Assembly (NCBI RefSeq): GCF_000428825.1
Contig: NZ_AUAR01000003.1
Coordinates: 1-64,000 of the forward strand
From: Desulfomicrobium escambiense DSM 10707
Lineage (GTDB): Bacteria; Desulfobacterota; Desulfovibrionia; Desulfovibrionales; Desulfomicrobiaceae
Reading direction: 5' to 3'
Length of the DNA: 64,000 nucleotides
Below the pieces are notes generated by a model. The model did no database searches. It was not told the DNA's origin and was given only the letters and a program-made list of their open reading frames with translations. The position numbers and the translations under genes are program-made. Positions 1 through 64,000 of the stretch are shown here, piece after piece (the stretch's first letter is position 1; every line of letters begins with the position of its first letter).

Positions 1-27
1 AGAAGTGGCCCCGGAAATTTGCACAAG
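1..27. repeat. IS left terminal inverted repeat (partial)
   Basis: Starts AGAAGTGGC and pairs with the reverse complement of 1254-1280 at 18 of 27 positions. The outermost three bases are probably missing from the window. Confidence 0.75.
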
Positions 28-89
28 CCTTTAGGTGGAAACTTTGCTAGCCCGGACACCTTCAAACGGAATTGATCAGGGAGCAGAGA

Positions 90-392
90 ATGACCAAGCG
101 AACGAGACGGAAGCACTCAGCAGAATTCAAGGCCAAGGTAGCGTTAGCGGCGATGGCCGGGGACAAGACACTTGCCGAGTTGGCGCAACGTTTTGAGGTG
201 CATCCGAATCAGATTACCGAATGGAAGCGGCAACTCAGCGAGCGGGCCGCCGCCGTCTTCGGCAAATCGGCTGAGAGTGAACCGGCGGTAGACTTGAAGA
301 TCCTGCATGCCAAGATCGGTCAACTGACACTGGAGAACGATTTTTTAGAAAGCGCACTCAGCAAGGTGGGATTGCTGAGCGCAAAGCGATGA
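90..392 (+). CDS. IS3-family transposase OrfA
   Basis: Small DNA-binding protein (100 aa) that recognises the element ends. An N-terminal helix-turn-helix of the transposase-8 type (ARKHSAEFK-like opening, then the [19 protein letters not shown] stretch) is followed by a heptad-like leucine-rich tail expected to dimerise. The frame is open from a TTG at 72, but the ATG at 90 has GGGAG at 79-83 at good distance and is the better start. Its stop overlaps the orfB start as ATGA (389-392). The last third contains a -1 slippery heptamer, so a fused OrfAB protein is likely also made. Confidence 0.9.
341..347 (+). other. Putative -1 programmed frameshift heptamer
   Basis: In the orfA frame the codons read GAT TTT TTA, giving T TTT TTA, a canonical X XXY YYZ slippery site. 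orfB lies in the -1 frame, and that frame is open without a stop from 341 through the orfB ATG at 389. Slippage here would give the OrfAB fusion that is the active transposase in IS3 elements. Frameshifting itself is inferred. Confidence 0.6.
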
Positions 393-1219
393 TCGACCGC
401 GAGCACGAGGTTTCAATCAAGCGGCAGGCCGAACTGGTCGGGATAAGTCGCGGTACCGTGTATTATCAGCCTCGGCCGGTGAGCGCCGCCGACTTGGCGC
501 TTATGCGCCGCATTGACGAGCTGCATCTTGAGCATCCGTTTATGGGTGCCCGGATGCTTCGGGATCAACTTAATCGCTCAGGCGCCGCTGTTGGGCGTAA
601 GCATGTCGGCTCGTTGATGGCACGCATGGGGATTGCTGCGCTGTACCGGAAGCCCGGCACCAGCAAGAAGCATCCTGGGCACAAGATATATCCCTATTTG
701 CTACGAGGGTTGCTCATTGAAAGAAGCAATCAGGTGTGGGCTCTGGATACGACCTACATCCCGATGGCCAAGGGTTTCGTGTATCTGACCTCGGTCGTGG
801 ATTGGGTCAGCCGAAAGGTCTTGGCGTCAAAGATAGCGATCACCCTGGAGGCTTGCCATGCGGTCGATGTGCTTCAGGAAGCCTTTCGCCGCTATGGCGC
901 TCCGGAAATCGTGAACACGGATCAAGGCAGTCAGTTTACGGCGATCGAGTTTGTAACGGCTGTCAAGGACATGGGCTGCAAGCTGAGTATGGATGGCCGA
1001 GGAGCCTGGCGTGACAACGTTTTCGTTGAGCGCCTTTGGAAGTCGGTGAAGTACGAACGGGCATATCTGCACGCCTACGACACGGTGAGCGATGCCCGGA
1101 AGTCGATCATGGAATACATGGATTGGTACAATCAAAAGCGGCCGCATTCACGGTTGGGCAAGAAAACGCCTGACGAGACTTACGCCGAACGAATGTCGCC
1201 AGTGAGAATGGCAGTGTAA
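389..1219 (+). CDS. IS3-family transposase OrfB (DDE integrase core)
   Basis: Catalyses cutting and joining of the element ends. The protein (276 aa) has an N-terminal HTH_21 region (about residues 35-90) and an rve integrase core with the catalytic triad visible as D120 (in WALDTTY), D178 (in NTDQGSQF) and E214 (in FVERLWK), a DD-35-E spacing typical of IS3. The C-terminal [15 protein letters not shown] motif is also family-typical. It is full length with no visible disruption. It overlaps orfA by 4 bases and is probably expressed both alone and as a frameshift fusion. Confidence 0.95.
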
Positions 1220-1253
1220 GAAGAGCGGAGATTCCACTTAAGAAACGGGCAAA

Positions 1254-1280
1254 CGTGTTCAAACGAACTGAGCCACTTCT
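1254..1280. repeat. IS right terminal inverted repeat
   Basis: Reverse complement matches positions 1-27 at 18 of 27 places. It supplies the first codons of the downstream cysC-like reading frame, whose GTG start at 1255 lies inside this repeat. Confidence 0.8.
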
Positions 1281-1893
1281 TCATGTTGTTTCTTATCGGG
1301 GCTCAGTTCGACGTGAGAATAGAGAAAAGCTTCTCGGGCAGACCAGCATGGTGCTGTGGTTCACAGGCCTATCTGGTTCGGGCAAATCCACCATAGCCCA
1401 TGCTGTGGAAGAGAGATTGCACGCCATGAGCAAACTGACCTACGTTTTTGATGGAGACAACGTGCGACAAGGATTGTGCAGAGACTTAAACTTTTCTCCA
1501 AAGGACCGAACCGAAAATTTACGACGAATTTCTGAGATGATCAGACTTTTCCTGGATGCAGGCATTATCTGTCTGGCTGCATTCATTTCCCCCTTAAAAG
1601 CGGATCGGAAAAAGGCAAGAGACATGATAAACTGCGGGCGATTCTTTGAAATTTACGTCGATTGTCCGTTAGAAGTATGTGAACAACGTGATGTTAAAGG
1701 CCTATACAAGCTTGCTCGCTCTGGAAAAATCAAAAATTATACGGGTATATCATCGCCGTATGAAGTACCCGATCATCCAGACTTAATTCTTAACACGAAT
1801 ATCTATTCGCTTAATGAATGCGTGACCAAAGTTATGGATAGTTTTTTTACCCAGGAAATATTCGAAAAAAAATTGCGACAGATAATCGCATAA
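1255..1893 (+). CDS. cysC: Adenylylsulfate (APS) kinase, 5' end rewritten by IS insertion
   Basis: Phosphorylates adenosine 5'-phosphosulfate to PAPS, the sulfate donor of sulfotransferases. Walker A is GLSGSGKST at residues 38-46; the FDGDNVRQGL and DRTENLRRI segments and the VDCPLEVCEQRD and KGLYKLARSG stretches are typical of CysC. The first nine codons and part of the tenth come from the IS right end, so the native start was lost; in-frame candidates are the GTG at 1255 inside the IS repeat or the ATG at 1348, which would begin only seven residues before Walker A. The catalytic core is intact. A sulfate reducer does not need PAPS for respiration, so the role is probably glycan sulfation together with the sulfotransferase gene at 5179. 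Confidence 0.88.
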   Translation: MFKRTEPLLHVVSYRGSVRRENREKLLGQTSMVLWFTGLSGSGKSTIAHAVEERLHAMSKLTYVFDGDNVRQGLCRDLNFSPKDRTENLRRISEMIRLFLDAGIICLAAFISPLKADRKKARDMINCGRFFEIYVDCPLEVCEQRDVKGLYKLARSGKIKNYTGISSPYEVPDHPDLILNTNIYSLNECVTKVMDSFFTQEIFEKKLRQIIA

Positions 1894-1937
1894 TCACATA
1901 ACACACTGTTTTTGCGATAGAATAGGAATAACTTGCA

Positions 1938-2912
1938 ATGCGAATCTTGGTCACAGGCGGAGCCGGGTACATCGGGAGCCATACCTGCAAGGCACTGACT
2001 CATCAGGGGCATACCGTGATCGTCTATGACAACCTGTCCACTGGGCACAGGGAATTGGTCCGCTGGGGAGATTTTGTATTCGGCGACATCCTTGACACGC
2101 AACGTCTCCGCGCCTGCATCAGACAGTATCGAATCGAAGGCATCATCCACTTTGCTGCCAGCGCGTACGTTGGAGAGTCGGTGGTTGAGCCGGGCAAGTA
2201 CTTTCGCAACAATGTTTGCGGAACACTCAGCATCCTTGATGCAATGCGGGACGAAGGCGTGCCATACATTGTGGTTTCGGGAACCTGTGCGGTCTACGGT
2301 TCACCGGACAATATGCCCATCATTGAAGACACTCCTGCCAATCCTATCAACCCTTACGGGGCAAGCAAACTGTTCATGGAAAGAATGCTTGCTGATTTCG
2401 AAAATGCACATGGCATCAGATGGATATCGCTGCGCTACTTCAACGCTGCAGGTTGTGATCCGGACGGGGAAACCGGGGAATGGCACGAACCGGAAACCCA
2501 CCTGATTCCACGAGCGCTGATGGCGGCAATCGGTAAAATACCTGCACTGGAAATTTTTGGCGGTGACTATCCGACTCCTGATGGAACTTGTGTTCGGGAC
2601 TATGTTCATGTGTCGGATTTGGCGGATGCACACTTACGGAGTATTGATTTCCTAAGCAAGGGTAAAAAGAGTCACATAATCAACCTCGGTGCCGAAAAAG
2701 GAACCTCTATCTACGAAGTAATATCTACCGTAAAAGAAGTGACTGGCGTATCAGTCCCTTACATCATATCTCCCAAAAGAACAGGAGATCCGCCTATACT
2801 TCAAGCAGACTCGACAAAAGCGAAAATAATTCTCGAGTGGAAACCGAAATACTCAAATTTAAACTTTAATATTAATTCATCTTTCTTGTGGATTAATAAA
2901 TACAATAAATAA
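1938..2912 (+). CDS. galE: UDP-glucose 4-epimerase
   Basis: Interconverts UDP-glucose and UDP-galactose (or the N-acetyl forms) to supply sugars for the glycan made by this cluster. A short-chain dehydrogenase fold with the NAD motif GGAGYIG at residues 7-13, catalytic Tyr140 and Lys144 in YGASK, and a Thr at 116 in SGTCAVYG where Ser or Thr is expected. Length (324 aa) is normal for GalE. The last third of the gene becomes AT-rich, marking the start of the AT-rich island. It lies 44 bases after cysC on the same strand and is probably cotranscribed. Confidence 0.95.
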   Translation: MRILVTGGAGYIGSHTCKALTHQGHTVIVYDNLSTGHRELVRWGDFVFGDILDTQRLRACIRQYRIEGIIHFAASAYVGESVVEPGKYFRNNVCGTLSILDAMRDEGVPYIVVSGTCAVYGSPDNMPIIEDTPANPINPYGASKLFMERMLADFENAHGIRWISLRYFNAAGCDPDGETGEWHEPETHLIPRALMAAIGKIPALEIFGGDYPTPDGTCVRDYVHVSDLADAHLRSIDFLSKGKKSHIINLGAEKGTSIYEVISTVKEVTGVSVPYIISPKRTGDPPILQADSTKAKIILEWKPKYSNLNFNINSSFLWINKYNK

Positions 2913-2926
2913 TTACAAGAATTATT

Positions 2927-3988
2927 ATGAATAATAATGAATTTGTACACACGATAATGGATAGATTTTATGAACATATACATAATTATGAGAAGAATAA
3001 TTATGATGAATATCGCTATTCTTTTGACAAAATAGACAGATCTATTTTTTTTGATATGAATAAACATAGAAAATATTTTGACTACTTTATTAATAATCAT
3101 TCTTTTTTTTACAAAACATACAATTTACTTTCTGACTTAGAATCGAAAAATCTATTTATACAATTAATTTTATTTCGATTACTTGGACATTTACATGTCC
3201 GAATAAAAAATGAGTACAATTCGATAGTTGAATCTGCCAACAGAAATGCACTCACTAAAATATCAAAACCATCGCAATTTACAAACATTGACAAATACGG
3301 CAATCTTTTTCATTTCCCAAACATTCAATACAACGGACACAATATTAGTCTAGACTGCAGACACGTAAATATTATATCTTCTTTTTTAAAAAAACAATAT
3401 AGACTACATAGAAGCAGCATTACCGTGACACCTAATGCCGGAGACATAGTTTTAGATTGCGGCGGATGCTTCGGCGATACAGCAATAAGCTTCGCATGCG
3501 ATGTCAAAAATAATGGAAAAATTTTAGTATTCGAACCATTGCCATCATATATAAATATTATAAAACATAATATATTACAAAATAATTTTTCGAATCGAAT
3601 TAAAATATGTCCTTATGCAGTCGGCAGAAAAACACTCAATATCAACAGCACTTTTATTGAAGAAAACATTGAAATTTCACCAGGATTTTCAACTGTTGAA
3701 ATGACGGATAAAGTGCCAATTATAAGCATTGATGATTTTGTAGAAAATGAACAAATCAAAAAAATCAATTTTATAAAAATGGATATTGAAGGATCTGAAC
3801 TCGATGCACTTAAAGGAGCCCAGAAAACGATAACTCGGCACAAACCCAAACTTGCCATATCACTTTATCACAAAATCGAAGATTTTATAAAAATTCCAAT
3901 TTATATATCACAGCAACACCCAAAATACAATTTCTACATCGATCACTATACAATACATGACGAAGAAACTGTACTTTATTGCATATAA
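2927..3988 (+). CDS. FkbM-family methyltransferase
   Basis: Predicted SAM-dependent O-methyltransferase, probably acting on a sugar of the surface glycan. The SAM-binding motif is GDIVLDCGGCFGDTA at about residues 171-185, followed by the acidic VFEPLP strand. The hallmark FkbM segment KMDIEGSELDALKGA lies about 100 residues later. The N-terminal 120 residues are unrelated to the core, rich in Asn, Tyr and Phe, and could be a substrate-binding extension. Base composition is strongly AT-rich compared with the backbone, suggesting horizontal origin. The substrate cannot be read from the sequence. Confidence 0.85.
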   Translation: MNNNEFVHTIMDRFYEHIHNYEKNNYDEYRYSFDKIDRSIFFDMNKHRKYFDYFINNHSFFYKTYNLLSDLESKNLFIQLILFRLLGHLHVRIKNEYNSIVESANRNALTKISKPSQFTNIDKYGNLFHFPNIQYNGHNISLDCRHVNIISSFLKKQYRLHRSSITVTPNAGDIVLDCGGCFGDTAISFACDVKNNGKILVFEPLPSYINIIKHNILQNNFSNRIKICPYAVGRKTLNINSTFIEENIEISPGFSTVEMTDKVPIISIDDFVENEQIKKINFIKMDIEGSELDALKGAQKTITRHKPKLAISLYHKIEDFIKIPIYISQQHPKYNFYIDHYTIHDEETVLYCI

Positions 3989-4041
3989 ACAATAATATTT
4001 TTCCATAAAGAAACACGAACTAATACACAAAAGAGCAGCAC

Positions 4042-5175
4042 ATGAGTGACGCCAAATTCATATCTGAAGAAAAAATTTATCTCACTAAGCCATTTTTACC
4101 TCCATTATCAGAATTCAACCAATATCTTAATGAAGTATGGCGCAGTAGATGCCTGACAAATCAGGGAAAATATCACAATGAATTCGAAGAAGCCCTGGCA
4201 AAATTTTTAAAAGTGCCCTATGTATGTTTATTCACAAATGGTACGCTAGCTTTAATTACAGCCCTACAGGTCTTACGCATTACAGGCGAAGTAATCACAA
4301 CGCCATACAGTTTTGTCGCCACAACGCACTCATTATGGTGGAACAACATTAAACCAGTTTTTGTAGATATCGATCCTGTCTATTGCAACCTAAATCCTGA
4401 CAAAGTTGAGTCTGCCATAACCCCTCAAACAACAGCTATTCTGCCAGTACACGTCTACGGAAACCCTTGCCAAGTAGACAAACTACAAGAAATTGCAGAC
4501 ACTTATGGATTACGCCTCATATATGACGCAGCACATGCTTTTGGCGTAACGATTAATGGGCATTCACTTCTGTCCTACGGGGACTTATCAATACTCAGTT
4601 TCCACGCAACCAAAGTGTTCAACACATTTGAAGGTGGAGCCATTATATGCCACGATGCACGGACGAAAAAACGCATTGACTACCTAAAAAATTTTGGTTT
4701 TGCGGGGGAAACGTCCGTTGTCGCCCCTGGCATTAACGCCAAGATGAATGAATTCCAAGCAGCACTCGGACTTTTGCAACTCAAATATTTCGAAAATAAC
4801 AAGAATCTTCGTCTCATTATCGCCGAATCGTATCGTGAAAATCTCAAAGCAATTCCAGGAATTTCTTTTCTAGAGCCTGCAAAAAATGTAACCTGGAACA
4901 ATGCTTACTTCCCGATATTTGTTGATGCAGAACAATTTGGCCACACCCGGGACGAGCTCTATAACCATCTCAAAATGTACAATTACATTTGTAGGCGATA
5001 TTTTTATCCATTAATTTCAAACTTTAATTGCTACAAAGATCTTCAGAGCACGCAAAATTTACAAATTGCAAACATTAAATCGAGCCAAGTAATCTGCCTA
5101 CCCATTTATCCAGATTTAAATCTTATACATGTAAATAATATTTGCAAAATTATAAAATCTTACAAAGAAGACTGA
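4042..5175 (+). CDS. DegT/DnrJ/EryC1/StrS-family sugar aminotransferase
   Basis: PLP-dependent enzyme that typically converts a nucleotide-linked ketosugar into an aminosugar. FTNGTLALITAL is the PLP phosphate-binding region, YDAAHAFG holds the PLP-contacting Asp, and the Schiff-base lysine is Lys191 in HATKVFNTFEGG. At 377 aa it is full length. It sits in the AT-rich glycan operon, 3 bases before the sulfotransferase gene. No partner dehydratase or dehydrogenase is visible in the window, so the ketosugar precursor is unknown. Confidence 0.92.
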   Translation: MSDAKFISEEKIYLTKPFLPPLSEFNQYLNEVWRSRCLTNQGKYHNEFEEALAKFLKVPYVCLFTNGTLALITALQVLRITGEVITTPYSFVATTHSLWWNNIKPVFVDIDPVYCNLNPDKVESAITPQTTAILPVHVYGNPCQVDKLQEIADTYGLRLIYDAAHAFGVTINGHSLLSYGDLSILSFHATKVFNTFEGGAIICHDARTKKRIDYLKNFGFAGETSVVAPGINAKMNEFQAALGLLQLKYFENNKNLRLIIAESYRENLKAIPGISFLEPAKNVTWNNAYFPIFVDAEQFGHTRDELYNHLKMYNYICRRYFYPLISNFNCYKDLQSTQNLQIANIKSSQVICLPIYPDLNLIHVNNICKIIKSYKED

Positions 5176-5178
5176 TAA

Positions 5179-6066
5179 ATGAATCTTAATTTTCAAAAAA
5201 TTACTTTTTTTTTCCTCCTTGGCAATCCAAGATCTGGAACAAGCCTTTTGAGACTAATGCTTAACGCTAATAGCAACATCGTTGTACCTCCAGAATGCGG
5301 ATTTTACCACTGGTTGAGCAAAAAATACCAAACTCTGGACTTTAGCAATAATTCATCATTTCTCAAAAGCTACCTAGAAGATTTGAAACAATCTAAAAAA
5401 ATGGAAACATGGGATATCGACTTCAGTTATTTAATATACCTTATAAAAAAAACAAAACCCACCACATACGAACAAGTTAGCCTACTAGTATATTTAACAT
5501 ATGCAGCAAAATTTAATAAATTACCCAGAGTAATAGGAGATAAAAATAATTATTACACAAATCATATATGCGACCTAAATAAACTAAATAGCAATCCAAA
5601 ATATATATACATAGTACGAGACTGTAGAGATGTTGTATGCTCATATAGAGCGCTTAATAAAATAGAAACAAAATCTATATATAAACCTGATTTACCTTAT
5701 GACATTGAAACTGCTTGTATTTCATGGAATAAGAACAACACAAATATAATCAATTTTTTAAAAACAATACCAAAAAATCAATATCACGTTATTCGTTTCG
5801 AGGATCTTATACAACATACGGAAGAAATACTGAAAAAGGCATGCAATTTTCTTGAAACTGATTATGAAAACAAAATGATCGAATACTATATAGAAAATGC
5901 ACAAAAAAACATAGAACCTGTCGAAACTCTAGACTGGAAAAAAGAAACACTGAGCAAACCAAATATTAACAAAATAGGCACATATAAGCATGAATTAACC
6001 GCGGAACAAATTAAAGCCATTGAGAAAGCGTCTGAAAAATTAATGCAAGAATTCGATTACTTGTAA
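5179..6066 (+). CDS. PAPS-dependent sulfotransferase family protein
   Basis: Predicted to transfer sulfate from PAPS to an acceptor, here probably a sugar hydroxyl. The 5'-phosphosulfate loop is GNPRSGTSLLR starting at residue 15, and the 3'-phosphate-binding segment IVRDCRDVVCSYR lies near residues 145-157; both are hallmarks of the family. It is followed by the RFEDLIQHTEEILKKAC helix region usual for these enzymes. Length 295 aa. It shares an operon with an APS kinase, which can make its donor. Strongly AT-rich codon use. The acceptor is unknown. Confidence 0.85.
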   Translation: MNLNFQKITFFFLLGNPRSGTSLLRLMLNANSNIVVPPECGFYHWLSKKYQTLDFSNNSSFLKSYLEDLKQSKKMETWDIDFSYLIYLIKKTKPTTYEQVSLLVYLTYAAKFNKLPRVIGDKNNYYTNHICDLNKLNSNPKYIYIVRDCRDVVCSYRALNKIETKSIYKPDLPYDIETACISWNKNNTNIINFLKTIPKNQYHVIRFEDLIQHTEEILKKACNFLETDYENKMIEYYIENAQKNIEPVETLDWKKETLSKPNINKIGTYKHELTAEQIKAIEKASEKLMQEFDYL

Positions 6067-6116
6067 TCTCATTCCATTTGCCTGAAGCAATAACCCTTGA
6101 TCGCCATTTACAGCGA

Positions 6117-9100
6117 ATGAAAATGCCAGCAAAACAAACACCATTAGTTTCCGTAATAGTTCAAACGTTTCAGCATGAACTATATATCAAAGAATGCCTT
6201 GACAGCATATTAGCCCAAATCACGAATTTTACGTTCGAGATTATCATAGGAGAAGATGAATCATCTGATGGAACAAGAAAAATTTGTATAGAATATGCCA
6301 CTCAATATCCGAGTATTATAAGACTATTTTTGCGATCACGAGAAAATGTCATATATATAGATGACGTACCTACAGGAAGACATAACTTAATTGAAAATAT
6401 AAAAGCTACAAAAGGAAAATATATTGCCATATGCGAAGGAGATGACTACTGGACCGACAAAAATAAACTTCAAAAGCAAGTCAATTTTTTAGAAAAAAAC
6501 TCTAACTTTAGCAGCTGTTGCCACGAAACAATAACTTTATTTGAAAACGGGAATACAGGAAAAATATACGGACAAGATATTCACAACATTATTACAGCCG
6601 AAAATACAATCAACACATCATCCCCATTTCACACATCATCTTTTATATTTAAAAAAGAATGTCTTCCTGATGCGATACCATCATGGATATACAAAGTATT
6701 TAGTGGAGACATGGCATTATTTTCTATCATTTCAAAACGCGGCCCTATTGGCAAAATTTCAGAAATAATGAGTGTTTATAGAAAACACAGCGCAGGACTA
6801 ACAGAGTTAAAAAATCTAAAAGACAATTTTCATCAAAACAGAATTTTACTAATAAATTATTTAAACGAATATCACGATTTCAAGTATCAGCAAAAAGCAT
6901 CTGATGTGATCGCATACCACAACAGACAAATAAATCATACCAACAACGATTTTTGTTTAGACAAAACTGATCAAAAAAAATCTATATTAAATATTTTTCA
7001 TAACAATGCACATTTCGAGTTTAATAAAATTTCAACGCCACCAACAATGCTCAATCACTCTGAAATACAACTATTGTATTGGCTATCAAAAAATACGTAT
7101 AGCTCCCGTGGCGCATTGGTTGAACTTGGGTCCTGGCTTGGAGGGTCAACAATAGCATTCGCCAAGGGACTTTGTGAAAATTCAAATGTAAATTTTAAAA
7201 AATTATATAGCTATGATAATTTTATTTGGACATCATGGTACGATAGATACAATCTTGATATAAAAAAATCTGTCGGAGAGAGTTTTCTCGATGTTTTTTT
7301 AGAGAATATTAAGCAATACCGCGAAATCATTGACGTCAAACATGGCGATGTATGCAAAATTGGCTGGAACGGCACTCCCATAGAATTAATTTTCATCGAT
7401 ATCATGAAAAGCCAAGACACAGCACGATGCGTAGCATACAATTTTTTCCCTAGCTTAATACCTGAAATTTCTATTATAGTTCATCAAGATTTCAAACATT
7501 TCCATGAATTCTGGATTCACCTTATGATGTACAGGCTACGAAGCCATTTCACACCAATTATAAATTTACAAAATGCACCCACTGTAGTTTTTAAATACAT
7601 TAAATTACTAACAAATGCAGATATTGAGAATGCATGCGCGTTCAACACTTTTACTACCAAAGAAATTGATTTAGCATTTCAATATTCATTGAATATTTCC
7701 CATGGGAGCAATCAAATTTTTATTGATGAAATTAAGCAAGCTCATAATAATGCTTTAAAATTTTGCAAATGCATCACTAAAGAAAATTTACCTAAACATG
7801 CATCAAAACCAAATGAAATAATTCATATGAATGACAAATTTCTCGACATAAGTTTTTCAGCAGATTTTTGTGACCTTCATGTCATTCGCAAAGCGATTAA
7901 AGACAATCTTAACAAATCCATACCGTTATTTCACGGCACGCTACTCGACATCGGCTGCGGCCAAATGCCTTACAAAAACCATATCCTGAAGGCGAGCCCT
8001 AACATTAAGAGATACATCGGATTGGACTTTGCCCATGGCAAGTATGCAGACATCAAGCTACCCGACATAACCTGGGACGGCAAAACAATTCCTCTGGACA
8101 GCGCCAGTGTTGACTGCTGCCTTGCTACAGAAGTACTTGAGCACTGTCATCAACCAATGACTGTCCTCAAGGAAATCCGCCGCGTCCTTAAGCCAGACGG
8201 TGTATTCTTTTTCACCTCCCCTTTCATATGGCCACTACATGACACACCGCACGATCATTACCGATACACCCCATTCTCCTTGAAACTTCTTTTGAATGAA
8301 GCTGGTTTTGAAGATGTGCAAATCAATGCCATGGGAGGATGGGATGCTTCATTAGCGCAGATGATAGGACTGTGGCTAAAACGAGCCCCTATGACAGACG
8401 ACATCCGGCAACAGATGAGCCAAAAACTTTTCCCTTTTTTTAAGCAACTTGTCGAACTCGACAACCACGCTTCGCAGCAACAACATGCTGACAATACCAT
8501 TTCTCCAGGTTGGTCCGGAATAGCATACACCCCCCTCAAAACCGTCACTAATTCAACAGATATTATATCCGAACCGAGTCATCAAAAAATTTGCATCGTC
8601 AGGCATGAACATTTTGCATACTCCCAAACCTTCATCGAAGATCATATAGCATACATTTCTCAAAACACATCTGTGATTCATGGCGAATCATTTCCAATGT
8701 TCGACCAGAACAAAAAATGCATTCTCAGTCAAAAATACATTAAACCGACAACTGACTATCAATATAATGTCTCGAAGAAAATATACACAGATGCATTCCA
8801 ATATTATTTAAATGACAATAAATTTGACGTTATTCTTTCCGAATTTGGCACAGTCGCAGCTAAAATTTACAAAGCCTGTGAAAAATCAGGAATTCCTTAT
8901 GTTGTACATTTTCATGGGTATGACGCCACCGCTACACCAACGTTACAAGCTTATAAACATGAATATAGCGACATCTTTAAAAGTGCTGCCGCACTTATTG
9001 TCGTCTCCAAGGCTATGCGCGACAAACTAATATCGATAGGAGCGCCAATAAACAAAGTATTTCTCAATCCTTACGGGGTAGACGTTCAGAGAGATGATTT

Positions 9101-10421
9101 GGCGTCACCAGAAAGTTCAAAACCGATCTTTCTTGCCGTAGGAAGATTTGTAGAGAAAAAAGCCCCCCACATCACCATTCAAGCCTTTGAGAAAACAGCA
9201 AAATCAATCCCTAATTCCCGACTTGTCATGGTTGGCGACGGCCCACTTCTCAAGGCATGTCAAGAACTGGCCAAAAAACTAAACATACAAAATCAAGTTC
9301 AATTTGCTGGCGTCCAAACGCGGCGATCAGTCGCTAAATTACTACGTCTCAGCAGAGCTTTTTTACAGCACTCCGTAACTGCGGCCAACGGAGATACCGA
9401 AGGCCTGCCCTTGGCAATTCTCGAAGCCGGGGCGGCAGGATTACCTGTCATCAGTACGCGACACGCAGGCATACCCGATGCAGTCATTGAAGGCGAGAAC
9501 GGCCTCCTCGTTGACGAGGGGGACGTGCAAAAAATGTCTGAAGCCATATTCCGACTGGCAATTAACCCCAATCTGGCCGGGTGGATGGGAAAAAACTACC
9601 ACCGACGAGTTGTCGAGCACTTTTCAAGAGAAACATCCATTCAAGGCTTACGAACCATTCTGCGAAGCGCAGCAGACAGCAGGCACAACCCAACCTCAAC
9701 ACCGAACCACATCAGAAGCGACGTATCTGAACCTCCAACTACAAGACATTTTGCAGAATCATCGAACAATCTTCGTTACTGTCCAATATGCCAACAAACT
9801 TCTCAAGCATTTGTCGACTTCGGCAGACCTGTACGAAAAAACGCCATGTGCCCACAATGCGGATCACTGGAACGGCACCGTTTTATCTGGAAATACTTAC
9901 AAGAAAAGACAAATTTATTTCAACAACCAGACACACAAACCCTTCATTTTGCACCAGAACCATGTCTTGAAATTAACTTTAGACGTCTGTTTGCAAATCA
10001 ATATATAACTGCCGATCTTTATGACAAAAAAGCAGATATCCAAGCAGACATAACAGACATAAATTTTTCAAGTGAAAGTTTTTCTTTTATTTATTGCAGC
10101 CATGTACTTGAACATGTGCCAAATGACCGCAAAGCAATGCAGGAAATATATCGCATTTTAAAATTAAACGGACTAGCTGTTATTATGGTTCCAATTAAAG
10201 GAGAAATAACAGATGAAGATTTTTCAATTACCAATCCATCTGAGCGCCAAAAAAGATACGGACAAGAAGATCATGTCAGATATTACGGAATGGACATAGT
10301 CGACAGATTACGAGAAGCCGGTTTCAAGGTGGAGCATATTGAACCTCAGGACGTTTTCGCACACAAGGACATAGCGCATATGAGCCTCGGTGGAGAAAAA
10401 CTTCTCTTATGTCGCAAATAA
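6117..10421 (+). CDS. Five-module glycosyltransferase/methyltransferase fusion protein
   Basis: A 1434-aa protein that appears to combine several glycan-building enzymes. Modules (numbered from this start): GT2 glycosyltransferase at about 6-260 (PLVSVIVQTF, then EGDDYW); a class I methyltransferase-like domain at about 325-480 (GALVELGSWLGGST); a Methyltransf_11 domain at about 605-760 (LLDIGCGQ, then LATEVLEHC); a GT4 transferase at about 824-1195 (AVGRFVEKKAPH, then EGLPLAILEAGAAGLPV); and a C-terminal methyltransferase at about 1220-1434 preceded by a zinc-ribbon-like CPIC...CPQC pair. The frame is open from a TTG at 6078; neither start has a clear ribosome site, and I chose the ATG at 6117. 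GC content visibly rises over the third and fourth modules. Acceptors are unknown. Confidence 0.85.
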   Translation: MKMPAKQTPLVSVIVQTFQHELYIKECLDSILAQITNFTFEIIIGEDESSDGTRKICIEYATQYPSIIRLFLRSRENVIYIDDVPTGRHNLIENIKATKGKYIAICEGDDYWTDKNKLQKQVNFLEKNSNFSSCCHETITLFENGNTGKIYGQDIHNIITAENTINTSSPFHTSSFIFKKECLPDAIPSWIYKVFSGDMALFSIISKRGPIGKISEIMSVYRKHSAGLTELKNLKDNFHQNRILLINYLNEYHDFKYQQKASDVIAYHNRQINHTNNDFCLDKTDQKKSILNIFHNNAHFEFNKISTPPTMLNHSEIQLLYWLSKNTYSSRGALVELGSWLGGSTIAFAKGLCENSNVNFKKLYSYDNFIWTSWYDRYNLDIKKSVGESFLDVFLENIKQYREIIDVKHGDVCKIGWNGTPIELIFIDIMKSQDTARCVAYNFFPSLIPEISIIVHQDFKHFHEFWIHLMMYRLRSHFTPIINLQNAPTVVFKYIKLLTNADIENACAFNTFTTKEIDLAFQYSLNISHGSNQIFIDEIKQAHNNALKFCKCITKENLPKHASKPNEIIHMNDKFLDISFSADFCDLHVIRKAIKDNLNKSIPLFHGTLLDIGCGQMPYKNHILKASPNIKRYIGLDFAHGKYADIKLPDITWDGKTIPLDSASVDCCLATEVLEHCHQPMTVLKEIRRVLKPDGVFFFTSPFIWPLHDTPHDHYRYTPFSLKLLLNEAGFEDVQINAMGGWDASLAQMIGLWLKRAPMTDDIRQQMSQKLFPFFKQLVELDNHASQQQHADNTISPGWSGIAYTPLKTVTNSTDIISEPSHQKICIVRHEHFAYSQTFIEDHIAYISQNTSVIHGESFPMFDQNKKCILSQKYIKPTTDYQYNVSKKIYTDAFQYYLNDNKFDVILSEFGTVAAKIYKACEKSGIPYVVHFHGYDATATPTLQAYKHEYSDIFKSAAALIVVSKAMRDKLISIGAPINKVFLNPYGVDVQRDDLASPESSKPIFLAVGRFVEKKAPHITIQAFEKTAKSIPNSRLVMVGDGPLLKACQELAKKLNIQNQVQFAGVQTRRSVAKLLRLSRAFLQHSVTAANGDTEGLPLAILEAGAAGLPVISTRHAGIPDAVIEGENGLLVDEGDVQKMSEAIFRLAINPNLAGWMGKNYHRRVVEHFSRETSIQGLRTILRSAADSRHNPTSTPNHIRSDVSEPPTTRHFAESSNNLRYCPICQQTSQAFVDFGRPVRKNAMCPQCGSLERHRFIWKYLQEKTNLFQQPDTQTLHFAPEPCLEINFRRLFANQYITADLYDKKADIQADITDINFSSESFSFIYCSHVLEHVPNDRKAMQEIYRILKLNGLAVIMVPIKGEITDEDFSITNPSERQKRYGQEDHVRYYGMDIVDRLREAGFKVEHIEPQDVFAHKDIAHMSLGGEKLLLCRK

Positions 10422-10588
10422 TCAGCTCCGAATCCGGAACCACTTGCAAAACACTACAAATCAAACAAGCTTACTAAAATTTTCTTTGAAATTTACTTAC
10501 AACAATTTTTTCCATTTGCATTTGTGCAAAAATGGCCAAATCATACTAAAAAACATATCAATAAATATTTTTATATAGGAAAAAAATA

Positions 10589-11845
10589 ATGACTTCCTCA
10601 GACAACAAAGCTGACTCATATATTAATTTGGCCAAATATTATAAATCCATAGGCAATATAAAAAAATACGAACAGTATTCCGAACCAGCGCTCAAATCTG
10701 GCAAACAATTACCAGAAACTCATTCATTCACTCAAGACAGATCGGACCACAACTCAAACAACAACCTTCCTCATATTGAAGAAATTATTAAATTATATAA
10801 CAATAAACAATATAAAATCCTCCTTAAACTCGCTTCAAGCAACCCAGCACACGAACTCCTCTCCTACATTGCGCCAAGCATCTATTTTGCCACCGAAAAT
10901 CCCGAACAAGCAGAGCATTCCGCCACTCATATCAACGAAGAGGAAGAACGACTGATCAGGACAAAAACTGCACGCATCTGGCACAAGCTAAACAAACCAT
11001 TGGATGGCGAACCACGGGTTCACCTCCTCATCCTTACTTACAACCGGGAAAAGTTTGTCAGCCAAGCTCTAACGCAACTCGCTCAAACAGAATACAAAAA
11101 CTTCGCCGTATACATTGCTGACAATGGATCATCAGACGCAACGTGGGATGTGGCGACACAGGCAGTCGCTCACTTTCCTGACCATGTGCACGTCAGCATG
11201 GAACGCCTTCCCACAAACATCGGGAGACCCGCTGGACATAACTGGCTTCTTACAAAATATGACCACTCCTTAGCGGACTATATCGCAATTGGAGATGACG
11301 ACTTGACCGAGGTGCCATCTGACTGGCTGACCAAGATGGTCCAAACCGCCAAAGCCTTCCCGAACTCTGCCGCAGTGGGAGGCAAGGCTCTTTATAGCCA
11401 CAGACCAAACACTATACACGGATGCGCGCATAATATCATTGAGTTCTCATCTCGCCTCTCTGTAAGCAATGCATCAGATTTGATTGACTTTGGCCAATTC
11501 GATTACGTTGACAAGGTCGATCACGTAACCGGATGTTTACACATCTATGACCGCAAAATCTTATTTGATGAAGTTGGCTTATTCGACATTAGCCTTTCAC
11601 CATGCCAATATGTAGATGTTGAACATCATTTGCGCGCCAGACTGAAAGGTTATGACATCATTTACAACGGGCTAATTTCATTTCGTCACATGAAAGCTAT
11701 GGGTAAAGAATCTCAAATAAATAGAACTATGGCCGGAAATGCGATTGGCAACACAATCAAGGTACTATATAAACACGACAAATCACTCGTTCTCGACACG
11801 CTTACGCGTCTATCAGAACAACGGATTGCATGGCTCCACTCATAA
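10589..11845 (+). CDS. GT2-family glycosyltransferase with N-terminal helical extension
   Basis: Predicted inverting sugar transferase of the GT-A fold (418 aa). The catalytic domain begins near residue 143 (HLLILTYNREKF), with DNGSSD near 178-183 and the metal-binding GDDD at 235-238. The first 140 residues are AT-rich and polar and open with a TPR-like helix pair (YINLAKYYKSIGNIKKYEQY), perhaps a protein-binding extension. An AT-rich gap of 167 bases precedes it and ends in GGAAAAAAATA before the ATG. It is the penultimate gene of the + strand glycan cluster. Confidence 0.85.
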   Translation: MTSSDNKADSYINLAKYYKSIGNIKKYEQYSEPALKSGKQLPETHSFTQDRSDHNSNNNLPHIEEIIKLYNNKQYKILLKLASSNPAHELLSYIAPSIYFATENPEQAEHSATHINEEEERLIRTKTARIWHKLNKPLDGEPRVHLLILTYNREKFVSQALTQLAQTEYKNFAVYIADNGSSDATWDVATQAVAHFPDHVHVSMERLPTNIGRPAGHNWLLTKYDHSLADYIAIGDDDLTEVPSDWLTKMVQTAKAFPNSAAVGGKALYSHRPNTIHGCAHNIIEFSSRLSVSNASDLIDFGQFDYVDKVDHVTGCLHIYDRKILFDEVGLFDISLSPCQYVDVEHHLRARLKGYDIIYNGLISFRHMKAMGKESQINRTMAGNAIGNTIKVLYKHDKSLVLDTLTRLSEQRIAWLHS

Positions 11846-11875
11846 AAACAGTCGAATTCACATATCAAACAACTC

Positions 11876-12970
11876 ATGAACAGCAAAATTAGCATAGTAA
11901 TTCCGACCTGGAACAACTCTAATCTTTTAAGACAATGCATTAAATCAATATTGAGCAATACCGTTAATAATAAATTCGAGATAATTGTTGTTGATAATGG
12001 ATCAACAGACAACACCAAAAACAAAATCTCTGAATTTCAATCATTACATGAAATTCATTATATTTTCAGTAAAAAAAATCTTGGATTTGCCAAAGCATGC
12101 AATCTAGGTGCCTTACAAGCCAACAATAAATTCATATTTTTTTTGAATAACGACACTGAAGTTCTTCAAGGTTGGGATATTGAACTACTCAAGTGTTTGC
12201 GCGCAGACGATCGTATTGGAATAGCAGGAGGAAAGCTTATATACCCGGACAAAACAATACAACATGCTGGTATAGCTTTTGATCAGCAAACTGTATTCCA
12301 TGTTTACAGACACTTTCACCCTATTCACCCAGGCGTAAACAAAAAAAGGGAATTTCAAGCTGTCACTGGAGCCTGCTTTCTGATCAGGAAAGAATTGTTT
12401 TTATCAGCGGGAATGTTTGATGAATCTTTTATCAACGGGTTTGAAGATCTTGATTTGTGCTTTCGGATAAGAAAGAATGGTTACAAAGTTTTTTATACCC
12501 CTGGATCCAACGTCATACATCACGAAAGCAAAACACCAGGAAGACACCTCCATCATCATGAAAATGCCGAATTGTTCAGCAAAAGGTGGAGACATGATGT
12601 CGTCAACGACATAAATCTCATTTACGCAAAAGACGGATTGTACCCCCTGGAGCCGGGAGAAAACATCCCGCAAGGGAATTGGCTCAAAGACACCAATCCA
12701 AACCCACTATGGAGCATGGCGCAATCCTTCCGCAAATCTGGCAAGACACGTGAATCCATTATAGCATTTAATGAAGCGTTACGGTTCAATCCATATGACT
12801 TACGCAAATTAAAGATTATTGAAGAAATTGGAGACTTACATCTTGATCAAAACAATTTACAAGCAGCAAAAAACTGCTTTTTAGCAATAACATCAGCCAT
12901 ACCTGTTCCAAGGCTTAGCAGTAAAATAAATAAAATAAACGAACTTCTCTCTAAAAATGTCGTTAATTAA
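11876..12970 (+). CDS. GT2-family glycosyltransferase (WbbL-like) with C-terminal TPR-like tail
   Basis: Predicted transferase of the rhamnosyltransferase-like GT2 group. Motifs are VVDNGSTD (38-45), the metal-binding NND (91-93) and the GFEDLDLCFR segment near 188-197 where the catalytic base is expected. Residues 285-364 look like two TPR-type helix pairs (LWSMAQSFRKSGKTRESIIA and IGDLHLDQNNLQAAK). Its stop codon overlaps that of the opposing gene at 12967 within TTAATTAA. That opposing gene is a homologue with the same motif order, so this is a pair of diverged paralogues facing each other. AT-rich, unlike its GC-rich counterpart. Confidence 0.87.
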   Translation: MNSKISIVIPTWNNSNLLRQCIKSILSNTVNNKFEIIVVDNGSTDNTKNKISEFQSLHEIHYIFSKKNLGFAKACNLGALQANNKFIFFLNNDTEVLQGWDIELLKCLRADDRIGIAGGKLIYPDKTIQHAGIAFDQQTVFHVYRHFHPIHPGVNKKREFQAVTGACFLIRKELFLSAGMFDESFINGFEDLDLCFRIRKNGYKVFYTPGSNVIHHESKTPGRHLHHHENAELFSKRWRHDVVNDINLIYAKDGLYPLEPGENIPQGNWLKDTNPNPLWSMAQSFRKSGKTRESIIAFNEALRFNPYDLRKLKIIEEIGDLHLDQNNLQAAKNCFLAITSAIPVPRLSSKINKINELLSKNVVN

Positions 12971-14178
12971 ATGCAATCCGCAGACCATTTTCTACATACA
13001 CTGAGCAAAACTTCATCATAAGATTCCTGGGCCCATCGCTGAATGGCCATGAATTTCCTCAGCACTTCCTTGGAAGCCGCCTCCCGCCGCAATCCGTCGA
13101 GGGTATTGCGGCAATTGGCAAGCAGGGAGGCATCCCCCAACCTGCTGGCTACCCTGGCCAAATCCGTGACAACCTTTTCCGTCGAAAAGAAAGACTGCTG
13201 GAGCTGAAGCACATCCAGCGCGGCGCTCCACAATCTCTGTTTGAAAAAAAGCTCGACCAGACGCTCGTAACCTTCTTCCCATAACGGCTCAGCCTGTATT
13301 TCCCCCCACAGGCGCTCCATACCGAATCCTTTCGTTTCGGCTTCGGAGCGAACCCGAACAATGTTGGCCGTAAGTGTCGGGGTGAGTCTGAGTTCGTAGC
13401 CGTCCGCATGGGCGAAGCGGTGCATGTCCGGATGGAATGCACCTTGGCAGCGACGGGCCAGGACGTGCGCATTATGGCTTTCGGCATCGAAGCGACCCGG
13501 AGTCTGGCTGGTCAGATGGTAAATTCGGCTTTCGGACACGCAGCGGAGCTTCAGGCCCAACGCACGAATTTGCCAGCACAAATCCAAATCCTCATATCCG
13601 TTTCGGTACTCTTCCCAGAACCTTCCGGCTCTCCCGAAAACTTCCGCGGGGATCATGAGAGCCGCACCGGTGATGGCCTGCAGTTCCCGACGCACGGAGA
13701 CCACCGGGTGCGTCGCGGGCAGGCAGTGATAGAGATGCGTGACGTGGTTGGTAGGGGTCAACGTCACGCCCAGATGCTGGATGCGGTCCCGGTCGGGATA
13801 CAGAAGCAGCGGACCTGCCGCTCCGCAACTGGGCCAGGCATCGAAAGCGTCCAGAAGGGGCGCAAGCCAATCAGGAGTCACCAGGGTGTCGTTGTTGAGA
13901 AAAAACAGGAACTCGGCGTCGGCCCGATCCGCACCCAAATTGCAGCCGGGCCCGAAGTTGATGTTCTCCTCCAGGCGCACATGCTCGAACCGCGCACCGA
14001 ACAATTCCCTTCCCAACGGCCCACACGCCTGCGCAGTCGCGTCCGTCGAACCGTTGTCGACCACAATGACCTGAACGTCCTCGCGCGGCGTGTGCTCGCA
14101 CAGGCTGCGCAGGCATCCCGCCGTGAGGGCCCATTGATTGAAGACCGGTATGATGACCGCAACCGTGTAGCGTGGCAT
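12967..14178 (-). CDS. GT2-family glycosyltransferase (WbbL-like)
   Basis: Predicted sugar transferase (403 aa) homologous to the gene it converges on: shared segments include VVDNGSTDAT (39-48), FFLNNDT (92-98), the IQHLGVTL and RRELQAITGAALMIP stretches, and GYEDLDLCWQIR. The C-terminal 130 residues are helical and TPR-like. GGGGGAGGC directly precedes the ATG at 14178. It is the last gene of a four-gene - strand transferase operon and starts 11 bases after the upstream gene's stop. GC-rich composition, so it marks the return to backbone DNA. Confidence 0.87.
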   Translation of the reverse strand: MPRYTVAVIIPVFNQWALTAGCLRSLCEHTPREDVQVIVVDNGSTDATAQACGPLGRELFGARFEHVRLEENINFGPGCNLGADRADAEFLFFLNNDTLVTPDWLAPLLDAFDAWPSCGAAGPLLLYPDRDRIQHLGVTLTPTNHVTHLYHCLPATHPVVSVRRELQAITGAALMIPAEVFGRAGRFWEEYRNGYEDLDLCWQIRALGLKLRCVSESRIYHLTSQTPGRFDAESHNAHVLARRCQGAFHPDMHRFAHADGYELRLTPTLTANIVRVRSEAETKGFGMERLWGEIQAEPLWEEGYERLVELFFKQRLWSAALDVLQLQQSFFSTEKVVTDLARVASRLGDASLLANCRNTLDGLRREAASKEVLRKFMAIQRWAQESYDEVLLSVCRKWSADCI

Positions 14179-14189
14179 GCCTCCCCCTT

Positions 14190-14915
14190 CTATCCCAATT
14201 CCCGGAAATCCCGGGCCATCCGGTCCATGACCGATCGGTAATCGTTCCCAAGACGCTGCGTCAGGTACTCATTTTCCGCGGCCGCCGCCTTGCCCAGGAA
14301 CCCGGCCACTTCGCGGGCCGTGGAATGGTACCTGTGCCGGATCACCACTTGGTGGTCCACCACGCAGGAAAAACCGAACTCTTCCGTCCGGCTCGAAAAC
14401 CATACGTCCACGCCATAGCCGTAAGGGTTGCCTTCATGGTCGAGCCCCCCGGCCCTGCGCCAGAACTCAAGGCTGACCAGGGGCGCGATTCCGTCCACAT
14501 AGCGCGTCTGGCGGAACTGGCCGCCGCGCAGTTCGACCATCTGCGGGTGGTAAGGGTTGCTCGTCACGGCCGGAGAATAGACTCCGACCGGACCGAGCAA
14601 CCGCTCCGCCCTGGCCAGACGTTCGCGCACCCTCCCGATGACCGGAGGTCTGGTCATGAACTCCAGGTCATTGTTCAGAAACCAGACATGCGTCGCACCT
14701 CTCGCCGCGAGAGTTTCAACGGCTGACTCGAACGCCCCGGCCCAATAGAGGTTGCGATCGGAGCGAATCCAGGATTGATGGTACGGCTGCGCGGCACTGT
14801 TGTCGAAAACCAGAATCCTGTCCCGCTCCCCGGGATCGCTTGCGAGCAACTGGCGATGCAGGCGCATGGTCAGTTCCACCGCCCCGTAGTGCAATATGAC
14901 GGTAAAGAGGTTCAT
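14190..14915 (-). CDS. GT2-like glycosyltransferase
   Basis: Compact GT-A type transferase (241 aa). It opens with FTVILHYGAVELTMRL, has VFDNS near 36-40 where the nucleotide-sugar loop is expected, WFLNND at 78-83 as the metal site, and GYGVDVWFSSR in the position of the catalytic acidic motif. It is shorter than its operon neighbours and lacks their helical tail. The start overlaps the stop of the upstream gene by 4 bases (ATGA), so translation is probably coupled. Substrate unknown. Confidence 0.75.
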   Translation of the reverse strand: MNLFTVILHYGAVELTMRLHRQLLASDPGERDRILVFDNSAAQPYHQSWIRSDRNLYWAGAFESAVETLAARGATHVWFLNNDLEFMTRPPVIGRVRERLARAERLLGPVGVYSPAVTSNPYHPQMVELRGGQFRQTRYVDGIAPLVSLEFWRRAGGLDHEGNPYGYGVDVWFSSRTEEFGFSCVVDHQVVIRHRYHSTAREVAGFLGKAAAAENEYLTQRLGNDYRSVMDRMARDFRELG

Positions 14916-16096
14916 GCGGGCGTCCCGAACATGACCTGCATGTGTTTGCAGATGCTCGCCACGCGATGGGCGTAGGAGTGTTCCCCCTCGATCCGCCTCC
15001 TGGCACTGGCGACAATACGCATCCTGGCGGCCGGATTACCGAGGTAATGCCGCACGAGATCGCCGATTTCCTCGGGCGAATCATAGCAGACGACCTCCGT
15101 CCCCTCCTCGAAGGCCGCCGACATCTGGTCACGCCTGTCGGTCAGCAGAAAGCCGCCGCTGGCCGGCACGTCAAACACGCGCTGATTGAAGGCGCCCTTC
15201 ATCTGCATGCTGGTCGTGTTGAAATTGATTCGGGTCTGCCGATAGAAAACTGGCAGGTCGGCATAGTAGTTCAATGGTCCGCCATGCGTCCACGTCCCGG
15301 GTCCGAGCAGTTCCGGCCACCGGGCGTCCCCCGCCACAACGGGGGCAAAGGGGAGCAGTTCGCGCACGCAGCGGGTCCGGTAGTGCTGGGTGGAACGCCA
15401 GTACAGGTACGCATCCAGAGCCGTCGCCTCTTCGCCATCCAGGGCAAGCCGGCGCTCCCATGCTTCCGGCCATTCCTGCCGCAGATACTCCCCGACATCC
15501 CTCAGTTCGCTGGCGGCAAAGCCCACGGATAGCGAATCCCAGAAAACCCGCTCGTCCTCAGGGCTTCCGGACGCATTCCAACTCCTCTCCGCGGCGGCCT
15601 GCATGGAGTTGCCCACGAATGCCACGTCGCGCTCATGCCGCGCCTGCGGCAGGAATTCGATGCGGGACAGATCCGCGCCCAAAGGCAGGTGGAATACGCG
15701 TCCTCCGGCCATGGCCTCAAGCCCGGACACGGCGTCGGCATCCCATACCGCGTAGGCCAGATACGGGTTCTCCAGGTTATCGTACGCAGGCAGAAAAAGC
15801 TCGGGCCGATCCACGAACCAGCTGAGCAGCGGCATCTGAATGTGCCGGCAGATGCCGCTGACAAGCCCCTCCCGGTCCAGGCCCGAATGGTTGATGGTCA
15901 GCAGGAAATCCGGTCGCAGCGCGTTTATGGCCGTCAGGAAGCGCGTTTCCAGTTCGGCGGCCGACGAGACATCGCCCAGAAAAAGGCCGGCGTGTTCGAT
16001 GCCGATGACGCGGCAGCCTGCAGCCAGTTCGGCCAGGAGGTGCTGCCGCGCGGACAGCAGCAAAATCCTGGGCAGCCTACGCAGTCCATGATTCAT
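14912..16096 (-). CDS. CgeB-type glycosyltransferase-like protein
   Basis: A 394-aa protein of the CgeB/DUF3880 type, a GT-B fold group found in spore-crust and glycan clusters. The N-terminal half has PDFLLTINHSG and WFVDRPELFL segments typical of DUF3880; the C-terminal half carries FNQRVFDVPASGGFLLTD and DSPEEIGDLVRHYL, the pattern of the Glyco_trans_1_2 domain. Both ends overlap neighbours by 4 bases (ATGA), placing it firmly in the transferase operon. The sugar and acceptor are unknown. Confidence 0.8.
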   Translation of the reverse strand: MNHGLRRLPRILLLSARQHLLAELAAGCRVIGIEHAGLFLGDVSSAAELETRFLTAINALRPDFLLTINHSGLDREGLVSGICRHIQMPLLSWFVDRPELFLPAYDNLENPYLAYAVWDADAVSGLEAMAGGRVFHLPLGADLSRIEFLPQARHERDVAFVGNSMQAAAERSWNASGSPEDERVFWDSLSVGFAASELRDVGEYLRQEWPEAWERRLALDGEEATALDAYLYWRSTQHYRTRCVRELLPFAPVVAGDARWPELLGPGTWTHGGPLNYYADLPVFYRQTRINFNTTSMQMKGAFNQRVFDVPASGGFLLTDRRDQMSAAFEEGTEVVCYDSPEEIGDLVRHYLGNPAARMRIVASARRRIEGEHSYAHRVASICKHMQVMFGTPA

Positions 16097-17094
16097 GGCC
16101 GATCAGCCCTCAGCGTACGTTGCGTTCCCAGCACCGTCAGGATTTCCGCCGCTTGCGCACTGGTATTGTACGCCGCGACGCTCACGTCGCCGTTCTGCGT
16201 CACGGAGAGCGCAGCATCGTCGAAAAGGATCGTCGCCAACGCCCTCTCCAGCCCCAAGGCCGCGCCCAGCACATCCCCGTCCGCCGCCCACCAGCCGTTG
16301 CCGCCCCAAGGCACATCCCTGAGCGCATAGCCCTGCGGCGCAAAGCTTACGCCTGCCACCTGCCGCATGTAGTCCCACCCACCGAAGCCGGTGAAACCTG
16401 CGCACAGGCAGCCGCAAGCCATAGCCTCCAGCGGGGGCAGGGCGAAGCCTTCGGGGAAACCCGTGGCGAGAAAAACGTGACAGAAACGCAAGGCCTCGGC
16501 CACGCCGCGACGGTCCAAGCCGTGAATGGGCATCCACTCCACGGCGGCGTCCGGGTTTCTCTCCTCGAAAATACGCCGGACCTGATCCGCCAGGGCCTTG
16601 TTCTTGCGCGGCATGAAACCGACACGCACCGGCCCTTCGGGCTTGGACGCCCCTGGATGGAACACCGCCGTATCGATGATCGGCCGAATGATGCCCGGCC
16701 GTCTGCCCAGCACCTGCTCCAGATGCCAGGCCACGGGGTCGGACACGGCCACGAACTCGACCGGCAGGTCGCGCCAGCGCACGCCGGCGTCCAGCCCATG
16801 GAAAAGATAGGCCCAGTTCTGGCAGTAGACCACGGTCCGGCAGCGTGCGCGGAATCCGAAAACCAGGGCGTTGGGCCAGCCTTCTGGCACCAGAAAGACA
16901 TCCGCCGGGATCATGTGGGCCTGTCCTGCACGCATCCACGGGAGGTCAACGAAATCAGGCCCCTCGGGCGCAGCCTCCCAATACAGAACGCCGCCGAGGC
17001 GCCCCATGGCCAGCAACTGCCGGGCGATCTGCAGGAGCACCATGCACCCGCCGGACATGGTCTTGAGGGGTGGATAGAAGATCCACACCCTCAT
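16093..17094 (-). CDS. GT4-like glycosyltransferase
   Basis: First gene of the - strand transferase operon (333 aa). A GT-B fold protein: MRVWIFYPPLKTMSGGCMVL at the N terminus, VGFMPRKNKALADQVRRIF at the donor-domain entry, and GFPEGFALPPLEAMACGCL as the nucleotide-sugar E-x7-E type signature. The frame stays open far upstream to 17817, but that part is the shadow of the neighbouring acyl-CoA synthetase; the ATG at 17094 has GAGG about 8 bases before it and is the natural start. Its stop overlaps the next start (ATGA). Confidence 0.85.
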   Translation of the reverse strand: MRVWIFYPPLKTMSGGCMVLLQIARQLLAMGRLGGVLYWEAAPEGPDFVDLPWMRAGQAHMIPADVFLVPEGWPNALVFGFRARCRTVVYCQNWAYLFHGLDAGVRWRDLPVEFVAVSDPVAWHLEQVLGRRPGIIRPIIDTAVFHPGASKPEGPVRVGFMPRKNKALADQVRRIFEERNPDAAVEWMPIHGLDRRGVAEALRFCHVFLATGFPEGFALPPLEAMACGCLCAGFTGFGGWDYMRQVAGVSFAPQGYALRDVPWGGNGWWAADGDVLGAALGLERALATILFDDAALSVTQNGDVSVAAYNTSAQAAEILTVLGTQRTLRADRP

Positions 17095-17167
17095 GGCACA
17101 TACCTCGTAACGACGAGAGACCACGGCACACGGCGAAGGAAAAATGACGTCATACCCACGATTCAGC

Positions 17168-17195
17168 AAAAAAAAGGCCACGCAACAGCATGGCC
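17168..17195 (-). terminator. Rho-independent terminator of the acyl-CoA synthetase gene
   Basis: On the - strand, GGCCATGC TGTT GCGTGGCC forms an 8-bp stem (one G-U pair) followed by eight T residues. It lies about 80 bases past the stop at 17274 and just upstream of the transferase operon. Confidence 0.8.
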
Positions 17196-17217
17196 TCAAA
17201 ATCCCCCCTACACGGGT

Positions 17218-17258
17218 CAAGGGGCGAGCCCCTTGCGGGGCGCGGGGCAGAGCCCCGC
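17218..17258. repeat. Two adjacent GC-rich hairpins (intergenic repeat-like)
   Basis: CAAGGGGC-GA-GCCCCTTG (17218-17235) is followed by GCGGGGC-AGA-GCCCCGC (17242-17258), both perfect. A similar GC-rich hairpin lies at 30187-30216 between two other genes. They look like copies of a dispersed intergenic palindrome family, which needs genome-wide comparison. Confidence 0.55.
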
Positions 17259-17273
17259 TCTTCCCCCTCTCCC

Positions 17274-18920
17274 CTACGCCTTCCCGGTATCCTTGGCCCG
17301 AATCTCGGCGCGTTTGATCTTGCCGCTGATGGTCTTGGGCAGTTCCTTCACGTATTCGACGATGCGCGGGTACTTGTAGGGCGCGGTCACTTTCTTGACG
17401 TGGTTCTGGAGTTCCTTGGTCAGGGCGTCGGACGGCTCGTAGCCGGCGGCCAGGGTGACGGTGGCCTTGACGGCCTGGCCGCGGTCCTGGTCCGGCACGC
17501 CGGTGACGGCGGCTTCGACCACTGCCGGGTGGGTGATGAGGGCGCTTTCGACCTCGAAGGGCCCGATGCGGTAGCCCGAGCTCTTGATGAGATCGTCGAT
17601 GCGTCCCAGGAACCAGAAGTAGCCGTCCTCGTCCATCCAGGCCTTGTCGCCGGTACGGTAGTAGCCGCCGTACATGACGCTTGCGGTCTTGGCCTCGTCC
17701 TGCAGGTAGCAGGAGAAGAGACCCACGGGACGCTTGGGGTCGATGCGGATGCAGATCTCGCCTTCCACACCGGGGGGGCAGGGCTCGTCGTTCTCGTCGA
17801 GCAGGCGGATGTCCCAACCCGGGCAGGGCTTGCCGATGGAGCCGGCCTTGGGCTTCATGAAGGGGAAGGTGGCGATCTGCAGGGTGGTCTCGGTCTGGCC
17901 GTAGCCTTCATAGATGGGCATGCCGAGCTTCTCGACCCAGGTGGTGAAGACGCTGTCGTTCAGGAGTTCGCCGGCCGTGGTGCAGTGGCGCAGGGCCGAG
18001 AGGTCGTAGGCCGTGAGGTCCTCGCGGACGAGGAAGCGGTAGACCGTCGGCGGCGCGCAGAAATTGGTGACCTTGTGGTCGGCGATGATTCTGAGGAGCC
18101 TGGCCGGTTCGAACTTGCCGCGGAAATCCCAGACGAAGACCACGCCGCCGGCCAGCCACTGACCGTAGAACTTCCCCCACACGGACTTGGCCCAGCCCGT
18201 GTCGGCCAGGGTCAGGTGCAGGTTGCCGGGCTCGATGTCGTGCCAGTAGGAGCCGGTCATGACGTGGCCGAAGGGGTAGTTGAAATTGTGCAGGACCATC
18301 TTGGGGTGTCCGGTGGTGCCGGAGGAGAAGAAGATGGTGGCCGGGTCCTCGCCGCAGGCCGCGTCGGCCGGGCGGGGGAAGCTCGGGGAGGCCTTGGCGA
18401 CGATTTCGGAGAAGCTCTGCCAGTTCCCTTCGGCCTGCTCCAGGCCGGCCATGACCAGCGTGGTCAGGGACGGGCAGTCGGGGTGGGCGGCCTCCACGGT
18501 GGCGCGCACGGAGGTGTCGACGATGGCGCCCTTGATGGAGGCGAAATTGACGCGGTAGGTGATGTCCTTGGCCGTCAGCAGGGCCGGGGACGGAACGCCC
18601 AGGGCGCCGAGCTTGTGCAGGGCGAGCATGACGGTCCAGAACTCCACGCGGCGGTGCAGGATGATCATGACCTTGTCGCCGCGGCCGATGCCCAGGCTTT
18701 TCAGGGCGCCCGCCAGCCGGGAGGACTGCTCAGAAAAATAGCCGAAGGTGTATTCGCGGCGCACGTCGGCGTCGTCGACGTGGACCATGGCCAGACGGTC
18801 CGGGTCCTGGGCGGCCGCGGCATCGACCATGTCGAAGGCGAAATTGTATTTTGCGGGGATGTCCAGGGCGAAGGAAGCCTGGAACTCTTCATAGGACGTG
18901 GGGCGCAGTTTGGTGTGCAT
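17274..18920 (-). CDS. AMP-dependent acyl-CoA synthetase (medium-chain type)
   Basis: Activates a carboxylic acid to its CoA thioester through an acyl-adenylate. The 548-aa protein shows the P-loop FFSSGTTGHPK at 197-207, the A5 motif YEGYGQTET, the YRTGD hinge-region motif and the C-terminal catalytic lysine in TISGKIKR, all intact. Overall it most resembles the medium-chain/acetyl synthetase-like group rather than Acs proper. It starts 71 bases after the XRE-cupin regulator gene on the same strand, a pairing that suggests local control. Substrate cannot be assigned. Confidence 0.9.
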   Translation of the reverse strand: MHTKLRPTSYEEFQASFALDIPAKYNFAFDMVDAAAAQDPDRLAMVHVDDADVRREYTFGYFSEQSSRLAGALKSLGIGRGDKVMIILHRRVEFWTVMLALHKLGALGVPSPALLTAKDITYRVNFASIKGAIVDTSVRATVEAAHPDCPSLTTLVMAGLEQAEGNWQSFSEIVAKASPSFPRPADAACGEDPATIFFSSGTTGHPKMVLHNFNYPFGHVMTGSYWHDIEPGNLHLTLADTGWAKSVWGKFYGQWLAGGVVFVWDFRGKFEPARLLRIIADHKVTNFCAPPTVYRFLVREDLTAYDLSALRHCTTAGELLNDSVFTTWVEKLGMPIYEGYGQTETTLQIATFPFMKPKAGSIGKPCPGWDIRLLDENDEPCPPGVEGEICIRIDPKRPVGLFSCYLQDEAKTASVMYGGYYRTGDKAWMDEDGYFWFLGRIDDLIKSSGYRIGPFEVESALITHPAVVEAAVTGVPDQDRGQAVKATVTLAAGYEPSDALTKELQNHVKKVTAPYKYPRIVEYVKELPKTISGKIKRAEIRAKDTGKA

Positions 18921-18991
18921 ATGTGCTCCGGTGGTATTGGATTCAGGAGTTCGGGACGATGCGGCTCAGGGGACAGGCAAGGGCCTGCCCC

Positions 18992-19552
18992 CTAGATAAT
19001 CACGTCCAGAAACTCGGCCGGCTGGCCGTCCAGACCACGCAGGGCATGCGGGGTGCGCGAGGTGAAGTAGAGGCTGTCGCCGGGTTCCATGACATGGACG
19101 GCGTCGGCCAGGGTGATTTCGAGCTTGCCCGCCAGCACGTAGATGAATTCCTGCCCGGGATGCTCGTTGAATTTGAGGTCGGACTTTTCCTTGGGCGGGA
19201 CGGTGACGATGAAGGGCTCCATCTTACGGCCGACGAAGCGGTAGGCGAGGCTCTTGTAGTCGTAGTCCTTGCGGCGCTCCACGCTCATGCCCTTGCCCTT
19301 GCGGACCAGGGAGGCGGTGTGCAGGTGCGCCTCCTTGCCGGACATGAGCACGGTCAGATCGACCTGGAAGGCCTGGGCCACGTTGAAGAGGTAGCTGACC
19401 GGAATCTCGTGCTCGCCCGATTCGTAGTTGCGGACGTCGGCGGCCGAGGCGCCGACCTGGGCGGCCACCTCCTCCACGGTCATGTCCATGGCGTCACGGA
19501 GCCCCCTCAACCGGGGCGCGATATCCTTGTAGGCGGGTTGTTGCGCGTCCAT
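18992..19552 (-). CDS. XRE-family transcriptional regulator with C-terminal cupin domain
   Basis: DNA-binding regulator (186 aa): an XRE helix-turn-helix at about residues 12-65 (LRDAMDMTVEEVAAQVG...VRNYESGEHEIPVSYL) and a cupin sensor domain at about 110-180 (HPGQEFIYVLAGKLEI, then MEPGDSLYFTSRTPHALRG). Such proteins sense a small ligand. It directly precedes the acyl-CoA synthetase gene, which it probably regulates or shares a transcript with. Confidence 0.88.
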   Translation of the reverse strand: MDAQQPAYKDIAPRLRGLRDAMDMTVEEVAAQVGASAADVRNYESGEHEIPVSYLFNVAQAFQVDLTVLMSGKEAHLHTASLVRKGKGMSVERRKDYDYKSLAYRFVGRKMEPFIVTVPPKEKSDLKFNEHPGQEFIYVLAGKLEITLADAVHVMEPGDSLYFTSRTPHALRGLDGQPAEFLDVII

Positions 19553-19608
19553 AGCCTGCTCCTTGTGTACGAGTGTGAAAACAGGGCAGAACTACGGTTT
19601 TCAGGGCC

Positions 19609-19629
19609 AAAAAGCAATCGCCAAGCGAT
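19609..19629 (-). terminator. Weak terminator after the glgA operon
   Basis: On the - strand a short stem ATCGC-TTG-GCGAT is followed by GC and five T residues, shortly after the CBM48 gene stop at 19657. The stem is short, so efficiency is uncertain. Confidence 0.4.
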
Positions 19630-19656
19630 AATCGAGTAACGAGAGTTCGCGCGCGA

Positions 19657-19965
19657 TCACACTTCGACCACGGAATTCTCGCAGTTGCCGAACTCGCTGT
19701 AGCAATACGTGTCGGCGTTCCAGTCGTTCTCCCAGCGATCGTCGTCGAGCAGGTAGCGAAACTGGTAGGCCGCGCCTATGGGCAGGTCCACCTCAGCCTT
19801 GAAGGAGCCGTCCTTAAGCCGCTTCATGGGCGTGGCGTGCATGGACCAGTCATTGAATTCCCCCACCAGGAAGGCGGTCTTGGCCTCGCCGGCCGCCTGC
19901 GGCGGGATGCGGAATGTCGTCCGGCATACGTTCTTGGTCTTCAGAAACTTCTTCTCGATGCTCAT
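19657..19965 (-). CDS. Small CBM48/AMPK-type glycogen-binding domain protein
   Basis: A 102-aa single-domain protein with an early-set glycogen-binding fold: [11 protein letters not shown] (30-40), the [17 protein letters not shown] strand and [16 protein letters not shown] match the isoamylase N-terminal/AMPK beta pattern, including the tryptophans that contact glucan. The longer open frame is a shadow of glgA; the real ATG at 19965 overlaps the glgA stop by 4 bases. It therefore probably helps bring glycogen synthase to its polymer, which is inference from the domain and coupling. Confidence 0.85.
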
Positions 19966-21443
19966 CGTATCCTCCACTGTGATGCGAGGTCCCCGTGCAG
20001 GGACGCGTAGACATCCATATACTTTCGTGCCGATTGTTCCCAGGAAAAATGCGTCTGCATGGCGTTGACCTGGATCCGCCGCCAGGCGGCCCGGTCCTCC
20101 CAGACGCGCACGGCCTCCCGCACCGCCGCGAGCAGGGCCGCGGGCGAAGGGCTGTCGAAAATGAAACCGTTGGCGCCATCGGCCGGATAGGGAACGATGG
20201 TGTCGCGCAGGCCGCCGACGGCCGTGGCCACGGGCGGGGTGCCGTAGCTCAGGCTGTACATCTGGGTCAGGCCGCAGGGCTCGTAGCGCGACGGCATGAG
20301 AAAGATGTCCGAGCCGGCCTGAATGACGTGGGACAGTTCCTCGGTATAGCCGATGATGGCCGAGACCCGCGTCGGGTAGTCCTCCATGATGCTCATGAGG
20401 CGCGCCTCGTACTCGGCCTTGCCCTCGCCCAAAACCACGAGCCCCACGTTGAGCTTCATGAGCTCCGGGACGATGTCGAGGACGATGTCGATGCCCTTCT
20501 GCCCGCGGAGCCGGCCGATGAAGCCGAGCACGGGGCGATGTTCGAGCCCCGGCGAAAGACCGAGCATATCGAGCAGATAGGCCTTGCAGTCCTGTTTGCC
20601 GTCCGGATTGAGGGCCGAATAGGTGCACTCCAGGACCGGGTCGTTCTCGGGGCTCCAGATCGAATAGTCCGCACCGTTCAGGATGCCGACGAGGTCTGCG
20701 CTGCGGCGCGAGAGGATGCCCTCCAGGCCGCACCCGAACTCCGGGGTCATGATCTCGCGGGCGTAGCTGGGGCTGACCGTGGTGATCTTGTCGGCGTAGG
20801 CGATGCCGGCCTTGAGCAGGTTGAAACTGTTGTAGAACTCCACCCCCTCCATGTTCCAGGCTTCCAGAGGCAGGCCCGACTGCTCGAACAGACGGTAGGA
20901 GAAGCGACCCTGAAAGGCCTGGTTGTGGATGGACATGACCGTGCGCACCCCAGCCCAGAAGGGGTCGCTGCGGCGCCAGAAAGCGATGTACGCCGCGGCC
21001 AGGGCGGCGTGCCAGTCCTGGGCGTGGACGATGCGCGCGTGCATGTCCAGGTGCCGGATGGCGCTCAGGGCGGCGCGGCAGAAAAAGATGAAGCGCTCGC
21101 AGTTGTCGAAGTAGTCGCCCTTTTCGGTGCAGTAGTAGTTGCGGCGGTCGAAATATTCGCCGCGTTCGACGAAATAGACGGGCAGGCCGTGGTAGTCGGC
21201 CTGATAGATGTCCGCCGTGGTGTCCGGCCACGGGTAGCCCACCGGGCAGTTCTCGTGGACCAGATGCACTGGGTAGTGACCCGTGGACAAGCGGCCGTAG
21301 AAAGGCGTGATGACGGCGACGCGCACGCCCAGACGCGAGAGGGTCAGGGGCAGGATGCCCATGACGTCGGCCAGTCCTCCGGATTTGGAGAAGGGATAGA
21401 TTTCCGACGTCAGGAAGACGATATCATGTGGTGGCGTGATCAT
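19962..21443 (-). CDS. glgA: Glycogen synthase (ADP-glucose type, GT5)
   Basis: Elongates alpha-1,4-glucan from a nucleotide glucose. The 493-aa protein has the substrate-binding KSGGLADV at residues 20-27 (KTGGL in most relatives; Ser is a mild variation), the N-terminal GT5 domain, and the C-terminal GT1-type domain with [14 protein letters not shown] and [18 protein letters not shown]. Both ends overlap neighbours by 4 bases (Nudix upstream, CBM48 downstream), a tight glycogen operon. No glgB, glgC or glgP is in the window. Confidence 0.95.
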
Positions 21444-21934
21444 GAATTGGCTGCGAGCCTCCTGGCAAAGTCGTCGACGATCCGGCGGTGGTCGAAGGCC
21501 ATGTCGGGCAGCCCGTCCAGGGGGAAGAATCGCGCGTTCCCGGCGTCGTCGCCGGCCTGCGGAGCCTGGTCCCCGTCGGCCACGGCGATGAAGGCCACGC
21601 TCAGCGTATGAAAGCGCGGATCGCGGTCGGGGTCGGAATAGACGCCCAGCAAGCCGGTGAGGCGCACCGTGAGGCCGGTTTCCTCCAAGGCCTCGCGGAT
21701 CGCGGCCTGCTCAGCGCTCTCGCCGTAGTCGATGAACCCGCCGGGCAGGGCCCAGCCGTGGGGCGGGTTGCGGCGTTCGATGAGCAACACCCCCTGGCCT
21801 TCGCGGTAGAGCACGATGTCCACCGTGGGGAAGGGATTTCTCGGCACGGCAGGTGCGCCGCACTGCGCGCAGGGCACTGTGAAGAGCGGCGCTACGGCCC
21901 GCCCGGGCGATTTCCGGTTCTGATCCTGTTTCAT
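21440..21934 (-). CDS. Nudix hydrolase
   Basis: Hydrolyses a nucleoside diphosphate linked to another group (164 aa). The Nudix box is complete: GGFIDYGES followed by seven residues and [10 protein letters not shown] single CAQC pair near residues 22-25 may be half of a zinc site. Overlap with glgA suggests an ADP-sugar substrate, for example trimming of ADP-glucose, but this is inference from position only. Confidence 0.88.
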
Positions 21935-22345
21935 GCTGACTCATGGTTAGCACCATTTTTTCAAGACTTGAAGCGGGAAAGTTGCGTGCGCGGAATCGTA
22001 ACACAATGTCGCGGAAAGGGCGCCGTGCCCGGAGAATGCGCGTACGGGGTCGTGAGGTGCGCGGCCTGAGTACGGGAGGCCAATGCAGGGGGCTCAAACA
22101 AAACCGGCCCCCGGACCTTGCGGTGCGGGAGCCGGTTTTGGCAAAAAGAGGAAGTTATGAAGGTATTAGCAAAGGGCGGGCCAAAACGGCCACAACGTCT
22201 AAAATAAAAAAATTACATTCTAATCTACTGAAATATATAGATGCGTACCTTGCGTGCCCAAAGCCCTTTCCGACAAAACAAATTCAAATTTTTTAACCAA
22301 CATTTCCTCAACCCCCGTGGGCCGCCAACGACAATTCAAGAATTT
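21935..22345. other. Intergenic region of 411 bases without a gene
   Basis: Lies between the start of the Nudix gene and the end of the Sua5-like gene, both - strand. It holds a 10-bp perfect-stem hairpin at 22099-22140 and an AT-rich stretch at about 22195-22330 that stands out from GC-rich surroundings and could contain the promoter of the Nudix-glgA operon. No coding frame with recognisable content. Confidence 0.6.
22099..22140 (-). terminator. Strong hairpin, probable terminator of the Sua5-like gene
   Basis: Perfect 10-bp arms CAAAACCGGC (22099-22108) and GCCGGTTTTG (22131-22140). Read on the - strand the second arm ends in TTTTG followed by TTTGAG, a modest U tract. It could instead act in the leader of the Nudix operon if that promoter lies upstream. 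Confidence 0.5.
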
Positions 22346-22954
22346 TTACTCTGCAAGCACATCGAATCCGGCTTTACCGATGCTTGAAGCCGACACAGCG
22401 CCCTCGCGCAGGATGCGGACCGCATGCCCGCCGACGACTTCGGCCAGCGTCGAGGGCAGGCCCCCGGCGGGCCAGGGCGTCGCGTCCATCACCAGGGCCC
22501 CGGATGCGCGCAGGAGCTCGGGATCGAGATCCCCGGGACGGCAGGTCGGGGGACGGCCGCTCATATTGGCGCTGGAAGAGATGAGCGGAGCTCCGGCTTC
22601 GAGACACAGGCGCGCGGCCACGGGATGCGGACTCATACGCACGGCGGACCGGCCATGCCGATCACGGGCCAGGGGACTGACCGCAGCGTCGACCGGAACG
22701 ACGATGGACAGGGAACCGGGCCAGAACGCATGGGCCAGTTCGAGTAACGCCCCGTTCAAGCGCAGGTAGCGCGCGGCCATGTCCCAGCCCGAAATGATGA
22801 TGGGCAGCGGCTTGCCGTCAGGCCGGCCCTTGGCGGCCGTGACGCGCTCGACGGATGCGTGCAGGGTGGCCAGGCAGCCCAGCGCGTAGAATGTCTCGGT
22901 CGGGTAGACCACCAGCCCCCCGCCGAGTAGCGTACGGACTTCGCGCTCCCACAT
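22346..22954 (-). CDS. Sua5/YrdC/YwlC-family protein (threonylcarbamoyl-AMP synthase type)
   Basis: Family members make threonylcarbamoyl-AMP for the t6A37 modification of tRNA. Seen here: GGLVVYPTETFYALGC, the KGRPDGKPLPIII segment carrying the conserved KxR, and PLISSSANMSGRPP, all family signatures. From the ATG at 22954 the protein is about 202 aa, the usual YrdC size; the open frame extends to a GTG at 23059 but the extra 35 residues (rich in Cys, Pro, Gly) look non-native. Ribosome site is weak for both, so the start is uncertain. Confidence 0.85.
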   Translation of the reverse strand: MWEREVRTLLGGGLVVYPTETFYALGCLATLHASVERVTAAKGRPDGKPLPIIISGWDMAARYLRLNGALLELAHAFWPGSLSIVVPVDAAVSPLARDRHGRSAVRMSPHPVAARLCLEAGAPLISSSANMSGRPPTCRPGDLDPELLRASGALVMDATPWPAGGLPSTLAEVVGGHAVRILREGAVSASSIGKAGFDVLAE

Positions 22955-23110
22955 CAGGGCCACGGGAACCCCGCCGCAGCGCGCATTGACCGCAGTCCCG
23001 CACGGCTGGTAGGGGACAGGAGACACAGCGGATGGCCGCCCCCGGCAAACCTTGCCCACACGGACAAATGAAAAACTTCCGATTCAATATGTTGCGACAT
23101 AATCCGATCT

Positions 23111-23125
23111 TGGCAGGGACTTTGC
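23111..23125 (+). promoter_or_regulatory. Sigma-54 (RpoN) type promoter
   Basis: TGGCAGG at 23111-23117 and TTGC at 23122-23125 match the -24/-12 consensus (TGGCACG-N4-TTGC) with one mismatch and the required spacing. The expected transcript start near 23137 is about 20 bases before the ATG at 23157, with GGAAGGAG in between. Confidence 0.7.
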
Positions 23126-23156
23126 TTCATTGGGTTGAAAAAGGAAGGAGATGGCC

Positions 23157-23618
23157 ATGAAAATCACCTCGGATCAATTGGCTGCCCTGCAGCTCCAACA
23201 AAAAAACGCGGCCCGGAACACATCCGGCGAAGGGTTCGCGCAGGCCCTGGCCCAGGAACTCCAGTCGGGCTCCGTCACGGCCGGTACGGGCGCAACGCCG
23301 ACCGGTCCGATGGTACGGCTCGACCAGGCCCTGCAGGCCGCCATGCTGACCCAACCCACAGAGCAGACGATCATGGACAAGATGAGTTCCCTGCTTTCCA
23401 AATGGGAAAATTATTCCCAGATCATCGGCGCGGCGGACGGCGACCTGCGCGAGGGCTACAACCTCCTCGCGGACATTCGTCAGGACATCCGGGATGTCAA
23501 ATCGGACCTGGCCCACAAACCCGGGCTGGGCCAGAACCTCGAAAGCATGGTCGAAGAACTCGACATCCTGGCCACCACGGAAGAATTCAAATTCAACCGC
23601 GGCGACTACCTGAACTGA
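23157..23618 (+). CDS. Conserved-looking protein of unknown function under a sigma-54 promoter
   Basis: I do not recognise this 153-aa protein. It is soluble, lacks a signal peptide, has Gln/Ala-rich amphipathic helices at the N terminus and an acidic helical C-terminal half (residues 70-140). The frame also allows an ATG at 23151, but GGAAGGAG abuts that codon with no spacing and fits the ATG at 23157. It is monocistronic, between a sigma-54 type promoter and a strong terminator. In Desulfovibrionales sigma-54 often drives flagellar and metabolic genes, so a motility role is possible but unproven. Confidence 0.75.
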   Translation: MKITSDQLAALQLQQKNAARNTSGEGFAQALAQELQSGSVTAGTGATPTGPMVRLDQALQAAMLTQPTEQTIMDKMSSLLSKWENYSQIIGAADGDLREGYNLLADIRQDIRDVKSDLAHKPGLGQNLESMVEELDILATTEEFKFNRGDYLN

Positions 23619-23652
23619 CACCCGGTTCCGAGGCCACTTCTCCCGTTTTTTG

Positions 23653-23679
23653 CGGCGCTTCGCCAGAGGCGCCGTTTTT
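23653..23679 (+). terminator. Rho-independent terminator
   Basis: CGGCGC (23653-23658) pairs with GCGCCG (23669-23674) and is followed by TTTTT. It ends the monocistronic + strand transcript and touches the stop of the convergent CinA-like gene. Confidence 0.8.
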
Positions 23680-24155
23680 CATGCGTGAGCCAGGCCGGAA
23701 ATGGCGGCATGAACGCTCTGCACCTTGATCTCCCGGCGCTGCCCCTGAAACAGGAAGACGCGGCTCCAGACCCGGTCGAAACACTTCCAGGCCATCCAGA
23801 CCGTGCCGACAGGCTTCTCGAGACTGCCGCCGCCGGGTCCGGCGATGCCCGAGATGGCCACGCCCACGGGCACGCGCATGAGATCGCACACACCCAGGAC
23901 CATGGCCTCGACACACTCCCGGCTGACGGCGCCGTGGCGGACAAGGACCTCCTCCGGCACGGCCAGCAGACGCATCTTGATGCGGTTGTCGTAGGCCACC
24001 ACGCCGCCTTCGAACCAGTCCGAACTCCCGGCCACGTCCGTCAGGGTGCTGGCCGTCAGACCGCCCGTGCAGGATTCGGCCGTGGCCATGCGGCAGCCGC
24101 GGCTCCGCAGAAAATCACCCAGGGACATGACCAACCCTTGCGTATCGGAATCCAT
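23679..24155 (-). CDS. CinA C-terminal domain protein (nicotinamide-nucleotide amidase type)
   Basis: Stand-alone CinA C-terminal (PncC/YgaD) domain, 158 aa; characterised members deamidate nicotinamide mononucleotide for NAD recycling. TAESCTGGLTAS holds the catalytic-serine region, followed by VVAYDNRIK and GISGIAGPGGGS-like loops (AISGIAGPGGG seen) and PVGTVWMAW. The open frame runs to 24674, but ATG at 24155 has GGAGATGT just before it and gives the normal single-domain length. The N-terminal molybdopterin-binding-like half found in full CinA is absent. Confidence 0.88.
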   Translation of the reverse strand: MDSDTQGLVMSLGDFLRSRGCRMATAESCTGGLTASTLTDVAGSSDWFEGGVVAYDNRIKMRLLAVPEEVLVRHGAVSRECVEAMVLGVCDLMRVPVGVAISGIAGPGGGSLEKPVGTVWMAWKCFDRVWSRVFLFQGQRREIKVQSVHAAISGLAHA

Positions 24156-24393
24156 ACATCTCCTTTCCGCCCGCGGCGTCACACATTCACCGTCCAAAGG
24201 AAAACCCCGCGAGAGTTCCACGCAGTCAAAAACCCATCCGGCCGGCGCATCCCTCACGTGTATCTGCGCTTTCCAGGGCAACGCAAGTCTTGAATTCGCC
24301 ACCGACAGATGACAAGAATACCCATCGCAGCGCACCTTCGCCGAAGACGTTCGCAGCAGCAGTTCCCCCACCTTCAGACAAAGCGGACACCAC

Positions 24394-27300
24394 GTGAACA
24401 TATCTCCCGCCCTGCCTTGGTCCTCCCGACTCGGATTCTGCGCAATACTGATCCTTTTCGCTCCCGCCGCCGCCCTCGTGTTCGGGATGCAGCCACCGGA
24501 GCCCTTCCCGGCCACGCCGGCGGCCATGGCCATCCTGGCCGGAGCCATCGGATTGCTGTCCGCGGCCGGGCTCACGCTGATCACGACCCACCGCCTGCCG
24601 AGCCCGCCGGCGGCGCTGTGCGACTTCCTGATCCCGGCCGTACTGGTGCTTGCGATGACTCCCCACGTCACCATCTGGCAGGCTCCGGCGGCCTGGTCCG
24701 ACCTGCTCAGGCTTGGCCCCCTGTGCGCCGCGTTCTTCGCCCTGGCTCAGATTCTTCTCGTGTCCATCACCCTGGCCCGCAAGGGACGACACCCTTCCAT
24801 GCTGGCTCAGGCCAGCCTCCTGGCCGTGCCCTTCGTCTTCAACTGGCTCCTGCTCCTGCAATCGCCGCACCTGCTCCAGCAACTGGCAGGCTCGCTGCCA
24901 GCAGTCAACGCACTGCCCCCCCGGGCCATGGAACTCGGCGGGCGGGTCATCGTCCTGGCCGTGTTCAACACCTTCTCGGCCGTCATCCTCAACGCCCTGT
25001 GCATCGGCGGCCTGCTGCGCGAGCCGAAGACCTTCGTCCTGCTGGCCGGCAGCGCCGCCCTGGCCGGCCTGAGCCCCCTGGCCGCCGACCTGGGCTCGTC
25101 CCAGGCGGCCGCGTCCCTGCCGCTCGGTCTGTCGGTCCTGGCCGCCATCGCCGCCGTGGCCGTGGCCCAGGCCGGGCTGTGGAGCCAGACCTTTCTCATG
25201 ACCGGCCTGCTCATGGACGCCTTGAAGGGCCGGCGACCCGCCGGGTACTGGGGGGCGCACCACTTCCGGGAGGGCCTGGGCAAGGGCGCGGTCTACAGCG
25301 CCCTGTTCCTGGGGCTCTTGTTCCTGGTCCAGGCCATGGCCGACTCGTCCCTGCTGGAGGCGGCCAGACTGACCATCCCCCTGGCCACGCATCTGGCCGT
25401 GGGCGCCGCGCTCATGCCCCTGGCCAAGACCATCCTCGAGACCTTCGACGGCAGCCCGGCCTTCTTCTCCCGCCTCCTGGGCAACGCCTGCCGCCCCCAT
25501 CTCTACCTGCGCGGGGCGCTGCTGGGGCTCGGCCTGCATCTCGTCCCGGTTCAGACGCTCATGCGCGAGACACCGGGCACCCGCTTCCTGCTCGGGGCGG
25601 GCATGGGGGCCGTGGCCTTTGCCGGAGCCGGCATGCTCATGGACCTGCAGGAAAAGATCCGGGGCAGACGGCAGCACCTGCAGAGCTGGCGCGTCTACCT
25701 GAACGGGACGCTGCTGGGCGGCTTCGTGGGCGGGGCCATCGCCTGGTACGTGGACCCCAGCCAATCCGCTGTGGTGCTGAACAAATTCCGCATGTACGTC
25801 ACCCTGCACGTCCAGAACCCGCAGGACTACGTCATCTACCCGCTGTTCAGCAAATGGGGCGCCATGAATCTCGGCCCCCAGACCGGCAGCGCACGGCTGC
25901 TCTTCAACGAGTCCGTGTCGGGCGTCATCAACTGGTCCCTGGCCGCCCCGCTCTTCAGCGTCAATTTCTTCTTCCTGACGGCCCTCTTCGCCCGCAGCTG
26001 GGCGCCGGTGCGCCTCATGGCCAGCCGCCAGGGCGTCGTCGCCATCGCCGAACAAACCGTGCGCGTGCTGCGCTGGGGCCTGTGGATGGCGCCGGTCATC
26101 TACTCCCTGCTGCGCATCTCGCCCGACCCCACCTGGTACAACCAGGACGGAGCCTTCCGCACCCTGGCCGCCATCTGGCAGAGCATCGTCCTCACGCCCG
26201 AGGCCTTCCGGGGCTGGAGCATCGAGACGTTCCTGCACCTCCTGGCCTACGACTGGGTACGCATCCTCATCTGGTTCGACCACATGGGCCTGCGCGTGGC
26301 CACGCTCGTCAACCTGTCCTTTGTCGGCGGCGACGCCCTGGACGAACTGCTGGCCCGTTTCCAGGGACACGCCGGCCGCACGCGCTGCATCCCCGAGGCC
26401 CTGCGCCGCTTCGCCACCTGGGCCCCGCTGCTCATCCCCTTCTTCCTGCCCATGGGCGCGGACTGGGCCCATGTCTGGGACGGCGCCGAAGCCATCCAGA
26501 AAACGGGCCAGGGCCAGGCCTCGCCCCTGGCCGCGCTCATCGCCGTCTTCGCCGTCACCGCTTTCGCGGTCAGCATCGTCAGGGTACGCCACCGCAAGCA
26601 GCCGACCGGCGACATGTGCGTTGCCTGCGGCCTGCAACGGCCAGGCTTCCGACCTGCGGACGAGATCACCCTGTGCAACGGCGTGTACACGGCGGTCTTC
26701 ACCCAGGACGGCCGGGGGTACAGCCGCGTCTTCAGCTCCGTCAGGCACGGCGCGGAGTACGATCTGACCAACCGCCCCACGTCCCGCGCCCACAACGCCG
26801 GCAAATTCCTCTACCTGCAGGAGGAAGGCCGGGAGCCGTGGACCCTTGGCTTCCGCCCCATCACGCGCGACGACGCCCAGACCACCGTCGAGCGCACCTC
26901 GCCCCTCTCGGTCAGCCTGAGCTGCAGGTGCCAGGACATCGAGGCCGAAGCCGACGTGAACGTCCCGGCGGACCTGAACGCCGAGATCTGGAGCATCCGC
27001 CTGACGAACACGGGGACGGAGGTCCGGCGGATCGATCTGGTTTCCTACCGGGAAATCTGCCTCAACGACCCCAACCCACAGCTGCGCCACCCCTTCTACA
27101 ACAGGCAGCACATCGCGACCTGGTTCGTGCCGGGGCTTGGGGCCGTCTTCGCCCGCAACCGGATGATCAAGACCTCCGGTTCCTCCTCCGGCGGCCCGCG
27201 GCCTTCGCCCGAAGTCTACTTCCATGCGGCGCAGGTCACCGATTCCCGGGTTTCGCTGCGCGGCTACCAGGACAGCCGCATGGCATTTGTCGGCGACAGG

Positions 27301-29892
27301 ACCCTGCGCGACCCCGACGGATTGAACCGTCCGCCGCTGCAGGCCGACGACACGGGCCTGCACTACACCTTCGACCCCATCGCGAGCCTTTTCCTGCGCT
27401 TCGAACTCGAACCCGGCGAAACGGTCGAGGCGGTATTCGTGGACGGGTACGCCGCGTCGGCGGAGGAAGGGGAACAGATGCTGCGCCGAATCCTGAACCC
27501 GGCCGGCGAAGCCCGGCCCCATCCGCTCAAGCCCGACTGCAAACCCCGGGCAATCCGGGAGCCCTCGGTCGAGGAGATGCTCCACCCCGCGCCGGAGAGC
27601 GCCTACAGCTTCTCGGAGGACGGAGAGGAGCTTCATTTGGGATGGAAGACCCCGCGCCGCTGGGCCCACCTCATGGTCAACGAACTGGGGTACGGGACGC
27701 TGGTGACCAACGACGGAGCGTTCACCTCCTTCATGGGCAACTCGCAGCAGAACGCCCTGACCCCATTCGCCCCGGACTCCATGACCACCCAGGACCCCGG
27801 ACAGGTCCTTTTCCTGCGCGACACGGCCACGGGCGACATCACCTCGCCGACATACATCCCCTTCCGGGAGAGGAGGGCTGAACTGAACGTGACCTTCGGC
27901 CTGGGATACTGCGTCTTCCGCAAGTCCATGGGCCCCGTCACAACGGAACTGACGTCCTTCGTGCTCCACGACCAGCCCATGGAGGCCCGACTCCTGCGCA
28001 TCGTCAACTCCGGACAGAGCGCGGTGACCTACGACGTGACCTTCTTCGCGCAGATCATCCTGGCCGACGTGGCCATCGACTCCCTCGGCCAGATCGTCAC
28101 AGAGGAGGACCGCGAGGGCGGCGTCATCTTCTTCAGCCGCCCGGAGAACAGATTCCAGCGCGGTTGGGCCTTCGTGTCGTCAAGCCTGCCGTGCACGGCC
28201 ATGGAGACCAGTCTGAACCGGTTCATGGGCGCGGGACGGACCATTTTCGCGCCATGGATGGTCGAAACGGGCGAGCCCGACCTGGAGCAGGATGACGACG
28301 GGTACCGCGTGGCCGCGATTTCCGGCCGTCTGACCGTCCCGGCAGGCGGGGAAGCGCACATGCACGTGCTCATCGGCCAGGCCCCTGAACAGGGGGATTG
28401 CCGCCGGATGATGGCGTCCATGCGCCGCGGCGACGACGTGCTGGCCGCGCTGCGGCGGACGAAAGCCATGTGGCGGGAAACGCTCGGGACGATCAGGGTC
28501 GAAACGAGCAGCCCGGCCTTCGACCGGCTGGTCAACACCTGGCTCCCCTACCAGGCCCTCACGGCCCGCCTCTGGGGGCGACTGGGCCCGCATCAGCGCA
28601 GTGGCGCCTACGGCTTCCGGGACCAGTTGCAGGACGTCCTGCCCCTGACCATGCTGCGCCCCCGCCTGGCCCGGGCCCAGATTCTGCTGCACGCGCGCCA
28701 GCAGTTCCTGCGCGGCGACGTGCTGCAGTGGTGGCACCAGACCTGGGACGGCCGCACGGGCCTGGGCATCCGCAACCGGGCCTCGGACCCGCACTTGTGG
28801 TTGGCCTACATGACGTGCCGCTACGTGGAGGTCACGGGCGACCGCGCCATCCTGTCCGAACCGATCCCGTTCATCGAAGGCCCGTCCATCCCGCGCGGCC
28901 AGGAGGGCATCGCCTTTGTGCCGCGCCCGTCACGTGATCAGGGCACCCTGCTCGACCACTGCGTGCGCGGCATCGACCTGACCCTCTCGCACCTGGGCGC
29001 CAACGGCCTGCCCCTCATGGGCGCCCACGACTGGAACGACGGCCTCTCGGCCGTGGGCCCCCACGGCAAGGGCACGAGCGTCTGGCTCGGCTTTTTTCTG
29101 CACGACGTGCTGCGGACCATCACCCCGCTGGTGGAGGAGCGCTACGGCAAAGCCAAGTCCGAAGGGTATCGCTTCCAGGCCGCCAGATTGCGCGAGGCCC
29201 TGGACAGGATGTGGCAAGACGACCACTTCGTGCGGGCCGTTTCCGATTCCGGCGAGGTCCTGGACTACGCCGACGCCCTGTGCTCCTCCTGGCCCCTGCT
29301 GTCAGGGGCCACGGACCCGATCAAGGGCGAGGCGGCCCTGCGCTCGGGCCTGAAACATCTGGAGAAGGAGAACATGGTGCTACTTCTGACCCCGTTCTTC
29401 GATGAAGACTCCAAGCCCTACCCCGGCCGCATCGCCGACTACCCTCCGGGGGTGCGCGAAAACGGCGCCCAGTATTCCCACGGCGCATCCTGGCTGGTGG
29501 ACGCTCTGACCATCCTGGCTCGGCGGGCGTCGGAGGCAGGGGACGCACAGGCGGCAGCCCGCTGGCGCCGCGACGCCCTGCGGGTCTGGCTGAAGATATC
29601 GCCCCTGGCCCATGCCCGTGCTGAGGAGCTGCAGACCTACGGCCTGCCGCCCCACCAGCAGCCGGCCGACATCTTCCACGGCCCGGGCTTCGAGGGCCGC
29701 GGCGGGTGGAGCTGGTACACGGGCGCAGCCGCGCGGATGCTGTGGGCCGCTTATGGGCTCCTGGGCATCGGTACGCAGGACGGCAAGCCGCATCTGGACG
29801 CCACGATGCTCGAAGCCGACGGCGTCTTGGACGTGCGCAGGGTGTGGATGAACGGCAAGGAAGTCTTTACCGGAGGAAAGAAGCATGGCTGA
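24394..29892 (+). CDS. Very large membrane protein with C-terminal GH94 (former GT36) phosphorylase-like domains
   Basis: An 1832-aa protein. Residues 1 to about 745 are polytopic membrane sequence with many hydrophobic segments. From about 770 onward come two successive GH94-type beta-sandwich regions (about 775-1010 and 1090-1330), then an (alpha/alpha)6 catalytic barrel containing HDWNDG at 1545-1550, with Asp at the position of the GH94 general acid. The two-sandwich arrangement resembles the C-terminal half of cyclic beta-1,2-glucan synthase NdvB, but I see no GT84 glucosyltransferase domain. It may phosphorolyse or trim a periplasmic or surface beta-glucan. The start is a GTG with a weak ribosome site. 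Confidence 0.85.
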   Translation: MNISPALPWSSRLGFCAILILFAPAAALVFGMQPPEPFPATPAAMAILAGAIGLLSAAGLTLITTHRLPSPPAALCDFLIPAVLVLAMTPHVTIWQAPAAWSDLLRLGPLCAAFFALAQILLVSITLARKGRHPSMLAQASLLAVPFVFNWLLLLQSPHLLQQLAGSLPAVNALPPRAMELGGRVIVLAVFNTFSAVILNALCIGGLLREPKTFVLLAGSAALAGLSPLAADLGSSQAAASLPLGLSVLAAIAAVAVAQAGLWSQTFLMTGLLMDALKGRRPAGYWGAHHFREGLGKGAVYSALFLGLLFLVQAMADSSLLEAARLTIPLATHLAVGAALMPLAKTILETFDGSPAFFSRLLGNACRPHLYLRGALLGLGLHLVPVQTLMRETPGTRFLLGAGMGAVAFAGAGMLMDLQEKIRGRRQHLQSWRVYLNGTLLGGFVGGAIAWYVDPSQSAVVLNKFRMYVTLHVQNPQDYVIYPLFSKWGAMNLGPQTGSARLLFNESVSGVINWSLAAPLFSVNFFFLTALFARSWAPVRLMASRQGVVAIAEQTVRVLRWGLWMAPVIYSLLRISPDPTWYNQDGAFRTLAAIWQSIVLTPEAFRGWSIETFLHLLAYDWVRILIWFDHMGLRVATLVNLSFVGGDALDELLARFQGHAGRTRCIPEALRRFATWAPLLIPFFLPMGADWAHVWDGAEAIQKTGQGQASPLAALIAVFAVTAFAVSIVRVRHRKQPTGDMCVACGLQRPGFRPADEITLCNGVYTAVFTQDGRGYSRVFSSVRHGAEYDLTNRPTSRAHNAGKFLYLQEEGREPWTLGFRPITRDDAQTTVERTSPLSVSLSCRCQDIEAEADVNVPADLNAEIWSIRLTNTGTEVRRIDLVSYREICLNDPNPQLRHPFYNRQHIATWFVPGLGAVFARNRMIKTSGSSSGGPRPSPEVYFHAAQVTDSRVSLRGYQDSRMAFVGDRTLRDPDGLNRPPLQADDTGLHYTFDPIASLFLRFELEPGETVEAVFVDGYAASAEEGEQMLRRILNPAGEARPHPLKPDCKPRAIREPSVEEMLHPAPESAYSFSEDGEELHLGWKTPRRWAHLMVNELGYGTLVTNDGAFTSFMGNSQQNALTPFAPDSMTTQDPGQVLFLRDTATGDITSPTYIPFRERRAELNVTFGLGYCVFRKSMGPVTTELTSFVLHDQPMEARLLRIVNSGQSAVTYDVTFFAQIILADVAIDSLGQIVTEEDREGGVIFFSRPENRFQRGWAFVSSSLPCTAMETSLNRFMGAGRTIFAPWMVETGEPDLEQDDDGYRVAAISGRLTVPAGGEAHMHVLIGQAPEQGDCRRMMASMRRGDDVLAALRRTKAMWRETLGTIRVETSSPAFDRLVNTWLPYQALTARLWGRLGPHQRSGAYGFRDQLQDVLPLTMLRPRLARAQILLHARQQFLRGDVLQWWHQTWDGRTGLGIRNRASDPHLWLAYMTCRYVEVTGDRAILSEPIPFIEGPSIPRGQEGIAFVPRPSRDQGTLLDHCVRGIDLTLSHLGANGLPLMGAHDWNDGLSAVGPHGKGTSVWLGFFLHDVLRTITPLVEERYGKAKSEGYRFQAARLREALDRMWQDDHFVRAVSDSGEVLDYADALCSSWPLLSGATDPIKGEAALRSGLKHLEKENMVLLLTPFFDEDSKPYPGRIADYPPGVRENGAQYSHGASWLVDALTILARRASEAGDAQAAARWRRDALRVWLKISPLAHARAEELQTYGLPPHQQPADIFHGPGFEGRGGWSWYTGAAARMLWAAYGLLGIGTQDGKPHLDATMLEADGVLDVRRVWMNGKEVFTGGKKHG

Positions 29893-30124
29893 GACCGGCA
29901 CCGTCCCGAACACAGTGCGCCCAGGCCGCTACCGCCACTTCAAGGGCGGCGAGTACGAGGTCCTGGGCGTGGCCCGGCACAGCGAGGGCCTCGAAGACAT
30001 GGTCGTCTACCGCCCCCTCTACAACGACACGGGCCTGTGGGTCAGGCCCGTGTCCATGTTCCTGGAAAACGCAGAGCGCGAAGGGCGGCTGGTGCCGCGC
30101 TTCGCGCTCATCACTGAAGACTGA
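29885..30124 (+). CDS. DUF1653 family small protein
   Basis: A 79-aa protein whose GRYRHFKGGEYEVLGVARHSE, VVYRPLYNDTGLWVRP and MFLENAERE segments are the hallmark of DUF1653, a small beta-rich domain of unknown function. It overlaps the end of the GH94-like gene by 8 bases and is therefore probably translated from the same message. Whether it is functionally linked to that enzyme is unknown. Confidence 0.88.
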   Translation: MAETGTVPNTVRPGRYRHFKGGEYEVLGVARHSEGLEDMVVYRPLYNDTGLWVRPVSMFLENAEREGRLVPRFALITED

Positions 30125-30186
30125 CCTGATCACCGATCACCTTCCGGGCCGCCCATGACCCGAAATTCTCCCCCGCCCCCCTGAAC

Positions 30187-30216
30187 GGGGTGCAGGGGAC
30201 GAGTCCCCTGCACCCC
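30187..30216. repeat. GC-rich perfect hairpin between convergent genes
   Basis: GGGGTGCAGGGG (30187-30198), loop ACGAGT, then CCCCTGCACCCC (30205-30216): a perfect 12-bp stem between the DUF1653 gene and ftsK. There is no U tract on either side. It resembles the hairpins at 17218-17258 and may belong to the same dispersed palindrome family, or work as a transcript end structure. Confidence 0.6.
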
Positions 30217-30233
30217 GGAGGCATCTTCATCCT

Positions 30234-32435
30234 CTAATCCTTCTTCCGCACCAACCTCGGCTTGCTCCCGTCCTGGGGCCCGATGACGCCGTCCATTTCC
30301 ATCTGTTCGATGAAGCGGGCGGCGCGGTTGAAGCCGATGCGCAGGCGGCGCTGGATCATGGAGATGGAGGCGCGGCCCTGTTCGGTGACGAACTCGATGG
30401 CCTCGGAGTACTTCGGGTCGTCGAGGACGTCGCTGGCCCCGCCGCTGCCTTCGCCGCCGTTCTCCCCGCCCGTGTTCCAGTCGGCGAAATCCAGCTCGAA
30501 GCGCTGGGGGCGCTGCTTTTCCCAGTACTTCACGACGCGGGCGATCTCGTCGTCGCCGACGAAGGCGCCGTGCACGCGCTGGATGTTGCCGCCGCTCTGC
30601 TTGAAGAGCATGTCGCCGTGGCCCAGGAGGTATTCGGCCCCGACCCCGTCGAGGATGGTGCGGGAGTCGTGCTTGGAGCTGACCTGGAAGGCGATGCGCG
30701 ACGGGAAGTTGGCCTTGATGATACCCGTGACGACGTCGACGGAGGGGCGCTGGGTGGCCAGGATGAGATGGATGCCCGAGGCGCGGGCCAACTGGGCCAG
30801 GCGCACGATGCTGCCCTCGACTTCCTTGGCCGCGGTCATCATCATGTCGGCCAGTTCGTCGACGACGATGACGAGGTAGGGGAAGGGCTTGAGGTCCCGC
30901 ATGTCTTCGGGGATGTCGTCGCCCATCTCGGAGAGCTTCTGGTTGTAGGTCGTGATGTGGCGCACGCCGGTGCGGGCCATGGCCTCGTAGCGCTGCTCCA
31001 TCTCGTACACGGCCCACTCCAGGGCGTTCTTGGCCAGGTGCATGTCCGTGACCACGGGGTGCACGAGGTGCGGCAGGGAGCTGTACACGGCCAGCTCGAT
31101 GCGCTTGGGGTCAACGAGCAGGAGTTTCACGTGTTCGGGGTCGTTGCGGTAGACGAGGCTCAGAAGCAGGCAGTTCAGGCACACGGACTTGCCCGCACCC
31201 GTGGCGCCGGCCACGAGCAGATGCGGCATCCTGGCCAGGTCGGCGATGCGGGGGACGCCCTGGATGTCCTTGCCCAGGGCCAGGGGCAGCTGGGCCTTGG
31301 CCTCGGAGAAGGACGGGTCCTCGATGATCTCACGCAGGTAGACGGTCAGGCGCTGCTCGTTCGGGATCTCGATGCCAACGGTGTCGCGGCCGGGCAGAGG
31401 CGCGACGATGCGCACGGCGCGGGCCTTGAGGGCCAGGGACAGGTCGTCGCCCATGCCGGCGATGCGGCTGACCTTGATGCCCGGCGCGGGCTTGTATTCG
31501 AACATGGTGATGACGGGCCCGGGCTGCACGCCCTGGACTTCGCCCTGGATGCCGAAGTCCGCGAAGCAGGCGGTCAGAGCCTGGGACTGCCGGTCGAGGA
31601 CGGAAGCGGAGACGGTGATGCGCGAGGCGGGGACCTGGGCCAGAAGATCGATGGGCGGCAGGCTTGCGCCGGATACTGCGGTCCGCGGGGCGGGCGCCGG
31701 CTTCGGGGCCTTCTGCGGCGCGGGCGCAGGGGGGGCCATGGGCGCCGGCGAGTCCTTCTGCGGCTTGTCCTCGACCAGGCGGACCTTCGGGGCTCTCGGC
31801 TTCGGCCGCTCTTCCTGGCGCACCGCCGGGGCGGCGGTTCCCGACTCCGCGGGCTTGAGCCATGCCCCGACCCTGGACGCGAAGCCCCGGACCACCGCGA
31901 TCCAGGCCGCAGCCTTGTCCACGGCGACGCGGTACGGCATGCCGACGAGCAGCCGCAGGCCGATCATGGTCAGGCAGGCCGCCACCAGGACAAAGCCGTA
32001 GTCGCCGAAGACCCGTTGCAGCAGGGCGTAGAGTGAGCGCCCGACGAAGCCTCCGCCGGCCATGCCCGTGCCGGGCAGTCCCATCCGCAGGACCGCGAAG
32101 TGTATCCAGACCGGCAGCAGCACACCAAGCAGGATGCCACCGGTCCAGCGCAGCCAGGACGGCCGGAAACGGGGGAAGAAGAGCATGCCGGCGGCCAGGG
32201 CAAAAAAGACCGGCCACAGCCAGGCGGCCGCGCCGCAGAGGTCCACCAGCCCGCCGGCGACGTACGCCCCCAGGGTGCCGACCAGGTTGCGCGTCGTGTG
32301 TCCGGCCATGGCCTGATGGTTGAAACTCGCGTCTTCGGGCGAGAAGGAGTACAGGGCCAGCGTGGCCAGCGCCAGGGAGCAGGCGAAGACCAGGGCGCAG
32401 ATTTCCCGCAGGAGTTTGTTGCCGTCAGTTGTCAT
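30234..32435 (-). CDS. ftsK: DNA translocase FtsK/SpoIIIE
   Basis: Septal ATP-driven DNA pump that clears and aligns chromosomes at division. The 733-aa protein has four N-terminal membrane segments (residues about 10-170), a Pro/Ala-rich linker, the alpha/beta motor with Walker A GATGAGKSV near residue 412 and Walker B LVIVVDELADMM, and a C-terminal gamma winged helix (FNRAARFIEQMEMDGVIGP) that reads KOPS-type sites. The frame extends to a TTG at 32471, but that lies inside the efp terminator, so the ATG at 32435 is the start. Confidence 0.96.
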   Translation of the reverse strand: MTTDGNKLLREICALVFACSLALATLALYSFSPEDASFNHQAMAGHTTRNLVGTLGAYVAGGLVDLCGAAAWLWPVFFALAAGMLFFPRFRPSWLRWTGGILLGVLLPVWIHFAVLRMGLPGTGMAGGGFVGRSLYALLQRVFGDYGFVLVAACLTMIGLRLLVGMPYRVAVDKAAAWIAVVRGFASRVGAWLKPAESGTAAPAVRQEERPKPRAPKVRLVEDKPQKDSPAPMAPPAPAPQKAPKPAPAPRTAVSGASLPPIDLLAQVPASRITVSASVLDRQSQALTACFADFGIQGEVQGVQPGPVITMFEYKPAPGIKVSRIAGMGDDLSLALKARAVRIVAPLPGRDTVGIEIPNEQRLTVYLREIIEDPSFSEAKAQLPLALGKDIQGVPRIADLARMPHLLVAGATGAGKSVCLNCLLLSLVYRNDPEHVKLLLVDPKRIELAVYSSLPHLVHPVVTDMHLAKNALEWAVYEMEQRYEAMARTGVRHITTYNQKLSEMGDDIPEDMRDLKPFPYLVIVVDELADMMMTAAKEVEGSIVRLAQLARASGIHLILATQRPSVDVVTGIIKANFPSRIAFQVSSKHDSRTILDGVGAEYLLGHGDMLFKQSGGNIQRVHGAFVGDDEIARVVKYWEKQRPQRFELDFADWNTGGENGGEGSGGASDVLDDPKYSEAIEFVTEQGRASISMIQRRLRIGFNRAARFIEQMEMDGVIGPQDGSKPRLVRKKD

Positions 32436-32463
32436 GCGAATTTTTCCATACAGGGGGGCGTCG

Positions 32464-32500
32464 AAAAACAAAAGGCCACAGAGCGCTCTCCATGGCCTTT
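32464..32500 (-). terminator. Rho-independent terminator of the aroQ-efp operon
   Basis: On the - strand AAAGGCCA (32500-32493) pairs with TGGCCTTT (32478-32471), with an inner self-complementary GAGAGCGCTC segment, and is followed by TGTTTTTC. It lies between efp and ftsK and rules out the longer ftsK start. Confidence 0.8.
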
Positions 32501-32522
32501 GGTCCGTTGGTGCTCCGGGAGG

Positions 32523-33080
32523 TTATTCGCGGCCGAGGTATTCGCCCGTTTCCGTGTTGACCTTGATCTTGGTGCCGATCTCGACGAAGAGCGGCACGTT
32601 GACCACCAGGCCCGTTTCGAGCGTCGCCGGCTTGGACGCGCCGGTGACCGTGTCGCCCTTGATGCCGGGGTCGGTTATGGTCACTTCCAGGACGACCGAA
32701 CCGGACAGTTCGATATCCAGGGGGCGCCCTTCGTACAGCATGACCTTGTAGGCCTGGGCTTCCTTGAGGAAGCCGCCCTTGCCGCCGATGATGCTGTTCG
32801 GGATGGAAATCTGCTCGTAGGTGGTCATGTCCATGAAGGCGTAGCCGTCGCCCTCGTTGTAGAGATACTGCATCTCGCGGACTTCCAGGTCGGGCCTGGG
32901 AAACTTGATGCCGGAGCGGAAATTCTGCTCGACCACGGCTCCGGTGATCAGGTTGCGGTACTTGGTGCGCATGAACGCCCCGCCCTTGCCCGGCTTGTAG
33001 TGATTGCACTCCAGAATCTCGCAGGGAGCACCGTCAATCTCTATCTTTCTGCCTTTCTTGAAATCGCTTGTCGCTAACAT
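32523..33080 (-). CDS. efp: Translation elongation factor P
   Basis: Relieves ribosome stalling at polyproline stretches. 185 aa, the usual EF-P length, with the KOW-like N-terminal domain, the loop HYKPGKGGAF whose tip lysine is Lys32 (the position modified in many bacteria), and two OB domains ending in IKVNTETGEYLGRE. GGAGG precedes the ATG. It is the last gene of the lipoprotein - aroQ - efp operon and is followed by a strong terminator. No EpmA/EpmB-type modification gene is in the window. Confidence 0.97.
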   Translation of the reverse strand: MLATSDFKKGRKIEIDGAPCEILECNHYKPGKGGAFMRTKYRNLITGAVVEQNFRSGIKFPRPDLEVREMQYLYNEGDGYAFMDMTTYEQISIPNSIIGGKGGFLKEAQAYKVMLYEGRPLDIELSGSVVLEVTITDPGIKGDTVTGASKPATLETGLVVNVPLFVEIGTKIKVNTETGEYLGRE

Positions 33081-33118
33081 GCTTGCCTTGGTTCCTCCAT
33101 TGATGTGTCCCTTGCCGG

Positions 33119-33574
33119 TCAGGCTTCAGGGCTGCCCAGACGCTGCCAGAGCGCCTGGACTGCGAGCGCATAGCTCATAATGCCGAAACCGGCAATAGCC
33201 CCGATGCAGTGCCTGGCGATGAGGCTCTGGTGGCGGATGGCCGAGGCGCGGGCGTGCACGTTGCTCAGATGCACCTCCACGCAAGGAATCCTGATCCAGG
33301 CCAGACAGTCGGCCAGGGCCAGGCTGGTGTGGGTGTACGCCCCGGCATTGAGGACCAAGCCGTGGACGTTGGCTTTCCAGGCCTCTTCGAGACGATCAAT
33401 GAGGGTGCCCTCGCTGTTCGACTGGAACAGCGTCAGGGTGACATGACGCGCGTTCTCCCCGAGCAGGCGTTGCACCAGTTCGGGGAGAGCGTCCATGCCT
33501 TGTGATCCGTAGACCTCGGGCTGACGTTGCCCGAGATACCCGAGATTGGGGCCGTTAACGACGAGGATGTCCAT
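33119..33574 (-). CDS. aroQ: 3-dehydroquinate dehydratase, type II
   Basis: Third step of the shikimate pathway. The 151-aa protein opens NGPNLGYLGQRQPEVYG with the catalytic Tyr22, and carries FQSNSEGTLIDRL, LNAGAYTHTSLAL and EVHLSNVHAR with the catalytic His. Typical length for the dodecameric type II enzyme. It starts two bases after the lipoprotein stop and lies 38 bases before efp, a gene pair often adjacent in bacteria. Confidence 0.96.
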   Translation of the reverse strand: MDILVVNGPNLGYLGQRQPEVYGSQGMDALPELVQRLLGENARHVTLTLFQSNSEGTLIDRLEEAWKANVHGLVLNAGAYTHTSLALADCLAWIRIPCVEVHLSNVHARASAIRHQSLIARHCIGAIAGFGIMSYALAVQALWQRLGSPEA

Positions 33575-33576
33575 GC

Positions 33577-34389
33577 CTATTTCGTTTCCGAAGGCTCCTG
33601 CACCTTGTCGGAACTCGGCGGCATGACGACCACGGTTTCGGGCTCACCCTCGGCCAGGGTCGAGCCGGGCTCCAGGGCCGCCACATCGACGTTCATGAGA
33701 AAAATGCGGTCGCCGGCCTCGATCTCGCGGTTGCTGACGAGGATTTCGAGGGTGCACAGTGTGCCGGTGGTGCCTCCCTGCTCCTTAGGCAGCGCCACGG
33801 TGCCCTGCTTGATCTGCTTGATCTCGGCCATGCCGATGACGCGCAGGAAGCTGCTTCCCAATTCCTTGGCCGGCTCGGCGATGACGACATGGCTCGGGAC
33901 GCTTTCCGGCACGGCCTGGTAGAGCATGGCGTAGGCGATGTCGCTCGATCCGGCGATGAACCGGTCCTCCTCCAGGGTCAGGATCTGCCCCCCGGACGCG
34001 AGGTCACCGGCAAACGAGGCAGAGACCATGAACGTCTGCACGGTGTCTCCGGTCTCGGAGTCGCTCTCGGTTGTCAGCATGCCGCTCTCGGTGTACTCGC
34101 CGAAGCCCCCGCCCAGAGAAGCCCCGCCGGGGGTGGGGATAAGGAGCAGGTCCTTGTTCAGGATCTTGTTGCAGACCTTGATCAGGCCGGCGGTCCTGGC
34201 CTCTTTCCAGATGCCGTCTTCGACATCGGTGAACCTGAGCAGATCGGCCTTGCTGAGCCGCAGTTCGACGCTGGCCTGCTCCTCGACCACCGTGGAGTCG
34301 ATGTCACTGGGGGTGGAAACCAGCTGCACTTCCTTGGCACACGCAGAGAGCAGGAAAACGGCGCTCAAGAGTACGAGCAACGCACGCAT
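33577..34389 (-). CDS. Lipoprotein of unknown function
   Basis: A 270-aa protein with a lipoprotein signal (MRALLVLLSAVFLLSAC, lipobox LSAC with Cys17). The mature part is acidic, beta-rich and without membrane segments, and contains GGGFGEYTESG and a C-terminal acidic tail. The first mature residues, AKEVQLVSTPSD, resemble those of the lipoprotein at 36985 ([12 protein letters not shown]). It heads the aroQ-efp operon. No known domain recognised. Confidence 0.8.
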   Translation of the reverse strand: MRALLVLLSAVFLLSACAKEVQLVSTPSDIDSTVVEEQASVELRLSKADLLRFTDVEDGIWKEARTAGLIKVCNKILNKDLLLIPTPGGASLGGGFGEYTESGMLTTESDSETGDTVQTFMVSASFAGDLASGGQILTLEEDRFIAGSSDIAYAMLYQAVPESVPSHVVIAEPAKELGSSFLRVIGMAEIKQIKQGTVALPKEQGGTTGTLCTLEILVSNREIEAGDRIFLMNVDVAALEPGSTLAEGEPETVVVMPPSSDKVQEPSETK

Positions 34390-34493
34390 AGTAAGCCTCC
34401 AATTAAATATTGATCACCAAGACAATTCTTTCTATCACTGCCTGATCAAAACGCATTTCGTCAAGAACCCTCTTCCCCGGAAATGGTAGTTTC

Positions 34494-35090
34494 ATGCCCA
34501 GCACCGTAATTTTGGAAAAGACCGTCTACACCATCGATCAACTCGGCGAGATGCCGCTTCCCCAACTCGCCCTTGCCGGTCGCTCCAATGTCGGCAAATC
34601 GTCGCTCCTGAACAAGCTGACCGGGAGAAAAAATCTGGCAAAGACCAGTTCCACACCGGGCAAGACGCGCAGCCTGAACTTCTTCAGGGTCGAGCCCGAA
34701 AACTTCTACCTCGTCGATCTCCCCGGCTACGGGTACGCCCGCTGCTCCAAGACAGAACGCGACAAATGGGCGGCGCTCATCACCAGATACCTGCAGAACA
34801 ACTCGCGCCTTTTCGGCGTCGTCGCACTTCTGGACTCCCGCCTTCCCCCGCAGGCCCTGGACATCGACCTGATCAACTACATCAAATCCCTCGGCATAGA
34901 GGTTTTCCCCGTGCTGACCAAGGCCGACAAATGCAAACAGCCTGTCCGAAAATCTAGCCAAGCGGCATGGCAACGTCTTTTAGGTACGCAAAATCCGCCC
35001 ATGTTGATTTCGAGTCATTCCGGCATGAACATCGACAAGCTCTGGCAGTTTTTTCTGGACCGATTCGCCGCAGTGCACAGCGGTTCATAG
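34494..35090 (+). CDS. engB: Ribosome biogenesis GTPase YsxC/EngB
   Basis: Small GTPase needed for large ribosomal subunit assembly and division. The 198-aa protein has Walker A GRSNVGKSS (29-37), the G2-region threonines in SSTPGKTRS, G3 DLPGYGYA and G4 TKADK, in the spacing of the EngB group. It is divergent from the lipoprotein gene, with 104 AT-richer bases between them that must hold both promoters. The gene is followed by a long gap. Confidence 0.95.
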   Translation: MPSTVILEKTVYTIDQLGEMPLPQLALAGRSNVGKSSLLNKLTGRKNLAKTSSTPGKTRSLNFFRVEPENFYLVDLPGYGYARCSKTERDKWAALITRYLQNNSRLFGVVALLDSRLPPQALDIDLINYIKSLGIEVFPVLTKADKCKQPVRKSSQAAWQRLLGTQNPPMLISSHSGMNIDKLWQFFLDRFAAVHSGS

Positions 35091-35538
35091 CACGGAAGTG
35101 CAGATTGAATACGCAATTATTTCCATTTTGAACAGTTTTTTATACCCCTTAATCCTAAAAAAACCTTACGATATCATGCCACTTTATCTTAATAAGCGTG
35201 CAGCATGACCGCAGCATGCCGTGTCTTTTCAGAATGAGCGGGCGCACTGTTTCCCCGTATCGCCGAAAAGCCCTGCAACTTCCGTCGCAGACAGCCTGCA
35301 CGACTGCAGCACCGTGTCGATGACGGTGGCGCAGGCAATCGTCCCGACCCCGAAGGCTGTCCTGCAGTCGAATGCAATGGACATCGGGGGCGGATTGTTG
35401 CGGAACGGCCGCCTCGGGGTTTTCGCGGGACCCCGGCGGACGAACAGCTTGACCGATGCGAAGGCCGGAGCATAGGAAGGTCCTCGCATCGCGAAGACAC
35501 GGCACACCACCCTACAGCCCAGGCAAGGAGAGACTCTC
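35091..35538. other. Intergenic region of 448 bases without a convincing gene
   Basis: Between engB and upp. The first 100 bases are AT-rich and could hold a promoter or terminator remnants; the remainder is GC-rich with overlapping short open frames on both strands, none with a ribosome site or recognisable domain. AAGGAG at about 35525 serves upp. Confidence 0.5.
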
Positions 35539-36165
35539 ATGGCAGTTTACGTGGCGGAACACCCCCTGATCAGGCACAAACTCGGGCTTATGCGCAAACA
35601 CGACATCAGCACCAAGAATTTTCGGGAGCTCGCCTCGGAAATCGCCAGACTGCTGACCTACGAAGCCACCAAGGACCTGGAAACGGAAAAGAAGATCACC
35701 CAGGGATGGGCCGGCCCGGTGGAGGTCGACGTCATCAAGGGCAAGAAGATCACCGTGGTGCCGATCCTGCGCGCAGGGCTCGGCATGCAGGACGGCGTGC
35801 TGGATCTGGTTCCCGGCGCCAAGGTCAGCGTGGTCGGATTTTACCGCAACGAGGAGACCCTGCAGCCCGTTGAGTACTACGTAAAGCTGGCCAAGAACAT
35901 CAACAAGCGCATGGCCATCATCCTCGACCCCATGCTTGCCACGGGCGGGACCCTCGACGCCACCATCCGCTGTCTGAAGAACGCCGGCTGCACGAGCATC
36001 CGGGGCCTGTTCCTGGTGGCCGCACCCGAAGGGCTCAAACGCATCACCGAGGCTCACCCCGACGTGGACATCTACGTCGCGGCCGTGGACGAGCGGCTGA
36101 ACGAGAACGGCTACATCCTGCCAGGCCTCGGCGACGCCGGGGACAAGATTTTCGGCACGAAATGA
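35539..36165 (+). CDS. upp: Uracil phosphoribosyltransferase
   Basis: Salvages uracil to UMP using PRPP. The 208-aa protein is full length, with the PRPP-binding motif [14 protein letters not shown] near residues 129-142, the [10 protein letters not shown] segment and the C-terminal uracil-binding [20 protein letters not shown] precedes the ATG. Monocistronic, ending at a bidirectional terminator shared with the convergent hisA. Confidence 0.97.
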
Positions 36166-36206
36166 TGCTCGGGCGAAACGCCCTGACGGATATCGACGCA
36201 ACGAAA

Positions 36207-36236
36207 AACGCCCGGTCCAGCCGGGCGTTTCTCATT
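36207..36236. terminator. Bidirectional terminator between upp and hisA
   Basis: AACGCCCGG (36207-36215) and CCGGGCGTT (36221-36229) form a perfect 9-bp stem, with T-rich sequence after it on + and an A-run before it that gives a T-run on the - strand. Serves both convergent genes. Confidence 0.85.
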
Positions 36237-36256
36237 TTTTCCAAGGCGGAATGAAG

Positions 36257-36988
36257 CTAGGCCTGTGCGGCGAGCCAGTCCAGGGCGGCTTTCAGGTCGA
36301 GGCTGCCGGCGTAGATGGCCTTGCCGGTCACGATTCCGGCCAGCCCCTTCTCGCGCAGGGGGAAGACGGCCTGCACGTCCTGCAGGGTGGAAATGCCGCC
36401 GGCGATGAGCACCGGCATCCGCGTCATGCCGAGGAGGGCTTCGAGGGCAGGGATGTTCACCCCGGACTGCATGCCGTCGCGGCTGATGTCGGTGTAGATG
36501 AAAAACGACGCGCCCGCGGCCTCCAGTTCCGGGACCACGTCGGCCACGGTCTTGCCCGCGTCCTCGACCCAACCCTTGGTTTTGAGGCACCCGTCGCGGG
36601 CGTCGAGGGACACGCCGATCCGGCCGGGGAAGGCCTCACACAGCTCGCGGAACAGGGGCGGGTCCTCAAGGGCTACGGTGCCGATGATGAGGCGCTCCAC
36701 GCCGGCTTCGAGATACTTCGCCGCGACGTCGACGCTGCGGATGCCGCCGCCGAGCTGCACCGGAACAGACACGCCGGAGCACAGCTCGCGGATCAGGTCC
36801 ATGTTGCGCGGGACGCCGCTAAAGGCCCCGTCCAGATCGATGACGTGCAGCCACCTGGCCCCGACCGCCACCCACTGGCGGGCCATGGCCGCCGGGTCGT
36901 CGGAAAAAACCGTGACCTGATCCTCGACGCCCTGTCGCAGGCGGACGCACTTGCCGTCCTTGATGTCAACTGCCGGAAAGATGTTCAT
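36257..36988 (-). CDS. hisA: Phosphoribosylformimino-5-aminoimidazole carboxamide ribotide isomerase
   Basis: Histidine biosynthesis isomerase with a TIM-barrel fold, 243 aa. Catalytic Asp8 in [13 protein letters not shown] and the second Asp in YTDISRDGM are present, as are the phosphate-binding QLGGGIR and IAGGIS loops. The open frame runs upstream to 37204, but the ATG at 36988 overlaps the stop of the lipoprotein gene (ATGA) and gives the normal N terminus. Last gene of hisB - lipoprotein - hisA. Confidence 0.97.
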
Positions 36989-37608
36989 AATCCAAGCGCC
37001 TTCGTACCTTCTTCGATTGCTTCCGCCGCGATCTCCAGCGGTGTGACCCAACGTCCCTTGCGCTTCACGAAGCGCCTGCCCTGGAGCAGATTCTCGGCCA
37101 GACCCTTCTGCTCCTCCTCGAAATGATACCGTCTCAACTCGCCACTGGCCGTGGCGATCAGGTAGAGGTCCATGGTCAGGCTGGCCGGGCGCGTCACGCC
37201 CCACTCGCCGCCCTCACGCTCCTGCCAGCGCGTGACGAACGGCACGAGCAGATAGTCGGCCTTCATGCACGTGCCGACTTCCTTCCAGTACTGGACAGAC
37301 TCGAACGTGCGACGTTCCTTGCTCGCCGTCACGATCTCCTCGCACTGCCGGACCATGGCCTGGCTCATCACCACGCGCCCGGGGGCCTTCGACAGGGCGG
37401 CAAACAGCTGTCCGTCCATGGCGTCCATGGACTCGGGCGCGATGACGGACGGCTCATCGGGCAGAACGCCGGCCATGAGTTCCCAGTCGTTTTCAGGATG
37501 GACGAAATGCGCCACCGCTAGGGTTGCGGAAGACGGTACGGCCTGAAACTGCGTCGGCTTAGCGCAGGCGGTGCAGAGTAGCACGAGTGCCACGAGATAG
37601 TATTTCAT
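36985..37608 (-). CDS. Lipoprotein of unknown function within the his operon
   Basis: A 207-aa protein with a lipoprotein signal ([15 protein letters not shown], lipobox CTAC, Cys15). The mature part has [20 protein letters not shown] and [14 protein letters not shown] segments; no domain assigned with confidence. It overlaps hisB and hisA by 4 bases each, so it is translated with two histidine enzymes although it should be in the envelope. The N terminus resembles the lipoprotein heading the aroQ-efp operon. Confidence 0.82.
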
Positions 37609-38195
37609 GCGTCAAGACCTCCCTTGGTGCTGAGCACATCCTCACGCTCCAGCCGGACCGCCTGCCGCAGGGCAAGCCCCAGGCCCTTGAAGACCGATTC
37701 GAGCAGATGGTGTCCGTTCTGGCCGTAGAACATGCGGACGTGCAGGTTCATGCCCGCCCTGGAGGAGAGTGATTTCAAAAACTCCCTCCACAAATCCTTT
37801 TCCTGTCCGGCGATGATGGCGGGCAACACGGCCTCTTCGTACACCAGATATGCGCGGCCGGAAAGGTCGAGACACACTTCAGTCAGCGCCTCGTCCATGG
37901 GCACCTTGGCGCACCCGACACGGGCGATGCCCTTGCGGTCCCCCAGGGCAGAGCTGATGGCGCTGCCCAAGCACAGCCCGATGTCCTCCAGGGAATGGTG
38001 TGCGTCGATATACATGTCGCCTTCGCAGGAAATGTCGAGATCGAACCCGGCCCAGTGGCCCATCAGATCGAACATGTGGTCCGCAAAGCCGAACCCGGTG
38101 GCGATGCGGCATGTACCAGTCCCATCGAGATTCACGGCCACGGAGATCTTCGTCTCGCGGGTTTCACGATCCATTCTTCCAGTACGAACGTTCAT
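37605..38195 (-). CDS. hisB: Imidazoleglycerol-phosphate dehydratase
   Basis: Manganese-dependent dehydratase of histidine biosynthesis, 196 aa, the monofunctional form without the phosphatase half found in enterics. The metal-binding motifs [12 protein letters not shown] and [10 protein letters not shown] are present, as is the second half-repeat with [29 protein letters not shown] precedes the ATG. First gene of a three-gene operon. Confidence 0.97.
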
Positions 38196-38210
38196 GGTGT
38201 CTCCTTGTCA

Positions 38211-38243
38211 AAGCAAACGGGCAGGTCCTGTGGCCTGCCCGTT
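38211..38243 (-). terminator. Terminator after tatC
   Basis: AACGGGCAGG and CCTGCCCGTT form a 10-bp stem (38216-38225 with 38234-38243). On the - strand it is followed by TTGCTTTG, a broken U tract. Separates tatC from hisB. Confidence 0.7.
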
Positions 38244-38254
38244 CTTCCTGCGAC

Positions 38255-39253
38255 CTACGATGTAGCGGCCTCTGCCTCTGGTTCCTTCGGCTTCTTGCCG
38301 AAAATGTAGGCCACCCAGATGCCTATCTCGTAGAGAATGCACAAGGGGCCGGCCATGAGACACTGCGAGACCACGTCGGGCGGGGTCAGGATGGCCGCCA
38401 CGACAAAATTCCCGAGAATGGCGAACTTCCTGTATTTCCGCAGGGTCTTGTGCGTGACGATGCCCATGACGGACAGGAAGAACATGAACAGAGGCAGTTC
38501 GAAAATGAACCCGAAGGCAAAGAGCATGCTGGTTGAAAAGCTGAAATACTCTTTGACCGACGGCATGGGCTTGATGAAGTCCGAGGCGTAGCCCAGGAAA
38601 AACTGGAAGCCGAACGGAAAGACGACGAAATAGCCGAACATCGCGCCCGACACGAAGCACAAGGCCGAGAAGAAGGCGATAGGAATCATGTACTTGCGTT
38701 CACCTTCATACAGGCCGGGCGCAATGAACATCCAGAGCTGATAGAAGATGTAGGGACTGGCCACGAACAGCCCGGCAATGGCCGCGACCTTCAGGTGCGT
38801 GAAGAACGCCTCGGGCAGCCCCGTGTAGATGAGTGACCCGCCTGTGGGCTGGAGCAGATCCATCAGGGGCTTCATGAGCAGCGCGAAGAGCTGTTCGGCG
38901 AAGCCGTAGCAGGCGAGAAATCCCACGAAGGCACCGATGATGCACCGCACCAGACGAACTCGCAGTTCGTTCAGGTGCTCGGTGAAGGTCATCTCATGGA
39001 CTTCCTCCGCGTCGGCATCGGCTGATGCGTCCGGGGGGTCGTCTGCGGAGTCCGTCACGGGTTCGGGGCTGCCTTCCGCCTGCTTAGCGGGAGCGCTCCC
39101 CCCGGCCGGAGACGGCTCCGGAGCGGAATCAGGGCCGGGCTCGTCAGGCCCGGCGCCTTCGGGCTGCCGGTCGACCGCAGGCACCGTTTCTTCCGAACCG
39201 GTACCGTCCGGGGATGTCAGCTCATCCCGTTCCGTGGTCCGCTCCTCGCTCAT
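38255..39253 (-). CDS. tatC: Sec-independent protein translocase TatC with long acidic N-terminal extension
   Basis: Receptor component of the twin-arginine translocase. Six membrane segments are seen from residue 88 on, starting with the conserved MTFTEHLNELRVRL and including the YIFYQLWMFIAPGLYEGERK and LTPPDVVSQ regions. The first 87 residues are an unusual Pro/Glu/Ala-rich, probably disordered cytoplasmic extension; a start at Met88 would give a standard TatC, but the ATG at 39253 overlaps the tatB stop (ATGA). In a sulfate reducer Tat exports periplasmic hydrogenases and similar redox enzymes. Confidence 0.95.
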   Translation of the reverse strand: MSEERTTERDELTSPDGTGSEETVPAVDRQPEGAGPDEPGPDSAPEPSPAGGSAPAKQAEGSPEPVTDSADDPPDASADADAEEVHEMTFTEHLNELRVRLVRCIIGAFVGFLACYGFAEQLFALLMKPLMDLLQPTGGSLIYTGLPEAFFTHLKVAAIAGLFVASPYIFYQLWMFIAPGLYEGERKYMIPIAFFSALCFVSGAMFGYFVVFPFGFQFFLGYASDFIKPMPSVKEYFSFSTSMLFAFGFIFELPLFMFFLSVMGIVTHKTLRKYRKFAILGNFVVAAILTPPDVVSQCLMAGPLCILYEIGIWVAYIFGKKPKEPEAEAATS

Positions 39254-39597
39254 GCCTTGTCCTTATCGGGCCCCGCGGCCTGAGCTTCGGCCTTGTCCTT
39301 GTCGGTCCCCGCGACCTGCGCTTCCGCCTGGTCTTTTGCGGGGGCCTCGTCCTTCTGGGCCGCCGCTGATGCGGCCGCCTCAGGGAAGAACTCTTTCTTG
39401 GCCTGATCGGTGCGGGCCTTCTGGTCTGCCTGTTCGGCCTCCATCTCGATGGTCCGCTTCACGTCGGTGCTGACGCGGCGGAATTCGCCGAGGGCCTTGC
39501 CCAGCGACCTGGCCATTTCGGGAAGCTTGGCCGGGCCGATGACGATCAGCGCGACGATGAGAATGACGATGAGTTCCGTGGAACCGATTCCAAACAT
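39250..39597 (-). CDS. tatB: Sec-independent translocase subunit TatB (TatA/B family)
   Basis: Single-span TatA/B protein, 115 aa. FGIGSTELIVILIVALIVIG is the membrane helix, followed by the GPAKLPEMARSLGKALGEF hinge and amphipathic helix; the Glu in the membrane helix and the pairing with tatC favour TatB. The C-terminal 55 residues are Ala/Lys/Asp-rich and end with a near-repeat (AGTDKDKAEAQ, AGPDKDKA). No separate tatA is in the window. It begins 34 bases after guaA. Confidence 0.9.
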   Translation of the reverse strand: MFGIGSTELIVILIVALIVIGPAKLPEMARSLGKALGEFRRVSTDVKRTIEMEAEQADQKARTDQAKKEFFPEAAASAAAQKDEAPAKDQAEAQVAGTDKDKAEAQAAGPDKDKA

Positions 39598-39631
39598 AAG
39601 CGCGTCTCCGGAAAAGGATTGTTACGGCCGG

Positions 39632-41179
39632 CTATTCCCACTCGATGGTGCTCGGCGGCTTGGACGAAATGTCGTAGACCACCCTGTTCACACCTTTGAC
39701 CTCGTTGATGATCCGGCTGGAGATCCGTCCGAGAATCTCCGAAGGGACTCTGGACCAATCCGCGGTCATGGCGTCGATGGAGTCGACGATGCGCAGGGCG
39801 ATGACGTGCTCGTAGGTCCGCTCGTCGCCCATGACGCCAACGGTCTTCAGCGGCAGGAGCACTGCGAAGCCCTGCCAGACCTTGTAGTACCAGTTAGAGG
39901 CCATGAGCTCGTGCTGCACGATCTTGTCGGCCTGGCGCAGGATTTCAAGGCGCTCGTCAGTGATCTCGCCGATGACGCGGATGGCCAGGCCGGGACCGGG
40001 GAAAGGATGCCGCCAGACGATGAAGTCCGGCAGGCCCAGCTCCTGGGCGACCTTGCGCACCTCGTCCTTGAAGAGTTCCCGCAGGGGCTCCACCAGGGCC
40101 AGGTCCATCTTTTCAGGCAGGCCGCCGACGTTGTGGTGACTCTTGATGACGGCCGAGGGGCCCTTGAAGCTGACGGACTCGATGACGTCCGGGTACAGGG
40201 TGCCCTGGGCCAAGTATTTGACGCCGGGAATCTTCTTGGCTTCCTCCTCGAAGACCTCGATGAAGGTGTAGCCGATGATCTTGCGCTTCTGCTCCGGGTC
40301 GTCGAGGCCTTCCAGGCGGGACAGGAAGCGTTCCTGGGCCTGGACGTAGTGGAGGTTCAGGTCGAAGTGCTCGCGCAGGTAGCCGACCACTTCGTCGCCT
40401 TCACCGGCGCGCAGGAGGCCGTTGTCGACGAAGATGCAGTGCAGGTTCTTGCCGATGGCCTTGTTCAGGAGCACTGCCACCACCGTGGAGTCGATGCCGC
40501 CCGACAGGCCGCAGACGACCTTGTCCTCGCCGATCTGGACGGGCAGGGCGTGGAGCATGGAGTCCACGAAGGAGGACATGGTCCAGGTCGACTTGAGGCC
40601 GGCAACGTGAAAGAGGAAATTGCGCAGGATTTCGTCGCCCTGCTCGGTGTGCGCCACCTCCGGGTGGAACTGCAGCGCATACATCCGGCGCTCGACGTCG
40701 GCCATGGCCGCAATCTCGATGCTCTGGGTCTTGGCCGTGACCGTGAAGCCGGGCGGGACCTCGAGGACATGGTCGCCGTGGGACATCCAGACGGTGAGCT
40801 TCTCGGCGTCGGCGATGCGGTCCCACAGGGGGCACTGCTGCTGGAAGCGCAGTTCGCTACGGCCGTATTCGCGGTCCAGGGAGGGGTTGACCTTGCCGCC
40901 CAAAACATGGGCCATGAGCTGCATGCCGTAGCAGATGCCCAAAACCGGCAGCCCCCAGCTGAAGATGACCGGGTCCACGCCGGGGGAGTCTGCACTCGTG
41001 ACCGAGGCGGGGCCGCCGGACAGGATGATGGCGCTGGGCTGCATGGCCTTCAGTTCGGCCGCGCTGATGGTGCAGGGGTGAATCTCGGAATAGACGCCGG
41101 ATTCGCGCGTGCGGCGGGCAATGAGCTGCGTGTACTGCGACCCGAAATCAAGGATGATGACTTTTTCTTGAATATCCAT
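39632..41179 (-). CDS. guaA: GMP synthase (glutamine-hydrolysing)
   Basis: Converts XMP to GMP. The 515-aa protein has an N-terminal class I glutaminase with Cys83 in GICYGMQ and the His/Glu pair in FHPEVAH, the ATP-pyrophosphatase loop SGGIDST near residue 229, and the C-terminal dimerisation domain ending [10 protein letters not shown], all normal. Follows guaB by 45 bases; together they are the XMP-GMP branch. Confidence 0.97.
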
Positions 41180-41224
41180 GTGGTTCCTCCATCCGTTATG
41201 CGGATGGTCATGTTCTCGAAAATT

Positions 41225-42682
41225 CTAGTACGCGTCCACCCTGTAATTGGGCGCTTCCTTGGTGATGATGACGTCATGGACGTGGCTTTCGCGCAGGCCC
41301 GCGGCCGAGATCTCCACAAACTGGGCCTTGTCCCGCAGGGCCGGGATGTCCCCGGTGCCGAGATAACCCATGCCGGAACGCACGCCGCCGACCAGCTGGT
41401 CGATGGTTTCCAGCACCGACCCCTTGTACGGCACCCGGCCGACGATGCCCTCGGGCACCAGCTTCTTGGAGCCTTCCTGGAAATAGCGGTCGCTGCTGCC
41501 GTCCTTCATGGCGTCGATGGAGCCCATGCCGCGGTAGATCTTGTAGGTGCGGCCCTGGTAGAGGATCTTCTCGCCCGGGCTCTCCTCGGTGCCGGCGAAC
41601 ATGGAGCCCATCATGACCGTGTCGGCCCCGGCCACCAGGGCCTTGACCACATCGCCCGAGAACTTGACCCCGCCGTCGGCGATGCAGCAGCGCTCGGCCT
41701 CGCGACAGGCCCGCACGCACTCCATGATGGCCGTGATCTGCGGTACGCCCACGCCGGCCACGATGCGCGTGGTGCAGATGGAGCCTGGGCCGATGCCGAC
41801 CTTGACGGCGTCCACGCCGGCCGCGATCAGGGCCTTGGCGCCTTCGTAGGTCGCCACGTTGCCGCCGATGATCTGGGCGCTCGGCCATTCGGAGCGCGTG
41901 GCGCGCACGGCGTCGAGGATGTTTTTGGAGTGACCGTGGGCCGAGTCGAGGACGATGACGTCCGCGCCGGCCTTGATCAGGGCCTCGACGCGTTCGGCCC
42001 GGCCCTTGCCCACACCCACCGCGCCGCCGACGCGCAGACGGCCGAGGTCGTCCTTGCAGGCGTTGGGATACTTGCGGACCTTGTCGATGTCCTTGATGGT
42101 CAGCAGGCCTTTGAGCTTGTTGCTCTCATCGACGACCAGGAGCTTCTCGATGCGGTTCTCGTGCAGGTGGCGCTTGGCCTCCTCCAGGGAGATGCCCACG
42201 GGCACGGTGACCAGGTTGCGGCTGGTCATGACGTCCCGCACCAGCGTCGACATCTCGGTGACGAAGCGCACGTCGCGGTTGGTGACGATGCCGACCAGAT
42301 GGTCCCCTGAAATGACTGGCAGGCCGGAAATGCGGTAGTCCCGCATGAGTTCCAGAGCGTGCCCGACGGTGTCGTCGGGGTCCACGGTGATGGGGTCGAC
42401 GATCATGCCGGATTCCGACTTCTTGACCTTGACGATCTCCAGGGCCTGCTGCTCGATGGACATGTTCTTGTGCACGATGCCGATGCCGCCCGACCGGGCC
42501 AGGGAGATGGCCATGCGCGACTCGGTGACCGTGTCCATGGCCGCGCTCAGGAACGGGATGTTGAGCTCGATGGAGGCGGTGAGCCTGGTGTGCAGGTTGA
42601 CCTGGTCCGGCAGGACTTCGGAGTACGCCGGTACAAGCAGGACATCGTCAAAAGTCAGAGCCTTGCCGAGAAATTTTTCCAT
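41225..42682 (-). CDS. guaB: Inosine-5'-monophosphate dehydrogenase
   Basis: Oxidises IMP to XMP. The 485-aa TIM barrel is interrupted by a CBS pair (about residues 95-200) and carries the catalytic cysteine loop [13 protein letters not shown], the LDSAHGHSK and IGGNVAT segments, and the flap with [20 protein letters not shown] precedes the ATG. Whether it shares a transcript with the liv genes upstream is unclear; only 57 bases separate them and no strong terminator is seen. Confidence 0.97.
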
Positions 42683-42739
42683 ATTCCACCTCTCCCGATA
42701 CGCGGGAACAAGGGTTTTTTTGTTGATGAACCGGGGCGT

Positions 42740-43444
42740 CTAGAGCCCCAGATAGGCCTTCTTGACATCCTCGTTGGCCAGGAGCGCCGCGGCCGTGTCC
42801 TCGAGGGTGATGCGCCCGTTCTCCATGACGTAGGCACGGTGGGCGACCTTGAGGGCCTGGTTGGCGTTCTGCTCGACCAGGAAGACCGTGGTCCCGGACT
42901 CGTTGACCTTGCGGATGATGTCGAAAATCTGTGCGATGATGATGGGCGCCAGGCCCAGGGACGGCTCGTCCAGAAGCAGCAGTCGCGGCCGCGCCATGAG
43001 CGCGCGGGAAATGGCCAGCATCTGCTGCTCGCCGCCGGACAGGGTGCCGCCCATCTGCTTGCGGCGTTCGGCCAGGATGGGGAAGAGCTCGAAGACGTAT
43101 TCCAGGTCCTGGGCGATGCCCTTCTGGTCGTTGCGCAGGAAGGCTCCCAGGTCCAGGTTCTCCATGACCGTCATGTCCGGGAAGATGAGCCGGCCTTCGG
43201 GCACCTGGGATATGCCCATGCGCACGATGCGGTCGGCCTTGAGGGCCTGGATGGGCTGGCCGTCGAAGATGATCTCGCCGCTGCGGGGCGGCACGCCGCC
43301 GCAGATGGACATGAGGGTCGTGCTCTTGCCTGCGCCGTTGGCGCCGATGAGGGTCACGATCTCGCCCTTGCCGATTTTCAGGGAAATCCCGTGCAGGGCC
43401 TGGATGTTTCCGTAGAAGGTGCTGACGTTCCTGAGCTCAAGCAT
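42740..43444 (-). CDS. livF: Branched-chain amino acid ABC transporter ATPase LivF
   Basis: One of two ATPases driving branched-chain amino acid uptake. 234 aa with Walker [10 protein letters not shown], the signature [15 protein letters not shown], Walker [14 protein letters not shown] and the switch His in the [14 protein letters not shown] region. Overlaps the end of livG by 8 bases. Last gene of livJHMGF. Confidence 0.96.
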
Positions 43445-44225
43445 GGGCTTCCTCCCCGAGGTAGGCTTTGATGACCCGCGGGTCCCTGCTGACCTCCGCC
43501 GGGGTGCCGTGGGCGATGAGACACCCGTATTCCATGACGTAGATGCGCTCGGAAAGGCTCATGACCATGCTCATGTCGTGCTCGATCAGCAGAATGGCCA
43601 TGTCCATCTCGTCGCGGATCTTGAGCACGAGGTGCTTCAGGGACTCGGTTTCCTGCGGGTTCATGCCGGCGGCCGGCTCGTCGAGCAGCAGCAGCGTCGG
43701 GTCCGTGGCCAGGGCGCGAGCGATCTCCAGCCTGCGCTGGGCGCCGTACGGCAGGTTGCAGGCCTGCTCGTTGTAGAATTTGTGCAGCCCGATGTACTTG
43801 AGGAGTTCGTAGCTGCGGTCGACGATCTCCTTCTCCTCCCGGCGCACGGCGGGCGAGCGCATCAGCGCGCCGAGGATGCCGCTTTTGGTGCGGCAGTGCC
43901 TGGCGATCATGACGTTTTCCAGCACGCTCATGTTCTTGAAGAGGCGGATGTTCTGGAAGGTGCGGGCCATCCCCAGCGCCGTGACCAGGTTTGGCTTCAT
44001 GCCGTTGACCCTGGTCCGGGTCCCCTGCTTGGGCGTGAACCAGACTTCGCCTTCGGTTGGAGTGTAGATGCTGGTTATGCAGTTGAAGAACGTGGTCTTG
44101 CCCGCGCCGTTGGGCCCGATGAGGGCAACGATCTCGCCGGAGTTGACCTTCAGCTCCACGTCGTTCAGGGCCCGCAGGCCGCCGAAGTTCATGGACACGG
44201 CGGTGACGTCGAGTACCGGTTGCAT
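43437..44225 (-). CDS. livG: Branched-chain amino acid ABC transporter ATPase LivG
   Basis: Partner ATPase of LivF, 262 aa. Walker A GPNGAGKTT, signature LPYGAQRRLEIARAL (the LPYG variant usual in LivG), Walker B LLLLDEPAAGMNP, and IEHDMSMVM. The C-terminal YGCLIAHGTPAEVSRDPRVI extension is typical of LivG. It starts immediately at the livM stop. Confidence 0.96.
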   Translation of the reverse strand: MQPVLDVTAVSMNFGGLRALNDVELKVNSGEIVALIGPNGAGKTTFFNCITSIYTPTEGEVWFTPKQGTRTRVNGMKPNLVTALGMARTFQNIRLFKNMSVLENVMIARHCRTKSGILGALMRSPAVRREEKEIVDRSYELLKYIGLHKFYNEQACNLPYGAQRRLEIARALATDPTLLLLDEPAAGMNPQETESLKHLVLKIRDEMDMAILLIEHDMSMVMSLSERIYVMEYGCLIAHGTPAEVSRDPRVIKAYLGEEAHA

Positions 44226-45449
44226 CTAGTTCTGCCCTCCTGTGGCCGCGTTCAGTTCGGGGTCCGACACCGTGTAGGTCTTGCGCTTCTCGGGAATGAG
44301 CCCCTGGGGCCGGAAGACCATCATCAGCACCATGGCCGTGGCGAAGAGGATCATGCGGTACTCGGAGAAGGCGCGCATGTATTCGGGCAGAAGCACCAGG
44401 AAGGCCGAACCGAGAATGACGCCCAGGTTGGAGCCCATGCCGCCCAGGACGACGATGGACAAAATGATGGCCGATTCGAAGAACGTGAAGCTGGCGGGGT
44501 TGATGAACGTTGTCTTGGCCGCGAAGACCACGCCGGCGAAACCGGCCCAGGCCGTGCCGAGGCCAAAGGCCATGAGCTTCACGCCGACCCGGTCGATGCC
44601 CATGGCCTCGCAGGCGATCTCGTCCTCGCGCAGGGCCTGCAGGGCGCGGCCGATGCGCGAATCCTTGAGCCGCGTGACGGCGACGATGGTCACGATGGCC
44701 AGGGCCAGCACGATGTAGTAGATGTAGATGTTGGCGCCGGCCACGGACAGCTGCATGTCAAACAGGCCGGGACGGGGGATGTTGGACACACCCGACGGGC
44801 CGCCCGTGATGTCGCTGAAGTTTTCAAGCAGCAGCCGCACGATCTCACCGAAACCGAGGGTGACGATGGCCAGGTAGTCGCCGCGCAGCCGCAGCACCGG
44901 GAAGGCCAGCGCCACGCCGGCCAAGGCGGCCACCACGCCGCCGATGGGCAGCGCCACCCAGAACCCGAGACCGAAATACTGATTCAGCAGGGCGTAGGAA
45001 TACGCGCCAATGGCGTAAAACGCGGCATGACCGAGGAAGAGCAGGCCGGCCACGCCGACGATGACGTTCAAGCCCAGGCCCAGCACCACGTACAGCAGGA
45101 ACGAGATAAGGATGTTGGTCTGGTATGTGGTCACGAACCAGGGAACGACGCAGAACGCGGCCAGCAGGCCGACTTGCAGCGGCAGTCTCAGCGCGGGGTT
45201 TTCCAGCATGGCGGAGAACCGTCCGGCCTCCTGCCCGCCGGCTGCGGCCACGGCCTCCCCGGCTTCCTTACGGCGCAGGGCCCAACGCCAGATGAAGGAC
45301 AGCACGAAGCTGCCGACGCCGACCAGCGCCAGGTTCTCCCAGCGCCAGATCACGGACTTCTCGATGGCGTTCACCCGGATGACCATGATCGGGAAGGTCA
45401 GAAACATGAACCAGATGCTGACCTGAATTGATTTGATGAGTTCGTTCAT
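44226..45449 (-). CDS. livM: Branched-chain amino acid ABC transporter permease LivM
   Basis: Inner-membrane permease, 407 aa. The C-terminal 300 residues have the BPD_transp_2 arrangement with LLFLGHAAFYAIGAY and GLNVIVGVAGL; the coupling region is LREDEIACEAMGID. The extra N-terminal helices (first 90 residues) are as in long LivM proteins. Lies 37 bases downstream of livH and abuts livG. Confidence 0.95.
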   Translation of the reverse strand: MNELIKSIQVSIWFMFLTFPIMVIRVNAIEKSVIWRWENLALVGVGSFVLSFIWRWALRRKEAGEAVAAAGGQEAGRFSAMLENPALRLPLQVGLLAAFCVVPWFVTTYQTNILISFLLYVVLGLGLNVIVGVAGLLFLGHAAFYAIGAYSYALLNQYFGLGFWVALPIGGVVAALAGVALAFPVLRLRGDYLAIVTLGFGEIVRLLLENFSDITGGPSGVSNIPRPGLFDMQLSVAGANIYIYYIVLALAIVTIVAVTRLKDSRIGRALQALREDEIACEAMGIDRVGVKLMAFGLGTAWAGFAGVVFAAKTTFINPASFTFFESAIILSIVVLGGMGSNLGVILGSAFLVLLPEYMRAFSEYRMILFATAMVLMMVFRPQGLIPEKRKTYTVSDPELNAATGGQN

Positions 45450-45486
45450 TATCGTCTCCGTCCGTCGTGGGAATGCCGCCAGCCGA

Positions 45487-46395
45487 TCATACCTTTTCCA
45501 CCTTGGCCTTGCCCATGATGCCCGAGGGCCGGAAGATCAGGAAGACCACCAGCAGGGTGAAGGCGAAGACGTCCTCGTAGTCGCTCGAAATGTATCCCGT
45601 GGCGAAGCTCTCGGACAGCCCGAGGAAAAGGCCGCCGAGCATGGCGCCGGGGATGGAGCCGATGCCGCCCAGGACCGCCGCCGTGAAGGCCTTGATGCCG
45701 GCCAGGAAGCCGATGGCGAAGTTGACCATGCCGACATGGGAGGCGATGAGCACGCCGCCGAGGGCAGCCAAGGACGACCCGAGCAGAAATGTGATGGAAA
45801 TGACCTTGTCCGAGTCGACCCCGAGGAGCATGGCCATCTTGCGGTTCTGGGCCGTGGCGCGCATGGCCTTGCCCATCTTGGTGTACTTGATGAAGACCGT
45901 CAGCCCGGCCATGAACAGCGCGCTGGTCACGACGATGACGAAATCCGAGGATCCGAAGACGTGGGCCACGGGCTCCAGGAACTCGAAGTCCGGGATGAGG
46001 CGCGGAAAGGGCAGGAAGTCCGAGGTCTGAGCCAGGATGATGTAATTCTGCAGGAAGAGGGACATGCCGATGGCGGAAATGAGCGGCGAGAGGCGCCCGG
46101 CCCCGCGCAGGGGCTTGTAGGCGATCTTCTCCATGGTGTAGCCGTAGCCAGCGCAGTAGATGATGGCCACGACCGCGGCGATGACCAGGATGGCCGGGGC
46201 CGGAAACCCCAGGATGCCCAGCACGCCGGCCACGATGAGCCCCATGAAGGCTCCGAGCATGTAGACCTCGCCGTGGGCGAAGTTGATGAGCTCGATGATG
46301 CCGTAGACCATGGTGTAGCCGATGGCGATGAGCGCGTAGATGCTGCCGCGCGTCAAACCGCCTAGAAAAAGTTCGGAAAAATACTGCCAGTCCAT
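45487..46395 (-). CDS. livH: Branched-chain amino acid ABC transporter permease LivH
   Basis: Second permease subunit, 302 aa, about eight membrane segments. GLTRGSIYALIAIGYTMVYGIIELINFAHGEVYMLGAF-type N terminus (seen in shorter pieces as ALIAIGYTMVYG and INFAHGEVYMLG), and the coupling segment MRATAQNRKMAMLLGVD. A 107-base gap with a large palindrome separates it from livJ upstream. Confidence 0.95.
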   Translation of the reverse strand: MDWQYFSELFLGGLTRGSIYALIAIGYTMVYGIIELINFAHGEVYMLGAFMGLIVAGVLGILGFPAPAILVIAAVVAIIYCAGYGYTMEKIAYKPLRGAGRLSPLISAIGMSLFLQNYIILAQTSDFLPFPRLIPDFEFLEPVAHVFGSSDFVIVVTSALFMAGLTVFIKYTKMGKAMRATAQNRKMAMLLGVDSDKVISITFLLGSSLAALGGVLIASHVGMVNFAIGFLAGIKAFTAAVLGGIGSIPGAMLGGLFLGLSESFATGYISSDYEDVFAFTLLVVFLIFRPSGIMGKAKVEKV

Positions 46396-46445
46396 GTTTC
46401 CTCGTCCGATCCGGGCCGGATCGCTCCTTGCCGTCCTGTTGAAAG

Positions 46446-46477
46446 AACCGAGGGACAGGCTAGCCTGTCCCTCGGTT
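46446..46477 (-). terminator. Perfect 32-base palindrome between livJ and livH
   Basis: Sixteen bases starting AACCGAGGGACAGG are followed exactly by their reverse complement. On the - strand the stem ends in TT then CTTTC, a weak U tract. It sits just after the binding-protein gene, where a partial terminator or 3'-end stabiliser would raise livJ over the permease genes. Confidence 0.75.
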
Positions 46478-46501
46478 GAATCTCGATAACCCTGAAAACC
46501 T

Positions 46502-47614
46502 CTACTTCAGTTCCACGTACGCGCCGTTCTGGACCTGGTACATGGAGAAGCCCACACCCTCGGCGTCGCCGCGGGCGTCGAACTTGATGGTGCCGACGGT
46601 GGTGTCGACCTTGTCCGTGCGCAGCACGTTCATGATCTTGTCGGACTCGGTGGAGTCGGCCTTGTCGATGGCGTTGACCAGGGCCTGCATGGCAGCATAG
46701 GCGGCGTCGAAGAACGCGCCGGGCTCGGTGCCGAACTCGGTCATGTGGGCGGCGCGGGCGGCCTTGTTCATTTCCAGGCCGCTGACGTCCTGGGGACCGG
46801 AAGCGTACACGCCCTCGGCGTCGGCGCCGGCGACCTTGATGAAGGTGTCATCCTTGACGCCGTCATCGGAGATGAACTTCACGTCGACGCGCTTCTTCTT
46901 CAGCTGGGCTACGATCTTGGAGGCTTCCGGGTGGTAGCCGCCGAACATGACGGTGTCCGCGCCGGACTGGCGGATCTTCTGGACCACGGAGGAATAGTCC
47001 ACGGCGCCGGGGGTCACGCCCTCGAACAGCACCACTTCGGCCTGGCCGCCTTCCTTGATGAACTTCTGGGCGTATTCGGCATAACCCTTGCCGTAGTCGC
47101 CCTTGTCGTGCAGCACGGCGATCTTCTTGGCGCCCAGCTTGGCGAGGGCGAAATCAACGCCGAGCTTGGCCTGGGAGTCGTCAGAGGCGATGGTGCGGAA
47201 GAAAGTCGGGTACTGGCCGCTCTGGGTCAGTTCGGGGTTGGTCGCCGACGGGGACATGGTCACGACCTTGGCCTCGGTGTAGATGGGCAGGGCGGCCTTG
47301 GTGGCGCCGGAACAGATGTGGCCGAGGACGACGACAGCGCCGTCGGAGACCAGCTTGGTCGCGGCGTTGGTGGCCTTCTCGGGCTTGCACTCCTCATCCT
47401 GAACCAGAAGCTCGATCTGCTTGCCGTCGATGCCGCCCTTGGCGTTGACGTCCTTGGCCACCAGCTTAGCGGCGTTGACCGTGGGCAGGCCGTAGGAGGC
47501 CAGGTCACCGGTGTGGGCGCCCGCAACGCCGATCTTGATGGTATCGGCACCGAAGGCCGAACTGGTCAGCAGGGACAGACACGCAGCGATCACGAGACCA
47601 GAAAAACGTTTCAT
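46502..47614 (-). CDS. livJ: Branched-chain amino acid ABC transporter substrate-binding protein
   Basis: Periplasmic Leu/Ile/Val-binding protein, 370 aa. Signal peptide MKRFSGLVIAACLSLLTSSAFG with cleavage before ADTIKIGV; the type I periplasmic fold follows with AGAHTGDLASYG and FFRTIASDDSQ near the ligand cleft. A longer frame begins at 47626, but GGAGGAACTG directly precedes the ATG at 47614, overlapping the earlier codon. It heads the liv operon. Confidence 0.95.
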   Translation of the reverse strand: MKRFSGLVIAACLSLLTSSAFGADTIKIGVAGAHTGDLASYGLPTVNAAKLVAKDVNAKGGIDGKQIELLVQDEECKPEKATNAATKLVSDGAVVVLGHICSGATKAALPIYTEAKVVTMSPSATNPELTQSGQYPTFFRTIASDDSQAKLGVDFALAKLGAKKIAVLHDKGDYGKGYAEYAQKFIKEGGQAEVVLFEGVTPGAVDYSSVVQKIRQSGADTVMFGGYHPEASKIVAQLKKKRVDVKFISDDGVKDDTFIKVAGADAEGVYASGPQDVSGLEMNKAARAAHMTEFGTEPGAFFDAAYAAMQALVNAIDKADSTESDKIMNVLRTDKVDTTVGTIKFDARGDAEGVGFSMYQVQNGAYVELK

Positions 47615-47696
47615 CAGTTCCTCCACAATGTTCGGGTTAAGGGCAACAGATCACGGCTCGGTTCGAGCCTTTGTTCACGCGGCATCGAATCGAAAC

Positions 47697-47726
47697 CCGT
47701 TAGCATCAGCCCCTTGCCGGTGTCAA
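47697..47726 (-). promoter_or_regulatory. Possible sigma-70 promoter of livJ
   Basis: On the - strand TTGACA (47726-47721) is followed 18 bases later by TAACGG preceded by TGC, an extended -10 like arrangement. The -35 is perfect but the -10 is poor. Confidence 0.3.
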
Positions 47727-47740
47727 ACAGGATGGGTGAC

Positions 47741-47798
47741 GCCCCCCATAACGCTCGCGCATGGGGGGCCGAAGAGCGGCCGGCACGACACGCCGGCC
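47741..47798. terminator. Two hairpins at the end of the ccm operon
   Basis: GCCCCCCAT with ATGGGGGGC (47741-47749 and 47761-47769) and GGCCGGC with GCCGGCC (47778-47784 and 47792-47798) follow the TPR gene stop at 47807 on the - strand. No U tract, so termination is inferred from position and stem strength. Confidence 0.45.
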
Positions 47799-47806
47799 TG
47801 TGGGCA

Positions 47807-48388
47807 TCACTTCCCGGACAGTTCGCGGCGGGCGTTCTCGACCAGCTCGGGGTCGTCGGGAGCGGCGTCGACAACGGCCTGGAAATGCGCCGCGGCCTTG
47901 TCCGGCTGCGCGAGGTAGTGCTTGTAGATGACGCCCAGGTTGTAATGGGCGTGAAAATTCCCGGTCTCAATGGTCAGCATGCGTTCGAAGAGTTCGGCCG
48001 CCTCGGCGTACTTCTTGAGCTCGAACAGGCAGAACCCTTTCTGGTTGAGCGCCATGACGTCATCCGGGTGCTTTTCGAGGACCATGTCCCAGAAGGACAT
48101 GGACTTGTCCCAGGCCTGCATCTCCATGAAGGCCATGCCGAGACCGCGCATGGCCTCGACATCTTCGGGGTTGGCCTGCAGCTTCTGCATCATGGACGAG
48201 ATGCCGGACATGTCCCCGCCCATCTGTCCCATGCCGCCGGGCATCTCCCGGCGCTCCTCGTGCTGCACGATGGACGGGTTTTCCACCCGGTAGACCACGG
48301 CGGCAAAGACCATGACGCCCAGGCAGGCCAGAAGGAAAAAGACGGTCCTGCGGCGGGCGGCCTGGGGAAAGGCGTTATTCGTCTGCAT
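47807..48388 (-). CDS. Membrane-anchored TPR protein of the ccm operon (CcmI-like position)
   Basis: A 193-aa protein with one N-terminal membrane segment (about residues 14-34, TVFFLLACLGVMVFAAVVY), a Met/Gly-rich linker, and three TPR units from about residue 65 on. It probably presents apocytochrome or other partners to the heme-attachment complex, as CcmI does; this is inferred from topology and place. The frame runs to 48484, but ATG at 48388 has GGAGATACTCG before it. Overlaps ccmD by 14 bases. Confidence 0.85.
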   Translation of the reverse strand: MQTNNAFPQAARRRTVFFLLACLGVMVFAAVVYRVENPSIVQHEERREMPGGMGQMGGDMSGISSMMQKLQANPEDVEAMRGLGMAFMEMQAWDKSMSFWDMVLEKHPDDVMALNQKGFCLFELKKYAEAAELFERMLTIETGNFHAHYNLGVIYKHYLAQPDKAAAHFQAVVDAAPDDPELVENARRELSGK

Positions 48389-48506
48389 CGAGTATCTCCA
48401 GCTGCCGAACGCGGCGCTCCAGCACGCTGTGCTGTCGGGCCAGGAAAAGGACATATCCCCCGACGCCCAGCCAGATGCACACATTGGCGATAAAAAGGTA
48501 ATTCAT
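48375..48506 (-). CDS. ccmD: CcmD-like small membrane protein
   Basis: A 43-aa protein with one membrane helix (YLFIANVCIWLGVGGYVLFLA) followed by a basic/helical segment RQHSVLERRVRQLEIL, the CcmD layout. CcmD helps release holo-CcmE from the CcmABC complex. The ATG at 48506 has GAGAGGACTGTC before it; the longer open frame is not supported. It lies between ccmC and the TPR gene. Confidence 0.82.
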   Translation of the reverse strand: MNYLFIANVCIWLGVGGYVLFLARQHSVLERRVRQLEILDADE

Positions 48507-48516
48507 GACAGTCCTC

Positions 48517-49212
48517 TCATTGCAAGGTCTTTTCCTGAATCCTGACCAGGGCGGCCTCGACCCGGCGCGCGAACCCCGCGCCGTGGTAGCGGGCCAGGAC
48601 AAGGGCCGCGAACAGCGCGCCCCAGGCCAGAAGGTTGATCCACACCGTTGTCCACATCTCGGGTTCCAGCCCCCCGCTGCGCGAAGCGAGGACCGCCGGA
48701 TGGATGGAACGCCACAGCCGGGCCGACAGAAACACCAGCGGGACGTCCACGAAGGCGACGATGCCGAGCACCGCCCGCATCCTGGCGCCCTTGGCGCCGC
48801 CTGCGTCGGCGGCCCGCAGGACCAGATAGCCCGAATAGACGAACCACATGACCAGCGTCGTGGACAGCCTCGGGTCCCAGGTCCACCACGTGTTCCAGGC
48901 CGCCCGGCCCCAGATGGAGCCGGTGATCAGGGCCAGGCCGCTGAAAAGCACCCCGGCCTCGGCCAGCACCCCGGCCAGCACGTCCCACTTCTCCTTGCCG
49001 GTCCACAGGACCATGACGCTGGCCGCGAAGACGCCGAAAAAGGCGACAAAGCACCACCAGGCCAAAGGCAGGTGGAAGTAGAAAATCTTCTGCACCAGGC
49101 CCATGGTCATCTCTTCGGGCGCGTAGAACCAGATGGCATACTGCCCGACGGCCATGAGCACCATGGCGGCGACAGCTAAAAAAGTAAGCATTCTCGGATA
49201 GATGCGAAACAT
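48517..49212 (-). CDS. ccmC: Heme exporter/heme handling protein CcmC
   Basis: Places heme on CcmE in the periplasm. The 231-aa membrane protein has six hydrophobic segments, the tryptophan-rich WWD motif (AWNTWWTWDPRLSTTLVMW) and flanking His residues, FYFHLPLAWW and RSIHPAVL. The frame extends to 49296, but the ATG at 49212 has AAGGGG before it and gives the normal N terminus. Lies 10 bases after ccmB. Confidence 0.95.
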   Translation of the reverse strand: MFRIYPRMLTFLAVAAMVLMAVGQYAIWFYAPEEMTMGLVQKIFYFHLPLAWWCFVAFFGVFAASVMVLWTGKEKWDVLAGVLAEAGVLFSGLALITGSIWGRAAWNTWWTWDPRLSTTLVMWFVYSGYLVLRAADAGGAKGARMRAVLGIVAFVDVPLVFLSARLWRSIHPAVLASRSGGLEPEMWTTVWINLLAWGALFAALVLARYHGAGFARRVEAALVRIQEKTLQ

Positions 49213-49222
49213 ATCAGCCCCT

Positions 49223-49897
49223 TCATTCGCCCCGGAAAACATGGGGAAAGAGAAATAGCGCCGCGCCGGAAAAGACCGCGTCGAACGCCAGGACAAGCCC
49301 GAACCATTCCCCCAGGTCGGCCATGGGGACGCCCTGCATGAGGCCGACGCCGATGCGGATACCCCCCAGCAGCAGCGGGACCTGCAGCGGGAAGACGATG
49401 ATGGTCAGGAGCGCGTCCTTGGCGCCCTGCCCGTGCCCCATGGCGCCGATGAGGCCGCCCAGGATGCACAGCCCGAGATCCACGCCCAGGGCCATGAGCG
49501 CGAGCCCGCCGAGGCTCCCGCCGGGGTCGAGGCCCAGAAAGACCAGGGCCGCCGGAAAAAAGAAGACCTGGCACAGGGCGAGCAGGGCGAGCCCGGCCAA
49601 CGTCTTGCCCAGCCACAGGCCCTGCACCGGCAGCGGTGACAGGAGCAGGGCCGTGGCAGTGTCGTTCTCCTCCTCGAAGCGGAAGAGGAGCGAAAAGATC
49701 AGGACCACGGCAAAGGAGCTGCACAGCCAGAAGATGGCCATGGCCTGCTGCGGCGAAAAATGCTCACCCGGCGCCGCGGAAAGGCTGAAGATGAAGACCA
49801 GCAGAAGCCCCAGCAGCACGGCCTGCACGGGTCCCTGCCCCCCGGCGAAGGCCAGGCGCAGGTCCTTGGCCGCGATGGCCAGCCAGGGCGCGGTCAC
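49223..49897 (-). CDS. ccmB: Heme exporter membrane subunit CcmB
   Basis: Membrane partner of CcmA, 224 aa, six hydrophobic segments. The family pattern is seen in RFEEENDTATALLLSPLP and LVFLGLDP. The complex uses ATP to release holo-CcmE. Overlaps ccmA by 4 bases (ATGA). Confidence 0.93.
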   Translation of the reverse strand: MTAPWLAIAAKDLRLAFAGGQGPVQAVLLGLLLVFIFSLSAAPGEHFSPQQAMAIFWLCSSFAVVLIFSLLFRFEEENDTATALLLSPLPVQGLWLGKTLAGLALLALCQVFFFPAALVFLGLDPGGSLGGLALMALGVDLGLCILGGLIGAMGHGQGAKDALLTIIVFPLQVPLLLGGIRIGVGLMQGVPMADLGEWFGLVLAFDAVFSGAALFLFPHVFRGE

Positions 49898-50549
49898 GCC
49901 GCCTCCCTGGGGAATTCCCCTGCCGGGCCGAAATAGGTCATGGCCCGACCGGAAAGCCGCAACACCGTGTCCGCCCTCCCCAGATCCCGCTCCAGGTCGT
50001 GGGAGATCCAGACGATGCCGGCCCCTCTGGCCCTGGCCGCTTCGAGTTCGGCGTGCAGCAGGGCCTGGGAGGCCGTGTCGAGGCCCGTGGACGGCTCGTC
50101 CAGAAACAGCAGCTGCGGCTCGACGAGGAGCACCCGAGCCAGGGACAGACGCTGGGCCATGCCCCGCGAGAACGTGCCCGCGGCCTCCAGGGCGAAGCCT
50201 TTGAGCCCCACCCGTTCAAGAAGCCCGAGCAGGCCCACGTCGTCCAGACCGCGCCCGTAGACGCGGTTCCAGAACTCCAGGTTGCCCAGGGCCGAAAGTG
50301 CCGGATAGACGAAGGTCTGATGCCCCATGAAGGCCATGGCCCGGTCCTCGACCCGACGCTGCACGGTGCCGGATCGCGGCGGCAGCAGGCCGGCCATGAT
50401 CTTCAGGAGTGTCGACTTGCCCGCGCCGTTGGGGCCGGCCACGAGCATGATGCTCGCCGGCTCCAGGACGCAGGACACGCCCTTGAAGATCAGCCGCGAG
50501 CCGAAGAAGTGGCTGACGGCGCGCAGGTCGAGAAGCGTCCCGGAAGCCA

Positions 50550-50553
<4 letters not shown>
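49894..50553 (-). CDS. ccmA: Heme exporter ATPase CcmA
   Basis: ABC ATPase of the CcmABCD complex, 219 aa. Walker A GPNGAGKSTLL, signature FSRGMAQRLSLARVLL, Walker B LLFLDEPSTGLD and the switch His in WISHDLE are intact. A GTG at 50577 is also in frame, but the ATG at 50553 overlaps the ccmF stop, the arrangement used through this operon. Confidence 0.94.
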
Positions 50554-52433
<1,880 letters not shown>

Positions 52434-52482
52434 GAAACGGGGTATCCTCGCGGGGTTCTGGTTGCGGAAGAGAGAGGCGGGC

Positions 52483-52926
52483 CTAGCCCTGGTATCCGGG
52501 AGGGCGCATCTGCCCCTTCTCGTTCTTTTCGTATTTGGAGGGGCACTTGGTCAGCAGGGTCGTGGCTTCGAACTGCTTTGCGCCGGCCTTGAAGCGGCCT
52601 TCGAGGATGACTTCCACGCCGGCCTTGAAGGTGTCGGGGACGGTGCCGCGATAGGTGACGCGGATGGTCTTGGTCGGGTCGTCCTTGTCCTGGACGGTGA
52701 AGTCCACGCCCATGGACGCGGGGTCGCGGACGATGTCCTCGGCCGCCACGTTCCCGAAGAGCCGGGCCTGGGTCAGTTTCTCGGCCGGCATGGCCAGCGC
52801 CTCGGAAACATTGAGGAAGTAGACGGAATTCTGGGACAGCCCGCTGAAGATCAGGTATCCCACTCCGGTCGCGACCAGCAGGACGGCGGCCAGATAGACC
52901 CATTTCTGATTCTTGGAAGTGCTCAT
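52483..52926 (-). CDS. ccmE: Heme chaperone CcmE, CXXXY variant
   Basis: Carries heme to CcmF. 147 aa: an N-terminal anchor (residues 9-29), an OB-fold domain, and a flexible tail. The heme-binding site is C128-P-S-K-Y132, that is CXXXY instead of the usual HXXXY, the variant described in Desulfovibrio system I*. First gene of ccmEFABCD-TPR. Promoter lies in the 223-base gap shared with gmhB. Confidence 0.95.
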   Translation of the reverse strand: MSTSKNQKWVYLAAVLLVATGVGYLIFSGLSQNSVYFLNVSEALAMPAEKLTQARLFGNVAAEDIVRDPASMGVDFTVQDKDDPTKTIRVTYRGTVPDTFKAGVEVILEGRFKAGAKQFEATTLLTKCPSKYEKNEKGQMRPPGYQG

Positions 52927-53149
52927 GCAATCTCCGGTTTCAATGTGCCCCGGCTCCTAGCATGAACCGGCGCGACCTGTCACGACGCGAAGCGCGCTCG
53001 TCGCACGCGCTATCCACAACCAGACCCGTTTCGTCAACATTTTCGTCCAAGGCCCCCGGAAACCCGGTCCGGCCGGGGCCATTTCCTTTCTTGACCTGCA
53101 TGGATGAACCGATCAAAAAAGCCCGACACGAGCTTTTTCAAGGATACGC

Positions 53150-53764
53150 ATGACCCGCATCGAAACGATCATCCTCGACCGCGACGGAACGCTGATCGAA
53201 GAACGCCACTACCTGCGCGACCCGCAACTGGTCGCCCTCATCCCCGGTGCGGCCGCTCCCATGCGCCGTCTGGCGGAGCTGGGCTGCCGCTTTTTCCTGG
53301 CCAGCAACCAGAGTGGCATCGGCCGCGGGCTCCTGACGCCGGAAGACTATTTCGCCGTGCACGCCAGGCTGGAGGAACTGCTGCGGGCCGAAGGCATCGC
53401 CCTCGGCGGCGCGGCGTTCTGCCCCCACGGCCCCGGAGAGGATTGCTGCTGCCGCAAGCCCCGCACCGGCATGTGGGACGACCTCGCGGCCCGCTTCGGC
53501 CTGCGGCCCGAAACCACGGTCATGGTCGGCGACAAGATCGCGGACATCGCCTTTGGCCAGACGGCGGGCTGCGCCGAGACGGCACTGGTCCTGACCGGCC
53601 ACGGCCTCTCGGAAGCGGCCAGGCTCGGGCTCGAGCCCGTGCCGACTGGCGTGCGGCCCTGTCTTCCCGGACCGGGCCGGCCGGACTGGATCGCCCGGGA
53701 CCTGGGTAGCTATCTCGACCTGCTTGTGCAAAATAAGGGGCTTGTGCATGCACATCGGCTTTGA
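53150..53764 (+). CDS. gmhB: D-glycero-D-manno-heptose 1,7-bisphosphate phosphatase
   Basis: HAD-family phosphatase of the ADP-heptose pathway for LPS core. The 204-aa protein has the nucleophile and acid D10 and D12 in ILDRDGTL, the ASNQSGIGRG motif II, the zinc loop with C91, H93, C99 and C101, and GDKIADI motif IV. AAGGATACGC precedes the ATG. The last 17 bases overlap the next gene. Its LPS role fits the two transferase genes downstream. Confidence 0.93.
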   Translation: MTRIETIILDRDGTLIEERHYLRDPQLVALIPGAAAPMRRLAELGCRFFLASNQSGIGRGLLTPEDYFAVHARLEELLRAEGIALGGAAFCPHGPGEDCCCRKPRTGMWDDLAARFGLRPETTVMVGDKIADIAFGQTAGCAETALVLTGHGLSEAARLGLEPVPTGVRPCLPGPGRPDWIARDLGSYLDLLVQNKGLVHAHRL

Positions 53765-54887
53765 CGGCAAACGCTTCTTCCAGAACGTCACGGGCCTGGG
53801 CAACTACGCCCGCAGCACGGTCCTCGGCCTGGCCGAAAACTTCCCGCAGCACCGTTACACCCTCTACGCGCCACGCCTGGGCGGGCCATTTTGCACAATG
53901 CCCCTGCCGAACGCCCTGCATGTGCAGGAAGCGTGCCCGGTAGGCCGCGCCTTCCCGGCCCTCTGGCGCAGCCTGGCCATTCCCGTCGCGGCCTCCCGCG
54001 ACCACGTCGACATCTACCACGGCCTGTCCCACGAACTGCCGCTGACGAATTTTCCGCCGCAGGTCCGCACCGTGGTCACCATGCACGACCTCCTGTTCCT
54101 GACGCACCCCCACCTCTACCCCTGGGCCGACCGCAAGCTCTATGCCTGGAAGTACCGGCGCAGCTGCCGCCAGGCCGACCTCGTCGTGGCCATCAGCGCG
54201 CGGACCGCCGAGGACGTGCAGGAGCTCTTCGGCATCGGACCCGACCGCATCCGCGTGGCCTACCAGAGCTGCAACCCCGCCTTCTCGGCGCCCATGGACT
54301 CGGCAAACCTGGACGGCCTGCGCTGCCGCCTCGACCTGCCCAGGGATTTCGTTCTCTTCGTCGGCTCCCTCATCGAGCGCAAGGGCGTTCACACCCTGAT
54401 CGAGGCGGTTTCCCACCTCCCGCAGGGCGACCGGCCGTACCTGGTCATCGCGGGCACGGGCCCCCTTGAAGCGGCCCTGCGCGAACAGGCCAGGTCCGCC
54501 GGGCTCGAAAGCCGGACCCGCTTCCTCGGCCGGGTGGCCGACGCGGACCTGCCCGGCCTCTACCGGCTGGCCCGCGTCTTCGCCTACCCCTCCGTTGGCG
54601 AAGGCTTCGGCATCCCCATTCTCGAAGCCCTGGCCAGCGGCACACCCGTCGTCACCTCCACCGGCTCCTGCTTCGCCGAGGCGGGTGGCGACGCGGCCCT
54701 CTACGCCGCGCCCGCGGATCCCGGGGGACTGGCCGCGGCCCTGGCGCACGCCCTGGGGGACGAAGACCTTCGCCGCGACATGATCGAACGCGGGCTGCGC
54801 CACGCGGAAAATTTCCGGATCGAGCGCACCTCGGCCCGGCTCATGGACATCTATGAGGAACTGGCCGCCGGGGGAAATGCCCGATGA
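53748..54887 (+). CDS. GT4-family glycosyltransferase
   Basis: Retaining GT-B transferase, 379 aa, probably for LPS core or O-chain. MHIGFDGKRFFQNVTGLGNYAR opens the acceptor domain (glycine-rich loop), FVGSLIERKGVHTLIEA is the donor-domain entry, and GEGFGIPILEALASGTPV carries the catalytic E-x7-E. The frame opens at 53724, but the ATG at 53748 has AAGGGG before it. Overlaps gmhB (17 bases) and the next gene (4 bases, ATGA). Confidence 0.9.
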   Translation: MHIGFDGKRFFQNVTGLGNYARSTVLGLAENFPQHRYTLYAPRLGGPFCTMPLPNALHVQEACPVGRAFPALWRSLAIPVAASRDHVDIYHGLSHELPLTNFPPQVRTVVTMHDLLFLTHPHLYPWADRKLYAWKYRRSCRQADLVVAISARTAEDVQELFGIGPDRIRVAYQSCNPAFSAPMDSANLDGLRCRLDLPRDFVLFVGSLIERKGVHTLIEAVSHLPQGDRPYLVIAGTGPLEAALREQARSAGLESRTRFLGRVADADLPGLYRLARVFAYPSVGEGFGIPILEALASGTPVVTSTGSCFAEAGGDAALYAAPADPGGLAAALAHALGDEDLRRDMIERGLRHAENFRIERTSARLMDIYEELAAGGNAR

Positions 54888-55897
54888 CCGCGCGCCTGTC
54901 CAACCGCGAATGCGTAGTGGTGCGCCTGAGCGCCCTTGGCGACGCCATCCTGACCACTGGCGTCCTCGAATACTGGCGGCAGCAGGCCGGGCTGACCTTT
55001 CACGTGCTGACCAGGCCCGCGCTGGCCCCGGTCTTCGACCGCCATCCCGCCGTGCGCCGGGTGCTGACCGTGGGCGAGGAGGACCTGCACGGCCTGCGCT
55101 GGGCGCACTTCTGCCTCGGCCTGGCCCGCACCCACGGGCACATGCCGCTCATCGACCTGCACTCGAACCTGCGTACCCTGGTCCTGCGCACCCTGTGGCC
55201 CGGCCCCACCCGGACCTACGCCAAGCGCTCCCTGACGCGGCGGCTTTTCCTGGCCACGCGCCACCCGTCCCTGGCCGCACGTCTCGGCCGCGAGAACGTG
55301 CCCCAACGCTACAGCCTGGCCCTGGAGACGTCGGCCCCCGACGCCGCGCTCCTTCGCCCGCGCATCTTCCTGGGCGAGGACGAGACAGCCCGCGCCGGGG
55401 AAACCCTCGAACGCCTGGGCTTTTCGAACCCCGTGGCCGTACACCCCTATGCAACGCACCCGGCCAAAAGCCCGTCGCCCGAGGTCTGGCGCGCGGTGAT
55501 CCAGGAACTGGAACGCCGGGGCCGGGAGGTCATGGTCATCGGCCGCAACCCGGCACCGCTCCTGCCCGGCTCCCCGCACGATCTGACAAACGCCACGGAC
55601 CTGCGGGCCACGGCCGCCCTCATCGCCCGGTGCCGCTGCCTGGTCACGGGCGACTCGGGCCCCATGCACCTGGCCACCGGCGTAGGCACGCCCGTCGTCG
55701 CCCTCTTCGGACCCACCACCCGGGAATGGGGCTTCTACCCTTCGGGCCCGCGCGACATCGCCCACCAGATCGCCTGCCCCAAGGCGCCCTGCTCCCTGCA
55801 CGGGCAGGATGCGTGTGACCTCGGCAACGCCTGCATGAAAAGCGTGGAGCCTTCGCTTCTCATTGAACTCCTTGATTCTTTGGATTCCCTCAACTAA
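54884..55897 (+). CDS. GT9-family glycosyltransferase (heptosyltransferase-like)
   Basis: Predicted ADP-heptose:LPS transferase type, 337 aa. RLSALGDAILTTGVLEYWR is the GT9 N-terminal signature, DLHSNLRT the central one, and the C-terminal half carries VTGDSGPMHLATGVGTPVVALFGPT, the nucleotide-binding region. Coupled to the GT4 gene by an ATGA overlap. With gmhB it indicates heptose-containing LPS core. Confidence 0.9.
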   Translation: MTARLSNRECVVVRLSALGDAILTTGVLEYWRQQAGLTFHVLTRPALAPVFDRHPAVRRVLTVGEEDLHGLRWAHFCLGLARTHGHMPLIDLHSNLRTLVLRTLWPGPTRTYAKRSLTRRLFLATRHPSLAARLGRENVPQRYSLALETSAPDAALLRPRIFLGEDETARAGETLERLGFSNPVAVHPYATHPAKSPSPEVWRAVIQELERRGREVMVIGRNPAPLLPGSPHDLTNATDLRATAALIARCRCLVTGDSGPMHLATGVGTPVVALFGPTTREWGFYPSGPRDIAHQIACPKAPCSLHGQDACDLGNACMKSVEPSLLIELLDSLDSLN

Positions 55898-55910
55898 TTT
55901 CCCGTTCTTC

Positions 55911-55949
55911 TTGACGCCGCACCGGGATTTTATTAGTAATAATTATTAA
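55911..55949 (+). promoter_or_regulatory. perR promoter with a Per-box-like operator
   Basis: TTGACG at 55911-55916 is a good -35. An inverted repeat TTAGTAAT-A-ATTATTAA at 55933-55949 (7 of 8 paired) resembles the PerR box TTATAATNATTATAA and covers the expected -10 region. It predicts peroxide-responsive autoregulation. Confidence 0.65.
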
Positions 55950-55968
55950 ATTTTGACCGAGGTGCCCC

Positions 55969-56382
55969 ATGAAGGAACTTTTGGGTAAAGACATGCGCCT
56001 GACCAACCAGCGCAAAATCATCATGGAACAGCTTCAGTCCGTGACATCCCATCCCACGGCCGATGAAATCTACGGCATGGTCCGCGAAAAGATGCCGCGC
56101 ATCAGTCTCGGCACAGTCTACCGCAACCTCGAAGTGCTGAGCACCCTGGGTCTGGTGCGCAAGCTCGAGAACGCGGCCGGCCAGAAACGCTTCGACGGGG
56201 ACATGTCTCCCCACCACCATATCCGCTGCCAGGTCTGCGGCAAGGTCGGCGACATCTTCGACGCTCCGGACATTTCCGGGATCGAGGACGGGCTGACCAC
56301 GGATTTCGAAATCACCGGCGTCAGCCTGGAATTCTCCGGGATCTGCCCCGAGTGCCGAGCTTCCCGCGACCCCGAGCAATAG
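55969..56382 (+). CDS. perR: Fur-family peroxide regulator PerR
   Basis: Metal-dependent repressor that senses peroxide by metal-catalysed His oxidation. 137 aa: winged helix (residues 1-75), then the dimer domain. The structural zinc cysteines are C87, C90, C126, C129; predicted regulatory ligands by alignment to Bacillus PerR are H28, D76, H82, H84 and D95. Asp at 95, where Fur usually has Glu, favours PerR. It lies next to desulfoferrodoxin and other oxygen-defence genes, a likely regulon. Confidence 0.9.
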   Translation: MKELLGKDMRLTNQRKIIMEQLQSVTSHPTADEIYGMVREKMPRISLGTVYRNLEVLSTLGLVRKLENAAGQKRFDGDMSPHHHIRCQVCGKVGDIFDAPDISGIEDGLTTDFEITGVSLEFSGICPECRASRDPEQ

Positions 56383-56493
56383 CCGCATTTTCGCGGCCAA
56401 AGCCACGCAAACGCAAGAATGACTGGAACAGTATGCCGTTCTCTGCTACAGGTCCGGTGTAATCCATCATTTCGAATTCAACGGAGGTACAAA

Positions 56494-56874
56494 ATGGCTG
56501 AAAGACTTGAAGTTTACAAATGCGAGCTGTGCGGGAATATCATTGAAGTCATGCATGGCGGCGGCGGGACCCTGGTTTGCTGCGGCGAGGACATGAAGCT
56601 CATGGTCGAAGGCACCGTTGATGCGGCCCGCGAGAAGCACGTCCCGGTCATCGAGAAGACCGCCACCGGCTATAAGGTCAAGGTCGGCGCGGTGGCCCAC
56701 CCCATGATCGACACCCACTGGATCGAGTGGATCGAACTCATCGCCGACGGCAAGGTCTACCGCGAGTACCTGAAGCCCGGACAGGCCCCCGAGGCCGAGT
56801 TCTGCGTGCAGGCCTCCAAGGTCACGGCCAGGGAATATTGCAATCTTCACGGACACTGGAAAACCGAAAACTAG
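56494..56874 (+). CDS. dfx: Desulfoferrodoxin (superoxide reductase, two-iron type)
   Basis: Reduces superoxide to hydrogen peroxide without making oxygen. 126 aa: N-terminal desulforedoxin-like Fe(SCys)4 center I with C10, C13, C29, C30, then the catalytic center II with H49, H69, H75, H119 and C116, and the conserved Glu47-Lys48. The frame opens at 56419, but ATG at 56494 has ACGGAGG before it and matches the known N terminus. Followed after 8 bases by rubredoxin, its electron donor. Confidence 0.98.
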
Positions 56875-56882
56875 GAGAAACC

Positions 56883-57044
56883 ATGGACAAATACGTTTGC
56901 ACCCTCTGCGGCTACGTCTACGACCCCGCCATCGGCGACCCTGACAGCGGCGTAGCGCCCGGAACCAAGTTCGAGGACATCCCCGACGACTGGACCTGCC
57001 CGGTCTGCGGGGCTGGCAAGTCCGATTTCGTCAAGGAAAGCTGA
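56883..57044 (+). CDS. rub: Rubredoxin
   Basis: Small Fe(SCys)4 electron carrier, 53 aa, the standard length. Cysteines C6 and C9 (CTLCG) and C39 and C42 (CPVCG) bind the iron; [19 protein letters not shown] is family-typical. TAGGAGAAACC precedes the ATG. It probably passes electrons both to desulfoferrodoxin upstream and to the flavodiiron protein downstream. Confidence 0.98.
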
Positions 57045-57058
57045 TCGACGCTTCCTCT

Positions 57059-57080
57059 CAGCCCAGGCCTTCCTGGGCTG
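57059..57080 (+). terminator. Hairpin between rub and roo
   Basis: CAGCCCAGG-CCTT-CCTGGGCTG is a perfect 9-bp stem 15 bases after the rub stop, without a clear U tract. It may be a partial terminator or RNA stabiliser setting different levels of dfx-rub and roo. Confidence 0.5.
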
Positions 57081-57147
57081 AACTTGTTTGCAGCGCAACC
57101 ATTCCCCCGCCCGCGGCGGGTTAACATATCCATAAGGAACACCAACC

Positions 57148-58359
57148 ATGCCTGTCACCGAGATCAAGAAAGACATCTACTGGGTCGGCGTCGTCGACTG
57201 GAACATCCACGACTTCCACGGCTATTCCCGGTCGCCGCAGGGCACGACCTACAACGCCTACCTGGTCGTGGACGAGAAGATCACCCTGTTCGACTCCGTT
57301 CCGGCCAAGTTCCAGATGGACCTGTACCATCAGATCCGCTCCATCATCCCCTTGGAGAAGATCGACTACATCGTCTGCAACCACATCGAGCCCGACCACT
57401 CCGGGGCCATGCCCTTCCTCATGGAGAAGATCCAGCCCGAGAAGGTCTTCTGCTCCAAGCTGGGCCACCGCATGCTGCTCGACCATTTTCACCAGCCCGA
57501 CTGGCCGTACCATCCGGTCCAGACCGGCGACTCCATCAGCCTGGGCAAGCGCACGGTGCAGTTCATGGAAGCGCGGATGCTGCACTGGCCCGACTCCATG
57601 TTCTCCTACATCCCCGAGGACAAGCTCCTGATCTCCAACGACGCATTCGGCCAGAACATCGCCTCCAGCGAGCGCTTTGACGACGAGGTCGACCTGGCCA
57701 TGCTCATGAAGGAGAGCTCCCACTATTACCACAACATCATCCTGCCGTACTCCCAGCGGGTCACGGCAGTGCTCGACGACGTGGCCAAGATGGGCCTCGA
57801 GATCGACATGATCGCCCCGGACCACGGCATCATCTGGCGCTCCAACGTGCCGCTCATCCTGCAGGCCTACCGCGAGTACGCCGAGCAGCGGCCCAACACG
57901 AAGGCCGTCATCGTCTACGACACCATGTGGCACTCCACGGAGAAGATGGCCAAGGCCATCGCCGAAGGGATCATGGAGGAGGGCGTGTCCGTCAAGATCA
58001 TGGCCCTCAAGCAGTACCACCACAGCGACGTCATGGGTGAACTGGCCGACGCCACGGGCATCGTCTGCGGCTCGCCGACCCACAACAACGGCATCATGCC
58101 GCTGATGGCGGACTTTCTGACCTACATGAAGGGCCTGCGCCCCGTGGGCCGCGTTGGAGCCGCCTTCGCCTCCTTCGGCTGGAGCGGCGAGTCCCTCAAC
58201 ATCCTGACGGATTGGCTCAAGTCGGCCAAGGTCGAGGTCGTAGAGCCGGGCGTGAAGGGCAAGAACGTGCCCGATCACGCCAAGCTGGCCGAGTGCAAGG
58301 AACTCGGGCGTCAGGTGGCCAGGGCCATCAAGGCCAAGGTCGCCGAGGCCGAAGCCTAG
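57148..58359 (+). CDS. roo: Rubredoxin:oxygen oxidoreductase (flavodiiron protein)
   Basis: Reduces oxygen to water, or nitric oxide, with electrons from rubredoxin. 403 aa: an N-terminal beta-lactamase-like diiron domain with ligands H79, E81, D83, H84, H146, D165 and H226, then a C-terminal flavodoxin domain from about residue 255 (VIVYDTMWHSTEKMA) binding FMN. The ligand positions fit the Desulfovibrio enzymes. It is followed 2 bases later by the HEAT-like gene. Confidence 0.98.
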   Translation: MPVTEIKKDIYWVGVVDWNIHDFHGYSRSPQGTTYNAYLVVDEKITLFDSVPAKFQMDLYHQIRSIIPLEKIDYIVCNHIEPDHSGAMPFLMEKIQPEKVFCSKLGHRMLLDHFHQPDWPYHPVQTGDSISLGKRTVQFMEARMLHWPDSMFSYIPEDKLLISNDAFGQNIASSERFDDEVDLAMLMKESSHYYHNIILPYSQRVTAVLDDVAKMGLEIDMIAPDHGIIWRSNVPLILQAYREYAEQRPNTKAVIVYDTMWHSTEKMAKAIAEGIMEEGVSVKIMALKQYHHSDVMGELADATGIVCGSPTHNNGIMPLMADFLTYMKGLRPVGRVGAAFASFGWSGESLNILTDWLKSAKVEVVEPGVKGKNVPDHAKLAECKELGRQVARAIKAKVAEAEA

Positions 58360-58361
58360 GA

Positions 58362-59075
58362 ATGGATATGGCACGGGGCAGGGAACTCAAACGGCGCATC
58401 CATGACCTCCTGGCCGGCGACGGCTGGGAGGACGGGCTGTCCGGACTGGCCGAACTGGGCCAGCAGGCCGTGGCACCGCTGTTCTCGGCCCTGTGCAGCT
58501 CCTCGCCCCTGCTGCGCTGGCGGGCCGTGACCGCCTTCGGGACGGTCGTCGCCGCGCTGGCCGCACGCACGCCGGAAAAGGCGCGCGTGGTCATGCGGCG
58601 CTTCATCTGGAGCCTCAACGACGAGTCCGGCGGCATCGGCTGGGGCGCGCCTGAAGCCATGGCCGAGATCACGACCCAGAGCCCCCTCGTGGCCGCCGAG
58701 TACCACAACCACGTCCTGGCCTACATCCACGAAGACCACTGCCGGCCCGACTGCTACCTGGAACACGCCCCACTGCGCCGCGGGGCGGTGTGGGGCGTGG
58801 GCCGGCTGGCCCAAGTCCGGCCGGACCTGGCCGGTTCGGCCGAACCGGATCTGCTCTGCGCCCTGGGCGACTGCGACGCGGGCATCCGCGGCCTGGCGGC
58901 GTGGGCCTGCGGCCTCCTGGGCCTCACCTCGGCCCTGCCGCGACTGGAGGCCATGACCGCAGACGCCTCCGCTCTCGAAATCTATCGCGACCGGGCCCTG
59001 GCGGAGACCTCCGTCGGGGCGCTGGCCACCGAAGCCATCACGCGGATCACGGGTTCATCACCCGCACACAACTAA
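58362..59075 (+). CDS. HEAT-repeat-like protein of unknown function, between roo and cydA
   Basis: A 237-aa (or 235-aa from ATG 58368, which suits the AGGA at 58358-58361 better) alpha-helical protein. Helix pairs such as LSGLAELGQQAVAPLFSALC, RWRAVTAFGTVVAAL, RRGAVWGVGRLAQV and IRGLAAWACGLLG repeat about every 30-40 residues, as in HEAT/PBS-lyase repeats. A CRPDC motif lies near residue 127. It is 2 bases after roo and 12 bases before cydA, so it is embedded in the oxygen-reduction operon; a chaperone or scaffold role would be speculation. Confidence 0.85.
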   Translation: MDMARGRELKRRIHDLLAGDGWEDGLSGLAELGQQAVAPLFSALCSSSPLLRWRAVTAFGTVVAALAARTPEKARVVMRRFIWSLNDESGGIGWGAPEAMAEITTQSPLVAAEYHNHVLAYIHEDHCRPDCYLEHAPLRRGAVWGVGRLAQVRPDLAGSAEPDLLCALGDCDAGIRGLAAWACGLLGLTSALPRLEAMTADASALEIYRDRALAETSVGALATEAITRITGSSPAHN

Positions 59076-59087
59076 AGGAGACTCACT

Positions 59088-60395
59088 ATGGATGTGCTCA
59101 TGTTATCCAGGCTTCAATTCGCCATGGCCACCATGTTCCACTTCATCTTCGTGCCCCTGACCCTCGGTCTCTCCATTCTGGTGGCCATCATGGAGACCAA
59201 GTACGTCCGCACCGGCGACGAGATGTACAAGCGCATGACCAAGTTCTGGGGCAAGCTCTTCGTCATCAACTTCGTCTTGGGCGTGGTCACGGGCATCACC
59301 CTGGAGTTCCAGTTCGGCACCAACTGGTCGCGCTACTCCGAATACGTGGGCGACATCTTCGGGTCGCTTTTGGCCATCGAGGCCACAGTGGCATTCTTCC
59401 TCGAATCCACGTTCCTGGGGGCCTGGATCTTCGGCTGGAACGTGCTCTCGCCCAAGATGCACGCCCTGTGCATCTGGCTGGTGGCCGGCGCGTCCAACCT
59501 CTCTGCCCTGTGGATCCTCATCGCCAACGGCTTCATGCAGAACCCCCTGGGTTACGTCATCCGCAACGGCCGGGCCGAACTGGCCGACTTCTTCGCAGTG
59601 GTCGGCAACCCCTTTGCCTGGCAGCAGTACGTGCACGTCCTGAGCGGCGCCTTCGCCCTGGCCGGCTTCTTCGTCATGGGCGTCTCGTCCTGGCATCTGC
59701 TCAAAAAACAGAACGTCGACTTCTTCACCCGCTCCTTCAAGCTGGGCATGGTCTTCGGCCTGGTCTTCTCCGTTCTCGTCGCGGTCCAGGGCCATCACCA
59801 CGCCCAGGAAGTGACCAAGATCCAGCCCGCCAAGCTGGCGGCCATGGAATCCCTGTGGGAAACCCATGAGGACGGAGCGCCCATGTACCTGCTGGTCGTG
59901 CCCGACGAAAAGAACGAGAAGAACGCCGTCGAACTTTTCGGCATCCCCGGCGGCCTGTCCTTCCTGGCCCACAACGACTTCAAGGCCCCGGTCCAGGGAC
60001 TCAAGGACTGGCCGGCCGACGAACGCCCGCCCGTCATGCTGACCTTCCTGTCCTTCCGGGCCATGGTGGGCCTGGGCACCCTCATGCCGCTCCTGTGCAT
60101 TTGGGCCTTCCTGCGCCGCAACAAGCTGACCGAGACGCCCAAGCTCCTCAAGGCCATGCTCTTCGCCATCCCCGTGCCCTACCTGGCCATCGAGGCGGGC
60201 TGGGTCGTGGCCGAGGTGGGCCGGCAGCCGTGGATCGTCAACGGCCTCATGAAGACGGCCGACGCAGTCTCGCCCATCGTCACATCCCAGGTTGCCTTCT
60301 CCCTGGTGGCTCTGACCCTGCTCTACGCCCTGCTGGGGGCCGTGGACATCTACCTCTTGTTCAAATTCGCCAAGAAAGGCCCGGCCGAGGCGTAA
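59088..60395 (+). CDS. cydA: Cytochrome bd quinol oxidase subunit I
   Basis: Heme-bearing subunit of a high-affinity oxygen reductase in the inner membrane. 435 aa with heme b595 ligand His18 in MFHFIFVPLTLG, the GRQPW signature (VVAEVGRQPWIV) near the quinol side, and WKLFVIN-type helices. It is shorter than the E. coli subunit (522 aa), consistent with the short Q-loop class. AAGGAG precedes the ATG. In an anaerobe it protects by scavenging oxygen. Confidence 0.96.
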   Translation: MDVLMLSRLQFAMATMFHFIFVPLTLGLSILVAIMETKYVRTGDEMYKRMTKFWGKLFVINFVLGVVTGITLEFQFGTNWSRYSEYVGDIFGSLLAIEATVAFFLESTFLGAWIFGWNVLSPKMHALCIWLVAGASNLSALWILIANGFMQNPLGYVIRNGRAELADFFAVVGNPFAWQQYVHVLSGAFALAGFFVMGVSSWHLLKKQNVDFFTRSFKLGMVFGLVFSVLVAVQGHHHAQEVTKIQPAKLAAMESLWETHEDGAPMYLLVVPDEKNEKNAVELFGIPGGLSFLAHNDFKAPVQGLKDWPADERPPVMLTFLSFRAMVGLGTLMPLLCIWAFLRRNKLTETPKLLKAMLFAIPVPYLAIEAGWVVAEVGRQPWIVNGLMKTADAVSPIVTSQVAFSLVALTLLYALLGAVDIYLLFKFAKKGPAEA

Positions 60396-60423
60396 CCGTT
60401 CGGATCACAAGGAGGATTGACTC

Positions 60424-61449
60424 ATGCTCGAAACCATCTGGTTCCTACTCTGGGGTGTGCTCTGGGCCATCTACTTCATTCTTGACGGCTACGACTTGGG
60501 CATCGGGACCCTGCTTCCGTTCCTCGGCAAGTCCGACACGGACCGCCGCATCATGCTCAACTCCATGGGCCCCTTCTGGGACGGCAACGAGGTCTGGCTG
60601 ATCACCGCCGGCGGCGTGACCTTCGCCGCCTTCCCCAAGGCCTACGCGGTCATGTTCAGCGGGCTCTACACCCCGCTCATGCTCCTGCTCTTCGCCCTCA
60701 TCATCCGCGGCGTGTCCCTCGAATTCCGCCACCAGGTCGACAGCCCGGCCTGGCGCAGGGTCTGGGACTGGGGCGCGACCATCGGCAGCTTCCTGCCCGC
60801 CCTGCTTCTGGGCGTGGCCTTCGCCAACATCTTCATGGGCCTGCCCCTGGACGAGAAGGGCGTGTTCCAGGGTAACCTGCTGACCCTCCTGAACCCCTAC
60901 GGCCTGGCCGGCGGCGTTCTCTTCGTGCTGCTCTTCGCCATGCACGGGGCCCTGTGGCTGACCATCAAGAGCGAAGGGGATCTGCAGCGCCGCGCGGCAA
61001 ACCTGGCCCGCAAGCTGTGGCCCGTGCTCGTGGTCCTCATCGGGGCCTTCGTGGTCCTGACGGTGATCTACACCAACCTGCTGGCCAACTACCTGACCAA
61101 CCCGCTGCTCCTGGTGCTGCTGGTCGCTCCCGTCCTGGCCCTGCTGCTGCTGCGCCAGCAGATCGGCAAGGAGGACTGGTGGTTCGCCTGGGGCCTGTCC
61201 GCGGCCATGATCACCGGCCTGACCCTCTTCGGCGTGGTCGGACTGTACCCGGCCCTGCTGCCTTCGAGCATCAACCCGGACTACTCCATCACCATCGCCA
61301 ACGCCGCCTCCAGCACCCTGACCCTGTCCATCATGCTGGGCGTGGCACTGGTCTTCGTGCCCATCGTGGCCGCCTACCAGTTCTGGCTGTACCGCACCTT
61401 CTCCCACAAGGTGACCGAGAAGGAACTGGGGCACGACGGCGCGTACTAA
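60424..61449 (+). CDS. cydB: Cytochrome bd quinol oxidase subunit II
   Basis: Membrane partner of CydA, 341 aa, with about eight helices. WFLLWGVLWAIYFILDGYDLG at the N terminus, GPFWDGNEVWLI and FRHQVDSPAWRRVWDWG are typical. AAGGAGGATTG precedes the ATG 28 bases after cydA. No cydC, cydD or cydX gene is seen. The operon ends at a strong terminator. Confidence 0.96.
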   Translation: MLETIWFLLWGVLWAIYFILDGYDLGIGTLLPFLGKSDTDRRIMLNSMGPFWDGNEVWLITAGGVTFAAFPKAYAVMFSGLYTPLMLLLFALIIRGVSLEFRHQVDSPAWRRVWDWGATIGSFLPALLLGVAFANIFMGLPLDEKGVFQGNLLTLLNPYGLAGGVLFVLLFAMHGALWLTIKSEGDLQRRAANLARKLWPVLVVLIGAFVVLTVIYTNLLANYLTNPLLLVLLVAPVLALLLLRQQIGKEDWWFAWGLSAAMITGLTLFGVVGLYPALLPSSINPDYSITIANAASSTLTLSIMLGVALVFVPIVAAYQFWLYRTFSHKVTEKELGHDGAY

Positions 61450-61475
61450 GGCCGCAACCTGTCCAGACCAACAAG

Positions 61476-61508
61476 AAAAGGGTGGCCTCGCAAGAGGTCA
61501 CCCTTTTT
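61476..61508. terminator. Bidirectional terminator after cydB
   Basis: AAAAGGGTGGCCTC (61476-61489), loop GCAA, then GAGGTCACCCTTTT (61494-61507) with one G-U pair, followed by T. The A-rich left side gives a U tract on the - strand, so it also serves the convergent TraB-like gene. Confidence 0.9.
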
Positions 61509-61564
61509 CGTTGCCGCCGAATCGGACGGACGGGACGAACGGAGCCGGCGGCCGGAACCCGGCG

Positions 61565-62749
61565 TCAGAACACCCTGGCCGCGATGAGGCTGCCGGAAAT
61601 GAAGACTCCGATGGTCGCGCCCAGGTTGGCGAAGATGACCACCAGCAGGATGCGGCTGACCGGGTTGGCCCAGAAACCCCTGACAGTCATGACGCTCGAG
61701 GGCAGCTCTTCGAGGTCCGAGACCGTGGGCTTCTTGACCCAGGCCTGGACCAAACCGGCCACCCAACCCGCAGCGATGAGGGGGTGCAGAGTGGTCACGG
61801 GCGCGGCCAGGAAGCTCGAAAGGATGGTCAGCGGATGGCCCAGGGCCGCCAGGGACCCGAGGGCCGCGCCGACGCCGGTCACCAGCACCCAGATGGAGAG
61901 GGCGTCCACGGAGGTGTCAGCGCCGCCGCGGAAAAACCCGATGACCAGCAATGCGACGAAAAAACCGGGCAGCCCCCATTTCCAGAAGACGCCCCACCTC
62001 GACGGCGGCGGCAGTTCCTCCAGCGGGGCCAGGTCGACGTCGTGTCCGAAGTGGAGCTGCATGCCCGGCACGTGCCCGGCGCCGACCACGGCCACGACGT
62101 TCTCGCCCGGGGCCTTGCGGATCTTCTGGGCCAGATAGATGTCGCGCTCGTCGATGAGACGCTCCTTGATCTGGGGGAAGTTCTCGGCGAAGGCGCCCAT
62201 GATGGCGGCCAGCTGGTCCTTCTTCTTCATGTCCTCGATGAGGGTCTTGTCCACGTCGTCATCGACGAAGATGCTGGTCAGCATCTGGGTCAGGAGCTGG
62301 CACTTTTTCCAGAAGCCCAGGAACCCCCAGACCCGCTTCAAGGTGACCTGCACGTCGCGGTCGGCCAGGACCAGGATCGCCCCGGTCTCCTCGGCCAGAC
62401 GCACGCCCTCCATCATCTCGGCGCCGGGCTGCACGCCCAGCTTGTCGCCGATCTTGCGGTAGAAGGCCTGCAGCACGAGCTGGATCATCAGGAAGACGGC
62501 CTTGCCTTCCTTGATGACCTTGTAGATATCCATGCGCTTCCAGTCGTCGCGGCGGGTCATGGCCTGATGGCGGGCCGGGCAGAGTTCGACGCAGATGGAA
62601 TCGGGCCGGACGATCTCCACCGTCCGCCGCACATCCTCGACGCTTTCCTGGGAAACGTGGGCCGTGCCGACGAGGAAGAAGCGCTTTCCCCCCTCCTCGA
62701 CCACGGTCACGCTTTCGGGCAGATTTTCAAATTCCACGGAATACCTCAT
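61565..62749 (-). CDS. TraB/PrgY-family membrane protein
   Basis: A 394-aa protein: an N-terminal cytoplasmic or external domain with FLVGTAHVSQESVEDV (the GTAHVS hallmark), CVELCPARH and VVAVVGAGHVPGM, then four hydrophobic segments (about residues 255-390). The family includes PrgY, which blocks pheromone signalling, and Tiki-like metalloproteases; the GxxH and GxGH motifs are consistent with that fold. Here the role is unknown. The frame opens at a TTG at 62767; ATG at 62749 is preferred. Confidence 0.87.
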   Translation of the reverse strand: MRYSVEFENLPESVTVVEEGGKRFFLVGTAHVSQESVEDVRRTVEIVRPDSICVELCPARHQAMTRRDDWKRMDIYKVIKEGKAVFLMIQLVLQAFYRKIGDKLGVQPGAEMMEGVRLAEETGAILVLADRDVQVTLKRVWGFLGFWKKCQLLTQMLTSIFVDDDVDKTLIEDMKKKDQLAAIMGAFAENFPQIKERLIDERDIYLAQKIRKAPGENVVAVVGAGHVPGMQLHFGHDVDLAPLEELPPPSRWGVFWKWGLPGFFVALLVIGFFRGGADTSVDALSIWVLVTGVGAALGSLAALGHPLTILSSFLAAPVTTLHPLIAAGWVAGLVQAWVKKPTVSDLEELPSSVMTVRGFWANPVSRILLVVIFANLGATIGVFISGSLIAARVF

Positions 62750-62928
62750 GGGCCAAGCCCCGGACAACGTCCCGGCCAGAGCCCTGTTGCGTGATCAGGA
62801 TGGGTTCCGTTATCCGGCAGTCCGGGGGAATGCAAGCCCGCCGGGGGCCCGTTGCAGGTCCGCAACATTTTTCCTTGTCAAATCGCGCACCCTGAAGCAT
62901 GCGGTCACATGCAGCACCCGGAGAAGAC

Positions 62929-64000
62929 ATGACCACGAGCGATTTCGACCGGCGCATGGAGCGCGCCCCCTACTCGACCATCTGGAACCTGGCCTGGCCC
63001 CAGGTGGTCATGATGTTCTTCCACTTCCTCATCGGCTTCGTGGACGTCTGGGTGGCCGGCCGCATCGGCCGCGAGACCCAGGCCTGCATGGGCGTCATGA
63101 GCCAGGCCATGTTCTTCTTCATGGTCGTGGCCATCGCCCTGGCCAACGGCAGCGTGGCCGCCATCAGCCAGAGCTCCGGAGCCGGGCTGCCGCGGCGCAT
63201 CCAGCGCTTCGTCGGCCTGGGCGTGGGCCTGGGCGTGGTCACGGGCCTGGCCATCCTGATCTTCGGACTGTGGTTCGACGAGCGCTTCCTGAACCTGCTA
63301 CAGATCCCGCCGGAGCTCATGCCCATCGCAGGGTACCTGCTGGAGGTCAGCCTGTACCTCATGCCGGCCTACTACGTCTTCACCATCACCAACGCCTTCT
63401 TCCGGGCCCAGAAGATCGTGACCCTGCCCCTGTATTCCATGATCCTGGTCACGGGCGTGAACACCCTGGGCGACCTGGGGCTGGGCCTGGGACTGTGGGG
63501 GCTGCCCGAACTCGGCTACAAGGGCATCGCCTGGGCCACCTTCGGCTCCGTCGTCTGCGGCACAATCTACAACGTCGTCATGCTGCACCGCTGCGGCCTG
63601 CTCTGCGCACAGTGTTTCGCCCCGTGGCGCTGGACGCGCCTGGCCCTGCCCTACCTGATCAAGGTCGCCTGGCCGGCCGGGCTCATGCAGCTGGTCTGGC
63701 ATTCGGCCTACATGGTCCTCTATGCCATCACCGCGAGCCTGCCCGAGGGCAGCGTCGTGGCCATGGCCGGCATGAGCGCCGGCGTCCGCGTCGAGGCCGT
63801 GCTCTTCCTCCCGGCCATGGCCTTCAACTTCACGGCCTCCATCCTCGTCGGCCACTACCTGGGCCAGGACCGCCGGGCCGAGGCCAAGCGCGTGGGCTAC
63901 CGCATCATGGCCGTCGGCGTGGCGGCCATCAGCGTCTTCACGGCGCTCCTGTGGACGGTCGTCGGGCCGGTCACGGCCTTCATCGCCCCCGACCCCGAGG
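62929..64000 (+). CDS. MATE-family efflux transporter (C terminus outside window)
   Basis: Start of a sodium- or proton-driven multidrug exporter; 357 codons are inside the window and the frame is still open at the end. APYSTIWNLAWPQVVMMFF opens helix 1, and the first lobe of six helices is followed by a second beginning near RLALPYLIKVAWPAGLMQLV. GGAG at 62920-62923 supports the ATG at 62929. Divergent from the TraB-like gene, with about 180 bases between starts. Substrate unknown. Confidence 0.9.
   Translation, partial: MTTSDFDRRMERAPYSTIWNLAWPQVVMMFFHFLIGFVDVWVAGRIGRETQACMGVMSQAMFFFMVVAIALANGSVAAISQSSGAGLPRRIQRFVGLGVGLGVVTGLAILIFGLWFDERFLNLLQIPPELMPIAGYLLEVSLYLMPAYYVFTITNAFFRAQKIVTLPLYSMILVTGVNTLGDLGLGLGLWGLPELGYKGIAWATFGSVVCGTIYNVVMLHRCGLLCAQCFAPWRWTRLALPYLIKVAWPAGLMQLVWHSAYMVLYAITASLPEGSVVAMAGMSAGVRVEAVLFLPAMAFNFTASILVGHYLGQDRRAEAKRVGYRIMAVGVAAISVFTALLWTVVGPVTAFIAPDPE

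Follow-up and report, generated by a model that had tools for sequence, protein, structure and literature searches.

The window (the whole stretch of 64,000 nucleotides that was analyzed) carries a giant gene within an AT-rich surface-glycan island. The giant gene encodes a chain of glycosyltransferase (GT) and methyltransferase (MT) modules. This gene and its neighbors are as follows.

1255..1893, plus strand: APS kinase, which would supply PAPS for sulfation (profile search).
1938..2912, plus strand: GalE-type UDP-sugar epimerase (TIGR01179, over the cut-off).
2927..3988, plus strand: FkbM-type methyltransferase (PF05050).
4042..5175, plus strand: DegT sugar aminotransferase (PF01041).
5179..6066, plus strand: sulfotransferase, directly upstream of the giant gene (PF13469).
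6117..10421, plus strand: giant chain, five-module glycosyltransferase/methyltransferase (open reading frame, Pfam; frame open from TTG 6078).
10589..11845, plus strand: GT2 gene, directly downstream of the giant gene; a relative is fused behind MT11-GT4 in genome G451 (Pfam).
11876..12970, plus strand: GT2 with weak, below-cut-off C-terminal TPR matches; last gene of the AT-rich block (Pfam).

Window base 1 is also the first base of the contig, whose first gene belongs to an insertion sequence. The locus is therefore cut on its left side, and that portion, with any exporter it may encode, lies beyond the data.

The giant chain is read from one uninterrupted frame that starts at TTG 6078 (1447 aa) or ATG 6117 (1434 aa) and stops at 10421. 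All five modules exceed the curated Pfam cut-offs, and their order is the one that a reading of the sequence alone (the sequence-only reading) had given: GT2, Methyltransf_24 (MT24), Methyltransf_11 (MT11), GT4 and a zinc-ribbon methyltransferase (ZnMT). With two GTs and three MTs the chain has the organization of WsaE and A064R, i.e., at least two GTs and at least one MT in one chain. The module boundaries are listed below.

6144..6932, plus strand: module 1, GT2 glycosyltransferase, aa 10-272 (Pfam, alignment to the Bernardetia GT2, model).
6933..7778, plus strand: module 2, Methyltransf_24 insert, aa 273-554 (Pfam, relatives, insertion boundaries).
7839..8516, plus strand: module 3, Methyltransf_11, aa 575-800 (Pfam, alignment of 16).
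8622..9701, plus strand: module 4, GT4 glycosyltransferase, aa 836-1195 (Pfam, alignment, identities, tree).
9759..10418, plus strand: module 5, zinc-ribbon class I methyltransferase, aa 1215-1434 (Pfam, alignment, AlphaFold2, VIA-align).
9780..9860, plus strand: zinc ribbon CPIC...CPQC at the start of module 5 (motif, alignment).

In what follows, Pfam E-values refer to the whole protein and positions to the best stretch. Active-site motifs are present in the modules, in module 5 as a variant. Module 1 matches PF00535 (aa 12-130, E 3.9e-16) and carries the DXD motif EGDDYW at 107, with D109 and D110 invariant in 10 rows. Its AlphaFold2 model is mostly confident and aligns to chondroitin polymerase 2z86 (Z 23.5, 246 aligned, rmsd 2.7). 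Profile, DXD motif and fold identify it as a GT2 of GT-A fold. Module 4 matches PF00534 (aa 1000-1160, E 1.7e-34) and PF13439 (aa 894-992). Its E-x7-E motif EGLPLAILE stands at 1095, with both glutamates invariant in 10 aligned GT4s, and the match and motif together indicate a GT4 of presumed GT-B fold.

Two of the methyltransferases have Gly-rich SAM motifs, VELGSWLGGST at 335 in MT24 (PF13578, aa 335-456, E 7.3e-7, 30.5 bits against a cut-off of 26.3) and LLDIGCGQMPY at 609 in MT11 (PF08241, aa 610-699, E 1.4e-28). Module 5 matches PF13489 (aa 1287-1407, E 1.3e-22), with CPIC 1222 and CPQC 1245 N-terminal of the match. LHFAPE occupies the usual place of the Gly-rich motif I, and all 17 aligned members of this module family lack the Gly-rich form. 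The AlphaFold2 model of module 5 (mean pLDDT 91.0) aligns to 1vl5 in VIA-align (Z 16.3, 150 aligned, rmsd 2.3), and among the 50 Foldseek matches listed the superpositions are looser (query-normalised TM 0.37-0.53, rmsd 6.2-12.9). The model thus predicts a Rossmann-like class I methyltransferase fold.

Structure prediction therefore agreed with the sequence-only reading, which expected five folds, for modules 1 and 5. In MT24 the alignment contained no relatives and pLDDT was below 50 in nearly all of aa 270-619, so that its fold is a prediction from the profile match; an MT24 profile built from four rows matched no solved structure.

The possibility that a faulty gene model or assembly has joined unrelated genes must be weighed here. 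GC3 rises near codon 588 of the giant gene, with a log-likelihood ratio of 12.9 where 500 shuffles reached at most 9.6, and an insertion-sequence gene opens the contig. However, the 1434 codons contain no stop, both the GT2/MT11 order and the MT11/GT4 order are seen again elsewhere, and in genome G005 the corresponding chromosomal region (shared right-hand genes 87-93% identical) holds another five-module chain. We regard an artifact as very improbable. We also rejected the GC3 step as a proof of chimerism and treat it as supportive only, because AT-richness returns in module 5 (GC3 0.30).

The exact five-module order was found in one of 348 genomes of the class and in one of 395 genomes of the phylum, when the best two candidates per genome were scored; both times it was the window's own genome (G000). 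The unfamiliarity of the order, remarked on in the sequence-only reading, is in line with this rarity. Under the same scoring, counts of relatives are lower bounds. At least four class genomes, from two families (G000 and G005; G322 and G324), have MT11-GT4-ZnMT in a single open frame. The ends of these chains differ. G005 has GT4-GT4-MT11-GT4-ZnMT, i.e., five modules with an N-terminal end other than that of the window chain. In G324 an unnamed domain precedes the core and an MT follows it, and in G322 the core is followed by an MT. In G451, MT11-GT4 is fused to a relative of the GT2 encoded directly downstream of the giant gene (E 3.6e-54). In G477, MT11 and GT4 are separate consecutive genes, and in Flavobacterium salmonis GT2, MT11 and GT4 are three consecutive genes in the same order as in the chain. 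Of 14 close MT11 rows, the window's included, 10 have a GT4 directly after MT11, either within the chain or encoded by the adjacent gene (these rows and the identity table leave out the distant L075, L030 and L031, at 27-34% identity).

Relatives whose modules are always separate genes would have spoken against the sequence-only reading; those found are fused (G005, G322, G324, G451), partly fused (Bernardetia) or separate (F. salmonis). The chain belongs to a modular family, its exact order seen only here. Of eight additional genomes inspected in the genus, four have large GT chains in the same region, and three of the eight stretches (G004, G013, G014) have no GT chain.

Plasmid carriage was set aside: among 867 matching plasmid records, none covers 80% of the giant chain at one place. 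The scan of genome contigs by exact short peptides reaches close relatives only. In a separate search, likewise confined to close relatives, no viral contig had any of six exact peptides from the whole protein, and a viral origin of the chain was set aside. Relatives of ZnMT alone are common in viral contigs. A link to defense was also rejected: the single PADLOC match (mad2, aa 603-734, 33.6 bits, 4.8e-9) was read as a generic methyltransferase match.

Comparison of the four fused chains shows a sharp difference between their modules. The window MT11 is 62, 60 and 59% identical to those of G005, G324 and G322, and the window ZnMT is 55, 53 and 55% identical, whereas the GT4 between them is only 28, 30 and 28% identical. 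The GT4s of G005, G324 and G322 are 69% alike among themselves. The AU test rejected a joint clade of the four chains' GT4s (p about 1e-32), the tested clade being defined by shared flanks and the GT4 and MT identities having been seen before the test. The GT4 tree comprised 26 rows (12 named and the best 14 others of at least 250 aa among 57 matches), with odd composition flagged in five (G204, Bernardetia, F. salmonis, L002, L032) and long branches in four. The MT11 grouping was not rejected (p 0.195). Support in the MT11 tree is weak, with only two of 11 inner branches starred and the five-row grouping not recovered; G451 falls inside the grouping, beside the window (93/87). In the ZnMT tree the four ZnMTs stand together (83/94, not starred). 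The identity of 28-30% in GT4 against 53-62% in the flanking MTs, together with the rejected GT4 clade, indicates that the sugar-transfer slot was exchanged between conserved methyltransferases.

A second change concerns MT24. A GT2-MT11 fusion of Bernardetia aligns to aa 10-272 and 555-803 of the chain, with the ends adjoining. By this alignment, MT24 is an insertion, about 280 residues long, at the point where GT2 and MT11 meet in the Bernardetia fusion. The GT4 exchange, the MT24 insertion and the consecutive GT2-MT11-GT4 genes of F. salmonis are new here. The chain may have originated when an old gene string GT2-MT11-GT4 was fused; MT24 would then have entered the GT2/MT11 joint, and the zinc-ribbon MT would have been added. 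Relatives retain the two MTs but vary in the GT4 slot and in the outer modules, variation that would alter the sugar or the linkage in a serotype-like locus.

Such a history could also be neutral: operon neighbors lost their stop codons, and the modules work singly with no assembly-line logic. The separate genes of F. salmonis and G477 and the half-fused state in Bernardetia are consistent with this. We nevertheless consider it rather unlikely, since MT11-GT4-ZnMT is fused in four genomes of two families, and its MTs are conserved though the GT4 between them differs.

Working from what was observed in this analysis (architecture, motifs, order in relatives, GT4 exchange, MT24 insertion and gene content of the locus), we infer the activities, substrates, lipid-linked acceptor and reaction order of the chain. 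It seems somewhat probable that it is a soluble multi-transferase that places two sugars and up to three methyl groups onto a lipid-linked surface glycan. The two GT modules would each put one sugar on a cytoplasmic, probably lipid-linked intermediate, and the three MT modules would methylate it, plausibly in module order, as in A064R. A soluble, cytoplasmic chain is supported by the absence of a transmembrane-like stretch (highest 19-residue hydropathy mean 1.38), and a surface-glycan role by the sugar-modifying neighbor genes. Flagellin glycosylation found no support: in G000, G005 and G324 the flagellin genes and the giant gene are on different contigs, and in G322 they are about 1 Mb or more apart.

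The methylated oligosaccharide unit proposed in the sequence-only reading is plausible. Its further idea that the protein combines growth and termination, as in WbdD/WbdA, received no positive support. In a polymerase-terminator similar to WsaE, O7 ORF6 or WbdD, the GTs would polymerize a repeat, the MT would cap it, and a carbohydrate-binding ABC exporter would recognize the cap. Chains with multiple GTs and an MT are known (WsaE, Klebsiella O7 ORF6), the genome does encode one protein with the Wzt C-terminal carbohydrate-binding domain (Wzt_C, PF14524; C15:49858), and a helical stretch is modeled at aa 234-302, partly at low confidence. However, this only Wzt_C of the genome is on contig C15; the window, which lacks the left end of the locus, has none, and neither has G005, whose chain has the MT11/ZnMT pair in common with the giant chain. 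A crude heptad scan gave no clear coiled-coil ruler, no kinase family is among the 17 Pfam families matched, the MT pair lies between two GTs, and three MTs exceed the need of a single cap. With the locus truncated on its left, these absences are no disproof of growth plus termination, which we consider improbable.

For the multi-transferase, a tentative extension is a collinear oligosaccharide assembly line of exchangeable modules, with a logic like that of modular polyketide synthases and module order equal to reaction order. The MTs would possibly be its conserved frame, and the glycan would evolve by replacement of a GT, as the identities suggest, or by insertion of an MT at a joint.

The quick diversification of surface glycans is commonly described in terms of whole-gene exchange. 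Here, modules appear to be exchanged and inserted inside one chain, at defined joints, and other bacteria still have the genes in intermediate states, whether separate, half-fused or fused. The comparison with relatives suggests assembly-line-like swapping and insertion of modules at fixed joints in an enzyme for the cell's outer sugar coat. Ordered working of glycan-building enzymes, as well as re-engineering by swapping the GT4 module between conserved MTs, becomes testable.

The chain is of an already known kind, and literature searches for fused GT/MT chains led to precedents in WsaE, Klebsiella O7 ORF6 and PBCV-1 A064R. WsaE of Geobacillus stearothermophilus, an S-layer glycan enzyme, makes and caps a rhamnan, and its gene lies beside wzm/wzt (PMC2943079, PMC3898925). 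It is likewise a single soluble chain with two GT domains and an MT for a surface glycan. WsaE has three modules with an N-terminal MT, whereas the giant chain has five, with two of its three MTs between the GTs and no wzt seen nearby. In WbdD/WbdA of E. coli O8/O9, methylation and multi-GT chains also serve O-antigen synthesis, through two proteins, a coiled-coil ruler and a Wzt that recognizes the cap (PMC11231755); the giant chain is one chain with no clear coiled coil and no Wzt_C in the window. A large chain with an MT and two GT modules in a surface-glycan locus is described for O7 ORF6 of Klebsiella pneumoniae, whose authors emphasize how variably modules are distributed over proteins (PMC11231755). 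Unlike the giant chain, ORF6 has kinase, carbohydrate-binding and coiled-coil parts, a terminator role and both GTs at its C-terminus. A064R also joins multiple transferases in one chain; its GT, GT and MT act in domain order and build a methylated glycan end (PMC9614988, PMC7826918). In contrast to the giant chain, A064R is viral, has three domains, with GTs from other families (that of D2 is described as new), and acts on a protein N-glycan.

The frame at 6117-10421 had been read from sequence alone as a five-module enzyme, and its modules and coordinates are correct. A single open frame on the + strand starts at TTG 6078 or ATG 6117 and ends at 10421 (1434 aa from the ATG). It matches, in the order proposed, a GT2 glycosyltransferase, Methyltransf_24 (MT24), Methyltransf_11 (MT11), a GT4 glycosyltransferase and a class I methyltransferase, every one over the curated Pfam cut-offs. 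Two CPxC pairs precede the last domain, hence the name zinc-ribbon methyltransferase (ZnMT). Modules 1 to 4 have their nucleotide-sugar or SAM binding motifs. In module 5, LHFAPE stands at the usual site of the Gly-rich SAM motif, and the Gly-rich form is likewise absent from all 17 rows aligned for this family.

Structure prediction yielded two folds. The model of module 1 resembles GT-A enzymes; with 2z86 it aligns over 246 residues at Z 23.5 and rmsd 2.7. That of module 5 (AlphaFold2, mean pLDDT 91.0) resembles class I methyltransferases in VIA-align (150 residues aligned with 1vl5 at Z 16.3 and rmsd 2.3), with loose Foldseek superpositions (query-normalised TM 0.37-0.53 among the 50 rows listed). 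The model of module 2 was built without relatives and is uninformative on fold; the MT24 assignment is a Pfam profile match.

The gene lies in a surface-glycan locus of low GC. The window begins at the contig end; GC is 0.29-0.48 for genes from 1255 to 12970 and 0.59-0.65 for the next four genes rightward, and the giant gene itself ranges from 0.26 to 0.57 in 60-codon bins. The block encodes an APS kinase, GalE, an FkbM methyltransferase, a DegT aminotransferase, a sulfotransferase, the giant chain and two GT2s. Because of this content, its product would be a surface glycan bearing an amino sugar, possibly sulfated and methylated. Two other features of the window were recorded:

389-1219: IS-type transposase gene (rve/HTH_21), the first of the contig, adjoining the AT-rich island
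24394-29892: 1832-aa ORF whose GH94 domains comprise one catalytic match and two supersandwich stretches; a 1247-aa open frame on the opposite strand has no NCBIfam match at 1e-10

Residues 529-1434 of the chain are matched in 19 of 348 class genomes at E <=1e-30. MT11, GT4 and ZnMT share a single chain in four of the 348, namely the window's own genome and three compared genomes (G005, G322, G324), and the ends of these chains differ.

Surroundings of MT11-GT4-ZnMT in the four giant chains
Window: GT2-MT24- added at the N-terminus
G005: GT4-GT4- added at the N-terminus
G324: unnamed domain in front, methyltransferase at the rear
G322: methyltransferase at the rear only

The order recurs more widely. 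There are 14 close MT11 rows, counting that of the window, and in 10 of them GT4 follows directly: within the chain in these four genomes and in G451, and as the adjacent gene in F. salmonis, G449, G477, G289 and G204. In the remaining rows, a GT2 gene (Bernardetia) or ZnMT (G496) lies between, the next frame has no Pfam match (second G322 copy), or a WbsX-type glycosyltransferase comes next (Segetibacter). G451 (MT11-GT4-GT2 chain) and G496 (MT11-ZnMT chain) come from a phylum search, in which 57 of 395 genomes drawn had matches at 1e-25. F. salmonis has GT2, MT11 and GT4 as three successive genes, just preceded by genes for a distant ZnMT (30%), DegT and a hexapeptide acyltransferase. A Bernardetia plasmid carries a GT2-MT11 fusion, a second GT2 and then GT4; a Nostoc plasmid encodes a single MT-GT4-MT24 chain.

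The second G322 MT11 (L054:7372-9369, +) is 84% identical to the first and is fused behind the unnamed N-terminal domain also found in the G324 giant chain. Next after the MT11-GT4-ZnMT gene in G005 and G322 is a gene whose product combines a GT2 with two GT-like stretches (PF13524), possibly a conserved companion; the chain as such was not seen behind the window's giant gene.

L037:11087-13861, - strand: 925-aa chain, G005
L053:5963-8752, - strand: 930-aa chain, G322

The comparisons show both an inserted and an exchanged module. The two parts of the Bernardetia GT2-MT11 protein align with window-chain residues 10-272 and 555-803 and meet at 258-261 of the Bernardetia protein; therefore MT24 (273-554) occupies the GT2/MT11 joint. 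Judged by this alignment, MT24 is an inserted module. Its relatives at E <=1e-6 occur in three of 348 class genomes, the window's own counted, and the other two lie in frames of 319 and 387 aa.

The exchanged module is GT4. Identity of the window chain to G005, G324 and G322 is 62, 60 and 59% for MT11 and 55, 53 and 55% for ZnMT, and only 28, 30 and 28% for GT4; the GT4s of those three are 69% alike. In a 26-row tree the window GT4 pairs with that of G451 (100/100) within an eight-row set (95/91) completed by the GT4s from the gene strings of F. salmonis, Bernardetia, G289, G204, G449 and G477. A tree forced to unite it with the GT4s of G005, G324 and G322 is rejected by the AU test (p ~1e-32). 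The ZnMTs of the four genomes group together (83/94). The grouping of their MT11s, both G322 copies included, was not recovered in the tree, where G451 stands beside the window (93/87), and is not rejected (AU p 0.195). These comparisons show that GT4 was exchanged; on the simplest account, the G005/G322/G324 lineage would have received a different GT4 between its two methyltransferases.

To the right lie genes for glgA, HTH-cupin and an AMP-binding ligase, which share 87, 88 and 93% identity with G005 genes on the contig of that genome's giant gene, in the same relative orientation. The distance between ligase and giant gene is ~7 kb in the window and ~17 kb in G005, and 14 of the 16 genomes from this genus retain the ligase. 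Ligase-flanking stretches were examined in eight further genomes of the genus; four hold a frame of at least 900 aa with GT matches, and three (G004, G013, G014) showed no such frame there.

Frames beside the ligase
G011: 1732 and 1019 aa, GT matches
G002: 1160 aa, GT matches
G001: 1038 aa, GT matches
G012: 914 aa, GT matches
G003: 615 aa

The longest (L200:5961-11156, +) is a methyltransferase-GT4-CDP-glycerol glycerophosphotransferase chain.

ZnMT relatives also occur in predicted viral contigs (L096-L120; best ~45% identity). In that search 165 stretches passed tblastn and the best 80 of 165 were kept, many weak; 15 of 18 relatives checked are standalone genes of 205-256 aa. In one compared genome a methyltransferase domain related to module 5 follows a condensation-adenylation-carrier (NRPS) module within a single chain:

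L092:8123-13156, - strand: 1678-aa NRPS-methyltransferase fusion, G551

The activities, acceptor and reaction order of the giant chain are putative. Because it has no transmembrane-like segment, it would probably work from the cytoplasmic face, with a lipid-linked intermediate as acceptor. The sequence-only reading proposed that it could build and cap a methylated oligosaccharide unit and, by analogy with WbdD/WbdA, might combine chain growth with termination; as a whole, this interpretation is supported in part. A terminator role would require a cap-reading exporter, as is described for Klebsiella and E. coli (PMC11231755). None was found in the window, which leaves the left end of the locus outside, and the exporter's cap-reading domain is absent from G005; the terminator part found no support.

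Among known systems, the best precedent for ordered action is A064R, whose GT, GT and MT domains work one after another in this order according to PMC9614988. The best bacterial precedent is WsaE, as described in PMC2943079. The giant chain joins these known multi-transferase glycan synthases as a new variant, and its special value is that module exchange and insertion are visible at fixed joints.
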